Source of the DNA: Syntrophaceae bacterium
GTDB taxonomy: Bacteria > Desulfobacterota > BSN033 > UBA1163
Length of the DNA stretch: 45,950 bases
NCBI GenBank assembly: GCA_013388645.1
Contig: JACAEV010000029.1
Span: forward strand, 1-45,950
Reading direction: 5' to 3'
The notes below the pieces were generated by a model. That model was not told the DNA's origin and made no database searches. It was given only the letters and a program-made list of their open reading frames with translations. The translations under genes were made by a program, and so were the position numbers. Positions 1-45,950 of this stretch are shown here, piece after piece. Numbering within the stretch: the stretch's first letter is position 1; each line of letters opens with the position of its first letter.

Positions 1-1
1 G

Positions 2-913
2 GCTAAGGGTTTTCAATGCCTCTCTTGCCATCCGAGTGACAAGGAACACAATTTCGCAAAAGGCAGTACGATCCAGCAAACGGTCCGGGAGGACTTAAGC
101 CATACGATGTTCTCCTGTGAGGATTGCCATGAGAAGGGCAAAAATAAGAAAGCACCTAAATATAGACATCCTTTTTCCCCACGCCACTTGAAATTAATCG
201 CCTGCCAAACCTGCCACATCCCATTCCAATCGGTTTCATCGGATTTGGTTTATGAGGTCGCCTCAACGGGATATACGCAGGTCTATGATACTTTGAAATT
301 TCTCTCCAATGACCCCCTGGATCCCAAGAGATCTGTTCCTGGAGTCAATCCAAGCCTCTGGTATCCCATGGTCACAAAATGGAAAGGTAAAATGGTCCCT
401 GCCAAACCGTTATTGGTTATTTATTGGGGAGATCTGGATCCCAGCTCGAATGTGGTGAAACCCATTTCCCTATGGAAGATTCAGGAATTAAAAAAACCAC
501 TCCTCAAAGACGACAATGGAGATGGGTTTGCTGAAGTCAATTCTCTTGATGAAATAAAAATATTTTTAAAAGCGCTGAAGGGAAAGGATCGATATGGAAC
601 TTCGATCGCCTCCCACCCTGTTTTGATGAAGGGAGGGTTTCTTTATCAGTTGGATAAAAAAGGGGAGATCGAAAAGATCCGGCACGAACAGGCTGATGTT
701 CTCCCATTCTCTCTCAGCCATAATGTGGTATCGGGTTCTGAAGTTTTGGGGGCTCGAGGCTGCAAGGATTGTCATTCAAAAAAATCTCCCTTCTTTTTGA
801 GAAAAATCCTGATCGATCCTTATGACGAAAAGGGAAAACCAGTCTATGTTGAAAACTGGGAGCGTATCGGAATCGACAAGGAAAAATTGAGCCTACTTTT
901 AATGGATCGTTGA
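2..913 (+). CDS. Multiheme cytochrome c, 3' portion (5' end outside window)
   Basis: The frame is open from position 2 and continuous with the ORF at 107. It contains CxxCH motifs CLSCH, CEDCH, CQTCH and CKDCH. Confidence 0.8.
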   Translation, partial: AKGFQCLSCHPSDKEHNFAKGSTIQQTVREDLSHTMFSCEDCHEKGKNKKAPKYRHPFSPRHLKLIACQTCHIPFQSVSSDLVYEVASTGYTQVYDTLKFLSNDPLDPKRSVPGVNPSLWYPMVTKWKGKMVPAKPLLVIYWGDLDPSSNVVKPISLWKIQELKKPLLKDDNGDGFAEVNSLDEIKIFLKALKGKDRYGTSIASHPVLMKGGFLYQLDKKGEIEKIRHEQADVLPFSLSHNVVSGSEVLGARGCKDCHSKKSPFFLRKILIDPYDEKGKPVYVENWERIGIDKEKLSLLLMDR

Positions 914-935
914 TGGATGATCGGTAAAAAAGATC

Positions 936-2294
936 TCATTCAGAGGGAGGCCGGACACTTTGTAAGATATTGGAATGATGTTGAAGGATATTGCCTGTCC
1001 GGCTTCGCCAGAATTGATAATTGTGTTCAGATTTCCCATTAAAAGGTTGGACAGGAACCTGATGGCTCCTTTCCCTCATCAGCTTTTCAACGTTCATATT
1101 TCCCTCTGTAATCCCCTTAAACCCTTCCTTTGATCCGTAATCAAAATAGAGCCAACTGGGTAACTGGTTAATCCCTCTTTGTTTGAGCAGGGCCAAGGGA
1201 TTGTTGGCTTGGATATGTCTTAAATCAAGGGAAGAGCTGGGGGGGAGATGATGCGGTTCCAGGTGCCCAAATACTTCCAAAAACTCGGGGAGAACCGTTT
1301 TTAGCATCCATTTATCCTGAAGCAGTTCGATATCAAGAAGCCCGCTCTGACTGCTGACGGAATGGAAAAGATGAGGATATTTTAACCCAAGTTTGACTGC
1401 TCCAAATCCTCCCATTGAAAAACCACCCATGCCTCTTTTCCGAAGAAGCCTTTTTCGATAGGGAGACTGAGATTCCAGGTACCTTAGAAGTTCAAGAAAA
1501 TAGGATTCGTGCTTCCCGATCGCTCCCGGCTTCATATAAAGGAAGGGAAAAAGCGAGTAGTTCAGGGCCTCCCCTGGATTGAAATCATCGCAGGCGTTCC
1601 GATTCCTTGTTTCTGGGAATAGCCTCTTTCCTTCATTCTCATCGGTATAAAAGCCATTGTCCCCATCCGGAAGAACGATGACCATTTTCTGAACGGGGCG
1701 AAAGGGGTCATTCGAACTTCCATTGGGGTGAAGGTTATGGGAAACAATGGATTGGGCAATCTCCTTTGGAGCATAATCCCCTTTAGAAAGCCCTTTGTAT
1801 TGAGAAAGTTCTCGGAAACGGAGTTCTAAAGATTGCTCTAAATCTCGATAGGATCGATGCTTTGAGTCCATCATCGCATAGGCGATCACCGCGATATCTT
1901 CATGAAAAAGCCAATGATACTCCTCCTCTTTCTCCCGGCATAGAAGCCTTCTTGCTTTTTCTGGAGAGTGAATCTTCGTCCATCGTCCTGTCCGATGAAA
2001 ATTATATCCATGGAGAAGAAAAAGAATGGGATATTGGGTGTTGGGATTCTGGAAATAATCTTCTGGGAGGATGACGAAAAATCCTTTTTCCTTTTCTAAC
2101 AGGGTTGAAAAAAAAGTCTCAAATCGAATCAAATAGTGATATCTCTGGGAAGACGTTGGGGAAAGGAGATAAGAAAATTCAAGATCATCAGGACAACAGG
2201 GGGATGGAGCACCATAGGTTCTCAACGACCCTGTGAGGATCAACAGAAAAAGGAAAAGAACAATCCAGAACGGTTTCCGATGTATTCCATCCAT
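936..2294 (-). CDS. Secreted alpha/beta-hydrolase, putative esterase family (PF00756-like)
   Basis: N-terminal hydrophobic signal-like segment, LFLLHGYN, nucleophile elbow GFSMGGFGAVKLGLKYP, and a C-terminal His region (GKSEHNYQFW). Confidence 0.75.
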   Translation of the reverse strand: MDGIHRKPFWIVLFLFLLILTGSLRTYGAPSPCCPDDLEFSYLLSPTSSQRYHYLIRFETFFSTLLEKEKGFFVILPEDYFQNPNTQYPILFLLHGYNFHRTGRWTKIHSPEKARRLLCREKEEEYHWLFHEDIAVIAYAMMDSKHRSYRDLEQSLELRFRELSQYKGLSKGDYAPKEIAQSIVSHNLHPNGSSNDPFRPVQKMVIVLPDGDNGFYTDENEGKRLFPETRNRNACDDFNPGEALNYSLFPFLYMKPGAIGKHESYFLELLRYLESQSPYRKRLLRKRGMGGFSMGGFGAVKLGLKYPHLFHSVSSQSGLLDIELLQDKWMLKTVLPEFLEVFGHLEPHHLPPSSSLDLRHIQANNPLALLKQRGINQLPSWLYFDYGSKEGFKGITEGNMNVEKLMRERSHQVPVQPFNGKSEHNYQFWRSRTGNILQHHSNILQSVRPPSE

Positions 2295-2522
2295 TTTTTT
2301 AATATAACTTCAAAAAAGTACCTCGACAATAATTAAATAAAAGTTTTAGCAGAATGGCTCAACCGTGCTTCACCACATATCATTGGACGGCTTGGGAGAG
2401 ATCCTATAAATGAAACGAGGGCTTTCTAAAGTTTCTGAGAGCTACTCGCCCTTTCTATAAAATATGGGTGAGGATAATTTTTCCATACCTTCTGGGGAAT
2501 GACCAGTGAAGAGGGAATTGGC

Positions 2523-2552
2523 TTGTCATAGAGGTGAAAAATCTGATATAAT
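2523..2552 (+). promoter_or_regulatory. Candidate sigma70-type promoter upstream of the DUF948-like gene
   Basis: TTGTCA (2523-2528), 18-nt spacer, TATAAT (2547-2552). An RBS-like ggagg and ATG at 2591 follow. Confidence 0.5.
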
Positions 2553-2590
2553 TAATTTATTCATTTACAGGGTCACCTGAAGGAGGAAAA

Positions 2591-2989
2591 ATGAGCAATT
2601 TCTTTTTGGGATTAATCATCTTCGCAATAATGGTTGCCGTGGCTATCTTTCTGTGGGTCATGTTAGAATTGAGGAAGGCCATTAGGGCTCTCAAAGAACT
2701 GGTGAACACGACTGAACATTCTCTAAAACCAACGGTTGCTGAACTCCAAGAAACTCTAAAGAGCGTCCGAAACGTAGCGGATAACGCTACAGTGGTCAGT
2801 GGGGATATCAAAGTTCTTTCAGGGGCATTAAAAGATATCGCAGAAGATGTAAAAGGGATGAGCCGAAACGTAAAACATCTAATAAACTTTGTGGATAACA
2901 TGACGTCATCGGCTGTGGTGGAAGCCTCTGGCCTTAAAGCCGGGGTGAAAGCAGGAGCATGGTATTTCCTAAAGAATTTTTTTAAGTAG
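2591..2989 (+). CDS. DUF948-like membrane-anchored coiled-coil protein
   Basis: N-terminal TM segment followed by helical repeats typical of DUF948; good RBS; paired with a YtxH-like gene. Confidence 0.7.
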   Translation: MSNFFLGLIIFAIMVAVAIFLWVMLELRKAIRALKELVNTTEHSLKPTVAELQETLKSVRNVADNATVVSGDIKVLSGALKDIAEDVKGMSRNVKHLINFVDNMTSSAVVEASGLKAGVKAGAWYFLKNFFK

Positions 2990-3042
2990 AACAGGAATAA
3001 GATCTATTCATTTTTCACCATGAGACAAAAAGGAGGTAAACC

Positions 3043-3357
3043 ATGGGAAATGAAGAAAGGAGTCACGGGACAGGTTCTATTATCCTGGCGTTTTTCATTG
3101 GTGGATTGGTGGGCGCTGGAGTCGCCCTCCTCTTAGCTCCTCAGTCTGGGAAAGAAACCAGACAAAAGATTAAAGAACTGGCAGATGAGGCGAAGGAAAA
3201 GGCAACCCATTATGCGGAAGAGGTAAAGAGCAAGGTAACGTCCACCGTGGAAAAAGGTAAAGAACTGGTCGAAGAAAAAAAATCCTTAATTTCAACAGCT
3301 TTGGAAGCTGGCAAGGAGGCTTACACAAAAGAGAAGGAAAAATTAGGGAAGGGTTAA
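3043..3357 (+). CDS. YtxH domain-containing protein
   Basis: FIGGLVGAGVALLLAPQSGKETRQKIKE is a characteristic YtxH N-terminus; RBS aaggaggtaaacc. Confidence 0.85.
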   Translation: MGNEERSHGTGSIILAFFIGGLVGAGVALLLAPQSGKETRQKIKELADEAKEKATHYAEEVKSKVTSTVEKGKELVEEKKSLISTALEAGKEAYTKEKEKLGKG

Positions 3358-3405
3358 CACACTGGCAGGACATTAGGTTCAGCGGTTTACTAAGGAGGGA
3401 CTCTT

Positions 3406-3975
3406 TTAGCTCCCTTTTTCCCAGTAAAGTAATTTTTTGATCCTCTCTAAAAGGATTGGCCGTATATCCCGATTTTTAACCGGAGTGACCTCTTGCCACT
3501 CTCTCCAATCTCCCAAGAGATCATAATAGAGATTGGTGCAGGCCCTTTGGTAAAAAACGTGAGCGTTGGGATTTACTTTTTGAACGCAAGCTCGAAGTTC
3601 TTTCAAAATGCGATCTCTCTCATCTTCATCTTCAATGTGAAACATAAGAACCTTGGTCGATTTGGTGGGTTGGCTCGAACCGAATTTCCCTTTCACATAA
3701 TGATCCCCCAAAAAAGTTTCTTCATATTCTCTTAAAACTTCGAGACATTCCTCTTTATCCTTGAGGATGGCCACCACCTTCCAGCAGTGAAAAGCCTCCT
3801 TCAATTCAATCTCTTCTTTTCCATCCTTCAGTTGTTGATAAAGGTGGGTAATGCAGGGGACACACCGACTGTAAATATTTTTCTTTGTGACCCTCAGTTT
3901 CGGGTCGCTTTCAAAACTGACCCAATTATCCCTGGAATTCCTCCAGACTCGTCTATCGAGAAAAATCTTTTTCAT
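3406..3975 (-). CDS. Hypothetical protein
   Basis: 189-aa ORF with plausible coding composition; no recognised family. Confidence 0.6.
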   Translation of the reverse strand: MKKIFLDRRVWRNSRDNWVSFESDPKLRVTKKNIYSRCVPCITHLYQQLKDGKEEIELKEAFHCWKVVAILKDKEECLEVLREYEETFLGDHYVKGKFGSSQPTKSTKVLMFHIEDEDERDRILKELRACVQKVNPNAHVFYQRACTNLYYDLLGDWREWQEVTPVKNRDIRPILLERIKKLLYWEKGS

Positions 3976-4171
3976 ATTGATTCACTTTCAAAATTATCAT
4001 ACCATAACTCAAAATAAATTTCTCTCACTTCACCCTCCCCCTTGGACGGGGGTACGGGTGCGGGGATTAGGTTTTTCCCTCCCTTCCCTCCCACCAGTGG
4101 AAGGAAGAGTTTTGGGGGAAATGATTTCTGAATGTTAGAAGGAAATCTTTATATTAAAATGTAAGAACCCA

Positions 4172-5464
4172 ATGGAGGGAATGGAATTGAAACAAAAAAC
4201 CATCGTCATGATATCCACCTTGGATACGAAGGGGTCCGAGGCGGGTTTTTTGAAAGATCTTATTCAAGAGAAGGGGTACCGAATTATCCTCATCGATACG
4301 AATACAGGCGGCCCCCCTTCCATCTCCCCTGACATTTCATCAGAAGAGATAGCAGAATCGGGAGGGGGAAATATTGAACAGATGAGAAGGATGAAGGATA
4401 CAGCTCAGGTCTCCTCCATTATGATTAAAGGGGCCATCAAAAAAGTGAAAAGCCTCTTGGAGAATGGAGAACTTGACGGAATGGTTTCGTTTGGAGGAGC
4501 CAGTAACACTGCTATCGCCACAACCGTTATGAAGTCCCTCCCTTTTGGCATTCCTAAGGTGATGTTATCCAGCACAGCCGCTATGCCCGCATACGCCGGA
4601 GAATATTTCGGAACCAAAGATATTGCCATCATCCATTCCGTGGTGGACATTGCAGGGTTAAATCCATTGGTTAAAGACGTTCTGAAGAGGACAGCCGGTG
4701 CAATCTGTGGCATGGTGGAGATGAAGGAGAGTCCTTACTCCCTGATCAAGTCGCCTCAAAAGAAAAACTTGATCGCTTTAACAGAGTTCAAGTTTTCAGA
4801 AGAATGTTGCGGCTATATTAGACAGCTCTTGGAGGAGAAAGGAGTTGAGGTCATTCCTTTCCATGCTCAGGGAACGGGGGATAGGGCCATGGAAGATTTA
4901 ATTGGCGAAGGACTCTTCCAAGGGGTAATGGACATGGTTCCTGCTGGAGTTGGAGAGGAACTTTTAGGAGGAAATCGAGCTGCAGGTCCAAACCGTCTTG
5001 AGACAGCCGGGAAAATGGGCATTCCCCAGGTCATCACCCCTTGTGGCTTCGATATGCTTAGTTGCGGTCCATTAGAGAGAGGGAATCGTGGAGATCCTTT
5101 GTGGGTTTCAAAGAATATAAAAGGGAGGAAACTTTTTGTTCCGGACGCCTTCCGGGTTCAGGCCCGAACGAATTCTCAAGAATTGAGAGAGATTGCAAGA
5201 GAAGTGGCAAAAAAGTTGAATCAATCAAAAGGGCCTGTGGCTGTGCTCATCCCTTTAAAGGGATGGTCCTCTCTCGACCAGGAAGGGATGCCTCTCTATG
5301 ATCCAGAAGCGGATCAGGCCTTCCTCGATGAATTGAAAATTCATCTGACACCCAAGATCTCCCTCATTGAGCTCGACCTCCACCTGAATACCCTTGCGTT
5401 CGCTGAGGAAGCAGTGAATCAATTTATGAAGCTCTACCCCGATAGAAAATCTTCTACTTTCTAA
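4172..5464 (+). CDS. Tm-1-like ATP-binding domain protein (UPF0261 family)
   Basis: TIVMISTLDTKGSEAGFLKDLI, VSFGGASNTAIATTVMKSLPFGIPKVMLSS and LIPLKGWSSLDQEGMPLYDPEADQAF are UPF0261-type motifs. Confidence 0.85.
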   Translation: MEGMELKQKTIVMISTLDTKGSEAGFLKDLIQEKGYRIILIDTNTGGPPSISPDISSEEIAESGGGNIEQMRRMKDTAQVSSIMIKGAIKKVKSLLENGELDGMVSFGGASNTAIATTVMKSLPFGIPKVMLSSTAAMPAYAGEYFGTKDIAIIHSVVDIAGLNPLVKDVLKRTAGAICGMVEMKESPYSLIKSPQKKNLIALTEFKFSEECCGYIRQLLEEKGVEVIPFHAQGTGDRAMEDLIGEGLFQGVMDMVPAGVGEELLGGNRAAGPNRLETAGKMGIPQVITPCGFDMLSCGPLERGNRGDPLWVSKNIKGRKLFVPDAFRVQARTNSQELREIAREVAKKLNQSKGPVAVLIPLKGWSSLDQEGMPLYDPEADQAFLDELKIHLTPKISLIELDLHLNTLAFAEEAVNQFMKLYPDRKSSTF

Positions 5465-5590
5465 TGGGTAAGCTCACGCGGGGCATTAAACCCAGTGTTC
5501 GCCCCGTTTAGAGATAAATCTCTAACGGGGTTTGCTGGAAAAGGAACAGCCATCATCGGCGCTGCTCGGAGTGGGGTTTTCTAACGGGGT
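5457..5590. repeat. Hairpin-bearing interspersed element, copy 1 (mobile/MITE-like)
   Basis: Shares CTTTCTAATGGG..GCTCAC....GGGGCATTAAACC and the exact 18-mer GGGGTTTTCTAACGGGGT with 22195-22320. Also contains the hairpin CCCCGTTTAGAGATAAATCTCTAACGGGG. Confidence 0.65.
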
Positions 5591-5600
5591 GAAGAAATCT

Positions 5601-6518
5601 TTATGAAGCAGCCGTGGCACGGGGGAGGGCCAATTCTCCTTTTAACTCATTCACCATCTTGAGGAAGGCTTGGCTGGGAGGAGAGAGAGGTTTTTCACCA
5701 TGATAAATGATGTCAGTAAAAAAAACAATGTTACCCTCTTCGATGGTAATGACTTTTAAGGTCCCCTTCTCCAATTCTTCCCGGATATCCGGTTCAAACA
5801 TGAAGGACACCCCTTTGTTCTGTTTCACATAGCCCACGATAAAATCCAAGCTGCTTGCCTCAATGATCACAGAGGGCCATATTCCATATTCCTGAAATTT
5901 CCTCAGGATGGCTGTTCTTGAACCTGATCCTTTCTCCCTTAAAATCACGGGCTCGCCATTGAGCTCTCTCAAGGAGATGCTTTTTCTCTGCGAGAACCTG
6001 TGTTCAGGTGAAACGACCAGCGCGAATTCAACCGTCGAGAAGAAAATCGATTTGATTTTTCGATCGAGGTTCAACTGTGAGATAAAGGCAAGTTCATTTT
6101 TCATATCCAGAACACTCTTTGCCATATCCTCCGAATTCCCTTCATCCAAAATCACTTTGATACGCGGGAACCTCTTTTGGAACTCGGAGAGTAAAGAAGG
6201 CATGATGTAGCGTGCATAATTTTTAGTCGTTCCAATCTGAAGCGTCCCTCTCATCAACCTCTTGAAGTCTCTCATCTTCTCATTGGCATCCGATACCAGA
6301 TCAAAAATTTTTTCAGCATATTGATACAGGAGTTCTCCCGCTTCGGTCAATTGCATTCTCTTTCGTACTTGTTGAATGAGTTTCAAATTTAATGATTTTT
6401 CTAAAGATTTGACCTGAATCGTCACAGCCGGTTGGGTCACATTTAATTCTTCCGCTGCCCGGGTATAATTCTTCCTCTTCGCAACCAAATAAAAGACTTC
6501 TAATTGTTTTAGATTCAA
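5601..6518 (-). CDS. LysR-family transcriptional regulator
   Basis: MNLKQLEVFYLVAKRKNYTRAAEELNVTQPAVTIQVKSLEKSL HTH, followed by a substrate-binding domain; divergent from the FAD oxidoreductase cluster. Confidence 0.92.
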   Translation of the reverse strand: MNLKQLEVFYLVAKRKNYTRAAEELNVTQPAVTIQVKSLEKSLNLKLIQQVRKRMQLTEAGELLYQYAEKIFDLVSDANEKMRDFKRLMRGTLQIGTTKNYARYIMPSLLSEFQKRFPRIKVILDEGNSEDMAKSVLDMKNELAFISQLNLDRKIKSIFFSTVEFALVVSPEHRFSQRKSISLRELNGEPVILREKGSGSRTAILRKFQEYGIWPSVIIEASSLDFIVGYVKQNKGVSFMFEPDIREELEKGTLKVITIEEGNIVFFTDIIYHGEKPLSPPSQAFLKMVNELKGELALPRATAAS

Positions 6519-6651
6519 GATATTCCCCTAAATCAATAATGAAGCTCAATGTGATAAAAAATTAAAAGTTTAATACATTGTAACAATTTGAAATAATTCT
6601 ATTATTATAATTTCCATTAAAATTTTTTATGTAATTATAAAAATAATTATA

Positions 6652-6679
6652 TTGACTTGTCAATAAATAAAATTATAGC
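6652..6679 (+). promoter_or_regulatory. Candidate promoter/operator in the lysR-FAD oxidoreductase intergenic region
   Basis: TTGACT, 16-nt spacer, TATAGC. The -35 overlaps the perfect palindrome TTGACTTGTCAA (6652-6663) in an AT-rich region. Confidence 0.35.
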
Positions 6680-6737
6680 TTTTAGACATATTATCCTTTT
6701 AATTATGAAAAACCATCTTTAAGAAAGGAGAAAAAAT

Positions 6738-8354
6738 ATGCCCCAATATGATGGTGTGATCATAGGTGGTGGACCAAATGGACTCACCTTAGCATGTTAC
6801 TTAGCTAAGGCGGGACTGAAAGTCATCATTTTAGAGAAGCGATATGAAATGGGAGGAGGCCTTTGCTCGGAGATGATCACTATTCCGGGCTTCATCCATA
6901 ACACTCATGCCATCTACCATCCCATGGTAGATTACGCTCCAGTCTTCCCTGATCTTGAATTGGATAAGACTTATGACCTCCAGTACATTCATCCTGACCT
7001 GGTCATGGCCATGCCCTTTCAAGATGGCCGAAGCCTCTGCATCTATTCGGATATAGAAAAAACGTGGGCTTCCTTTGCCCAATTCTCAAAAAAAGACGCA
7101 GATGCCTATCGAGACACTTATAAACGGTTCAAAGGATATGTGGACGCATTTCTTGGACCTGCGACGTACGATATGGCCAAACCAGCCATTGAACAAGTGA
7201 TTAAACTCCACTCCAAACCATTAGGTCAAGAGATCAGTGCACTTTCTGAAAAAAAACCCATCGATATCATCCATGGGATATTTGAAAACAACCAGGTTAG
7301 AACCCTGATGCTCTATGCGACCTGTATGTGGGGCTTGGACTATGACCTCGAAGGACTGGGTTACCTCGTACCCCTCATGGTCAATCGTGCTGCCAATTAT
7401 CGACTTTGTGTAGGCGGGTCCCACCACATGGCCAATTTGATGTCTAAATTCCTTTATCGACATGGAGGAATGATCTTGGGAAGTCAGATCATCAAAAGAA
7501 TCATTGTGGAAAACGGAACGGCAAAAGGTGTTGAATTAGACGACGGAACGATTTATCAAGCAACAAAATTTGTTGCCTCCAGCATCGATCCCTATCAAAC
7601 CTTCCTCAAATATATTGGTGAGAAAGACCTCCCAAAAGATCTGGTCACGCGTACAAAAGACTGGAAATGGGAAAAATGGTCACTCTTTGATCTCCACCTC
7701 GCGCTCTTTAACGCACCCCAGTTTATCGCTGCCTCTACAAATCCTGATCTGAATAAAGCCTTTATTTACGTTCTTGGATTTGAGACGGAAGAGAATCTGA
7801 TCGATCATTTTAAGGCCTTAAAAAATGGGGAACTGAAGCCATCCGGATTCAATTGTTGCTTTCCAACCCTTTTCGATCCCTCAGAAGCACCTCCGGGAAG
7901 ACATACCGGTTTAATATCCGAACATGCACCCTATCGTTTGAAGGAAGGGGGGCCTGAAAAGTGGTATAAGATCCGTCAAGAACACGCCAAAGAACTCATT
8001 GATAAACTTAAAAAATACGCACCCAACATGGGTGAGGAGAACATCCTCTGGACCTACATTGCCTCTCCTCTCGACATTGAAAACAAATTTGCAGATATGG
8101 TCGAAGGATCGATCAAACAGGGAGGATACTACCCTCTTCAAATGGGATACTTGAGGCCGAACGAACTCTGCTCCCAATATGCTACACCGATTAAAAACCT
8201 CTATGTTTGTGGAGCCTCCACCTTCCCCGGAGGATTGGTGACCTACGGTGCAGGTTATAATGCAGCCAACCGAATCGCCCAAGACCTTGGAATCAAAAAA
8301 TGGTGGAAAGAACCTGAAATCGTGACAAAAGCAAAGGCAGAAGGTTTGTTATAG
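6738..8354 (+). CDS. FAD/NAD(P)-dependent oxidoreductase, phytoene desaturase/carotenoid isomerase-like
   Basis: N-terminal [32 protein letters not shown] dinucleotide-binding motif; C-terminal [31 protein letters not shown]. Confidence 0.85.
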
Positions 8355-8364
8355 GAGGTAAAAG

Positions 8365-8601
8365 ATGAAAGTCAATTCGACAGGATTGGGCCAGACCACA
8401 ATGGTTGCAGCCTTTACGCAACTTTTCAAAGATCCAGAAGGAGGGGAAACCTTAAAGTTGAAGATCGAGTCTTCAGAACCCATCCATTGGGTGATTACAG
8501 CTACCCTGGAAGGAGCGGACCTGAGGAACTTCATCAAGCTCCTCATGAAGCCCTCCATCCTCTACTACGCCATTTCATTAATGTTGAAAAAAAAGGAATA
8601 G
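8365..8601 (+). CDS. Small hypothetical protein (78 aa) between two FAD oxidoreductases
   Basis: Preceded by ggaggtaaaag; tight spacing to both neighbours; same strand. Confidence 0.7.
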   Translation: MKVNSTGLGQTTMVAAFTQLFKDPEGGETLKLKIESSEPIHWVITATLEGADLRNFIKLLMKPSILYYAISLMLKKKE

Positions 8602-8616
8602 AAAAGGAGGAAACCC

Positions 8617-10284
8617 ATGCCGGATACAAGTTATGATGCCATTGTCATTGGCGGAGGCCATCACGGAACGATCATTGCCTGCTACTTGCAACATGCAGGT
8701 CTCAAGACATTGGTTTGTGAACGTCAACATGAATTAGGGGGAGGGGCTTGCGGTGAAGAGCTTCCTCTCCCTGGTTTTATCCAGAATACCTGTGCTCACT
8801 TCACTCGTGTCTGGACTCACCCTGTTTACACTGATTTCAATTTAAGAGAATACGGCCTTAAATATATCTTTCCAGATCAAAATGAAGGCATGGTCTATCC
8901 GGACGGAACCTGTTTTGTTGGCTATTCTGCCTGGAAGGTCATCGACCCTTTGACCGGAAAAGAGGAGCTCTCAAATGAAAATGTGAAAAAGACCTATAAT
9001 GAGATTGCCCGTTTTTCCAAAACGGATGCGGAGACCTATCTCGATATCCTGGGAAAATATCAACGAAAATGGAGGGCGGCCTTTCGGGAATATCGATATA
9101 GCCCTCCCACCCCTTGGGGAGTCAAAAATGCTTTGGAAAAGCTCTGCGATGATCCTGTGGATGGCATTGATCCTGTTTATCAATTCATGACAGGCTCTCA
9201 GATCGCCAAAGACCTTTTTGAAAGCCCTGAGCTTCAATGCCTCTTTATGAGGGCCATTGAAACTTCAACAGGCTGTTTCCCCGGCGATGTGATTGGTCTC
9301 TACGTCTTTGTTCATGTCATCGCCCTCACCCTTTCTTTTGAATCCGTCTCCATCGTCATTGGAGGAACACACACCATTACCCATGCGCTCCAGAGAGCCT
9401 TTAGTGCTATGGGAGGGGAGTTTTGTGTGGAGACAGAGGTCGATAAAGTTCTGGTCGAAAACGGAAAGGCCAGGGGGGTCAGGCTTTCTAATGGAATCGA
9501 GATTGAAGCGAAACAACTGGTCGTCAGCGATTTGGGAGTTCCCCAGACCATCTTCAGATTGTTGGGAGAGAATTTTGTGACGCCAAAAGTAGCCAGACGC
9601 ATTCGAAATATTCGTTACGACCGCTCTCAGATTTACTGGGGCAATATGGCCATGCATGAACTCCCGAAATATAAAGCGGTCTCCTTCAATCCGGATATCG
9701 GTAGCCAACCTCGACTCTATATGGGGGATAAAGACCCCGAATATATTTCCTGGAAATATCAAGCGGACATTTTTACCAAAGGGTTTCCTGAAAAATGGTA
9801 CATGCTGGCTGCGCCAGATTCCATTTGGGATAAGACCCGGGCACCTGATGGGAAACATACCATTTTAGTTGAAGAATTCGCTCCCCCCCTCCATCTCTTT
9901 TCCGAGAGACAATGGCTTAAAATGAAGAAAGAAGTGGAGGATTTGATGCTGAAGCAATGGCAGATCTATGCCCCCAACATGACCCGTGAAAATGTCATTG
10001 AAGCTTTCATCACCACCCCCTACGATACGGTCATGCGAAACATCGACATGTTGGAAGGGGGATGGGCAGAGGGAGCGATGTTTGCTTCCCAGGCCGACCG
10101 ATTCAGACCCATTCCCGACCTCTCCAATTACCGCATTCCCTTTCTGAAGAACATGTATATTTGTTCTTCCAATATGCATTCAGGAGGCGGTATTGCTCGA
10201 GGCTCGAGTTATAACTGTTTCAAGGTCATTGCCGAAGATTTCAAGTTGGAGAAAATCTGGGAGAAAAAAGGAAGAGCCTGGTAA
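8617..10284 (+). CDS. FAD-dependent oxidoreductase, phytoene desaturase-like, paralogue of 6738-8354
   Basis: YDAIVIGGGHHGTIIACYLQHAGLKTLVCERQHELGGGACGEE; divergent C-terminal motif MYICSSNMHSGGGIARGSSYNCFKVIAEDF. Confidence 0.85.
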   Translation: MPDTSYDAIVIGGGHHGTIIACYLQHAGLKTLVCERQHELGGGACGEELPLPGFIQNTCAHFTRVWTHPVYTDFNLREYGLKYIFPDQNEGMVYPDGTCFVGYSAWKVIDPLTGKEELSNENVKKTYNEIARFSKTDAETYLDILGKYQRKWRAAFREYRYSPPTPWGVKNALEKLCDDPVDGIDPVYQFMTGSQIAKDLFESPELQCLFMRAIETSTGCFPGDVIGLYVFVHVIALTLSFESVSIVIGGTHTITHALQRAFSAMGGEFCVETEVDKVLVENGKARGVRLSNGIEIEAKQLVVSDLGVPQTIFRLLGENFVTPKVARRIRNIRYDRSQIYWGNMAMHELPKYKAVSFNPDIGSQPRLYMGDKDPEYISWKYQADIFTKGFPEKWYMLAAPDSIWDKTRAPDGKHTILVEEFAPPLHLFSERQWLKMKKEVEDLMLKQWQIYAPNMTRENVIEAFITTPYDTVMRNIDMLEGGWAEGAMFASQADRFRPIPDLSNYRIPFLKNMYICSSNMHSGGGIARGSSYNCFKVIAEDFKLEKIWEKKGRAW

Positions 10285-10445
10285 AAAACCCAAACCCTAA
10301 ACTCAAAATCCTAAACTCTAAACAAACTCAAACGTCCCTGCCTCCCGGCAGGCAAAGCACGAATAAAAATCAATAATTTATGATGTTTTGAGTTTTAGAT
10401 TGTGGATTTATTTAGGATTTAGCGTTAAGTGTTTAGAGTTTAAGC
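10285..10445. repeat. AT-rich intergenic inverted-repeat region
   Basis: aaaccctaaactcaaaatcctaaactctaaac is mirrored by gttttgagttttag...aggatttagcg..gtttagagttta, with an internal CCTGCCTCCCGGCAGGC hairpin. Confidence 0.5.
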
Positions 10446-10494
10446 AATAGCTGGGAAGGAATGTTTCACCAATAAGATTCTCAAGGAGAAAAAG

Positions 10495-11247
10495 ATGAGA
10501 CTCAAAGATAAAGTGGCAATTGTAACGGGAGCGGCCAAAGGCTTGGGAAGGGAATTCGCAATCGGAATGGCAAAAGAGGGAGCCAAGATCATGGCCGTGA
10601 CTCGGAAGGACCTTGTCAATCTCGAAAAAACCGTCAAGGAGATTGAAACTTTGGGCGGGGTGGCAAAAGCTTTTCAGGCTGATGTCGCAATCGAAAAGGA
10701 TGCGATCAAGATCGCCGAGGAAACCGTTAAGGCCTTTGGTAAGATTGATATCTTAGTCAACTGTGCAGCCATCTACGATGGGTTGGTTCGAAAATCCTTC
10801 ACAGAGATAGACCCCAACGAATGGGATCAGGTGATGGCGGTGAACGTCAAAGGCCCCTGGCTATGCACGAGAGCTGTATTCCCTTATATGAAACAACAAG
10901 GAAAAGGAAAGGTTATCAATCTCTCTTCCGAAGTATTCTTCACAGGGTCCCATGGTTTTATCCACTATGTCTCCTCCAAGGGAGGGGTGATTGGTTTAAC
11001 CCGAGCCCTTGCCATTGAATTGGGTCCATATAACATTAACATTAATGCAGTGGCACCAGGATTTACAGATACAGAAGCGAGCCGCCATCTGGCTGATGTG
11101 ACGAAATATGATGTGAGTAAAACTCCTTTAAGACGATTAGAGCAACCGAACGATCTTCTGGGAGCGGTCATTTTCCTTGCATCCGATGAAAGCAATTTTA
11201 TCACCGGGCAGACCCTATTGGTGGATGGCGGAAGGGCCATGCATTAA
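10495..11247 (+). CDS. SDR family oxidoreductase
   Basis: TGAAKGLGREFA, NCAAIYDG, YVSSKGGVIGLTRALA, PGFTDT, FITGQTLLVDGG. Confidence 0.92.
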   Translation: MRLKDKVAIVTGAAKGLGREFAIGMAKEGAKIMAVTRKDLVNLEKTVKEIETLGGVAKAFQADVAIEKDAIKIAEETVKAFGKIDILVNCAAIYDGLVRKSFTEIDPNEWDQVMAVNVKGPWLCTRAVFPYMKQQGKGKVINLSSEVFFTGSHGFIHYVSSKGGVIGLTRALAIELGPYNININAVAPGFTDTEASRHLADVTKYDVSKTPLRRLEQPNDLLGAVIFLASDESNFITGQTLLVDGGRAMH

Positions 11248-11267
11248 CCCTGGGGAGGTCATAACGA

Positions 11268-13907
11268 ATGCACGAGATCAATTTCATCTTAAACGGAGCT
11301 CCTCGAAGAGTCATCGTGGATCCCCAAAAAAGTTTATTGAAAGTCATTCGGGAGGACTTAAAGCTCACCGGGACCAAAGAGGGCTGCTCCGCAGGCCACT
11401 GCGGATCCTGTGCTGTCCTGGTTGGGAGTGAGGTGGTTCTTTCCTGCAGGGTTCCCGTAGTTAAAGCCCAGGGCAAAGAGATCACGACCATCGAAGGGAT
11501 TGGAACCCTTAAAAATCCTCACCCTCTTCAATTAGCCTTTGCCAAAGCAGGAGCTATTCAGTGCGGTTTTTGCACACCGGGGATGATCATTCGTGCAAAA
11601 TCCATTCTGGACAAAAATCTTGATCCTTCAAGAGACGAAATAAAGAAGGCCCTTCAACCCCACATCTGCCGTTGCACGGGTTATCAAAAGATCTTCGAGG
11701 CGATTGAACTGGCAGCCTCTTATCTGAGGGGAAAAACAAAATCCATTGAATTGAAATTGACCGGGAGAGGGACAATTGGCCAGCCTGTGACCCGATCCGA
11801 TGCGCTTGAAAAAGCAACAGGAACAACCCTTTATGCCGCTGACCTCCCAGTAGACGGATGTGCTTACATCAAGGTTCTAAGGAGTCCCCATCACCATGCT
11901 AAAATCATCCAAATTGAGAAGGCGGAAGCGGAAGCAATTCCTGGCGTCCTAACTGTGCTCACGGCGGAGGATGTGAAAGGAACCAATATATTAAAGATGG
12001 CTGGTGATGATCAACCCATCCTTTGCGGAAATAAAGTGCGTTTTATCGGAGACCCCGTAGCCGCTGTCGTAGCCACCTCTGAAGAAATCGCCTCGTATGC
12101 CATTGAAAAGATCGAGGTCACTTATGAACCTCTGGAGCCTGTTCTTACTCCAGAAGAGGCATTGAAGGAAGGAGCCATAAAGGTCCATGATGATCGGTCG
12201 AACCTCTTTTTCGAACAGCCCATTATCCATGGCGATGTGAAGAAAGGTTTCTCAGAGGCAGATGTTGTAGTTGAAAAAACCTACCGGACGCAAACCGTTG
12301 AACATGGATATCTCGAAAACGACGCCGGAGTGGCTTATATCCATGAAAACGGGCAATTGATCATTATGTCCGCAAGCCAGAACATCCATGCCCATCGTAA
12401 AACCATTTCAGAGGCATTAGGTCTCAGTTTGGACAAGGTACGGGTGATTCAAACCCCTACCGGAGGAGCTTTTGGAGGAAAATTAGATATCTCCGTGGGC
12501 GGAATTCTGGGCGTGGCAGCCTTAAAGCTGAAAAGACCGGTCAAATTCGTCTATACAAGGAGTGAAACCTTTGCCGCAACGCCAAAACGTCATCCTTTTT
12601 TGATGAAAGTAAAAGTGGGGGCTAAAAAAGACGGGACTTTGATGGCATTGGATTTTGACCTCACAGCAGATGGAGGAGCCTATAAATCATTCAGCAATAG
12701 CGTGACGCAACGAGGCTTGATCCATTCCCAGGGACCTTATCGCTTTCCACACGCCAAGGTATATGGAAAAGCTGTTTATACCAATACCGCCTTCAAAGGA
12801 GCCATGAGGGGTTTTGGCGTTCCACAGGTCGCTTTTGCAATTGAATCGATCCTTGATGAGCTGGCCCTGGAATTAAAAATGAATCCCTTAGCCCTGAGGA
12901 TAAAAAACGGCTTTGTGAAGGGAGATACGACCATCTGTGGCCAAGTACTTGATCACGCCATCGGATTCCAAGAATGTATGGAGACGCTAAAACCTCTTTA
13001 CGAAAAAGCGCTTAGAGAAGCAAAAGCAAATACCACCCAAGAAATCAAACGAGGCGTTGGTTTAGGAGGGGTTTGGTTTGGCCCGGGACGGAGTGCTCCA
13101 GATCAGTCCGAGGCATGGGCGGAACTACTGCCTGACGATACGTTACAGGTTTGGATCGGAGCTGCAGACATGGGTCAAGGTGCAGAAACGACGTTTTGGC
13201 AGATCGCCTCAGAAACGATGGGATTCCCTTTGGAAAAGGTAAAAGTCTTTACCACCGATACCGAGATCACACCGGATGGAAACTTCTCCGCTGGAAGCCG
13301 TCAGACTTATGTCTCGGGAAGAGCTGTACAGATGGCAGTGGAAGAGTTGAAAAAGGCCATGGATGAAAACGGAGTAAAAACATATAACGAGATGAAGGCA
13401 AAGGGCTTACCCACTCTTTACAAAGTGGTCAACAAGCCCGTGACTTCAAGACCTGATCCCAAGACCGGTCAAGGAGTCCCTTGGGAAACTTATTCCTTTG
13501 GAATCCAGATGGCAGAAGTGGCCGTCGAGATAAAAACCGGCAAAGTCGATGTCCTCAAAATCACCTCTGTCCATGACTTGGGGACAGTGATCAATATCCA
13601 AAATATGGAGGGCCAACTTCACGGGGGTATTTACATGGGGCTCGGGTATGCCCTCATGGAGGAATTCATATATACAAAGACCGATAGTTTTGCTAAGTTC
13701 AGGGTTCCAAGAGCCAAAGACATGCCTGATATGGAAGTCATTACTCTGAATATTCCGAGACAGAAGGGACCTTTTGGCGCCTCAGGTATGGCGGAGTATG
13801 CGGATGTACCCACTGCACCCGCCATTGCAAACGCCATCTTTCATGCCTGCGGTGCGCGGATACGAGATTTACCCATTACCCCTGACAAGGTGAAAAAATT
13901 TCTTTAG
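11268..13907 (+). CDS. Molybdopterin aldehyde oxidoreductase, fused [2Fe-2S] + Mo-binding domains, no FAD domain
   Basis: N-terminal EGCSAGHCGSCAVLV and QCGFCTPGM...HICRCTGYQKI [2Fe-2S] motifs, followed by an XDH-type a/b hammerhead and Mo domain ending GASGMAEYADVPTAPAIANAI. Confidence 0.9.
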   Translation: MHEINFILNGAPRRVIVDPQKSLLKVIREDLKLTGTKEGCSAGHCGSCAVLVGSEVVLSCRVPVVKAQGKEITTIEGIGTLKNPHPLQLAFAKAGAIQCGFCTPGMIIRAKSILDKNLDPSRDEIKKALQPHICRCTGYQKIFEAIELAASYLRGKTKSIELKLTGRGTIGQPVTRSDALEKATGTTLYAADLPVDGCAYIKVLRSPHHHAKIIQIEKAEAEAIPGVLTVLTAEDVKGTNILKMAGDDQPILCGNKVRFIGDPVAAVVATSEEIASYAIEKIEVTYEPLEPVLTPEEALKEGAIKVHDDRSNLFFEQPIIHGDVKKGFSEADVVVEKTYRTQTVEHGYLENDAGVAYIHENGQLIIMSASQNIHAHRKTISEALGLSLDKVRVIQTPTGGAFGGKLDISVGGILGVAALKLKRPVKFVYTRSETFAATPKRHPFLMKVKVGAKKDGTLMALDFDLTADGGAYKSFSNSVTQRGLIHSQGPYRFPHAKVYGKAVYTNTAFKGAMRGFGVPQVAFAIESILDELALELKMNPLALRIKNGFVKGDTTICGQVLDHAIGFQECMETLKPLYEKALREAKANTTQEIKRGVGLGGVWFGPGRSAPDQSEAWAELLPDDTLQVWIGAADMGQGAETTFWQIASETMGFPLEKVKVFTTDTEITPDGNFSAGSRQTYVSGRAVQMAVEELKKAMDENGVKTYNEMKAKGLPTLYKVVNKPVTSRPDPKTGQGVPWETYSFGIQMAEVAVEIKTGKVDVLKITSVHDLGTVINIQNMEGQLHGGIYMGLGYALMEEFIYTKTDSFAKFRVPRAKDMPDMEVITLNIPRQKGPFGASGMAEYADVPTAPAIANAIFHACGARIRDLPITPDKVKKFL

Positions 13908-13944
13908 ACCCTCGAAAGAAGTTAACCATTTAAGGAGGAATTTT

Positions 13945-14811
13945 TTGAAACCAAAATCAGAATGCGCCTCTTGTCTTTTGAGTTGGGTGTGTGAGAGATC
14001 GGGAGTTCTCTCCAAGGAAGAGGAACGCTTACCATTAACAAAAACCCTTCTGGAAATTCTTTCAAGAGAATTTCATTCAGAAATCAACGTGGGTTCATTA
14101 AGCAATAAGCTCACCAATGCCATCCCTCAATTTATCTCTCAATCCTCTGAGTTTTATCAACCGCTTAAGCGTAAAAACAATCAACTCGCCAAGAACCTGC
14201 TGGGAGCAGCAGAAAATTATATTAAAAAGGGGAGAACCGCCCAGCAAAAATTTGAGAGGGCATGCCATCTTGCCTCAACAAGCAATGTGGCTCCCATGAA
14301 CATCCCGTCTGATGCCTTTGCCTTTCAAGAGGTGAAAAGGCTTTTAAGAGGAAGAACGTTCTTCCCCGCCATGATCGGCCCTCTCTTCCAGGAGGCACGG
14401 AAGGCTTCTAAGGTTCTGTATATCACAGACAATGCTGGCGAGATCGGTTTTGACTCTCTCTTGATGGCTCACTTGAAAGAGATGGGTTTAAAGATCAACC
14501 TCATTGTCAAAGAAGGCCCTTTTTTTGAGGATGCGACCATGGAAGACGCTCTTTTCTTCCATGCCGATCAGTGGGTCGACGAGATCTTCACCCTGAATGG
14601 ATTCTTTGTGCCGAAAGAAATACCTCCTGCCATCAGAGACCTCTTTAACAAAAGCAATCTTATCATCTCGAAAGGAACCGGGAATTACGAAGCCTTGAAG
14701 GGGGAGGTGGAGGGGAAGGCGACCATCTATATGCTAAAAATAAAATGCAAACCGATCGCGGCAGAGATCGGAGCCAAAATCGGAAGTTTTGTCGTAAAGC
14801 TCGAAAAATGA
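13945..14811 (+). CDS. DUF89/ARMT1-like (damage-control phosphatase family) protein
   Basis: TTG start with aaggagg RBS; N-terminal CASCLLSWVCE; VLYITDNAGEIGFDSLLMAHL; ISKGTGNYEAL. Confidence 0.75.
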   Translation: MKPKSECASCLLSWVCERSGVLSKEEERLPLTKTLLEILSREFHSEINVGSLSNKLTNAIPQFISQSSEFYQPLKRKNNQLAKNLLGAAENYIKKGRTAQQKFERACHLASTSNVAPMNIPSDAFAFQEVKRLLRGRTFFPAMIGPLFQEARKASKVLYITDNAGEIGFDSLLMAHLKEMGLKINLIVKEGPFFEDATMEDALFFHADQWVDEIFTLNGFFVPKEIPPAIRDLFNKSNLIISKGTGNYEALKGEVEGKATIYMLKIKCKPIAAEIGAKIGSFVVKLEK

Positions 14812-14812
14812 C

Positions 14813-14841
14813 TTGATTTATTTAAATTTCGTCGGTATAGT
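14813..14841 (+). promoter_or_regulatory. Candidate sigma70-type promoter for the split phosphotransferase genes
   Basis: TTGATT (14813-14818), 17-nt spacer, TATAGT (14836-14841), leaving a long leader before ATG 15021. Confidence 0.4.
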
Positions 14842-15020
14842 TCGATGTATCTAACCTACAACCATACATTCATCTGACTCCGTTAAGGTCAATCGATTGC
14901 TGAAAATCCTGAGGCATTGGAAAGGGGGTGATCTTAAGACCGAAGTGTTTGTTTTCACTTAAACGGGTGGGGATTTTCTATGCATAGGCTTTTTATAACA
15001 TTTCAGAAGGAGGTGGGGAT

Positions 15021-16706
15021 ATGAAATTTTATGACGTCGTACCCGGACTTGATTTTATGGAAGAATATGATTTAGAGCAGTCACCAGCGTGGTTTCTTGA
15101 TGCCACGCACTCCGTTCCCCCTTGGACACCTATGTTCGGGTGGTTTTGGATCAATTTCTGTCGACATGGAATGCAGTATGGCGCTGAAACCCTCTCCCTT
15201 CCCACAGTGAAAGGATGGGATTGGCGTTTTAAAGATGGAGGGGGGTATCTCACCCTTCTGATGGTCGATTCCGATAAAGAGAAGGCGGAAAGGGAGAAGA
15301 AGTTCAGAGAAGCCATTCGGCCCTTTGTGGAGAATTATGAGGGCCTTTGGGGAGGTTACGTTAAGGAGATTTTAAAAAGATATGAAAATCTGAAAACTCT
15401 TGACGTCAGTACTGCTTCGAACATCAAGCTTCTCGAAAATTTCGAGGAGACGATTGATACCTGCCGAAGGATGTGGGAAATCCATATGCATATGATGTAT
15501 GGGACTTATACCCCTTATGTCCTCTTTGAGCAACTCTGCACCCAATTGCTCCATATCGACGATACCCATCCCACTTTCCATAAGTTAGTGGCCGGCTTTG
15601 ATAACGAAAGTTTTCGGGTGGACCGCAGACTCTGGGAGTTCTCTAAGAAAGCAAAAGAGATGGGGCTCGATGGTCTCTTCATGCAGACACCTTCGAAGCA
15701 GATGAAGGCTAAATTGGGGGAAAGCGATAAAGGGAAGACTTTTTTGAAAGAGTTTGACGAATTCCTTGAAAAAGAAGCAGGCTGGCGGATGGAACGAATG
15801 GCTGAGATTAATGTTCCCACCTGGCAAGAGGACCCAACACCCGGCTTCGAAACGGTAAAAATGTATCTAAAAAAAGGCGGAGAATTCGACTTAGACCAAG
15901 ACCGTAAAAAGATCGAAAAGGAAAGGAAAGATGCGGAAAAAGAGGTTTTGGGAAAGATCGCCCCTGAGCAGAAGAGTTGGTTTTCCATGCTCATGAAAGT
16001 GGCTCAGAATTGTAGTCGTTTCAGTGAGGAACACAACCATTATCTCGATCTCTACACCCATGCCTTGATGAGACGGTCCTGCATGGCACTGGGAAATCGA
16101 TTTGCTAAATCCGGTTCGATTAATCAACCAGAAGATATCTTCTTCCTCATGCCCGATGAGGTAAGAAAAGCTGGAATTAACCCTGATAAACTCAATCTTA
16201 AACCTATCGTCCAACGCCGACGGAAAGAATGGGAGGAATGGAATCAGAATGGAAATCCCCCTGCCATCTTTAAAGAGGGATTTACTTTGGAGCAGGCGAT
16301 CGGAGGATTAGTCCAATCCCTGGATCCCATCGCCCTCAAAGTCGTGGTAGGAAGCATGCCCGTGCCGAAGCCTGAACTCAAGGCTGACCTCATGGGGACG
16401 TGCGGTTCTTCAGGGGTGGCAGAAGGGATTGCTCGAGTAGTCCTCAGGGATGAAGACTTACCGACCATCCAGAAAGGAGATATCCTCGTTGCGATGAGCA
16501 CCTCTCCAGCCTGGACGCCTGTCTTTAGTATGATTAATGGAGTCGTAGTCGATCGAGGGGCGAGTTTATCACACGCCGCCATTGTTGGAAGGGAGTATGG
16601 TATCCCTGTGGTGATGAATGTTTTCACCGGCACCCAGGTGATTAAGTCCGGTCAGAGAATCCGGGTTGACGGAAACTTGGGAGCCGTTTTCATCCTGGAC
16701 AAATGA
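15021..16706 (+). CDS. PEP-utilizing-enzyme phosphohistidine (swivel) domain protein with N-terminal helical domain; split dikinase subunit
   Basis: C-terminus GDILVAMSTSPAWTPVFSMINGVVVDRGASLSHAAIVGREYGIPVVMNVFTGTQVIKSGQRIRVDG, with conserved His at codon 518 (nt 16572-16574). Confidence 0.85.
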   Translation: MKFYDVVPGLDFMEEYDLEQSPAWFLDATHSVPPWTPMFGWFWINFCRHGMQYGAETLSLPTVKGWDWRFKDGGGYLTLLMVDSDKEKAEREKKFREAIRPFVENYEGLWGGYVKEILKRYENLKTLDVSTASNIKLLENFEETIDTCRRMWEIHMHMMYGTYTPYVLFEQLCTQLLHIDDTHPTFHKLVAGFDNESFRVDRRLWEFSKKAKEMGLDGLFMQTPSKQMKAKLGESDKGKTFLKEFDEFLEKEAGWRMERMAEINVPTWQEDPTPGFETVKMYLKKGGEFDLDQDRKKIEKERKDAEKEVLGKIAPEQKSWFSMLMKVAQNCSRFSEEHNHYLDLYTHALMRRSCMALGNRFAKSGSINQPEDIFFLMPDEVRKAGINPDKLNLKPIVQRRRKEWEEWNQNGNPPAIFKEGFTLEQAIGGLVQSLDPIALKVVVGSMPVPKPELKADLMGTCGSSGVAEGIARVVLRDEDLPTIQKGDILVAMSTSPAWTPVFSMINGVVVDRGASLSHAAIVGREYGIPVVMNVFTGTQVIKSGQRIRVDGNLGAVFILDK

Positions 16707-16707
16707 T

Positions 16708-17763
16708 ATGCCTTCAAAAAAAGGAACGAAGAATGTCATCTGGTTCAAAAACTGTTCAACCAAAGACTTTTCTCAGGTGGGGGGTAAAAATGCCAATCTC
16801 GGGGAGATGCTTCGACTCGGACTTCGAGTTCCTCCGGGGTTTGCGGTCACCACGAAAGCCTTTAACACGTTTATTGATCGGGGGAGGGTTCGAAACGAAA
16901 TCGTGAGAACCCTCTCGCAAATCCCGCCAGAGAATATCCATGCCCTTGAGGAAGCGGGACGTCAGATTCGAGAACGAATTGAATCTACTCCAATTCCTAA
17001 AAACATTGTAAAAGAGATCAAAGAAGCTTATCAAAAATTAGGTGATCTCTGCGGCAACCCAGACATCCCTGTGGCTGTCCGATCCAGTGCAACCTCTGAA
17101 GATACAAAGATGGCAAGCTTCGCCGGCTTGCATGATTCTTATCTCTGGGTCAGAGGAGAAGGGGAAGTGGTCCAGTATGTATTGAAATGCTGGGCAAGCC
17201 TTTTTACCGATCGTGTCATCGCTTACCGAAACCAGATTGGGTGGCCTCACGACAAAGTAACCATCAGCGTTGGAGTGCAGAAGATGGTCAATGCGAAATG
17301 CGCTGGGGTGATGTTTACGATTGATCCGATCATGGGAGATGCGAATAAGATTGTCGTGGAAGGCAATTGGGGATTAGGGGAAAGTGTTGTGAAAGGGGAG
17401 GTTTCCCCAGATCACTTCCTGGTGGATAAACAAACGTCCGAGATTTTGGAGAAGAATTGTGCTCAGAAACTGGTCTGTTATCAATTGGAGGGGAATAAGG
17501 TGGTTTGCAGGCCACCCTCCCCTGAAAAACAGAATCAGCTTTGCCTAAAGGACGAAGAGCTGGTTGAAATCGTCCGTTTGGGAAAAATTTCAGAAACCCA
17601 CTATCAATCGGCCCAGGATCTGGAGTGGGCCATCGATGTTGACCTCCCCTTCCCTGAGAATGTTTTTCTTGTCCAGACCCGGCCTGTGACGAGTGCGGGG
17701 AAACCAAAACAGAGCAATACAGATATCATTATCGATATGATGTCCTCCCTTTTCAGAAGATAA
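16708..17763 (+). CDS. PEP/pyruvate-binding (ATP-grasp) domain protein; split dikinase subunit
   Basis: VGGKNANLGEMLRLGLRVPPGFAVTT, VAVRSSATSEDTKMASFAGLHDSYLWV, VEGNWGLGESVVKGEVSPD, DLEWAID..FLVQTRPVT. The ATG at 16708 is preferred over 16666 because it is 1 nt after the upstream stop. Confidence 0.88.
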   Translation: MPSKKGTKNVIWFKNCSTKDFSQVGGKNANLGEMLRLGLRVPPGFAVTTKAFNTFIDRGRVRNEIVRTLSQIPPENIHALEEAGRQIRERIESTPIPKNIVKEIKEAYQKLGDLCGNPDIPVAVRSSATSEDTKMASFAGLHDSYLWVRGEGEVVQYVLKCWASLFTDRVIAYRNQIGWPHDKVTISVGVQKMVNAKCAGVMFTIDPIMGDANKIVVEGNWGLGESVVKGEVSPDHFLVDKQTSEILEKNCAQKLVCYQLEGNKVVCRPPSPEKQNQLCLKDEELVEIVRLGKISETHYQSAQDLEWAIDVDLPFPENVFLVQTRPVTSAGKPKQSNTDIIIDMMSSLFRR

Positions 17764-17920
17764 TGATTCATAAATGAGTTTATGTGTTCAGGCAACGAAG
17801 CCTACTTTGGGACAATGAATGATGGAAATCGTTCATCGTTTAACGTTCATTGTCACTTATGAAACGGGCCTCTTTACCTTTTGATATCAATCCTTTTACA
17901 CGATGATGTGGAGGTAACTT

Positions 17921-18241
17921 ATGTATGTCCGAATGACCTTTTTTAAATTGAAAGAAGGAAAAATGCAAGAACTACGAGAGCTTTACAATAAGGAGGTCGT
18001 CTCAGCTCACAAAGGCCATAAGGGAATTCGTTTTGTTCATCTCCTTGAGTCTTTAGATAAGAAAGATGAAGGAATCTCGATCACCGCCTGGGATACCAAA
18101 GCGGATGTCGAAGCCTATGAGAAGAGCGGAGACTATGAAAAACTGGTTGCCAAATTCAAGCATATGTATACTGAGGAACCCTTGCTTAAATCCTATGAGG
18201 TAACTGCCAGTTCCGAACCGATACTCCTTCGCATTTTTTAA
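17921..18241 (+). CDS. ABM-like dimeric alpha/beta-barrel protein
   Basis: MYVRMTFFKLKEGKMQELRELY...GHKGIRFVHLLESLDKKDEGISITAWDTKADVEAYEKS resembles antibiotic-biosynthesis-monooxygenase folds. Confidence 0.65.
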   Translation: MYVRMTFFKLKEGKMQELRELYNKEVVSAHKGHKGIRFVHLLESLDKKDEGISITAWDTKADVEAYEKSGDYEKLVAKFKHMYTEEPLLKSYEVTASSEPILLRIF

Positions 18242-18258
18242 TCCACAGGGGGGATGAG

Positions 18259-18918
18259 ATGATTTTCTTATTTAATCAACACTGGGACATAATTCCTGAA
18301 AAAGAAGAGGAATACACAAAATTTGCCATCAATCATTACATTCCTACCATGAAAAAGATCGGTATCACTCCGGTTGGAGGTTTTTACGTGGTGGTGGGAG
18401 AAGGTCCCAGGGTGATCTCGGTGGGAACAGTGGACTCGCTACAAAAACTTCAAAAGGCGATGGAAACAGAGGAATATGAGGAGGTCACAGCTCAGGTCCA
18501 AGGTTATGTCACCAACTATTGCAGTAGAATTCTTAAACCCACCGGCAGAGTAAAAATGGATCAGTATACGATTCAATTAAGGGTATGGAAATTTAACCAA
18601 TACTTTAATATCATTCCTGGAAAAGAAAAGGAATACTCAGATTTTGTTAAAGAGGATCATCTCCCAACGATGGAAAAATTAGGCATAAAGATGACAGGAG
18701 GATGGCATGTAGTGGTTGGACCCAGTCCCTATATCGTTGCGGAAGGAACTGCGACAAGTATTGTCGCTATTGCCAAAGCCCTTGAGAGCGATGAATACAA
18801 GCGAATTACAAAGATATTAACATCGAAATATGTGACGGATTATAGCAGTCGTATCCTCGCTCCAACTGGTCGCATTGAGCTACCTTATCTGTTGGGAAAA
18901 ATGATGAAGGGGTTTTAA
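18259..18918 (+). CDS. Hypothetical protein with internal tandem duplication (dimeric alpha/beta-barrel-like)
   Basis: FNQHWDIIPEKEEEYTKFAINHYIPTMKKIGI...YCSRILKPTGRV repeats as FNQYFNIIPGKEKEYSDFVKEDHLPTMEKLGI...YSSRILAPTGRI. Confidence 0.75.
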   Translation: MIFLFNQHWDIIPEKEEEYTKFAINHYIPTMKKIGITPVGGFYVVVGEGPRVISVGTVDSLQKLQKAMETEEYEEVTAQVQGYVTNYCSRILKPTGRVKMDQYTIQLRVWKFNQYFNIIPGKEKEYSDFVKEDHLPTMEKLGIKMTGGWHVVVGPSPYIVAEGTATSIVAIAKALESDEYKRITKILTSKYVTDYSSRILAPTGRIELPYLLGKMMKGF

Positions 18919-18942
18919 AAAGTTAGATTTAAGAATTAAGGG

Positions 18943-19046
18943 AACCTCTAATAATTCCTAATTCGTCACTCCCGCGAAAGCGGGAGTCCAGTAATTTCAA
19001 AAGCTTATGGATTCCTGCTTCCGCAGGAATGACATTTTTAGAGGTT
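18943..19046. repeat. Palindromic intergenic repeat element with short terminal inverted repeats
   Basis: AACCTCTA (18943-18950) and TAGAGGTT (19039-19046) flank two hairpins: tcACTCCCGCgaaaGCGGGAGTcc and atTCCTGCttccGCAGGAat. Confidence 0.7.
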
Positions 19047-19080
19047 GCCTTAAGAGTTTAGAGTTAAGAGTTCTCAAATC

Positions 19081-19710
19081 GTGAATATAAAACCGACCTA
19101 TAAAAAAATTTACGAACTTGCAAAACCTTTTCTGCGAACCAGAAAGAATCTCATTCACACACGGATTGCCCTCCGATATGCCTTAAAACTTTTAAAATCT
19201 GAAAAGGGGGAGGAAGACGTGGTCATCCCTGCCATTATTCTTCATGATGTAGGCTGGAAAGCCATCCCCAAGCATCTTCACCTCACTGCATTTGGACCCA
19301 ACCCATCTAATCCTAAGTTGGCAAGGGTACATGAACGGGAGGGAGCCAAAATGGCCCGAATCCTCCTCAACGACCTGCATTACCTTCCTATCAAAATAAA
19401 TGAGATCTCCCACATCATTGGAGGCCATGATTCGAGAAAGCGAGCCATCTCGCTAAGTGACCGAATTGTTAAGGATGCGGATAAACTTTGGCGATATTCC
19501 CGAACAGGTGTAAAAGTGGAGACAGAGCGATTTAATGTGCCACGGTCAATTTATCTTAACTTCTTAGAAAAGATAATAAAAGAATGGTTTCTGACTAAGA
19601 CGGGAAGAGAGATTGCCAAAAGTGAGATGGCATCGAGAAGAAAGGAAAAAGAATCGGGTAAGCTGGGGGCGAAGAAAAAACGCCACCTCAAAATTCATCG
19701 CATCGTATAA
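19081..19710 (+). CDS. HD domain-containing protein
   Basis: GTG start; HTRIALRYALKLL, PAIILHDVGW, HEREGAKMA, IIGGHDSR, KDADKLWR match the HD signature. Confidence 0.8.
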   Translation: MNIKPTYKKIYELAKPFLRTRKNLIHTRIALRYALKLLKSEKGEEDVVIPAIILHDVGWKAIPKHLHLTAFGPNPSNPKLARVHEREGAKMARILLNDLHYLPIKINEISHIIGGHDSRKRAISLSDRIVKDADKLWRYSRTGVKVETERFNVPRSIYLNFLEKIIKEWFLTKTGREIAKSEMASRRKEKESGKLGAKKKRHLKIHRIV

Positions 19711-19750
19711 GGTGCAGGAAGAATGGCAAGTGGAGGGAAATATCCCCTCC

Positions 19751-20875
19751 TTACGCCTTCAGCAAATTTTCTAAATATTTGCAAGCCGACAGCCCAAATT
19801 TGGAATCATTGATGGACAGGTCAACACTCATCACGAATTCTTCGTTGATGAACTTCTCGATCCCTTTCTTGAACGTTTGGATGAGTTCCGGGTCATAGAA
19901 TTCCCTCCCCGGTTCTCCAGGATAAGACCAACCTCGAAGAGGGATTAAAAAAATTGATTTTTGAGGATGTGTCTCTTTTAGAATATTTCCAATCCACTTT
20001 ACAGCCTTGATGATTTCCTCTTTGCTCGCTTTAATCCCCCATCTGAAATCGTGGTGATATCTTTTCCTTTTCCTAAAGAGAGGAAGGGAGGGATGATCGT
20101 TAGGAAACGCAATGGTATCCAACCCTCCAGGGGAAATGACGGCTGGTAGATCCTTTGAAAGATAAGCATAAAGCCTATTTTTGTTGATCTTCCCATATGC
20201 CCCTCCAACAATATGATCCATCACGTCATGGAGAGTGAGATCCAAGATCCCCTTAAAAAAACCCATCTGGATCAGTTCTGCCATGGCCATCGTATTTTCT
20301 CCAATGGAATGGAAGGGGATAAGGTAAAAACCTTTTTTGTCCCAGAAATTTTTTACCGTTTTGAAGCATCCGTCCGTGATCCCAAAGCCAGTGATGGCAA
20401 TAGCGGGTTTGTCAAGTCGGGGTTGACCTCCAAGAAAAGAGGTTAACATCCTGACAGCATTTGTGAGAATGGATTTTGTGATGGGGTTCAACATCCCAAA
20501 GTCGCAGGGAGACTGGATATAAAGGATATCCTGATAAGGCTTAAATTGTTGGATACTATTGACAATCATTGTTGAGATGATGACCTTTGGAACAAATAAC
20601 GGAATACCTTCCATCAATTTAGTCGCCATGAAAAGATTGGTCCCCCCACCTACTGAAATGACCCCTGAGATAGGCTTCTTTTTTTCTAATTCTCTCAACC
20701 TCGCCTTCGCCTTCAAAATGGATTGATTGACTGCAATCTCTCTGCTGTCCATCTTTTTTTTTGTGGATAAGTCTATTGGAATAGGTTGATGGGATTGCCT
20801 CTTTATTTCTTGACAGATGAAATCGAGCTCTTCATGCTTTGTATCCCAGGTCCCAAGGACAATATAGTTGGCCAT
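19751..20875 (-). CDS. Tm-1-like ATP-binding domain protein (UPF0261 family), second copy
   Basis: YIVLGTWDTKHEELDFICQEI, ISVGGGTNLFMATKLMEGIPLFVPKVIIST, LIPLRGWSYPGEPGREFYDPE; paralogous to 4172-5464. Confidence 0.82.
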   Translation of the reverse strand: MANYIVLGTWDTKHEELDFICQEIKRQSHQPIPIDLSTKKKMDSREIAVNQSILKAKARLRELEKKKPISGVISVGGGTNLFMATKLMEGIPLFVPKVIISTMIVNSIQQFKPYQDILYIQSPCDFGMLNPITKSILTNAVRMLTSFLGGQPRLDKPAIAITGFGITDGCFKTVKNFWDKKGFYLIPFHSIGENTMAMAELIQMGFFKGILDLTLHDVMDHIVGGAYGKINKNRLYAYLSKDLPAVISPGGLDTIAFPNDHPSLPLFRKRKRYHHDFRWGIKASKEEIIKAVKWIGNILKETHPQKSIFLIPLRGWSYPGEPGREFYDPELIQTFKKGIEKFINEEFVMSVDLSINDSKFGLSACKYLENLLKA

Positions 20876-20937
20876 GCGGTACCCCTCTTAACAAAAGTTT
20901 TTAATTTTAGAAGTAGTCTATTATATTCTAATTACTG

Positions 20938-20966
20938 TTGACAAAAGGTCAAGGGATTCATAAAAT
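20938..20966 (+). promoter_or_regulatory. Candidate strong sigma70-type promoter for the acyl-CoA dehydrogenase gene
   Basis: TTGACA (20938-20943), 17-nt spacer, TAAAAT (20961-20966). Overlaps the TTGAC-N5-GTCAA inverted repeat. Confidence 0.65.
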
Positions 20967-21034
20967 CGAACCCGACTACCCCTTCCCTTCAAGTTGGAGA
21001 GGTTGATCGAAGGGGTAATGGTTAAGAGGATACC

Positions 21035-22174
21035 TTGTTTGAATTGAACGAAGAACAGAGGATCATTCAAAAAAGTGTACATGAGTTTGCCAAAAAGGAA
21101 TTAGCACCAAAGGCTTCTTTTTGGGATAGTCGAGAGGAATTTCCCTGGGAGCTTGTAAAAAAGATGGCAGAAATAGGTCTCACAGGATTACGTCTCCCGA
21201 AAGATTACGGTGGGGTGGAGACGGACCTGATTACTACTGGAATCGCCCTGGAAGAGGTCGCTCGATATGACCACAACTGTGCCATCATCCTTTGTGGTTC
21301 CAATATCACTGGAAGAGTACTATTGTATGGATCAGAAAAATTGAAATGGAAATACCTGCCGGATATTGCCAAGGGAAGATGTATCCTCGCTTTTGCAGCC
21401 ATGGAGTCAGAAGCAGGCTCAGATATCAGAGCCATTAAAACCAAAGCAAAACGTGTGAAGGACAAGTACCTCGTGAATGGCGAGAAGTCGATGATTACTT
21501 TTGCTGAAATTGCCCAGGGCTACATCGTGCTTGTTAAAACAGATGAAAAAAGGAGGGAAGGGATTAGCTGTATCCTTATCGAAGCCAACAGACAAGGAAT
21601 AGACATTCAACAGCTTAAGGGTTTTGGTTGGAGAGCCACCAGATGGGGGAACATCGCTTTCAGTGATGTGAGGGTTCCAGCAGAAAATTTGATTGGAGAA
21701 AAGAACAATGCGTTATCCATGCTAACACCTACTGTGCAGGAGCAAAGAGCTCTGACTGGCCTGATTGCATTGGGAACAGCCAGGCAAGCCCTTGAAGAGG
21801 CACTGGATTATGCAAGAAATCGCAGGGTGTTCGGGAAGCCTTTAGGCAAATTTGAAGGCATACAATTCAAATTAGTAGAAGACTTCACCTCGCTCGAAGC
21901 CGCCAGGCTGACATGTTTTCAAGCTCTTCACCTCATTGAAAAAAATGCGGTGGAAGCCTCCACCTGGGCAGCCATGGCGAATTTGATTGGAGGGGAGATC
22001 GCTTATAAAGTAGTAAACGATGCCATGGATGTGTATGGAGGATTAGGATATTCAAGAGAGCTTCCTTTAGAGCGTTATTTAAGAGATATCAAAGCAGTAC
22101 AAATTGCCAGTGCCACACTCAAAATGGAAATAGGCCAAGGAATCTTAGGCAAAGAATTTCTTCCTTATGCATAA
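21035..22174 (+). CDS. Acyl-CoA dehydrogenase family protein
   Basis: FELNEEQRIIQKSVHEFAKKELAP, CILAFAAMESEAGSDIRAIKTKAKR, YARNRRVFGKPLGKFEGIQFKLVE, DVYGGLGYSRELPLERYLRDIKAVQI. Confidence 0.92.
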   Translation: MFELNEEQRIIQKSVHEFAKKELAPKASFWDSREEFPWELVKKMAEIGLTGLRLPKDYGGVETDLITTGIALEEVARYDHNCAIILCGSNITGRVLLYGSEKLKWKYLPDIAKGRCILAFAAMESEAGSDIRAIKTKAKRVKDKYLVNGEKSMITFAEIAQGYIVLVKTDEKRREGISCILIEANRQGIDIQQLKGFGWRATRWGNIAFSDVRVPAENLIGEKNNALSMLTPTVQEQRALTGLIALGTARQALEEALDYARNRRVFGKPLGKFEGIQFKLVEDFTSLEAARLTCFQALHLIEKNAVEASTWAAMANLIGGEIAYKVVNDAMDVYGGLGYSRELPLERYLRDIKAVQIASATLKMEIGQGILGKEFLPYA

Positions 22175-22194
22175 GAGGATAAGACAAGGAGGTA

Positions 22195-22320
22195 AACCCC
22201 GTTAGAAAGTATTCGACTTTCCAATGGGGAGGTTCACATGGGGCATTAAACCACATGTGCGCTCTAAAAGGAATTGAATCTTCATCCCTGCTGTAAGCAG
22301 CGGGGTTTTCTAACGGGGTA
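22195..22320. repeat. Hairpin-bearing interspersed element, copy 2 (mobile/MITE-like), with terminal inverted repeats
   Basis: AACCCCGTTAGAAA (22195-22208) is inverted as TTTCTAACGGGGTA (22307-22320). Internal CACATGGGGCATTAAACCACATGTG and CCCTGCTGTAAGCAGCGGGG hairpins; shares the 18-mer GGGGTTTTCTAACGGGGT with copy 1. Confidence 0.7.
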
Positions 22321-22332
22321 AAAGCGGGAGAA

Positions 22333-23682
22333 ATGAAGACATACTCAAATCAGAAAGATCTATATTGGAATCCAGCGATCGAAACGCTTCCATTGGAAAA
22401 ACTGAGATCCCTTCAACTCAGAAAATTTAAGAGGATTTTAGAATGGGCCTATGAGAGATCGAAGTTTCACCGAAAACTTTATCAGGAGGCTGGTCTTGAA
22501 CCGGGTGATATCAAATCTTATGAGGATGTGGTCAAAGTCCCAAAGGTGGAAAAGGCCATGATGAGAGATATCCAGAGAAAGGATCCTTTTCCTTACGGAG
22601 ACGCTCTGTGTGTTCCTCTGGAGGAGGTCACCGAATTCCGGCAGACTAGCGGAACCACTGGAACACCTGTTTATCAGCCGGATACTTGGCAGGACTGGGA
22701 GTGGTGGTCAGAAGCCTGGGCTTACCTCCTCTATGCCCAAGGTTACCGAAAAATGGATAGGGTATTTCTTCCCTTTGGATACAATATCTTTGTGGCCTTC
22801 TGGGCAGGTCATTATGCAGCCGAAAAGATTGGCTGCGAAGTCATTCCGGGCGGTGTCCTCGATACAGAAGCTCGGATTCTTAAGATTCAAGAACTCAAAG
22901 CGAATGCCATGATGGCGACTCCCACTTATGTCTTGGGAATGGCGGACACCGCCAAGAAAAAACTTGGAATCGATCCAGCACGCGATCTGACCATACGAAA
23001 AATCACTTGTGCCGGCGAACCAGGCGCCAGCATTCCCTCTACCAAACAGAGAATGGAAGAGGTCTGGGGAGCAAAGGTTTATGACCATGTAGGCGCAACA
23101 GAGATTGGAGCTTGGGGCTTCGAATGCACCGCGCAACCCGGTGGTCTCCATATCAATGAAGCTCTCTTTCTTGTCCAGTTAGAGGACATCGAAACAGGAG
23201 AAATCATCGAAGAGCCAGGGCGAAAAGGGAAGATTGTCATCACGGCGCTTGATCGAATTGCCCAACCCTGTATCCGATTCGATTCGAAGGATGTGGCGGA
23301 ATGGGCGAAGGACCCCTGCCCTTGTGGAAGAACATTCCGCCTTATCAAAGGAGGGGTGGTTGGAAGGGCAGATGATATTACGAAGATCAAAGGGGTGCTC
23401 ATTGCTCCCTCTGCGATTGAAGAAGTGGTCCGCTCGATCAAGGGGTTGAGTAACGAATATGAAGTCATCGTGACGAAGAAAGGAGATCTGGACCAGATCA
23501 CCCTCAAGATCGAAATTTTACCTGAAGAAGAGAAAAATCAGGAGGTAATCCTTACCCAATTGAAGGACCAATTACGATTGAAAACGAATCTCGGTTACAA
23601 CATCGAAGTTCATCCTTATAATTCTTTGCCTCGTTATGAGGTGAAGGCGAAACGATTCAAAGATTTGAGGAAACACGACTGA
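22333..23682 (+). CDS. PaaK-like phenylacetate--CoA ligase family protein
   Basis: YWNPAIETLPLEKLRSLQLRKFKRILEWAYERSKFHRKLY, RQTSGTTGTPVYQPDT, GEPGASIPSTKQRMEEVWGAKVYDHVGATEIGAWGFEC. Confidence 0.9.
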   Translation: MKTYSNQKDLYWNPAIETLPLEKLRSLQLRKFKRILEWAYERSKFHRKLYQEAGLEPGDIKSYEDVVKVPKVEKAMMRDIQRKDPFPYGDALCVPLEEVTEFRQTSGTTGTPVYQPDTWQDWEWWSEAWAYLLYAQGYRKMDRVFLPFGYNIFVAFWAGHYAAEKIGCEVIPGGVLDTEARILKIQELKANAMMATPTYVLGMADTAKKKLGIDPARDLTIRKITCAGEPGASIPSTKQRMEEVWGAKVYDHVGATEIGAWGFECTAQPGGLHINEALFLVQLEDIETGEIIEEPGRKGKIVITALDRIAQPCIRFDSKDVAEWAKDPCPCGRTFRLIKGGVVGRADDITKIKGVLIAPSAIEEVVRSIKGLSNEYEVIVTKKGDLDQITLKIEILPEEEKNQEVILTQLKDQLRLKTNLGYNIEVHPYNSLPRYEVKAKRFKDLRKHD

Positions 23683-23722
23683 ACAGCAGAGCGCATAGAG
23701 CATGGCGCATGGCGTGAAAATC

Positions 23723-23776
23723 TGTAACTCAACCCTTTAGGGTTGATCTTAATCAAGGTTAAAGCCTTGAGTTACA
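23723..23776. repeat. Intergenic inverted repeat
   Basis: TGTAACTCAA (23723-23732) and TTGAGTTACA (23767-23776) are perfect 10-bp arms. A CTGCCTACCGCAGGCAG hairpin lies just downstream. Confidence 0.55.
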
Positions 23777-23844
23777 TTATATGGATTTGTTTCGCCTGCC
23801 TACCGCAGGCAGGGATTTCGAATTTATTAGATGAGAGGTGCACA

Positions 23845-24021
23845 ATGACTCGAAGGGAATTAGGAAAACTTGATACTCGGATCAAGACGATTAAGAAGGC
23901 AACTCAGGAACTCAAACAACTCTCCGGTGGAATCCAGGCCATCGACCGAAATGCGGAACGAATCCTCGCCTCGTTAAAAATGCTCGAGATCAATGTCAGT
24001 GACGTCAAAGACCTGATCTGA
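23845..24021 (+). CDS. Small helical hypothetical protein (58 aa)
   Basis: ATG at 23845 with upstream gagaggtg. The protein MTRRELGKLDTRIKTIKKATQELKQLSGGIQAIDRNAERILASLKMLEINVSDVKDLI has a homologous frameshifted copy at 38862-39015. Confidence 0.65.
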   Translation: MTRRELGKLDTRIKTIKKATQELKQLSGGIQAIDRNAERILASLKMLEINVSDVKDLI

Positions 24022-24046
24022 AAAAGAAGCGGCTGAAGTGGAAGGG

Positions 24047-25738
24047 TTATTTTCTCCTTAGCCATCGCCTTCGTTCTTCTTCTCTTATTTCCCGCCTGAG
24101 CAGTTTGCCAACTTTAGATTTAGGCAACATGTCCCTGAATTCGATGTAGTCAGGAATCTTATATGGAGCAAGCTTTTCACGGCACCACTTAATTAGTTCG
24201 GAGGCATCAACTCCCCGTGTGTTTTCCTTGAGCACCACGATCGCTTTAATGAGTTCTCCTACGGCGGGATCTGGAACCCCGATGACACAAGCCTCTTTGA
24301 CCACTTTAAAGCTTTGCAGAATTGCTTCAATCTCTGAGCATGAAACTCTGTACCCTTTATATTTTATAATGTCCGCACTTCGATCGACATAAAACAAGTT
24401 CCCGTTCTCATCAGCTTGAACATAATCGTTCGTTAAATTCCATGTTTTCCCGTCTCTTTCTACAAAACACTCTGCAGTCTCTTCAGGTTTATTCCAATAA
24501 CACCTCTGGATTCCATATTCAGATGTGACCAATAGCTCCCCCACTTTATTGGCGGGCAACTCTTCCAATGTATCTGAGTCGACGATCTTAATTTGCTTCG
24601 ATGGTATTGGAAGCCCTATGCTTCCGATCACTGGAAATTTATCTAAAGGGCTTAGGGCGATACTGCCCATTTCTGTGGTACCATAGATTTGATATAAAGG
24701 AATATTGAATTTTTCATACCATCGTTTAAAAACGTCGGAAGGGAGAACGTCTCCCCCACACCAACAATATTTTAGTGAGCTGAGATTATACGAATTTATT
24801 CTTTCATTTCCCAAGATCATACGGTAGAGTGCAGGTACTCCCACAAAGGTAGTCACCTTATACATTTGTATCGCGTCTAAGATGGCGTCTACTTGAGGAA
24901 TAGGCATCAACACGACGCTAATCCCTTTCCCTAATCCCAAACCCAGTACGGCCTCTTGTCCCATCATGTGAAAAAGAGAGGTGGCAACGAGGAGGACATC
25001 ATTCCCCGCTTCTGGAATATGGTTCTTTGTCAAATCTCCTAAATCCTTTAATGAACATAACATTTTAGCTTGAGAACTTGGTACCCCTCTTGGAGATCCT
25101 GTCGTTCCACCCGTATAAAGAATGGAGGCAAGTTGTTCCTCTGGGTTAATGGTCACTTCGGGTGGTTGGTTCGGAAATCTTCTTATGATATCGCTAAAAA
25201 AATATACCTGATTAGTCTTCTGGACTACCCCTTTGGGTACCTTATCCAGTGCTTCCCCTATTATTCGCTTCCACCAAGGAAGTAAATCCACAAGGTTCGT
25301 AACGATGATCCTTTTAAATTTATTTTTTTCGAATACTTCTGTTACGTAGTGGAAATTTGTGTCTTGGCAAATGATTGTTTCGGCCCCAGAATCATTAATC
25401 ATGTACTCCAGTTCAAAAGGGGTATAAATGGGGGAAACGGGAACTGGGATTGCACCGATCTCTTGAATTCCAAAATAAGCAATAAGAAACTGAGGACAAT
25501 TGGCAATATAAATCATGACTTTATCATTAACCCTTACACCCAAATCAGATAAAGCCCCCGCAAATCTCCGCACCAAATCTCTCAGTTTAGAGTAGGAGAA
25601 TTTTTCACCTAAATAGATGATCGCCGGTTTATGAGGATATTTCTCACAAATATTTTCAATCACGCCAAATATGCTTCTATTCTCTTGTATGGTTATGGTC
25701 ATAAAACACCAATCACCCCATCTCAAATCAAGCTCCAA
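24047..25738 (-). CDS. AMP-dependent acyl/aryl-CoA ligase
   Basis: ILYTGGTTGSPRGVPSSQ, YQIYGTTEMGSIALSP, YVDRSADIIKYKGYRVSCSEIEAIL, LPKSKVGKLLRREIRE; overlaps the upstream livF-like gene. Confidence 0.9.
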   Translation of the reverse strand: MELDLRWGDWCFMTITIQENRSIFGVIENICEKYPHKPAIIYLGEKFSYSKLRDLVRRFAGALSDLGVRVNDKVMIYIANCPQFLIAYFGIQEIGAIPVPVSPIYTPFELEYMINDSGAETIICQDTNFHYVTEVFEKNKFKRIIVTNLVDLLPWWKRIIGEALDKVPKGVVQKTNQVYFFSDIIRRFPNQPPEVTINPEEQLASILYTGGTTGSPRGVPSSQAKMLCSLKDLGDLTKNHIPEAGNDVLLVATSLFHMMGQEAVLGLGLGKGISVVLMPIPQVDAILDAIQMYKVTTFVGVPALYRMILGNERINSYNLSSLKYCWCGGDVLPSDVFKRWYEKFNIPLYQIYGTTEMGSIALSPLDKFPVIGSIGLPIPSKQIKIVDSDTLEELPANKVGELLVTSEYGIQRCYWNKPEETAECFVERDGKTWNLTNDYVQADENGNLFYVDRSADIIKYKGYRVSCSEIEAILQSFKVVKEACVIGVPDPAVGELIKAIVVLKENTRGVDASELIKWCREKLAPYKIPDYIEFRDMLPKSKVGKLLRREIREEERRRWLRRK

Positions 25739-26474
25739 GGTAAGCGGCCTTGACGTGAGGATTATCCGTGAGCTCTTTCGCTGTTCCAGCTAAAACAATG
25801 GTCCCCTTTTCCATCACGTACCCATGATCTACGATTGGGAGAATAGGTTGAGCGTATTGCTCAGTGATCAATATCGTAATTCCAGTTCTCTCATTGATCT
25901 CTTTAATCGCTTGAACCAATCTCGATTGGATAGCAGGGCTCAGTCCCATGAGAGGCTCGTCCAGGAGCAATAGCTTCGGCTGAGCCATTAATGCCCTGCC
26001 AATGGCGAGCATTTGCTGTTCCCCGCCACTCAAGAAACCACCCTCCCTATTTTTTAAATCTTTCAAGGCTGGGAAAAGACTAAAAACATATTCAAGGGTC
26101 TTTTTCGCTTCTTGGCGTGTTGCCAAATAACCCCCTATTTTCAGGTTTTCAAGAGTACTACTTTCAGGAAAAATTCGGCGTCTTTCCGGACAAAGGACAA
26201 TTCCTTTTCTTGTTCTTTCATTCGGTTTAATGTGGGTGGTGTCCTCACCCTTGAATTGGATCTCACCGAGGATGGTTATTCTTTCCCCTCCTCTCATGAC
26301 CTCTGTTTTTTTCATATCGAGGATGATTCCTGAAATCGTGTACATCAAGGTTGACTTGCCTGCGCCGTTAGGTCCAAAAACTCCGGTGATTTGGCCTTCT
26401 TGGCATGTGAAGGTCACATTATTAAGGGCTAAAGCGTTTTCATAAAAAACCATGAGATTTTTGATTTCCAGCAT
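25728..26474 (-). CDS. livF: Branched-chain-amino-acid-type ABC transporter ATP-binding protein (LivF-like)
   Basis: GVFGPNGAGKSTLMYTISG Walker A, LSGGEQQMLAIGRALMAQPKLLLLDEPLMGLSP. Confidence 0.88.
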   Translation of the reverse strand: MLEIKNLMVFYENALALNNVTFTCQEGQITGVFGPNGAGKSTLMYTISGIILDMKKTEVMRGGERITILGEIQFKGEDTTHIKPNERTRKGIVLCPERRRIFPESSTLENLKIGGYLATRQEAKKTLEYVFSLFPALKDLKNREGGFLSGGEQQMLAIGRALMAQPKLLLLDEPLMGLSPAIQSRLVQAIKEINERTGITILITEQYAQPILPIVDHGYVMEKGTIVLAGTAKELTDNPHVKAAYLGA

Positions 26475-26478
26475 AGTC

Positions 26479-27240
26479 CTACGTTACCCCCAGGTAGGCT
26501 TGCTTGACGATGTCGCTCTTCATGATGTTGTCCGGGACATCCTCTGCAATCTTTTCTCCGAAATTCATGACCATGACTCTATTGGCTAATTGGAAAAGTT
26601 CTCTGACCCGATGCTCCACCATCATGATGGTGATCCCATTCATCTGAAGTCTCTCTACCATCGGAATCATCGCTGCAATTTCGCTGACGCTCAACCCCGA
26701 GAAGAGTTCGTCCATGATAATGACGTGGGGTTTCAGAGCCAGGCATCTCGCTAACTCGAGACGTTTGAGATAGCCTTCAGAAAAAGCAGAGGCGAGTTTA
26801 TAAGGAACATGGGCGTCCCGCTCAAAACCGATTTCCTCTAAGATGTCCAAGGCAACGGTATCTCGATCTCCCAGCTTCCCTCCAATGGTGCGCATAATCC
26901 TTGAAGAATATAATGGGACCACTAAATTTTTAATGGCAGATAAGGAGTGATACGGTCTTGGTATCTGAAAGGTGCGGACAATCCCGAGACCGGCAATTTT
27001 ATCGGGTGCTAATCCTGTCAATTTCTTTTCCCCTGCAAATACCGTCCCCGAGTCTGCCTTCACAAAACCAGTGATGAGGTTGACCAAGGTGGTTTTCCCT
27101 GACCCATTGGGGCCAATGATCCCGAGAATATCGCCTTTGAAGACGTTAAAGCTCACATTGTCGACGGCTTTCACTCCACCAAATGATTTATTCACGCCTT
27201 TTACCTGGAGAACAAAATCTTCCTTCATACTTCTGTCCAC
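26479..27240 (-). CDS. livG: ABC transporter ATP-binding protein (LivG-like)
   Basis: GIIGPNGSGKTTLVNLITGFVKADSG; VRTFQIPRPYHSLSAIKNL; Walker B VIIMDELFSGLS; position in a Liv operon. Confidence 0.87.
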   Translation of the reverse strand: MDRSMKEDFVLQVKGVNKSFGGVKAVDNVSFNVFKGDILGIIGPNGSGKTTLVNLITGFVKADSGTVFAGEKKLTGLAPDKIAGLGIVRTFQIPRPYHSLSAIKNLVVPLYSSRIMRTIGGKLGDRDTVALDILEEIGFERDAHVPYKLASAFSEGYLKRLELARCLALKPHVIIMDELFSGLSVSEIAAMIPMVERLQMNGITIMMVEHRVRELFQLANRVMVMNFGEKIAEDVPDNIMKSDIVKQAYLGVT

Positions 27241-28229
27241 CGCTCAAACTGATGATATTTTCTCTGCAAAAAAGGAAGCAACCCCTCTGTCTTGTATATG
27301 ACAAGACCTGCTAAAATAAGGCTGTAAAAGACCACCCGGAGTGGCCCAAAGGCTCGAAGCATTTCTGATAATGGAGCCAAGATGAAAGCTCCTATAATGG
27401 GACCCACCAACGTGCCCCCCCCTCCCACTACGGTAGCAGCAATGGGGAATATGGAAAAATCTAAAGCGAATAAGGATAACCCCACCCAACCGTAGAGGTG
27501 AGCAAGACAGGCTCCAGCAAAGCAGCCTATCGCTGAGGCGATATATACCGCTTTCGTTTTATACCAGGCGATATTGATATTTGAAGCCCTGACGGCTTGA
27601 TCATTATCTTTGATTGCGCGCAGTACTATCCCAAAGTCTTCATTCACTAATCTTCTCAGACCGAAAGTTAGGAGGAGGGTAATGGGTATGATGGAGTAAA
27701 GCTCAACCCATATATTGGGGAAAGTAGCAAGTCCAGGCAAACCATCCGTTCCACCGAAAATATTAAGAGCCTGAATCACCCTATGAAATAGTATAGGGTA
27801 CATCAGGCTTACGATGGCAAAGTAAATGCCTCGTATTGGCAAGCAGGGAATTAAAAAAAGAGTACAGATAGCTCCCCCAGCGATTGTGGCAATAGGAATG
27901 GTGATGGCCATGGGTAACCCAAATGCCGAATTGAGAAGACCGGATATATATCCACCCACTCCAGTGAAAAAAGCACCCCCTAAACAGACGATCCCGACAA
28001 AATGAGCCAGAAAATCAAAGCTTAAAGCCAACAAAGCAAAAATACAGGCAATGGTCATAATTCGTTGCCATGTCGTGGAAGGTACGATCAAAGGAAGGGT
28101 CAACATGACTAGTATAAACGAGAGCGTTGGAAGGAGGACATAGGCAATTCCTCGCCATGAAGAAATTGCGTAGATGCCTTCGGTTCGTACTTTGATTCCA
28201 CGGTCTAACCGTTCTTTACGTTTATCCAT
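27225..28229 (-). CDS. livM: ABC transporter permease (LivM-like)
   Basis: Multiple TM segments; ALSFDFLAHFVGIVCLGGAFFTGVGGYISGLL; FGIVLRAIKDNDQAVRASNINIAWYKTKAVYIASAIGCFAG. Confidence 0.88.
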   Translation of the reverse strand: MDKRKERLDRGIKVRTEGIYAISSWRGIAYVLLPTLSFILVMLTLPLIVPSTTWQRIMTIACIFALLALSFDFLAHFVGIVCLGGAFFTGVGGYISGLLNSAFGLPMAITIPIATIAGGAICTLFLIPCLPIRGIYFAIVSLMYPILFHRVIQALNIFGGTDGLPGLATFPNIWVELYSIIPITLLLTFGLRRLVNEDFGIVLRAIKDNDQAVRASNINIAWYKTKAVYIASAIGCFAGACLAHLYGWVGLSLFALDFSIFPIAATVVGGGGTLVGPIIGAFILAPLSEMLRAFGPLRVVFYSLILAGLVIYKTEGLLPFLQRKYHQFERWTEV

Positions 28230-28303
28230 TGGGTTTGACTTTTTCTCCTAAAATCGATGACTCTACACAAAACTTGCTTCGCAACCTTAGCCTAAAACCA
28301 TTT

Positions 28304-29170
28304 TTAAACTCTCTCCTCAAGTTCCTTCTGTCTTCCAAGAAGCCCTGAAGGCTTGAGGATCAAGGTTAGAATAATGAATAGTAACACCACCACCATTTGC
28401 CACTGGGGCCCAATCAGCGCGGCCGTTAGTATTTCGGTAAACCCTAAGAGGAAAGCACCAGCAAAAACGCCTGCCCAACTTCCCAGCCCTCCGATGATAC
28501 ACACCGCGATAGCATTGGTTAGAACCATATATCCTGTTTCAACGGTGATATTACCCAGAGGGAGGATGACAACAGCCGCGATACCAGCTAATGCAGAGCC
28601 CATGGCTAATGAAATCACCGCAGTCCGGTCCGGCTCGATGCCCGACATTATACTGGCATGCTTATCCTGAGCGATTGCCCTCAGAGATAAACCTACCTTC
28701 GTATGATGGGTAAATAGCCATAGAAATAGCATCATCCCCAATCCCACACCAATAATGATGAGCCGCTGCCAGTCAATGAAGACCCCAGCGATATTGACCG
28801 AGCCCTTGACAAAAGGAGGGAGCATATAAGCCTCGCTTATAAACCCCCTCCATCGGAATAACTCCATGATCGCGATGCCGATGGCCAGGGAGGCAATGAT
28901 CTCCGATGCCGGCATCCCCTTTACCCGGATAAGGAGCAAACGGTAGATGGCAGCGCCAATTGCTGACACAATGATGATGGAAAGGAGGATCGAGCCGATA
29001 TAGTTGATCCCCAGCCGGTTTAAGAAGAGCCAGGTGGCAAATCCTACCAAGATATACAACGCCCCATGAGCAAAATTCGCCAATCGACTGACCCCATAGA
29101 CCAAAGCAAAGCCACTGGCGATTAAAGCCAAGATAACACTGTTGACGAGCCCGAAAATAAAGATATTCAT
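28304..29170 (-). CDS. livH: ABC transporter permease (LivH-like)
   Basis: LVNSVILALIASGFALVYGVSRLANFAHGALYILVGF; GLSLRAIAQDKHASIMSGIEPDRTAVISLAMGSALAGIAAV. Confidence 0.9.
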   Translation of the reverse strand: MNIFIFGLVNSVILALIASGFALVYGVSRLANFAHGALYILVGFATWLFLNRLGINYIGSILLSIIIVSAIGAAIYRLLLIRVKGMPASEIIASLAIGIAIMELFRWRGFISEAYMLPPFVKGSVNIAGVFIDWQRLIIIGVGLGMMLFLWLFTHHTKVGLSLRAIAQDKHASIMSGIEPDRTAVISLAMGSALAGIAAVVILPLGNITVETGYMVLTNAIAVCIIGGLGSWAGVFAGAFLLGFTEILTAALIGPQWQMVVVLLFIILTLILKPSGLLGRQKELEERV

Positions 29171-29176
29171 CTCGCC

Positions 29177-30460
29177 TCACTTCATCCAGGGGGGTAACTC
29201 TAAAGCTCTCGTAGCAATTTTATCTGGATAGACAATTACTCTCTTGCCATCGACCCATTGGGCCCACATGCTCACGGCTGTCTCTTTGGGATCACCATTT
29301 TCAATAATTTGATGACTCTTGGGGTCAAATTTCACTTTCCCGTAAGTTCCCATCATGTCCATTTTTTCCAAGGCTGGGATGATGGCCTCAGGTTCAAGGC
29401 TCTTCGCTCGTTCAATGGCGTCCTTTAGAATATAGACCACTGTATAACTGGTCGATGTCCATTCTGATCTGGGTTCTATTCCATACTTTTTCTTGTGGCC
29501 TGAAACAAAGGCCTCGCTCATGGGAATGGCCTTGGTCGCGACCGAACCTGCCTTCGCGTAAAGGACCACTGAGTAAGCAACCTTACCGTCGGTGGCCTTC
29601 CAAGTTCCTTCATCCTGAAGGGCATGAATATAACCAATGGGGAGGGCTGGGACTTTCATATCATACCACTGTTTCATCAAAATAGAGACCTCAGGCATAT
29701 CAAACCACGGTATTAAAACCTGGACCTTTGCTTCTTTCGCTTTGGACAGGCCAACAGAGAAGTCGGTGGTTCCGGTTGGATAGATCTCATAACCAATGAT
29801 TTTCCATCCTTTCTTTTCGAGTCCTTCTTTCAGGGAATTGCCCGCCGCTCGAGCATGGGCGACATCCTGCACCATGATATAAGCTTTATCAAATCCTTTT
29901 TTGGCTTTAAAGGACTCAAAGGTTCCCAAGGTCCCCTCGATCATGGGGATAACACTCCCAGTGGTTCGAAAGCAAAACTTATATTTATCGTAATTTTCAG
30001 CAACCCGTTTATGGTAGGCAGGGCTTAAAACCCCAGCAGACAATATCGATACGGTCTTATGTTTAGACAATACATCCATCGCTGCCAGAGCCCCTTCTGA
30101 ACGGATCGGCCCCCCCACAATAAAATTTGCCTTTTTTTCTATAATAAGTCTCTCTACTGCCAGAAGAGCCTCAGCCACCGGGACACCCGGCTCAAGGTCG
30201 CGGGTGTCGCTAATTTCGAGTTTAAAAGGACGTTTGGTCCCGGCAACATTCACACCGCCCGCAGCATTAATTTCTTCCACCGCCAATGTGATTCCTCGTT
30301 CTGCGTCAACGCCATCTGGGTATCCACGTGAAATAGGGACACCGAGAACAATGGGTTGAGCGAAAGATACTTTCGGATTTAAAAAAAATAGAAAGGTTAA
30401 AATAATTAACATCAGGAGCAACCTTGTGCCAATATGACTGACCAAAGATTTATTCTGCAT
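29177..30460 (-). CDS. ABC transporter substrate-binding protein (LivK-like)
   Basis: Signal peptide; VLGVPISRGYPDGVDAERGITLAVEEINAAGGVNVAGTKRPFKLEISDTRDLEPGVP; first gene of the Liv-type operon. Confidence 0.9.
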   Translation of the reverse strand: MQNKSLVSHIGTRLLLMLIILTFLFFLNPKVSFAQPIVLGVPISRGYPDGVDAERGITLAVEEINAAGGVNVAGTKRPFKLEISDTRDLEPGVPVAEALLAVERLIIEKKANFIVGGPIRSEGALAAMDVLSKHKTVSILSAGVLSPAYHKRVAENYDKYKFCFRTTGSVIPMIEGTLGTFESFKAKKGFDKAYIMVQDVAHARAAGNSLKEGLEKKGWKIIGYEIYPTGTTDFSVGLSKAKEAKVQVLIPWFDMPEVSILMKQWYDMKVPALPIGYIHALQDEGTWKATDGKVAYSVVLYAKAGSVATKAIPMSEAFVSGHKKKYGIEPRSEWTSTSYTVVYILKDAIERAKSLEPEAIIPALEKMDMMGTYGKVKFDPKSHQIIENGDPKETAVSMWAQWVDGKRVIVYPDKIATRALELPPWMK

Positions 30461-30490
30461 AGCGACCTCCTTCTTGTAAGATTTTGTCTC

Positions 30491-30518
30491 ATTATACGAA
30501 TGTCCGAACCTTTGTCAA
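30491..30518 (-). promoter_or_regulatory. Near-consensus sigma70-type promoter of the Liv-type operon
   Basis: On the minus strand: TTGACA (30513-30518), 16-nt spacer, TATAAT (30491-30496), about 30 nt before the livK-like start codon. Confidence 0.75.
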
Positions 30519-30573
30519 TCTCCTAAAGCTTTGTTCCATCCAATTGGTTTAACCACCTCCATTCGTTTAAACC

Positions 30574-31893
30574 TTAAGACTCCCGGATCACCCGTTTGGC
30601 TTTACCCTCAAACCGGGGAAGTTCCCCGATCTTTACCACTTCTACATCCGGGGTGACCCCGATTCGAAATTTGAAAATCTCTTTGAATGCCTTGACCGCT
30701 CGATCCATCTCCTCTTTTGAAAGGGATGGAGAAGAGGGTTCAACGCGAATCTTAAGATGTTTTCCTGATCCCATTTTAGGTGCGAAGATTTGATATTCAT
30801 TTGAAAACTCCTTCGTTTCGCGAACAAAATTTTCAATGGCTGAAGGAAAGATATTGACACCTCCGAATTGAAACATATCGTCTGACCGTCCAATAATCCC
30901 ACCCACCAATCGAAGGAAGGTTCTTCCACAATCGCATTTCTTGACATCGAATTTAACGACATCGCCCATCCGCCATCGGATCAGAGGCATGGATTCACAG
31001 CAAAGGTTCGTAAGGACCAACTCCCCTTCTTCACCTGGGTTCAGATTTTTACCCGTTTGCGGATTGATCACTTCAGCGATAAACATACTTTCAATCACAT
31101 GCGTCCCTTTCTGAGCTACACATTCAAAACCGAAGTTGGAAATTTCCGTGGACCCGATGTCATCATAATTTTTTGCACCCCAAGTGCTTTCAATCAATTT
31201 TTTTGTCGAAGGGACCTGGGCCCCTGGTTCTCCGGCTGTAATGACAACCCGAACAGTGGTTTTGGATAGATCCACCCCCATTTTCTTAGCCGTCTCCCCG
31301 AGGAAAAGAATGTAAGTGGGTGTTCCACAAACGACAGTAGGTTTCCATTCAATGATATTTTTGATGCGATCCTCAGAACTCTGTCCACCACCCGGGATGA
31401 CGAGAACCCCTCCTTGCTCAAACGATGAATGGATTCCCCACCAGGCTAAATAAAGCCCATAATTAAAGGGGATGAAAATCGAATCCGCCTTGGTAATTCC
31501 ATACCCATACATGAAATACATGAACTGGTCGTAGTAAACTTCCAACCAGTCCCTCTTACTCAATAAAGACCGCACAGGGACTCCCGTGGTTCCAGTGGTT
31601 TGAAAGACCCTTACTCCTTGATCTGGTGTGATGCAGTGAAAGTCCCCAAAAGGAGGAAATTCTTCCTGGCTCTGCCTCAACTCATCTTTAACCGTGAAAG
31701 GGATTCTACTGACATCGTCTAAGGTCTTAATATGTTCAGGCCTCACGCCAGCTTCATCGAACTTCCTCCGGTAGAAAGGCGCCCGCTCATAAACATAGGC
31801 CATCTGCTTTCTCAATAGCTGAAGTTGGTGCTCCAAGAGTTTCTCTCTGGGCATCGTCTCCAATTCCGGTTTCCACATAATTACTTTTTCCAT
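30574..31893 (-). CDS. PaaK-like phenylacetate--CoA ligase family protein, second copy
   Basis: MWKPELETMPREKLLEHQLQLLRKQMAYVYERAPFYRRKF, FQTTGTTGVPVRSLLS, GEPGAQVPSTKKLIESTWGAKNYDDIGSTEISNFGFEC. The start is taken at the internal MEKV codon; the ORF extends to 31908. Confidence 0.9.
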   Translation of the reverse strand: MEKVIMWKPELETMPREKLLEHQLQLLRKQMAYVYERAPFYRRKFDEAGVRPEHIKTLDDVSRIPFTVKDELRQSQEEFPPFGDFHCITPDQGVRVFQTTGTTGVPVRSLLSKRDWLEVYYDQFMYFMYGYGITKADSIFIPFNYGLYLAWWGIHSSFEQGGVLVIPGGGQSSEDRIKNIIEWKPTVVCGTPTYILFLGETAKKMGVDLSKTTVRVVITAGEPGAQVPSTKKLIESTWGAKNYDDIGSTEISNFGFECVAQKGTHVIESMFIAEVINPQTGKNLNPGEEGELVLTNLCCESMPLIRWRMGDVVKFDVKKCDCGRTFLRLVGGIIGRSDDMFQFGGVNIFPSAIENFVRETKEFSNEYQIFAPKMGSGKHLKIRVEPSSPSLSKEEMDRAVKAFKEIFKFRIGVTPDVEVVKIGELPRFEGKAKRVIRES

Positions 31894-31985
31894 TTTCGTT
31901 CCCCTCAATTTTACGATAGCAGGATGAAAGCAAATTTCAATTCAGATCAAACTCATTAATTTAAAATTGTTAATCTTTAGATTAT

Positions 31986-32243
31986 TTACCCTCCTGATAA
32001 TACAATGAGTGTTACTTCGACCTTGTCTCCTTCTTTTAATACTGTGTCAATTCCATGGGAAGTATCTTCCTGTTCAACTCCATTTAGGTAAACTTTAAAC
32101 TCACCATGGATTCGATTACTTACTGGGTTGATTATCGAAAATTCTGTTCTGTTTGATAACTCTAACAATATCTTTCTCAATGTGGGATTTTCTATTTCAA
32201 GTTCTGGCTGGCCAAAAAAATTGGTCTTTACTTTCACTACCAT
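31986..32243 (-). CDS. MoaD/ThiS-family ubiquitin-like sulfur carrier
   Basis: 85 aa ending in ...DKVEVTLIVLSGG (C-terminal GG); VYLNG and LKEGDKVEV motifs. Confidence 0.8.
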   Translation of the reverse strand: MVVKVKTNFFGQPELEIENPTLRKILLELSNRTEFSIINPVSNRIHGEFKVYLNGVEQEDTSHGIDTVLKEGDKVEVTLIVLSGG

Positions 32244-32261
32244 AATTTGATTTCCAATCTC

Positions 32262-32438
32262 TCATTTTCTGCAAATCGGACAATCGCTGTCTTTATTCAA
32301 ATAGGACAATAGAAATTCTCCTATTTTGCCATCGAACAGCAACAGCTTTCCAACTAAAGGGGTGCCAATTTCTGCCAATAATTTGATAGCCTCCATACCC
32401 AATACCGTTTGGTCGAGTTTTATAAAACCGATTACTTC
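32262..32438 (-). pseudogene. C-terminal fragment of a ThiF/MoeB/HesA-family adenylyltransferase
   Basis: The minus-strand frame reads EVIGFIKLDQTVLGMEAIKLLAEIGTPLVGKLLLFDGKIGEFLLSYLNKDSDCPICRK*, matching the family tail (EAIKLL..G.PL.GKLLL.D......CP.C). Too short for the 60-aa ORF track. Confidence 0.7.
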
Positions 32439-34798
32439 TTACCTTCCCTTACCTTCAATGCATTGAGTAATTTTTCTGGAGTAATGGGCACCCGATGGAC
32501 TCTCACGCCCACGGCATCATAGATAGCGTTTGCAATGGCTGGGATCACAGCAGCTCGAGCACATTCCCCTGCTTCCTTGCCCCCAAAGGGGCCTTTGGGT
32601 TCATAATCACAACCATTCAGTATCACAATCTCTGGAACATCGAAGGCCCTTGGGATTTCGTAATCCACCAGATTCGGATTAATCACCCGTCCTCCTTCAT
32701 CGATCACCTCTTCGAGCAGGGCATCCCCCATTCCCATTACGGCCTGGCTCACCATCTGGCCATAGATGGAGGCCGGGTTGATTTCATAACCGCAGTCATC
32801 AGCAATACAGATCTTGAGAACTTTAGTCCTTCCCGTCTCTCGGTCCACTTCTACTTCTGCGGTAGCTGCTGCGAGACCGTAAGCGTCCGTGAATCTTCCC
32901 GTTCCCTTGGATAGACTGGGGTAAAATTCTATTTCCGGTACGGCCTTTTTGTAACCCATCCCGATCAGAGGATCCCCTAAATGTTTTTGAACATTGTATC
33001 TAAGGATTTCGCCAAAAGTAAGGGACTTCTCGGGTTTTGCCTTGATGAAGACTGTGCGGTTTTTCAAATCCAAATCTTCCATTTTCACCTTCAACAGTTC
33101 ACTTCCTACTTTTAAAATCTTCTGTCTTAAGTCGTGAGCTGCGTACCATACTGCCCCTCCACCTACAAACATTCCGCCACTCAGGAAATTACTGTAGTTC
33201 ATCGGACAAAGTTCTGAATCCCCTGATATCAGATTCACATCCTCCAAGGGCAACCCCAGTTCTTCGGCTGCGATTTGGGAATAGGTGGTATCCGCTCCCT
33301 GACCGAATTCACAATCCCCTTCCATCAGAGTGATCGTACCATCGTGGTTAAGTCTGACAATCGCAGCACAGGCAAAAGGCCAGTAACCGGAACCACTGAA
33401 CATTCCATTGATTCCGATGCCAACCCCGCGATTTTTATCTCTCTGTTTCCCCCTTTTTTGTTTCCAATCAATCGCATCAGCCACTAACTGGACGCACTTG
33501 GGCAGGCCATAACTTTCTAACTTATCGCCATTGGGGAGAATGTCCCCCTTCTTTCTGAGATTTTTTAAAATCACCTCTACTGGGTCTAACCCCAGATCTT
33601 CGCATATCATATCGATTTGGGAATCCACAGCAAAACGGTTCTGTGGTGCACCATGCCCTCGTTTTGCAAAACCAAAGTTCTTGTTGGTGTATACCCCTAC
33701 TCCTTCATGTCTCACATTGCGACGATTAAAACAGGGCTCAGAGAACTGGTGACTCAAGAACATGGCTACGGCAGCACTCCCTTTATAAGCCCCAGCATCG
33801 ACGATGACTTTTACATGTTGAGCAACGATCGTCCCATCCTTTTTCACACCTGTTTTGAGGGTCGTGTCGAAACGAATGCTGTTTCGGCATGAGGAAAAGA
33901 CTTCTTCCCGGGTCAGCTCTATTTTAACCGGTTTTCCGAGCTTTCTTGAAATGAAACCCGCAAGGACTTCAAAGTCAAAGATGACTGCTTTCCCCCCAAA
34001 AGCCCCTCCGATGTAGGTCTGATGAACCCTTATTTTCTGTATTGGAATTCCCAATGTTTTATGAAGCCAGTATCTTTTTAGTTCATAAGCCATGTGATTG
34101 AGCCATACCTCTAACCTCCCCGTAAAAGGGTCATAGCTGGCTACTATGGTATGTGGCTCCATGGCCATATGCGATGTCGCAGGGCTCCAAAACCGGTCCT
34201 CACGAATATGGTCTGCTTCAGCAAATCCCTTCTCAATATCGCCATATGAAATAAGAACTCTTCCTGCCACATTGTTGATCGGGGTATAGGAATGTGATTT
34301 TCTCGCCACGCCCCAATCCTCCCAGGCGCAACTCGTCGTCCGGGTAATCTCTCCATGAATTTGGGGTGCCCCATCCTTCATCGCCTCTTCTGGGTCAAAA
34401 ACGGCAGGAAGAGGGTCATATTCCACCTCGATGAGATCTAAAGCATCCTCTGCAATGTCAGGATCGACCGCTGCAACCGCTGCCACAGCTTCACCTACAA
34501 ACCGGACTTTATCTTCCGCCAAAGGGCGCTCTTCCGCTGGGTAAGTGGGTGTATCCACAAAACCGTAGCGGATTCCCCAGGTGTCCTTGCCCGTAATCAC
34601 GGCTTCAACACCGGCTAATTTTTCCGCTTTGCTAATATCGATACTGACAATCTTTGCATGGGGGAGGGGGCTTCTTAACAGCTTTCCATAAACCATATTC
34701 GGAAGAACAATATCGGTTGTGTACTTGGCCTGTCCGGTTAATTTTGCGATGCCATCCACTCGAGGCAATGGTTTACCGACTACAGAATATTCTGTCAT
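32432..34798 (-). CDS. Xanthine dehydrogenase/CoxL-family molybdopterin-binding subunit
   Basis: SVVGKPLPRVDGIAKLTGQAKYTTDIVLPNMVYGKLLRSPLPHAKI, QTYIGGAFGGKAVIFDFE, GPFGGKEAGECARAAVIPAIANAI. Confidence 0.92.
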   Translation of the reverse strand: MTEYSVVGKPLPRVDGIAKLTGQAKYTTDIVLPNMVYGKLLRSPLPHAKIVSIDISKAEKLAGVEAVITGKDTWGIRYGFVDTPTYPAEERPLAEDKVRFVGEAVAAVAAVDPDIAEDALDLIEVEYDPLPAVFDPEEAMKDGAPQIHGEITRTTSCAWEDWGVARKSHSYTPINNVAGRVLISYGDIEKGFAEADHIREDRFWSPATSHMAMEPHTIVASYDPFTGRLEVWLNHMAYELKRYWLHKTLGIPIQKIRVHQTYIGGAFGGKAVIFDFEVLAGFISRKLGKPVKIELTREEVFSSCRNSIRFDTTLKTGVKKDGTIVAQHVKVIVDAGAYKGSAAVAMFLSHQFSEPCFNRRNVRHEGVGVYTNKNFGFAKRGHGAPQNRFAVDSQIDMICEDLGLDPVEVILKNLRKKGDILPNGDKLESYGLPKCVQLVADAIDWKQKRGKQRDKNRGVGIGINGMFSGSGYWPFACAAIVRLNHDGTITLMEGDCEFGQGADTTYSQIAAEELGLPLEDVNLISGDSELCPMNYSNFLSGGMFVGGGAVWYAAHDLRQKILKVGSELLKVKMEDLDLKNRTVFIKAKPEKSLTFGEILRYNVQKHLGDPLIGMGYKKAVPEIEFYPSLSKGTGRFTDAYGLAAATAEVEVDRETGRTKVLKICIADDCGYEINPASIYGQMVSQAVMGMGDALLEEVIDEGGRVINPNLVDYEIPRAFDVPEIVILNGCDYEPKGPFGGKEAGECARAAVIPAIANAIYDAVGVRVHRVPITPEKLLNALKVREGKK

Positions 34799-35283
34799 TT
34801 TGCCACCTCCTTTTTCTGTGCGACAGCTTTAATCGCTTCAATATATTGTGTGTATCCCGTGCACCGGCACAGGTTTCCTTCCATATCCCTTCGAATCTCC
34901 TCCTCATTAGGATGGGGATTCTCATCGAGCATGGCCTTAGAAGACATGAGTTTTCCTGGTGTGCAAAACCCACACTGGAAGGCGTGGTAATCCAGAAAGG
35001 CCTGCTGAAGAGGGTGCAATTTCCCATCTCTGGAAGCTAATCCCTCAACTGTCATCACCTCTCTCCCATTGACCTGTAGGGCCAACACAGAACAGGCCTT
35101 GACAGCCATTTTATCGACGATCACTGTACAGGCCCCGCATGAATTATCCATGCACGCCTGCTTTGCACCCGTGAGACCCAAGTCATTCCTTAAAAATTGT
35201 AATAAGGTGGTCTTAGGCTTGATCAACAATTCGTAAGGTCTCCCATTGACGTTTACCTTTAATATTTTTTTTGCAATATCCAT
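34795..35283 (-). CDS. (2Fe-2S)-binding subunit, CoxS-like
   Basis: QACMDNSCGACTVIVDKMAVKAC and QCGFCTPGKLMSSKAML...NLCRCTGYTQYIEAI; 4-nt overlap with the Mo-subunit gene. Confidence 0.93.
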   Translation of the reverse strand: MDIAKKILKVNVNGRPYELLIKPKTTLLQFLRNDLGLTGAKQACMDNSCGACTVIVDKMAVKACSVLALQVNGREVMTVEGLASRDGKLHPLQQAFLDYHAFQCGFCTPGKLMSSKAMLDENPHPNEEEIRRDMEGNLCRCTGYTQYIEAIKAVAQKKEVAK

Positions 35284-35310
35284 AATGGATGTTCCCTCCT
35301 TCGATAAAAA

Positions 35311-36183
35311 TTAAGTCCTTTTGGCTTTTTCAAAGGCTTCTTTAACGGCTCTTCTGACTAACACCTTCGCGATCTCCCTGCGGAATTCGGCAGAGCCATG
35401 AACATCAGAAGTCGGATTCGTCTCCCCTGAAGCCAACTGAGCTGCTTCCGCGATCAGATCATCATTGATCTTCTTCCCTATCAATAATTCCCCTGCTTTC
35501 TTGGCGATTAAAGGAACAGGTGCGACTGCACTCATTACAATCCTTGCATCCCTGCAGGTCATCTTATCCGATTCGAGGATGATACAGGTAGACGTTGATA
35601 CAATTTTTATTCCTGCCTCAATCGTGCTAAATTTCATGTAAACCACACCGGCATGAGGAACCGGGGGTGTCAACTGAATCTCCGTTAGGATTTCATCTGG
35701 CTCGAGAATGGTGGTAAAGTAATCCGTAAAAAACTCCGCCAGAGGAACGATCTTCTCTTCTCTTGAGCTGACGATTTTTATCTTTCCATTCAATGCGATC
35801 AGTGAGGGTGCAGGATCTCCAATGGGGTCCCCGCTGCAAAGATTTCCACCGATTGTGCCCCAATTTCTGGTTTGAACCGAGGCGACACTCTTCTCCATCT
35901 CGGAGAGAACAGGATACTTGCTCTGGATGAGGGGTGATTTCTCGATGGCTCGATGGGTGGTCAATGCTCCCATCCTTAGGCCTTTTTTCTCGTCAAAGGT
36001 TAGGTAGTCAAGTTCTGTTACTCCTTTTATATCAATTAAGTAAGAAGGGCTGATCAGTTTCTGTCTGAGGAGGGTGATGAGTGATTGCCCTCCGGCAAGG
36101 ATCTTTCCTTCTTCTTTGTATTGAGAGATTAAAGCGCAAGCCTCCTTAACGGTTTTCGTTGGAAGATATTCAAAGTCTCTCAT
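35311..36183 (-). CDS. FAD-binding medium subunit, CoxM-like
   Basis: ILAGGQSLITLLRQKLISPSYLIDI, RNWGTIGGNLCSGDPIGDPAPSLIAL. Confidence 0.92.
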   Translation of the reverse strand: MRDFEYLPTKTVKEACALISQYKEEGKILAGGQSLITLLRQKLISPSYLIDIKGVTELDYLTFDEKKGLRMGALTTHRAIEKSPLIQSKYPVLSEMEKSVASVQTRNWGTIGGNLCSGDPIGDPAPSLIALNGKIKIVSSREEKIVPLAEFFTDYFTTILEPDEILTEIQLTPPVPHAGVVYMKFSTIEAGIKIVSTSTCIILESDKMTCRDARIVMSAVAPVPLIAKKAGELLIGKKINDDLIAEAAQLASGETNPTSDVHGSAEFRREIAKVLVRRAVKEAFEKAKRT

Positions 36184-36644
36184 GATTTGATCTCCTTTTG
36201 GGCCTCAATCTTTTCTTTGAAAGACCGTATAAATTGTTCTCCTATTTTTTTAGCCTGGGCTCTCATGACCCTTTCCCCAAATGTGGCGAGTCGACCCACA
36301 ATATTGATATTGGATATGTAGGAAACCTCTACTTCATCCTCCCCAATTTCCCTTAGGTCAACATCACTCCTCTGCGTAAAGGTTCCGGCTTTTCCGAGAT
36401 CTTCTCCCTGTGACTCTAAATGGATGTGTTTGGGTTCATCCATCTCTGTAATGGTAGATATGAATTTAAATCGAACCTTGATCGGGCCAACCCCTGCATG
36501 TACGATGGTAAGATATCGTCTTTCATCGATCTTTTCGATTTTTTCACATCCGGGAACGCAACGGCCTATCTCTTCTGGATTCATGGCAAATTCCCATACC
36601 TTCTTAATCGATGCTTTGACGATAAATTTCTCCTGAATCAGCAT
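36180..36644 (-). CDS. SRPBCC/CoxG-like protein
   Basis: EKFIVKASIKKVWEFAMNPEEIGRCVPGCEKIEKIDERRYLTIVHAGVGPIKVRFKF, typical of carbon monoxide dehydrogenase subunit G family. Confidence 0.88.
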   Translation of the reverse strand: MLIQEKFIVKASIKKVWEFAMNPEEIGRCVPGCEKIEKIDERRYLTIVHAGVGPIKVRFKFISTITEMDEPKHIHLESQGEDLGKAGTFTQRSDVDLREIGEDEVEVSYISNINIVGRLATFGERVMRAQAKKIGEQFIRSFKEKIEAQKEIKS

Positions 36645-36783
36645 CCTCTATTTCCACCCCTCCTTTCTTCATTTTTTGTTTCATTTTTGCTTTCAATTCC
36701 CCTGCAAACAAGCATTCATTTTCCCTTGGGCACTTCTTCTTTTTTAGAAATGTACATTCTTGCCTACCATATAAACATTTCAT
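36604..36783 (-). CDS. Candidate small four-Cys protein (59 aa), absent from ORF track
   Basis: The minus strand reads MKCLYGRQECTFLKKKKCPRENECLFAGELKAKMKQKMKKGGVEIEDADSGEIYRQSID*, preceded by ggaaggg. It overlaps the 5' end of the CoxG-like gene. Confidence 0.45.
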   Translation of the reverse strand: MKCLYGRQECTFLKKKKCPRENECLFAGELKAKMKQKMKKGGVEIEDADSGEIYRQSID

Positions 36784-36857
36784 TGCTTTCTCTACCCTTC
36801 CTTTTCTATTAGGCTTCTCTTAAATTCTAAAAAAATCATCGGGAGAGAAAAAATTTT

Positions 36858-37772
36858 TTAATAGCCTAAAGCGAATTCACCGATGGCGCGATCCACTGCC
36901 TGCCGAATGGCCTCCTCAATTAACTCCTGAGCTCTTCCTTCCGCTTCTGCATCCGATCTTCCGCCTACCTCCTTCGCAGCAGCGCGGGCTGTTTCTTCTA
37001 TCAAGTCATTATCGATCGGTTTATCTTTCATGAAACCCACTGCCTCCCTGGCCTCCATGATCTTCGGCGTTACCCCCCCTACTACGATCCGGAGTTCCTC
37101 AACATTGACATGCTTCCCATCTAATTGAAGTGAAACCGCTGTGTTGAATGTGGGAGCCCCTGAAGATCCGCCACTTTTCATATAGACGAGACCTATGTCA
37201 GCGGACAGCTTTGGAATCCGAATCTCGGTAAGCACCTCATCCTTTTGAAAGGCAGCCTCCCCATTTTGATCAAAAAGATCCTCCAAAGGAATGGTTTTCC
37301 ATCCCTTGAGTCCTTCCACCACTGCTTTGGCTCCCAATATGATGAGAGGAGGGGCAATATCAACCGAGGAGGCTGGATGAGAGAGATGCCCCCCCATCGT
37401 GGCCATATAATAAGCCCATCTCGCTTGGTTCACTCCCGGTTCCCTTTGTTGGATGGCCTCGACCAGTATTTTGGCTTTATCATTGGCTATTGAGGATTGG
37501 CTTATGGCATATAAGGTCGTCAATGCTCCAATTCTTAACCCCTCTTCATCCGCAGTGATAAATTCGAGATTAAGGATACTCTTTAGGTTAATAAGATATC
37601 GGGGGGTAATTTTTCTTTGTCTCATCGAAGCCATTAACTTCGTTCCCCCTGCTATGATCTTTGCATTTTCCTGATACTGATTTAGCCAAGCACATGCCTC
37701 TTTGGTCGTTTTCGGTTCTAAATATTCGAACTCGATAATCCCATCCAAGTCATTAAAAAAAGATGATTGCAT
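36858..37772 (-). CDS. FAD-binding medium subunit, CoxM-like, second copy
   Basis: FEYLEPKTTKEACAWLNQYQENAKIIAGGTKLMASMRQRKITPRYLINL, ATMGGHLSHPASSVDIAPPLIIL; paralogous to 35311-36183. Confidence 0.88.
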   Translation of the reverse strand: MQSSFFNDLDGIIEFEYLEPKTTKEACAWLNQYQENAKIIAGGTKLMASMRQRKITPRYLINLKSILNLEFITADEEGLRIGALTTLYAISQSSIANDKAKILVEAIQQREPGVNQARWAYYMATMGGHLSHPASSVDIAPPLIILGAKAVVEGLKGWKTIPLEDLFDQNGEAAFQKDEVLTEIRIPKLSADIGLVYMKSGGSSGAPTFNTAVSLQLDGKHVNVEELRIVVGGVTPKIMEAREAVGFMKDKPIDNDLIEETARAAAKEVGGRSDAEAEGRAQELIEEAIRQAVDRAIGEFALGY

Positions 37773-37869
37773 AAAATCTCCTCGGATCCTTCATCGATAA
37801 AGGATCTCCTCCAAATGTTTTCATTGGAAAATTAGCCTCTTTTCATCCAAAAGATTTCTTCATCTATCC

Positions 37870-38517
37870 TCAAGGCTCTTTCGACGTAGTGGACTCCTCT
37901 TTCTTAAAGGAATCGATAAGAAGGTCTGCTAATTCATCAGCATATTGGGTGAGAGAGTACCTTCTGTCTTTCAATAACCATCGAATGATGATATGCTCAA
38001 TCGCTCCAACACAAATGCTGCGAGCCAGGAAAATATTGATTTCTTTTTTGACACTTCCTTCCTCCTGGCCTTCCTTAATGATGTCAAGGACAATTTTATA
38101 AAAATTCCTTGCTGCCTGATAGGCTTCATTTGACACATAGGTTTTACTCGTTTTTAATTCAAGGAGGACAATGGAACCATATCCTGGATTCTTCTCAACA
38201 TAATTAAGCCACCACCAGATGAACTTTCTGAGTTTATTTAAAGCCCCTTTGATCCCCATCATATGGTCATTGATTTGGGGAATGAGTTCTTTGGTGACTT
38301 CCACAGGGATGGACAGGAGTAAGTCTTCCTTATTCTTAAAATATTCATAAATGGTGGCGTCCCCGATACCTGCATCCTTAGCGATCTCAGCAATCGTAGC
38401 ATTTTGATAACCTTTATCCCCAATGATTTTAATTGCGGATGCTAATATCTTTTTCTTTTTTTCGGATTCTTGGTTTTCATTAAAAATATTTTTAGTAAAT
38501 TTCAATTTTTTTTTCAT
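37870..38517 (-). CDS. TetR/AcrR-family transcriptional regulator
   Basis: ILASAIKIIGDKGYQNATIAEIAKDAGIGDATIYEYFKNKEDLL HTH. Confidence 0.93.
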   Translation of the reverse strand: MKKKLKFTKNIFNENQESEKKKKILASAIKIIGDKGYQNATIAEIAKDAGIGDATIYEYFKNKEDLLLSIPVEVTKELIPQINDHMMGIKGALNKLRKFIWWWLNYVEKNPGYGSIVLLELKTSKTYVSNEAYQAARNFYKIVLDIIKEGQEEGSVKKEINIFLARSICVGAIEHIIIRWLLKDRRYSLTQYADELADLLIDSFKKEESTTSKEP

Positions 38518-38683
38518 GTAATCCAGGGATGATTAAATGCTTTATTAAATTTGATTCGGGATTTCTATCAAAATCATAATATAAAAGTAAATTTTTTTGT
38601 CAAGTCTTTTTAAAAAAATATTTTAACCATCTAAGATTATTAGCTTATTTATCGAACAATGATGCAATCATTTCATTTTTATT

Positions 38684-38702
38684 TTCCGAATAGAATTCGG
38701 AA
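38684..38702. promoter_or_regulatory. Perfect 19-bp palindrome upstream of tetR-like gene; candidate operator
   Basis: TTCCGAAT-AGA-ATTCGGAA, 167 nt upstream of the tetR-like start. Confidence 0.4.
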
Positions 38703-38861
38703 ATTCCATCAAAAGGGGTGCTATATTGGCCCATTTCTTTTTGATTTTATTCTGACATCTATTCATCGTTCAAAACATAACTTGTCTGTCTTAATATTTT
38801 CAGTAAACCAATAGGCCATGTTGAGTAAGAAATGAAATTTATGATTTACAGGAAAAGAAGA

Positions 38862-39015
38862 ATACTTGATAAACGAATCAAAACGATCAAAAAAGCTGCT
38901 CAGGAATTAAAACGACTCTTTGGGGCGTTCAAGCCGTTGATCGGAATGCTGTGCAAATTCTTGTTCCGGTGAGGATGATCGAGATCAATGTCAGTGATGT
39001 GAAAGATCTGATTTA
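38862..39015 (+). pseudogene. Frameshifted duplicate of the 58-aa ORF at 23845-24021
   Basis: Reads LDKRIKTIKKAAQELKRLFG, then after a 1-nt shift GVQAVDRNAVQILVPVRMIEINVSDVKDLI*. The intact copy reads LDTRIKTIKKATQELKQLSGGIQAIDRNAERILASLKMLEINVSDVKDLI*. Confidence 0.8.
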
Positions 39016-39030
39016 AATTCAATCACCCTC

Positions 39031-40347
39031 TTATTTTGCCAAACCAGGTAAGATCAGGGCGAGTTTGGGGAAAGCCATCAATATGCCTGCATTAATAAAT
39101 ATGGCAATGAGAAATGGAAAGATTCCTTTAAAAATCTTTTCGAGGGGAACCTCTGGAGCGATCCCTTTAATGACATAGACATTGACCCCAACAGGGGGCG
39201 TAATCACTCCCATCTCGCTGACCAATACAATGATCACACCAAACCAGATAGGATCAAATCCGAGTTTGACCACTACCGGAAAGATCACAGGGACGGTAAG
39301 CACCACCAAAGCCATGGCATCCATAAAACAGCCCCCTATCAGATAAATCATGACAATCACCCCCATGATCGCCATTGGGGGTAACGGGAGCCCCCCCACC
39401 CAATCAGCCAGAATAAAAGGAATGGTGGAGACAGCCATAAAATGGCCGAATACCGTAGCTCCTGCAATGATGCAGAGCACCATGCAAGAGGTCCGCAATC
39501 CATCCCTCGTCGAATCAATAAAGACTCGCCAGCTCAGTTGCCGCCTCACCAGACCAATCATCAGAGCACCGGCTGCGCCAATCCCTCCTGCCTGAGTCGG
39601 GGTAAACCAACCGAAAAACAACCCACCTATAACCAGAGCAAATAAAATCAAGGCTTCAAAAATCCCTATCAGGGCTTTCCCCTTTTGTTTGAAATCTGTA
39701 GAAGCTCCTGCCGGGGCACAGGCTGGGTTATGCCAGCAAAGAAGACCTACGGTTATAACGAATAAGAAGGTGAGGATCATCCCCGGGATGATTCCGGCGA
39801 CAAAAAGTTTACCTATGGACTGCTCGGTCATAATCCCATAGACAAGAAAAATAGTGCTCGGAGGAATGAGGATGCCAAGTGTCCCTGCACTGGCAATACA
39901 GCCCGTAGCGAAACTATCGTCATAATGGTATCTTTTCATTTCTGGAAGTGCGATTTTTCCTATGGTGGCGGCTGTAGCGGCTGTGGACCCACAGATGGCA
40001 GCAAAGAAACCACAGGCAACGACCGTGGCCATCGTCAGCCCGCCTCGAAGGCTCCCCAAAATTGTATAAGCGGCATCATAAAGTCTTTTACCGATCCCTG
40101 AGGCAAACGCAAAGGACCCCATCAGGATAAACATCGGGATCGCACTAAGGGGAAAGCTTGAAAATTGCTCGAAAAAGTCCCGGGCGAGAAGTTTGAGACC
40201 TGCATGAAAAGAACTTAGGTAAGAAAATCCAAGGAATCCAACAATAGCCATGGAAAAGGCAACCGGTACCCTGAGGAGAAAGAGGAAAACGAGTAAAGCA
40301 ATCCCAATGATCCCAACACTAACTGGATCCATGACTGAATACCTCAC
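39031..40347 (-). CDS. dctM: TRAP transporter large permease subunit (DctM-like)
   Basis: VACGFFAAICGSTAATAATIGKIALPEMKRYHYDDSFATGCIASAGTLGILIPPSTIFLVYGIMTEQSIGKLFVAGIIPG. Confidence 0.93.
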   Translation of the reverse strand: MRYSVMDPVSVGIIGIALLVFLFLLRVPVAFSMAIVGFLGFSYLSSFHAGLKLLARDFFEQFSSFPLSAIPMFILMGSFAFASGIGKRLYDAAYTILGSLRGGLTMATVVACGFFAAICGSTAATAATIGKIALPEMKRYHYDDSFATGCIASAGTLGILIPPSTIFLVYGIMTEQSIGKLFVAGIIPGMILTFLFVITVGLLCWHNPACAPAGASTDFKQKGKALIGIFEALILFALVIGGLFFGWFTPTQAGGIGAAGALMIGLVRRQLSWRVFIDSTRDGLRTSCMVLCIIAGATVFGHFMAVSTIPFILADWVGGLPLPPMAIMGVIVMIYLIGGCFMDAMALVVLTVPVIFPVVVKLGFDPIWFGVIIVLVSEMGVITPPVGVNVYVIKGIAPEVPLEKIFKGIFPFLIAIFINAGILMAFPKLALILPGLAK

Positions 40348-40834
40348 TTAATGATTTGAGGACTTCTATCAAAAAAGCCAAACAGACTGGAATAGAACAA
40401 AGGGCGATGAGATAAGCAAAAGGGTAAAAAGGCAAATATGAAGTGGAACCAATCTCCCCTGATTTTTGAAGGGACATCCCATAGAGATAACTCTGCCAAA
40501 GAATGAGAACGAAGAGAATCAATGATAAGAAAGAACTGAAACTGCTGATCGTCGCCCGGATACGCTTTGGAAACCGGTCAATGATAAATTCTACACGGAT
40601 ATGCCGACCAAGGATAAGGGTAATGGCAATGGCAGGAGCAATCGCGATGATTTGAGAAAAACTAATGATTTCAACAGAACCAGGAAAAGGCCATAAAAAG
40701 AGCTTTGACCCCACGACATCAATAAAGTTGACAAGAAACATCAGCAAAATACCGATGACTCCAACCCATTCAAGGGAACGACTTAATGACCTTGTAAACT
40801 GATCCAAAAGATTTAACCATTTTTCAAACTTCAT
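40319..40834 (-). CDS. dctQ: TRAP transporter small permease subunit (DctQ-like)
   Basis: Four TM segments; overlaps the dctM-like gene; WVGVIGILLMFLVNFIDVVGSKLF. Confidence 0.85.
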   Translation of the reverse strand: MKFEKWLNLLDQFTRSLSRSLEWVGVIGILLMFLVNFIDVVGSKLFLWPFPGSVEIISFSQIIAIAPAIAITLILGRHIRVEFIIDRFPKRIRATISSFSSFLSLILFVLILWQSYLYGMSLQKSGEIGSTSYLPFYPFAYLIALCSIPVCLAFLIEVLKSLSEVFSHGSS

Positions 40835-40908
40835 CCTCTTTTCTACCTCATGAACATTCCTCCCTTTAGCGGCTGTATCGTAAGATGGAAAAACAGACTA
40901 ATCGAAAA

Positions 40909-41068
40909 GGGAGAGAGGCGGTTAGGTGAAAAGATTTAGAGCGGTAACCTTTAACTGGTTGGGTTCAGGCGTGCCAAAGGAATGAAAAAATTCGATTTAA
41001 CCGAGCGACGATTTCTCATCACCTAAAAGACCCGTATTCTAAATCTTTTTAACCTGACCGCCTCTCCC
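40909..41068. repeat. Long imperfect inverted repeat between dctP-like and dctQ-like genes
   Basis: Arm 1 GGGAGAGAGGCGGTTAGGTGAAAAGATTTAGA (40909-40940). Arm 2 (41038-41068) reverse-complements to GGGAGAGGCGGTCAGGTTAAAAAGATTTAGA. Confidence 0.75.
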
Positions 41069-41125
41069 CTATTCCTTATGATGATGACACAGCCCCCCAG
41101 GGGAAGAATGTCGTAAAAAGAATGA

Positions 41126-42193
41126 TTACTTCACCCGAACCTCTGCTGGACCGGTGGACGATTTAACCCCTAACTCTTTCTGTTTCTTCGTCCAGTACTC
41201 AATTCGCATCCTGGCATAATTAATCAATTCTCTGGTCTCCTTTTCTTTATACCCTGCGGCGACCATGGATTTTACATATTTATCTAAAACAGGCTCAACC
41301 GCTTTCTTCCATTTCGCAATTTCCTCTGGCGGCAGTTCAATAAATTGTAAGCCTTTTTCCTTGCCATAATTTTTCCCATCAATATCTATTTCATTCCACA
41401 TGGTTGCCAATTTCTCCTCAAAAGGATACTCATTAATGATCTTCTGAAGATTGGGAGAAAGCTTGTTCCATGAGTCTTTATTCATCACCAAATAAAAGGT
41501 ATAGACCTGTCCGATGGGCCAGCATTCTGTGACATACTTCGCCACTTCGGCATATCGAAAAGCCCTCATCGTTTCCATCGGGATCATCAGCCCATCTATC
41601 ACCCTCTTTTGTATCGCCTCATAGGCTTCCGGTGTGGGAATGGGTCGGGGGGTTCCCCCTAAAGCAGTGACAACTTCAGCGATAAAGCCGAGCCCCCTCA
41701 GCGTCATCCCTTTAAGATCCTCCATCTTATTGACCGGTTTGGTTGCCGAAAGAACAACATTGACAGGACTGGTGTGCATGGAAATCATGTGTATTTTATC
41801 CCATTCCTTTGGCTTGAACTCCCTAATAAAATCATTGGCTACATGGTTGGATACCCAAGCATTGGGAAAGCCGAGAGGAAGGTCAAGAGCTTCTGTCATC
41901 CGAAAGCGACCAAAGGTATAGCCAATGTTTGAAAAACCGATATCTGCAATCCCTTCTACCACCCCGTCATACATCTTGGGAGCGGTCAGCAGGGTCCCAG
42001 CAGGGAAGTAACGAATCTTCAATTCGCCTCCTGAGCGAGCCTCAAGATCTTTGATGAATTCCTCACAGATTTTGGATTGCCGGGAAGGAACAGGAAAATA
42101 GTTGCAGAATTTTAATTCAATAGCTCCAAAAACAATGGAAGGCACCAATATTCCCATTACCATCAGACCGATAAGGATTGATTTATTTCTCAT
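41126..42193 (-). CDS. dctP: TRAP transporter substrate-binding protein (DctP-like)
   Basis: Signal peptide; LEARSGGELKIRYFPAGTLLTAPKMYDGVVEGIADIGFSNIGYTFGRFRMTEALDLPLGF; MTLRGLGF. Confidence 0.92.
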   Translation of the reverse strand: MRNKSILIGLMVMGILVPSIVFGAIELKFCNYFPVPSRQSKICEEFIKDLEARSGGELKIRYFPAGTLLTAPKMYDGVVEGIADIGFSNIGYTFGRFRMTEALDLPLGFPNAWVSNHVANDFIREFKPKEWDKIHMISMHTSPVNVVLSATKPVNKMEDLKGMTLRGLGFIAEVVTALGGTPRPIPTPEAYEAIQKRVIDGLMIPMETMRAFRYAEVAKYVTECWPIGQVYTFYLVMNKDSWNKLSPNLQKIINEYPFEEKLATMWNEIDIDGKNYGKEKGLQFIELPPEEIAKWKKAVEPVLDKYVKSMVAAGYKEKETRELINYARMRIEYWTKKQKELGVKSSTGPAEVRVK

Positions 42194-42369
42194 TTGAACT
42201 TACCTCCTGTTTAAGATTAAAAATGGCTTAAAAATTTTCAGCCCTCTTTTAATTTTCGGACCCCAACCATTTTGATAACCAATAACCCGCCCTATGTGAC
42301 ATCAACAGACTATTTTTCACCTCCCTTCTTTTAAATTAGCCACGAGCTCTTCACCGGAGTTGCCCCGCC

Positions 42370-44043
42370 TTATGAGATGATCCCTTCCTGTCTCAATTTT
42401 TCCTTTATGCTTTCTTTTAACCGCATCTTATCGAATTTCCCCACATTCGTTAAAGGCATCTCTTCCACCATTTCAATCCTCTCAGGGAAATAGAGCACAG
42501 AGGCTTTTTCCCCCTTGAGGTAAGAGAGGATTTCTTCGAAGGTGATCTTTTCATCCTTCTTCGGTTTAATGAAGGCACAGACCCTTTCACCCAAAATGGG
42601 GTCTGGCATGCCCACCACAGCCACCTGTTCCACTTTAAAGTAACCGCTGATGAGCTCTTCGACCTCTTTCGTACTGATATTTTCTCCCCCACGAATGATG
42701 ATATCTTTCTTCCGCCCTGTAATGATCAAACGACCCTGATCATCAAATTTAGCGATATCTCCCGTGCGATAAAACCCATCGAATGTAAATGCTTCTTTAT
42801 TTTCAGCGTCTGATTTGTAATATCCACGAAAGATACAAGGCCCTCTGACCACCAGCTCTCCTTCTTTTCCAGGAGGAAGGTTGCCACCATTGGAATCGAT
42901 CACTTTAAATTCATCATAAGGACAGATGGGCCATCCCACCGTATGAAAAACAACCTCTTCTGGGTCTTCGAATCGGGTCTGAGTGCAGGGTCCCTCTGAA
43001 CTACCGTAGACATTATAAAATTTACATTTCAATTTATTGTAAACTTTTCGAATGGTCTCCGGAGGCATATAAGAGCCACCCGTAGCAATCACCTCCAAAG
43101 ATGAAACATTGTATTGATCAAGGTCAGGGAGATCAACCAGTTGTTGCACCTGCGCAACTGCAAGAATGGTGGTCGTGACTTTCTCCCTTCCGATCGCCTC
43201 AAGGATTTCTTTGGGGCGGGTGGAGGGAATCATCACCACTTTTCCCCCCGTGAGAAAGGAGGGGTTTATAGAGACCTCAATCGCCATATTGTGCGTCACG
43301 GGGGTGGCGATCAGAGTGATATCGTGAGGGCTCCGTTGCCATGCTTTGGCCCGATATTCCACATTACAGAACCAATCATTATGGGTCCTCGGCACAAGTT
43401 TTGGAAGGCCGGTGGTTCCTCCGGTTGGCATCAAATGGCATACCTCTTCAGGATCCGGCTTAAAAGATTGGAGATAATCTTTGGGATATTGGTCGAGGTC
43501 AACCTTATTTAAGAGGTGATTGAAAGAGAGCGTCCCCTCGGGTAATGTATCCTTTTCCAGCAAATAGGAATCAATGATAAGAATATCTTTTAAAGATGAA
43601 GATCGAGATCGAACATCCTCGATGATGGGTCGGTAGTCAATCTTTTCAAACTTCAGAGGAACAATCCATGCCTTGGCTTTGGTCATCTCACAGTAATGTT
43701 CCAGTTCTCTCTGTGAGAATCGGGGAATACACATGACAGGAATGGCACCTATTTTATGAAGCCCATAATAGGCAAAGACAAATTCACCCCAATTGGGGAT
43801 TTGAAGTAAAACCCGATCCAATTTCTCAATCCCTAACTGGAGAAACGCTAGGGCTGCTCGATTGGTCCATTCTCTAAGTTGCCGATAGGTTAACCTCATT
43901 CCCTCAGCCACCAGGGCCTCTTTATTAGGGTAGAGGTCACAAGTTCGATCCAGCATCTCTCCTAATGGAATGCCGAGCCACCATCTCTTTTTATAGTACA
44001 GATCAAGAAATTCCTTTGGATAGGGATGGGCACCTTCCAGCAT
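42370..44043 (-). CDS. AMP-dependent synthetase/aryl-AMP ligase (EntE/DhbE-like)
   Basis: MPTGGTTGLPKLVPRTHNDW, VYGSSEGPCTQTRFEDPEE, GFYRTGDIAKFDDQGRLIITGRKKDIIIRGGENISTKEVEELI, PLTNVGKFDKMRLKE. Confidence 0.9.
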   Translation of the reverse strand: MLEGAHPYPKEFLDLYYKKRWWLGIPLGEMLDRTCDLYPNKEALVAEGMRLTYRQLREWTNRAALAFLQLGIEKLDRVLLQIPNWGEFVFAYYGLHKIGAIPVMCIPRFSQRELEHYCEMTKAKAWIVPLKFEKIDYRPIIEDVRSRSSSLKDILIIDSYLLEKDTLPEGTLSFNHLLNKVDLDQYPKDYLQSFKPDPEEVCHLMPTGGTTGLPKLVPRTHNDWFCNVEYRAKAWQRSPHDITLIATPVTHNMAIEVSINPSFLTGGKVVMIPSTRPKEILEAIGREKVTTTILAVAQVQQLVDLPDLDQYNVSSLEVIATGGSYMPPETIRKVYNKLKCKFYNVYGSSEGPCTQTRFEDPEEVVFHTVGWPICPYDEFKVIDSNGGNLPPGKEGELVVRGPCIFRGYYKSDAENKEAFTFDGFYRTGDIAKFDDQGRLIITGRKKDIIIRGGENISTKEVEELISGYFKVEQVAVVGMPDPILGERVCAFIKPKKDEKITFEEILSYLKGEKASVLYFPERIEMVEEMPLTNVGKFDKMRLKESIKEKLRQEGIIS

Positions 44044-44149
44044 AAGTTCTATCCATAGAACAAGAAAAGGAATTTTAGACTGGTCTACTGTGCATATTAA
44101 ATTTTCTCATTCTCTGAGTCAAGTAGAAAGACGGGGAGATAGAATGGCT

Positions 44150-45355
44150 TTAAAGTCGAATCCCTTTGGGAACTACCACGATCCCGGAAGTAGTTACGGT
44201 AAATCGCTTTGCATCCTCATTCAGATGATAACCGATTTCCATCCCTGGAGGAATCTGAACCTCTTTATCAATGATCGTCCTCCTGATCTTCGCATTCCTT
44301 CCGACATCCACCCCTTCAAAAAGGATGGAGTCCTCAATCTCCACATAACTGTGAACTCTCACATTGGGCGAGAGGATCGATCGTTTGATATTTCCGCCAC
44401 TTATAATACAACCATTGGAGAGGATTGAATTGAGAGCAGTCCCCACCCTGCCCTCTTCAATCCAAACTGTCTTGGCAGGGGGAAAGGTAGGTTGATAGGT
44501 GAAGATGGGCCATTGGGGGTCATAAAGGTTAAGCTGAGGGGTGACGGCGATCAGATCCATGTTCGCTTCATAGTAAGCTTCGATCGTCCCCACATCCCTC
44601 CAATATGCTGTGCCTCCGCAATCCGCCTCTCTAAAATCGAAAGCAAAGACCTGGTCCTTCTCAATCATCATGGGAATGATATCCTTGCCAAAATCGTGAC
44701 TTGAGTCTGATCGAGCATCTTCTATCAACCGCCTCACCAACACTTCGGTATTGAAAATATAGACTCCCATGGAGGCCAGAATTCCTTTAGGATCCCCGGG
44801 AATCGTTTTGGGTTCTACGGGTTTCTCTTGAAAACCAACCATTCGCCAATCTCGGTCCACCTCAATCACGCCAAATTCTCTGGAAAGCCTCCAATCCATC
44901 CGGATGGCCGCAACCGTTAAATCCGATCCTTTCTCCAAATGAAAAGCGATCATCTTCCGATAGTCCATTTTATAAATGTGATCCCCGGAAAGGATCAACA
45001 CCAGGTCAGGCCGTTCGACTTGTAATGTGTAAATGTTTTGAAAAATGGCATCGGCTGTTCCCTGATACCAGTGTTCGTCAATTCTTTGCTGGGCCGGGAC
45101 AGCTTCGATGAACTCTCCTAATGGTGCAGAGAGGATGTTCCATCCCAACTGGATGTGACGATGAAGGGAGGTCGATTTATATTGGGTGAGGGCATAGATC
45201 CATCGAATTCCAGAATTGATACAATTAGAGAGGGTAAAATCGATGATCCGATAAATGGCTCCAAATGGGACAGCAGGTTTCGCTCGATCACGAGTGAGGG
45301 GATAAAGTCTTTCCCCTCGGCCGCCCGCTAAGATCATCCCAAGGATTTTCTTCAT
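44150..45355 (-). CDS. glgC: Glucose-1-phosphate adenylyltransferase
   Basis: MILAGGRGERLYPLTRDRAKPAVPFGAIYRIIDFTLSNCINSGI; QYKSTSLHRHIQLGW; GTADAIFQN; ILSGDHIYKMDY. Confidence 0.95.
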   Translation of the reverse strand: MKKILGMILAGGRGERLYPLTRDRAKPAVPFGAIYRIIDFTLSNCINSGIRWIYALTQYKSTSLHRHIQLGWNILSAPLGEFIEAVPAQQRIDEHWYQGTADAIFQNIYTLQVERPDLVLILSGDHIYKMDYRKMIAFHLEKGSDLTVAAIRMDWRLSREFGVIEVDRDWRMVGFQEKPVEPKTIPGDPKGILASMGVYIFNTEVLVRRLIEDARSDSSHDFGKDIIPMMIEKDQVFAFDFREADCGGTAYWRDVGTIEAYYEANMDLIAVTPQLNLYDPQWPIFTYQPTFPPAKTVWIEEGRVGTALNSILSNGCIISGGNIKRSILSPNVRVHSYVEIEDSILFEGVDVGRNAKIRRTIIDKEVQIPPGMEIGYHLNEDAKRFTVTTSGIVVVPKGIRL

Positions 45356-45514
45356 TCGGCTTTCCCTTCTCTAAAGAGAGCTCTGAAAAACCGAAAATCG
45401 CTCTCTTGATTACGGAGGTTGCAAAAAATGATTCCACAGATTTTTCATTAGTTTCCATGGATTTCTAATCGGTGGAATCGCTTCATCATCCGGTAATCAG
45501 AGATTTCCGGGCTT

Positions 45515-45880
45515 TTAAGAAATCTTTAAAAGTTCCCGGACCTTCTTTTTTAATTCACCGAGGTCAGCCGACTTGGTGACATAGGCATCGGCTGCCCAAC
45601 TCATAAAATCCTGTCGATACCCTGAGTAGGAGGTATTGAGGATGATGGGAATTTTTCTTTCTTTGCTGACAATCCGCCCTAAGGCCTCCATCCCGTCCAT
45701 GATGGGCATGACAATATCGAGGATGATCAAATCAGGTTTGGCCGTCTCCAACTGCTGAATGGCTTCTTTCCCATTGCCAGCAGTGAAAACCTCATACCCC
45801 TCTGATCTCAGTTCCTCTTCGTAGAGAAGCCTCAGGCTCTCCTCATCCTCAACGATCAGAATTTTCTTCTTCATAACCAT
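45515..45880 (-). CDS. Response regulator receiver (CheY-like) protein
   Basis: KILIVEDEESLRLLYEEELRSEGYEV...PDLIILDIVMPIMDGMEALG...ILNTSY...AYVTKSADLGELKKKV. Confidence 0.92.
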   Translation of the reverse strand: MVMKKKILIVEDEESLRLLYEEELRSEGYEVFTAGNGKEAIQQLETAKPDLIILDIVMPIMDGMEALGRIVSKERKIPIILNTSYSGYRQDFMSWAADAYVTKSADLGELKKKVRELLKIS

Positions 45881-45950
45881 ATTATTGTTAATCTTTTATT
45901 AAAAAACAACTCTTTTTCGGATCAAATTTATTTTCCATATGAAACTCTTA

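Follow-up and report, generated by a model that had tools for sequence, protein, structure and literature searches.

The two adjoining genes at positions 15021-17763 of the window (the whole stretch of 45,950 nucleotides analyzed here), hereafter A and B, are well supported by sequence comparison and structural modeling as a two-component small-molecule dikinase of the kind of PpsAB, CreHI, and HpeHI, and very likely carry out the ATP-dependent phosphorylation of a hydroxyl group on a small, probably phenol-like molecule. With a probability of roughly 0.55, we propose that A/B phosphorylate an alkylphenol-type hydroxyl in an oxygen-independent, cre-like oxidation pathway feeding benzoyl-CoA. 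The initial annotation of this DNA had supposed that the pathway could be new, and this stands only in part. The split phosphotransferase itself is an already known kind, and the neighborhood suggests a recognizable relative of the cre (4-cresol) pathway; however, the survey of genomic context revealed a conserved, undescribed cluster at 63 named MAG loci, with a probable oxygen-independent hydroxylation module that had escaped that annotation.

The two genes are the following:

15021..16706, + strand: subunit A (561 aa, ATG start), an acceptor-binding region plus a C-terminal phosphohistidine swivel domain (His518), with a predicted HpeH/CreH/PpsA-like role
16708..17763, + strand: subunit B (351 aa, ATG at 16708), an ATP-grasp protein (PPDK_N; PF01326, E 2.6e-106), with a predicted HpeI/CreI/PpsB-like role

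The ATP-grasp part and the acceptor plus swivel part are split over two genes separated by 1 nt, since A ends at 16706 and B starts at 16708. The sole Pfam domain of A is the mobile/His domain PF00391 (aa 483-554, E 8e-22) and that of B is PF01326, the PEP-binding barrel PF02896 being found in neither by the Pfam search. His518, embedded in SLSHAAIVGRE, is invariant across 14 and across 38 aligned orthologs, and in the alignment residue 516 is Leu, whereas PEP synthases carry there, two residues ahead of the swivel His, a Thr that is one of their traits (PMC12167813). In the AlphaFold model of A (pLDDT 83) most of aa 85-410 forms long helices, and the best fold match is rifampin phosphotransferase (RPH; 5fbu), which superposes over the whole length (TM 0.71, 572 columns, 18% identity) but is a single chain acting on an antibiotic and has no catabolic cluster; the well-superposed matches to PPDK span only about 120-130 columns, that is, the swivel domain. 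All these findings agree with the initial annotation, which had described two ORFs 1 nt apart, a long helical region followed by a His518 swivel domain in the first, an ATP-grasp domain in the second, and the lack of a PEP/pyruvate TIM barrel. The class that it had assigned, a split phosphotransferase without a PEP barrel, is likewise borne out by the RPH-like fold of full-length A, PPDK-like in the swivel only, and by the gene split, which is that of the published two-component dikinases PpsAB, CreHI, and HpeHI (PMC12167813). Because full-length copies of A/B, 54-96% identical, recur in dozens of named MAG loci, the arrangement is far beyond chance. An alternative in-frame TTG for B lies at 16666.

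Within this class, A belongs, on sequence, to a separate deep clade. It is about 27% identical to PpsA and to CreH, it scores 242 bits against NCBIfam NF006153, below the cut-off of 578 (Azoarcus PpsA, 809; cre-operon H, 747), and in a tree built without HpeH the PpsA+CreH clade (support 100/100) excludes it. B shares 47% identity with Azoarcus ppsB and 38% with a cre-operon I subunit, and its ATP-grasp motifs could be aligned. PpsAB, the phenylphosphate synthase of Thauera and Azoarcus, consists of ATP-grasp and His-swivel subunits lacking a PEP barrel, as A/B do. HpeHI, the hydroxyphenylethanone kinase of Rhodococcus GD02 (PMC12167813), resembles A/B in the split, the swivel His, the RPH-like acceptor domain, and the missing regulatory Thr. 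However, the Hpe route includes a biotin carboxylase and a NagD-type phosphatase, neither of which was seen in the window cluster, and the HpeH and HpeI phylogenies are congruent, whereas in A/B the B subunit diverges much faster than A.

All the carriers of A/B are MAGs, and companion genes were counted over 64 loci. In the window the companions are as follows:

4172..5464, + strand: UPF0261/Tm-1-like protein (PF06792 and PF23189), a frequent companion (relatives at 18/64 loci)
5601..6518, - strand: divergent LysR-type regulator (relatives at 27/64 loci)
6738..8354, + strand: F1, CtmAB-like flavoprotein of the CrtI/COG1233 type with the covalent-flavin motif GFIHNTHA (His57); CrtO/crtI family matches
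8617..10284, + strand: F2, second CrtI/COG1233-type flavoprotein, with Cys59 instead of His in the motif
10495..11247, + strand: SDR alcohol dehydrogenase, CreG-like (46% identical to a cre-operon SDR)
11268..13907, + strand: MOP-type Mo/2Fe-2S aldehyde oxidoreductase (closest in the PDB to the aldehyde oxidoreductase of D. gigas, 1sij, with 584 bits vs 346 to xanthine dehydrogenase)
13945..14811, + strand: predicted DUF89/ARMT1-like metal-dependent phosphatase (PF01937, E 5.5e-39; relatives at 14/64 loci)
17921..18241, + strand: accessory small protein of the ABM family (PF03992; relatives at 13/64 loci)
18259..18918, + strand: accessory NIPSNAP/EthD-like double-domain protein (PF07978; relatives at 32/64 loci)
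19081..19710, + strand: HD-domain protein, candidate CreD-like phosphohydrolase (PF01966; motif alignment)
22333..23682, + strand: PaaK-type CoA ligase, a possible exit to a CoA thioester (TIGR02155 family match; relatives at 9/64 loci)

A second Mo enzyme of the window (32432-36183) has 4-hydroxybenzoyl-CoA reductase as its best family match; it was left out of the system because it falls below the family cut-off (617 vs 994 bits) and is not conserved with A/B.

The conserved cluster comprises the CrtI/CtmAB-like flavoproteins (or one flavoprotein with EtfAB and HdrD), the CreG-like SDR, the CreD-like HD protein, DUF89, and NIPSNAP, the HD and DUF89 proteins each being present in part of the loci only; most loci also have an aldehyde oxidoreductase, which belongs to one or another of three unrelated types. 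Exactly one of W-AOR, MOP-type enzyme, and NAD-ALDH occurs in 46 loci; at two further loci a second enzyme was flagged, but this is a 57-bit fragment in one case and a 32% match on the opposite strand in the other, and 16 loci, nine of them at least 12 kb long, have none. The aldehyde enzyme may be swapped in place, L087 and L088 ending with HD-AOR and L082 with HD-XDH. Members of the A/B clade occur in Desulfobacterota as well as in bins that bear other labels, Chloroflexi and Actinomycetota among them. A literature search combining anaerobic degradation with phytoene dehydrogenase, AOR, and a PEP-utilizing enzyme returned no match, and one on NIPSNAP/Desulfobacterota nothing relevant.

The closest parallel to this neighborhood is the cre operon for 4-cresol catabolism of Corynebacterium glutamicum, also represented by cre-type operons on the Rhodococcus plasmids NZ_CP021355 and NZ_CP129900, in which the dikinase CreHI adjoins an SDR, an HD protein, and an aldehyde-oxidizing enzyme, as at the A/B loci. 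The HD protein of the window matched just 2 of 72,556 plasmid records, through three genes that all lie inside two cre operons with the gene order of C. glutamicum creJIHGFEDC, an order that would make the HD protein CreD; for the SDR, at least 5,000 plasmid records match, and those ranked first and third are cre operons. Besides the value for the SDR given above, identities to cre proteins are 31% for the HD protein, with values as high as 40% at type III loci, and 35-40% for the aldehyde enzyme where this is an ALDH. The two systems also differ. The P450, ferredoxin, and ferredoxin reductase of the cre operon (CreJEF) had no match at the 64 loci, which have in place of the P450 system the flavoproteins, with or without ETF/HdrD; the aldehyde enzyme at the A/B loci, unlike that of cre, mostly contains W or Mo; and the DUF89, NIPSNAP, and ABM genes are additions. 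On the basis of the three enzyme parallels (SDR, HD, and aldehyde oxidation) and of flavoproteins replacing the P450, the cluster can with good reason be read, by analogy, as encoding an oxygen-free version of the cre pathway.

F1 and F2 are both COG1233/CrtI-like proteins of about 550 aa, some 27-28% identical to each other, and the model of F2 (pLDDT 87) best matches the gamma-carotenoid desaturase 4rep (TM 0.72). They recall the limonene dehydrogenase CtmAB of Castellaniella defragrans, likewise a COG1233 pair, and the delta-24 sterol desaturase, the likeness being one of published motif and family. Indeed, F1 carries the covalent-FMN motif of these enzymes, whose consensus is G-F-L/R-X-N/S-T/L-H-A (PMC11061730): GF[LI]HNTHA occurs in 15 of 24 F1 sequences and several others keep HA, whereas F2, unlike CtmAB, has Cys at the flavin-His position in nearly all cases. 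In the CtmAB route, too, alcohol and then aldehyde oxidation follow downstream; however, CtmAB is not tied to a dikinase and phosphatases as the F1/F2 pair is. F2 is the flavoprotein kept in both settings, with F1 and with EtfAB, while F1 and EtfA/B never occur together (36 loci; Fisher 4e-9 in a test that ignores shared ancestry). Studies of benzene activation involving ppsA and flavoproteins (PMC13101534, PMC13416013) were also considered; they concern different, glycolate-oxidase-like proteins and no link was found.

As for the reaction sequence, we infer the following order of steps and role of each flavoprotein. ATP would be bound by B and His518 of A would accept the beta-phosphoryl group, which the swivel domain would hand on to an organic acceptor, at its hydroxyl group, in the helical domain of A; this acceptor is most likely of the alkylphenol type (methylphenol or similar) rather than plain phenol. 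The side chain of the phosphorylated compound might then be oxidized, or hydroxylated with water, by the CtmAB-type pair F1/F2 or, in other genomes, by F2 together with EtfAB and a quinone reductase resembling HdrD. That the flavoproteins act on an aryl phosphate is a proposal, because hydroxylation through a quinone methide (PCMH-like) would be impeded by a phosphate in the para position. Formation of the aldehyde would fall to the SDR and that of the acid to the MOP-type enzyme, the tungsten AOR, or the NAD-dependent enzyme; the phosphate would be taken off by the HD protein, the DUF89 protein, or both, and CoA ligation would lead into benzoyl-CoA degradation. The benzoyl-CoA marker BamA is in fact enriched in the carriers of A/B (19/24 vs 82/371; Fisher 2e-8, ignoring shared ancestry); some of the five carriers lacking a BamA match are incomplete MAGs. 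More tentatively, this might be a widespread undescribed anaerobic route for cresols or alkylphenols, oxygen-free and phosphate-protected, and distinct from p-cresol methylhydroxylase and fumarate addition, in which a new clade of two-component dikinase phosphorylates the phenolic first, the alkyl side chain is hydroxylated with water by the CtmAB-type pair (or by F2, ETF, and HdrD), and dephosphorylation comes after the acid stage. Phosphorylation as the first step of aromatic catabolism is known from few characterized systems (PpsAB, CreHI, HpeHI), and the reason for it is unclear according to the HpeHI authors (PMC12167813). If the proposal is true, anaerobes would have a testable route for opening alkylphenols or similar compounds, the phosphate would be used independently of the P450 that accompanies the cre operon, and phenolic chemistry would gain a new kinase scaffold with a flavoprotein partner.

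Different acceptors may be envisaged. With A only about 27% identical to PpsA/CreH and outside their clade, the acceptor could be a non-aromatic hydroxyl, for instance that of an alcohol of the isoprenoid, terpenoid, or sterol kind, within an anaerobic pathway of terpene type in which an allylic methyl group is hydroxylated by CtmAB-like flavoproteins. The deep divergence of the acceptor domain of A from phenol kinases, the family and flavin motif that link F1/F2 to CtmAB and to the delta-24 sterol desaturase, and the use of an ATP-dependent steroid kinase in anaerobic sterol degradation (PMC8449060) speak in favor of this idea, which we nevertheless hold to be unlikely. Indeed, that 25-hydroxysteroid kinase, considered and rejected as a relative of A/B, is reported to work through a ternary complex and to bear little similarity to the phosphotransferases known so far (PMC8449060), and the cre-specific SDR/HD companions indicate aromatics, as does the enrichment of BamA.

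An ordinary phenylphosphate synthase for phenol, with a UbiD-type carboxylase encoded elsewhere finishing the pathway, would share the two-subunit split and fit the identity of B to Azoarcus ppsB; moreover, five loci (L082, L087, L088, L125, and L139) encode nearby a CBS protein that shares 36-38% identity with its Azoarcus counterpart, and two have a ppcB-like fragment. This is improbable, since the same genome harbors on another contig a separate, genuine-looking locus with ppsA (41%), ppsB, ppcA (62%), ppcB (61%), and ppcD, which supports a substrate other than plain phenol, as the initial annotation had guessed; A/B are thus probably not the phenol kinase. The position of A outside the PpsA+CreH clade and its low NF006153 score also argue against it, and aldehyde oxidoreductases, SDR, and flavoproteins would be superfluous for phenol. 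In agreement with the same annotation, sequence comparison found no relative of UbiD/Ppc or of the CBS subunit among the window ORFs; over the 64 loci, UbiD is near two and CBS near five.

It is still less probable that A/B are a non-catabolic, antibiotic- or natural-product-modifying dikinase: RPH is the closest fold and the PigC/RedH models match A weakly in profile searches, but the surroundings are conserved and catabolic (alcohol/aldehyde oxidation, ETF/HdrD, LysR, CoA ligases), the two-gene split is that of the aromatic kinases, and the carriers are enriched in the benzoyl-CoA pathway. Finally, a PEP synthase/PPDK variant with its PEP-binding subunit encoded elsewhere, suggested by the ATP-grasp of B being nearest in sequence to PEP synthases, is refuted on domain grounds and has a negligible probability, as the first 450 residues of A match only RPH among known structures and each of the four PEP barrels of the genome is part of a separate long reading frame (594-950 aa), these being one complete PEP synthase, one 950-aa frame of PPDK length, and two PtsI-like proteins.

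The two reading frames, separated by a single base, proved to be as the initial annotation described them in coordinates and domain content, and the Pfam search returned no PEP barrel in either:

15021-16706: subunit A, 561 aa, acceptor region and phospho-His swivel domain; mobile His domain as only Pfam match
16708-17763: subunit B, 351 aa counted from the ATG, ATP-grasp; PPDK_N as only Pfam match

In the alignments, His518 of A, embedded in the catalytic stretch SLSHAAIVGRE, is invariant in 14 and then in 38 orthologs, and Leu516 occupies the position at which PEP synthases carry a regulatory Thr (PMC12167813). Stretches GGK, VRSSATSEDT and VQTRPVT are kept in B when it is aligned with PpsB, the I subunit of the cre (aerobic 4-cresol) operon and the genome's own PEP synthase. 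The AlphaFold model of A (pLDDT 83, pTM 0.80) matches rifampin phosphotransferase (RPH) with a TM of 0.71 over 572 alignment columns, whereas it matches PPDK structures through the swivel domain only. The pair displays every structural trait of the two-component small-molecule dikinases (PpsAB, CreHI, HpeHI), and its assignment to this class is well supported (probability of about 0.9). The competing idea that A and B belong to an ordinary PEP synthase, with a PEP-binding subunit encoded elsewhere, had been named as what would overturn this assignment. The genome (3.95 Mb, 95% complete) holds four PEP barrels, each within its own long open frame: two belong to PtsI-like proteins, one to a frame as long as a PPDK (950 aa) and one to a PEP synthase (three domains checked); this objection is therefore removed.

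Within the class, A scores 242 bits against NCBIfam NF006153 (cut-off 578; Azoarcus PpsA 809, cre-operon H subunit 747), and in a 56-protein tree, where some other paralogs are long-branched and unsurely placed, PpsA and CreH form a 100/100 clade that leaves the window clade out. A thus lies outside the characterised PpsA/CreH subfamily. The kind of enzyme is known, the clade is new and its conserved pathway context is undescribed.

The initial suspicion that the substrate may not be phenol gains weight from a separate locus of the same genome (L076, contig C224, 1-19900), which carries ppsA (41%), ppsB, ppcA (62%), ppcB (61%), two ppcD-like genes and a UbiD-like gene, and which is of the phenylphosphate synthase/carboxylase type, apart from A/B.

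A scan of named genomes revealed 63 loci, all in MAGs (best segment 54-96% identical). Most belong to Desulfobacterota; some are in bins that carry the labels Chloroflexi, Actinomycetota, Bacillota or Proteobacteria. Close orthologs (at least 64% identity, E <1e-250) occur in 24 of 395 sampled genomes of the phylum, over ten families. TIGR03200 (BamA, a benzoyl-CoA pathway marker), present in the window genome, was found in 19 of these 24 carriers vs 82 of the 371 others (Fisher 2e-8, uncorrected for shared ancestry).

CrtI/CrtO-type flavoproteins, an SDR, an HD protein, a DUF89 phosphatase, NIPSNAP and ABM proteins and LysR recur around A/B. Beside them stands an aldehyde-oxidising enzyme of one of three unrelated types: a tungsten AOR (best PDB match 1aor), a MOP-type Mo enzyme, as in the window (best PDB match D. 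gigas aldehyde oxidoreductase), or an NAD-ALDH. Exactly one type is present in 46 loci and none within the stretch available in 16; of two loci flagged with two such enzymes, one reflects a 57-bit fragment and the other a weak opposite-strand match. Locus L082 and loci L087/L088 have clusters that match except for a swap of the aldehyde enzyme at one shared position. In L080, with an A 84% identical to the window protein, the cluster holds an AOR gene and no MOP type. Since unrelated enzymes replace one another in this way, an aldehyde-to-acid step is very likely part of the pathway.

A similar exchange concerns the two CrtI/COG1233-type flavoproteins F1 (6738-8354) and F2 (8617-10284), which are 28% identical. 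Among 36 loci of at least 12 kb, F1 occurs in 21, Etf in 14 and F1 together with EtfAB in none (Fisher 4e-9); F2 is found with either. This pattern makes F2 the probable catalytic flavoprotein, with either F1 or ETF/HdrD as partner. The F2 model best matches a gamma-carotenoid desaturase (TM 0.72). In 15 of 24 copies F1 shows GF[LI]HNTHA, a form of the covalent-FMN motif described in the literature, and in nearly all copies of F2 Cys replaces the motif His. By family, and in the case of F1 also by the published motif, both are proteins of the same kind as limonene dehydrogenase CtmAB, whose two COG1233 flavoproteins (27% mutually identical) convert an allylic methyl group to an alcohol with water, alcohol and aldehyde dehydrogenases acting afterwards (PMC4109377, PMC11061730).

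The genes of certain Rhodococcus plasmid operons run P450, I, H, SDR, ferredoxin, reductase, HD, ALDH, collinear with creJIHGFEDC of C. glutamicum, in which creG, creD and creC are annotated as 4-hydroxybenzyl alcohol dehydrogenase, phosphohydrolase and benzylaldehyde dehydrogenase (PMC7764795). Of 72,556 plasmid records, just two match the window HD protein, and all three matching places lie inside cre-type operons. These operons are also the first and third best plasmid records for the window SDR (46% identical), and the ALDHs of the third-type loci are 35-40% identical to theirs. No relative of the cre-type P450, ferredoxin or reductase was found in any A/B locus.

A cre-like, O2-independent pathway is moderately supported. 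Phosphate would pass from ATP on B to His518 of A and from there onto the hydroxyl group of an acceptor of alkylphenol type, for which the odds are about even; any single named substrate has low probability. The side chain would be oxidised by F1/F2, or by F2 with ETF and HdrD, and then by the SDR and the AOR, MOP or ALDH to the acid; the HD and/or DUF89 protein would take off the phosphate, and CoA ligation would lead into benzoyl-CoA degradation. A quinone-methide route would be disfavoured by para-phosphorylation, a chemical difficulty for the flavoprotein step; the flavoprotein may therefore work by a different mechanism, at a different position or ahead of phosphorylation. The system and its cluster merit bench work.

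B is much less conserved than A among relatives (L042 and other orthologous loci; for example, A 84% and B 44% identical), whereas congruent phylogenies were reported for HpeH/HpeI; B may have been exchanged or be fast-evolving. Proteins of a clade sister to A (37-48% identical; L064, L065, L067, L069) are in some genomes also clustered with F1/F2/SDR or AOR/DUF89 genes, which suggests several substrate variants of one pathway type.

Directly upstream of the system, five loci (L082, L087, L088, L125, L139) encode a protein with a CBS domain that shares 36-38% identity with the CBS protein of the Azoarcus phenylphosphate locus; AMP-ligase and Tm-1 genes accompany it, as does a ppcB-like fragment in L087/L088. 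UPF0261/Tm-1-like proteins (window 4172-5464 and 19751-20875; loci L142, L143, L148, L151, L159) recur near A/B and near PpsA/PpcB-type loci, often with AMP-ligase, and may be partners of aryl-phosphate metabolism in general. A second, three-subunit Mo hydroxylase (32432-36644), nearest 4-hydroxybenzoyl-CoA reductase but below cut-off, is not conserved with A/B; near it lie a CoxG-like gene and a short one that may be MoaD-like (31986-32243), for which Pfam gave no match. Contig C67 of the window genome (L003, 1498-3327) encodes a single-chain, RPH/PigC-like dikinase-like protein with ATP-grasp and swivel domains and no PEP barrel, its frame cut at the locus end. Finally, a plasmid of the cultured thermophile Thermomicrobium roseum (L163) encodes an A-like protein (29% identical), a B-like and an ABM protein and split xanthine-dehydrogenase-type genes, possibly a testable relative in a cultured organism.
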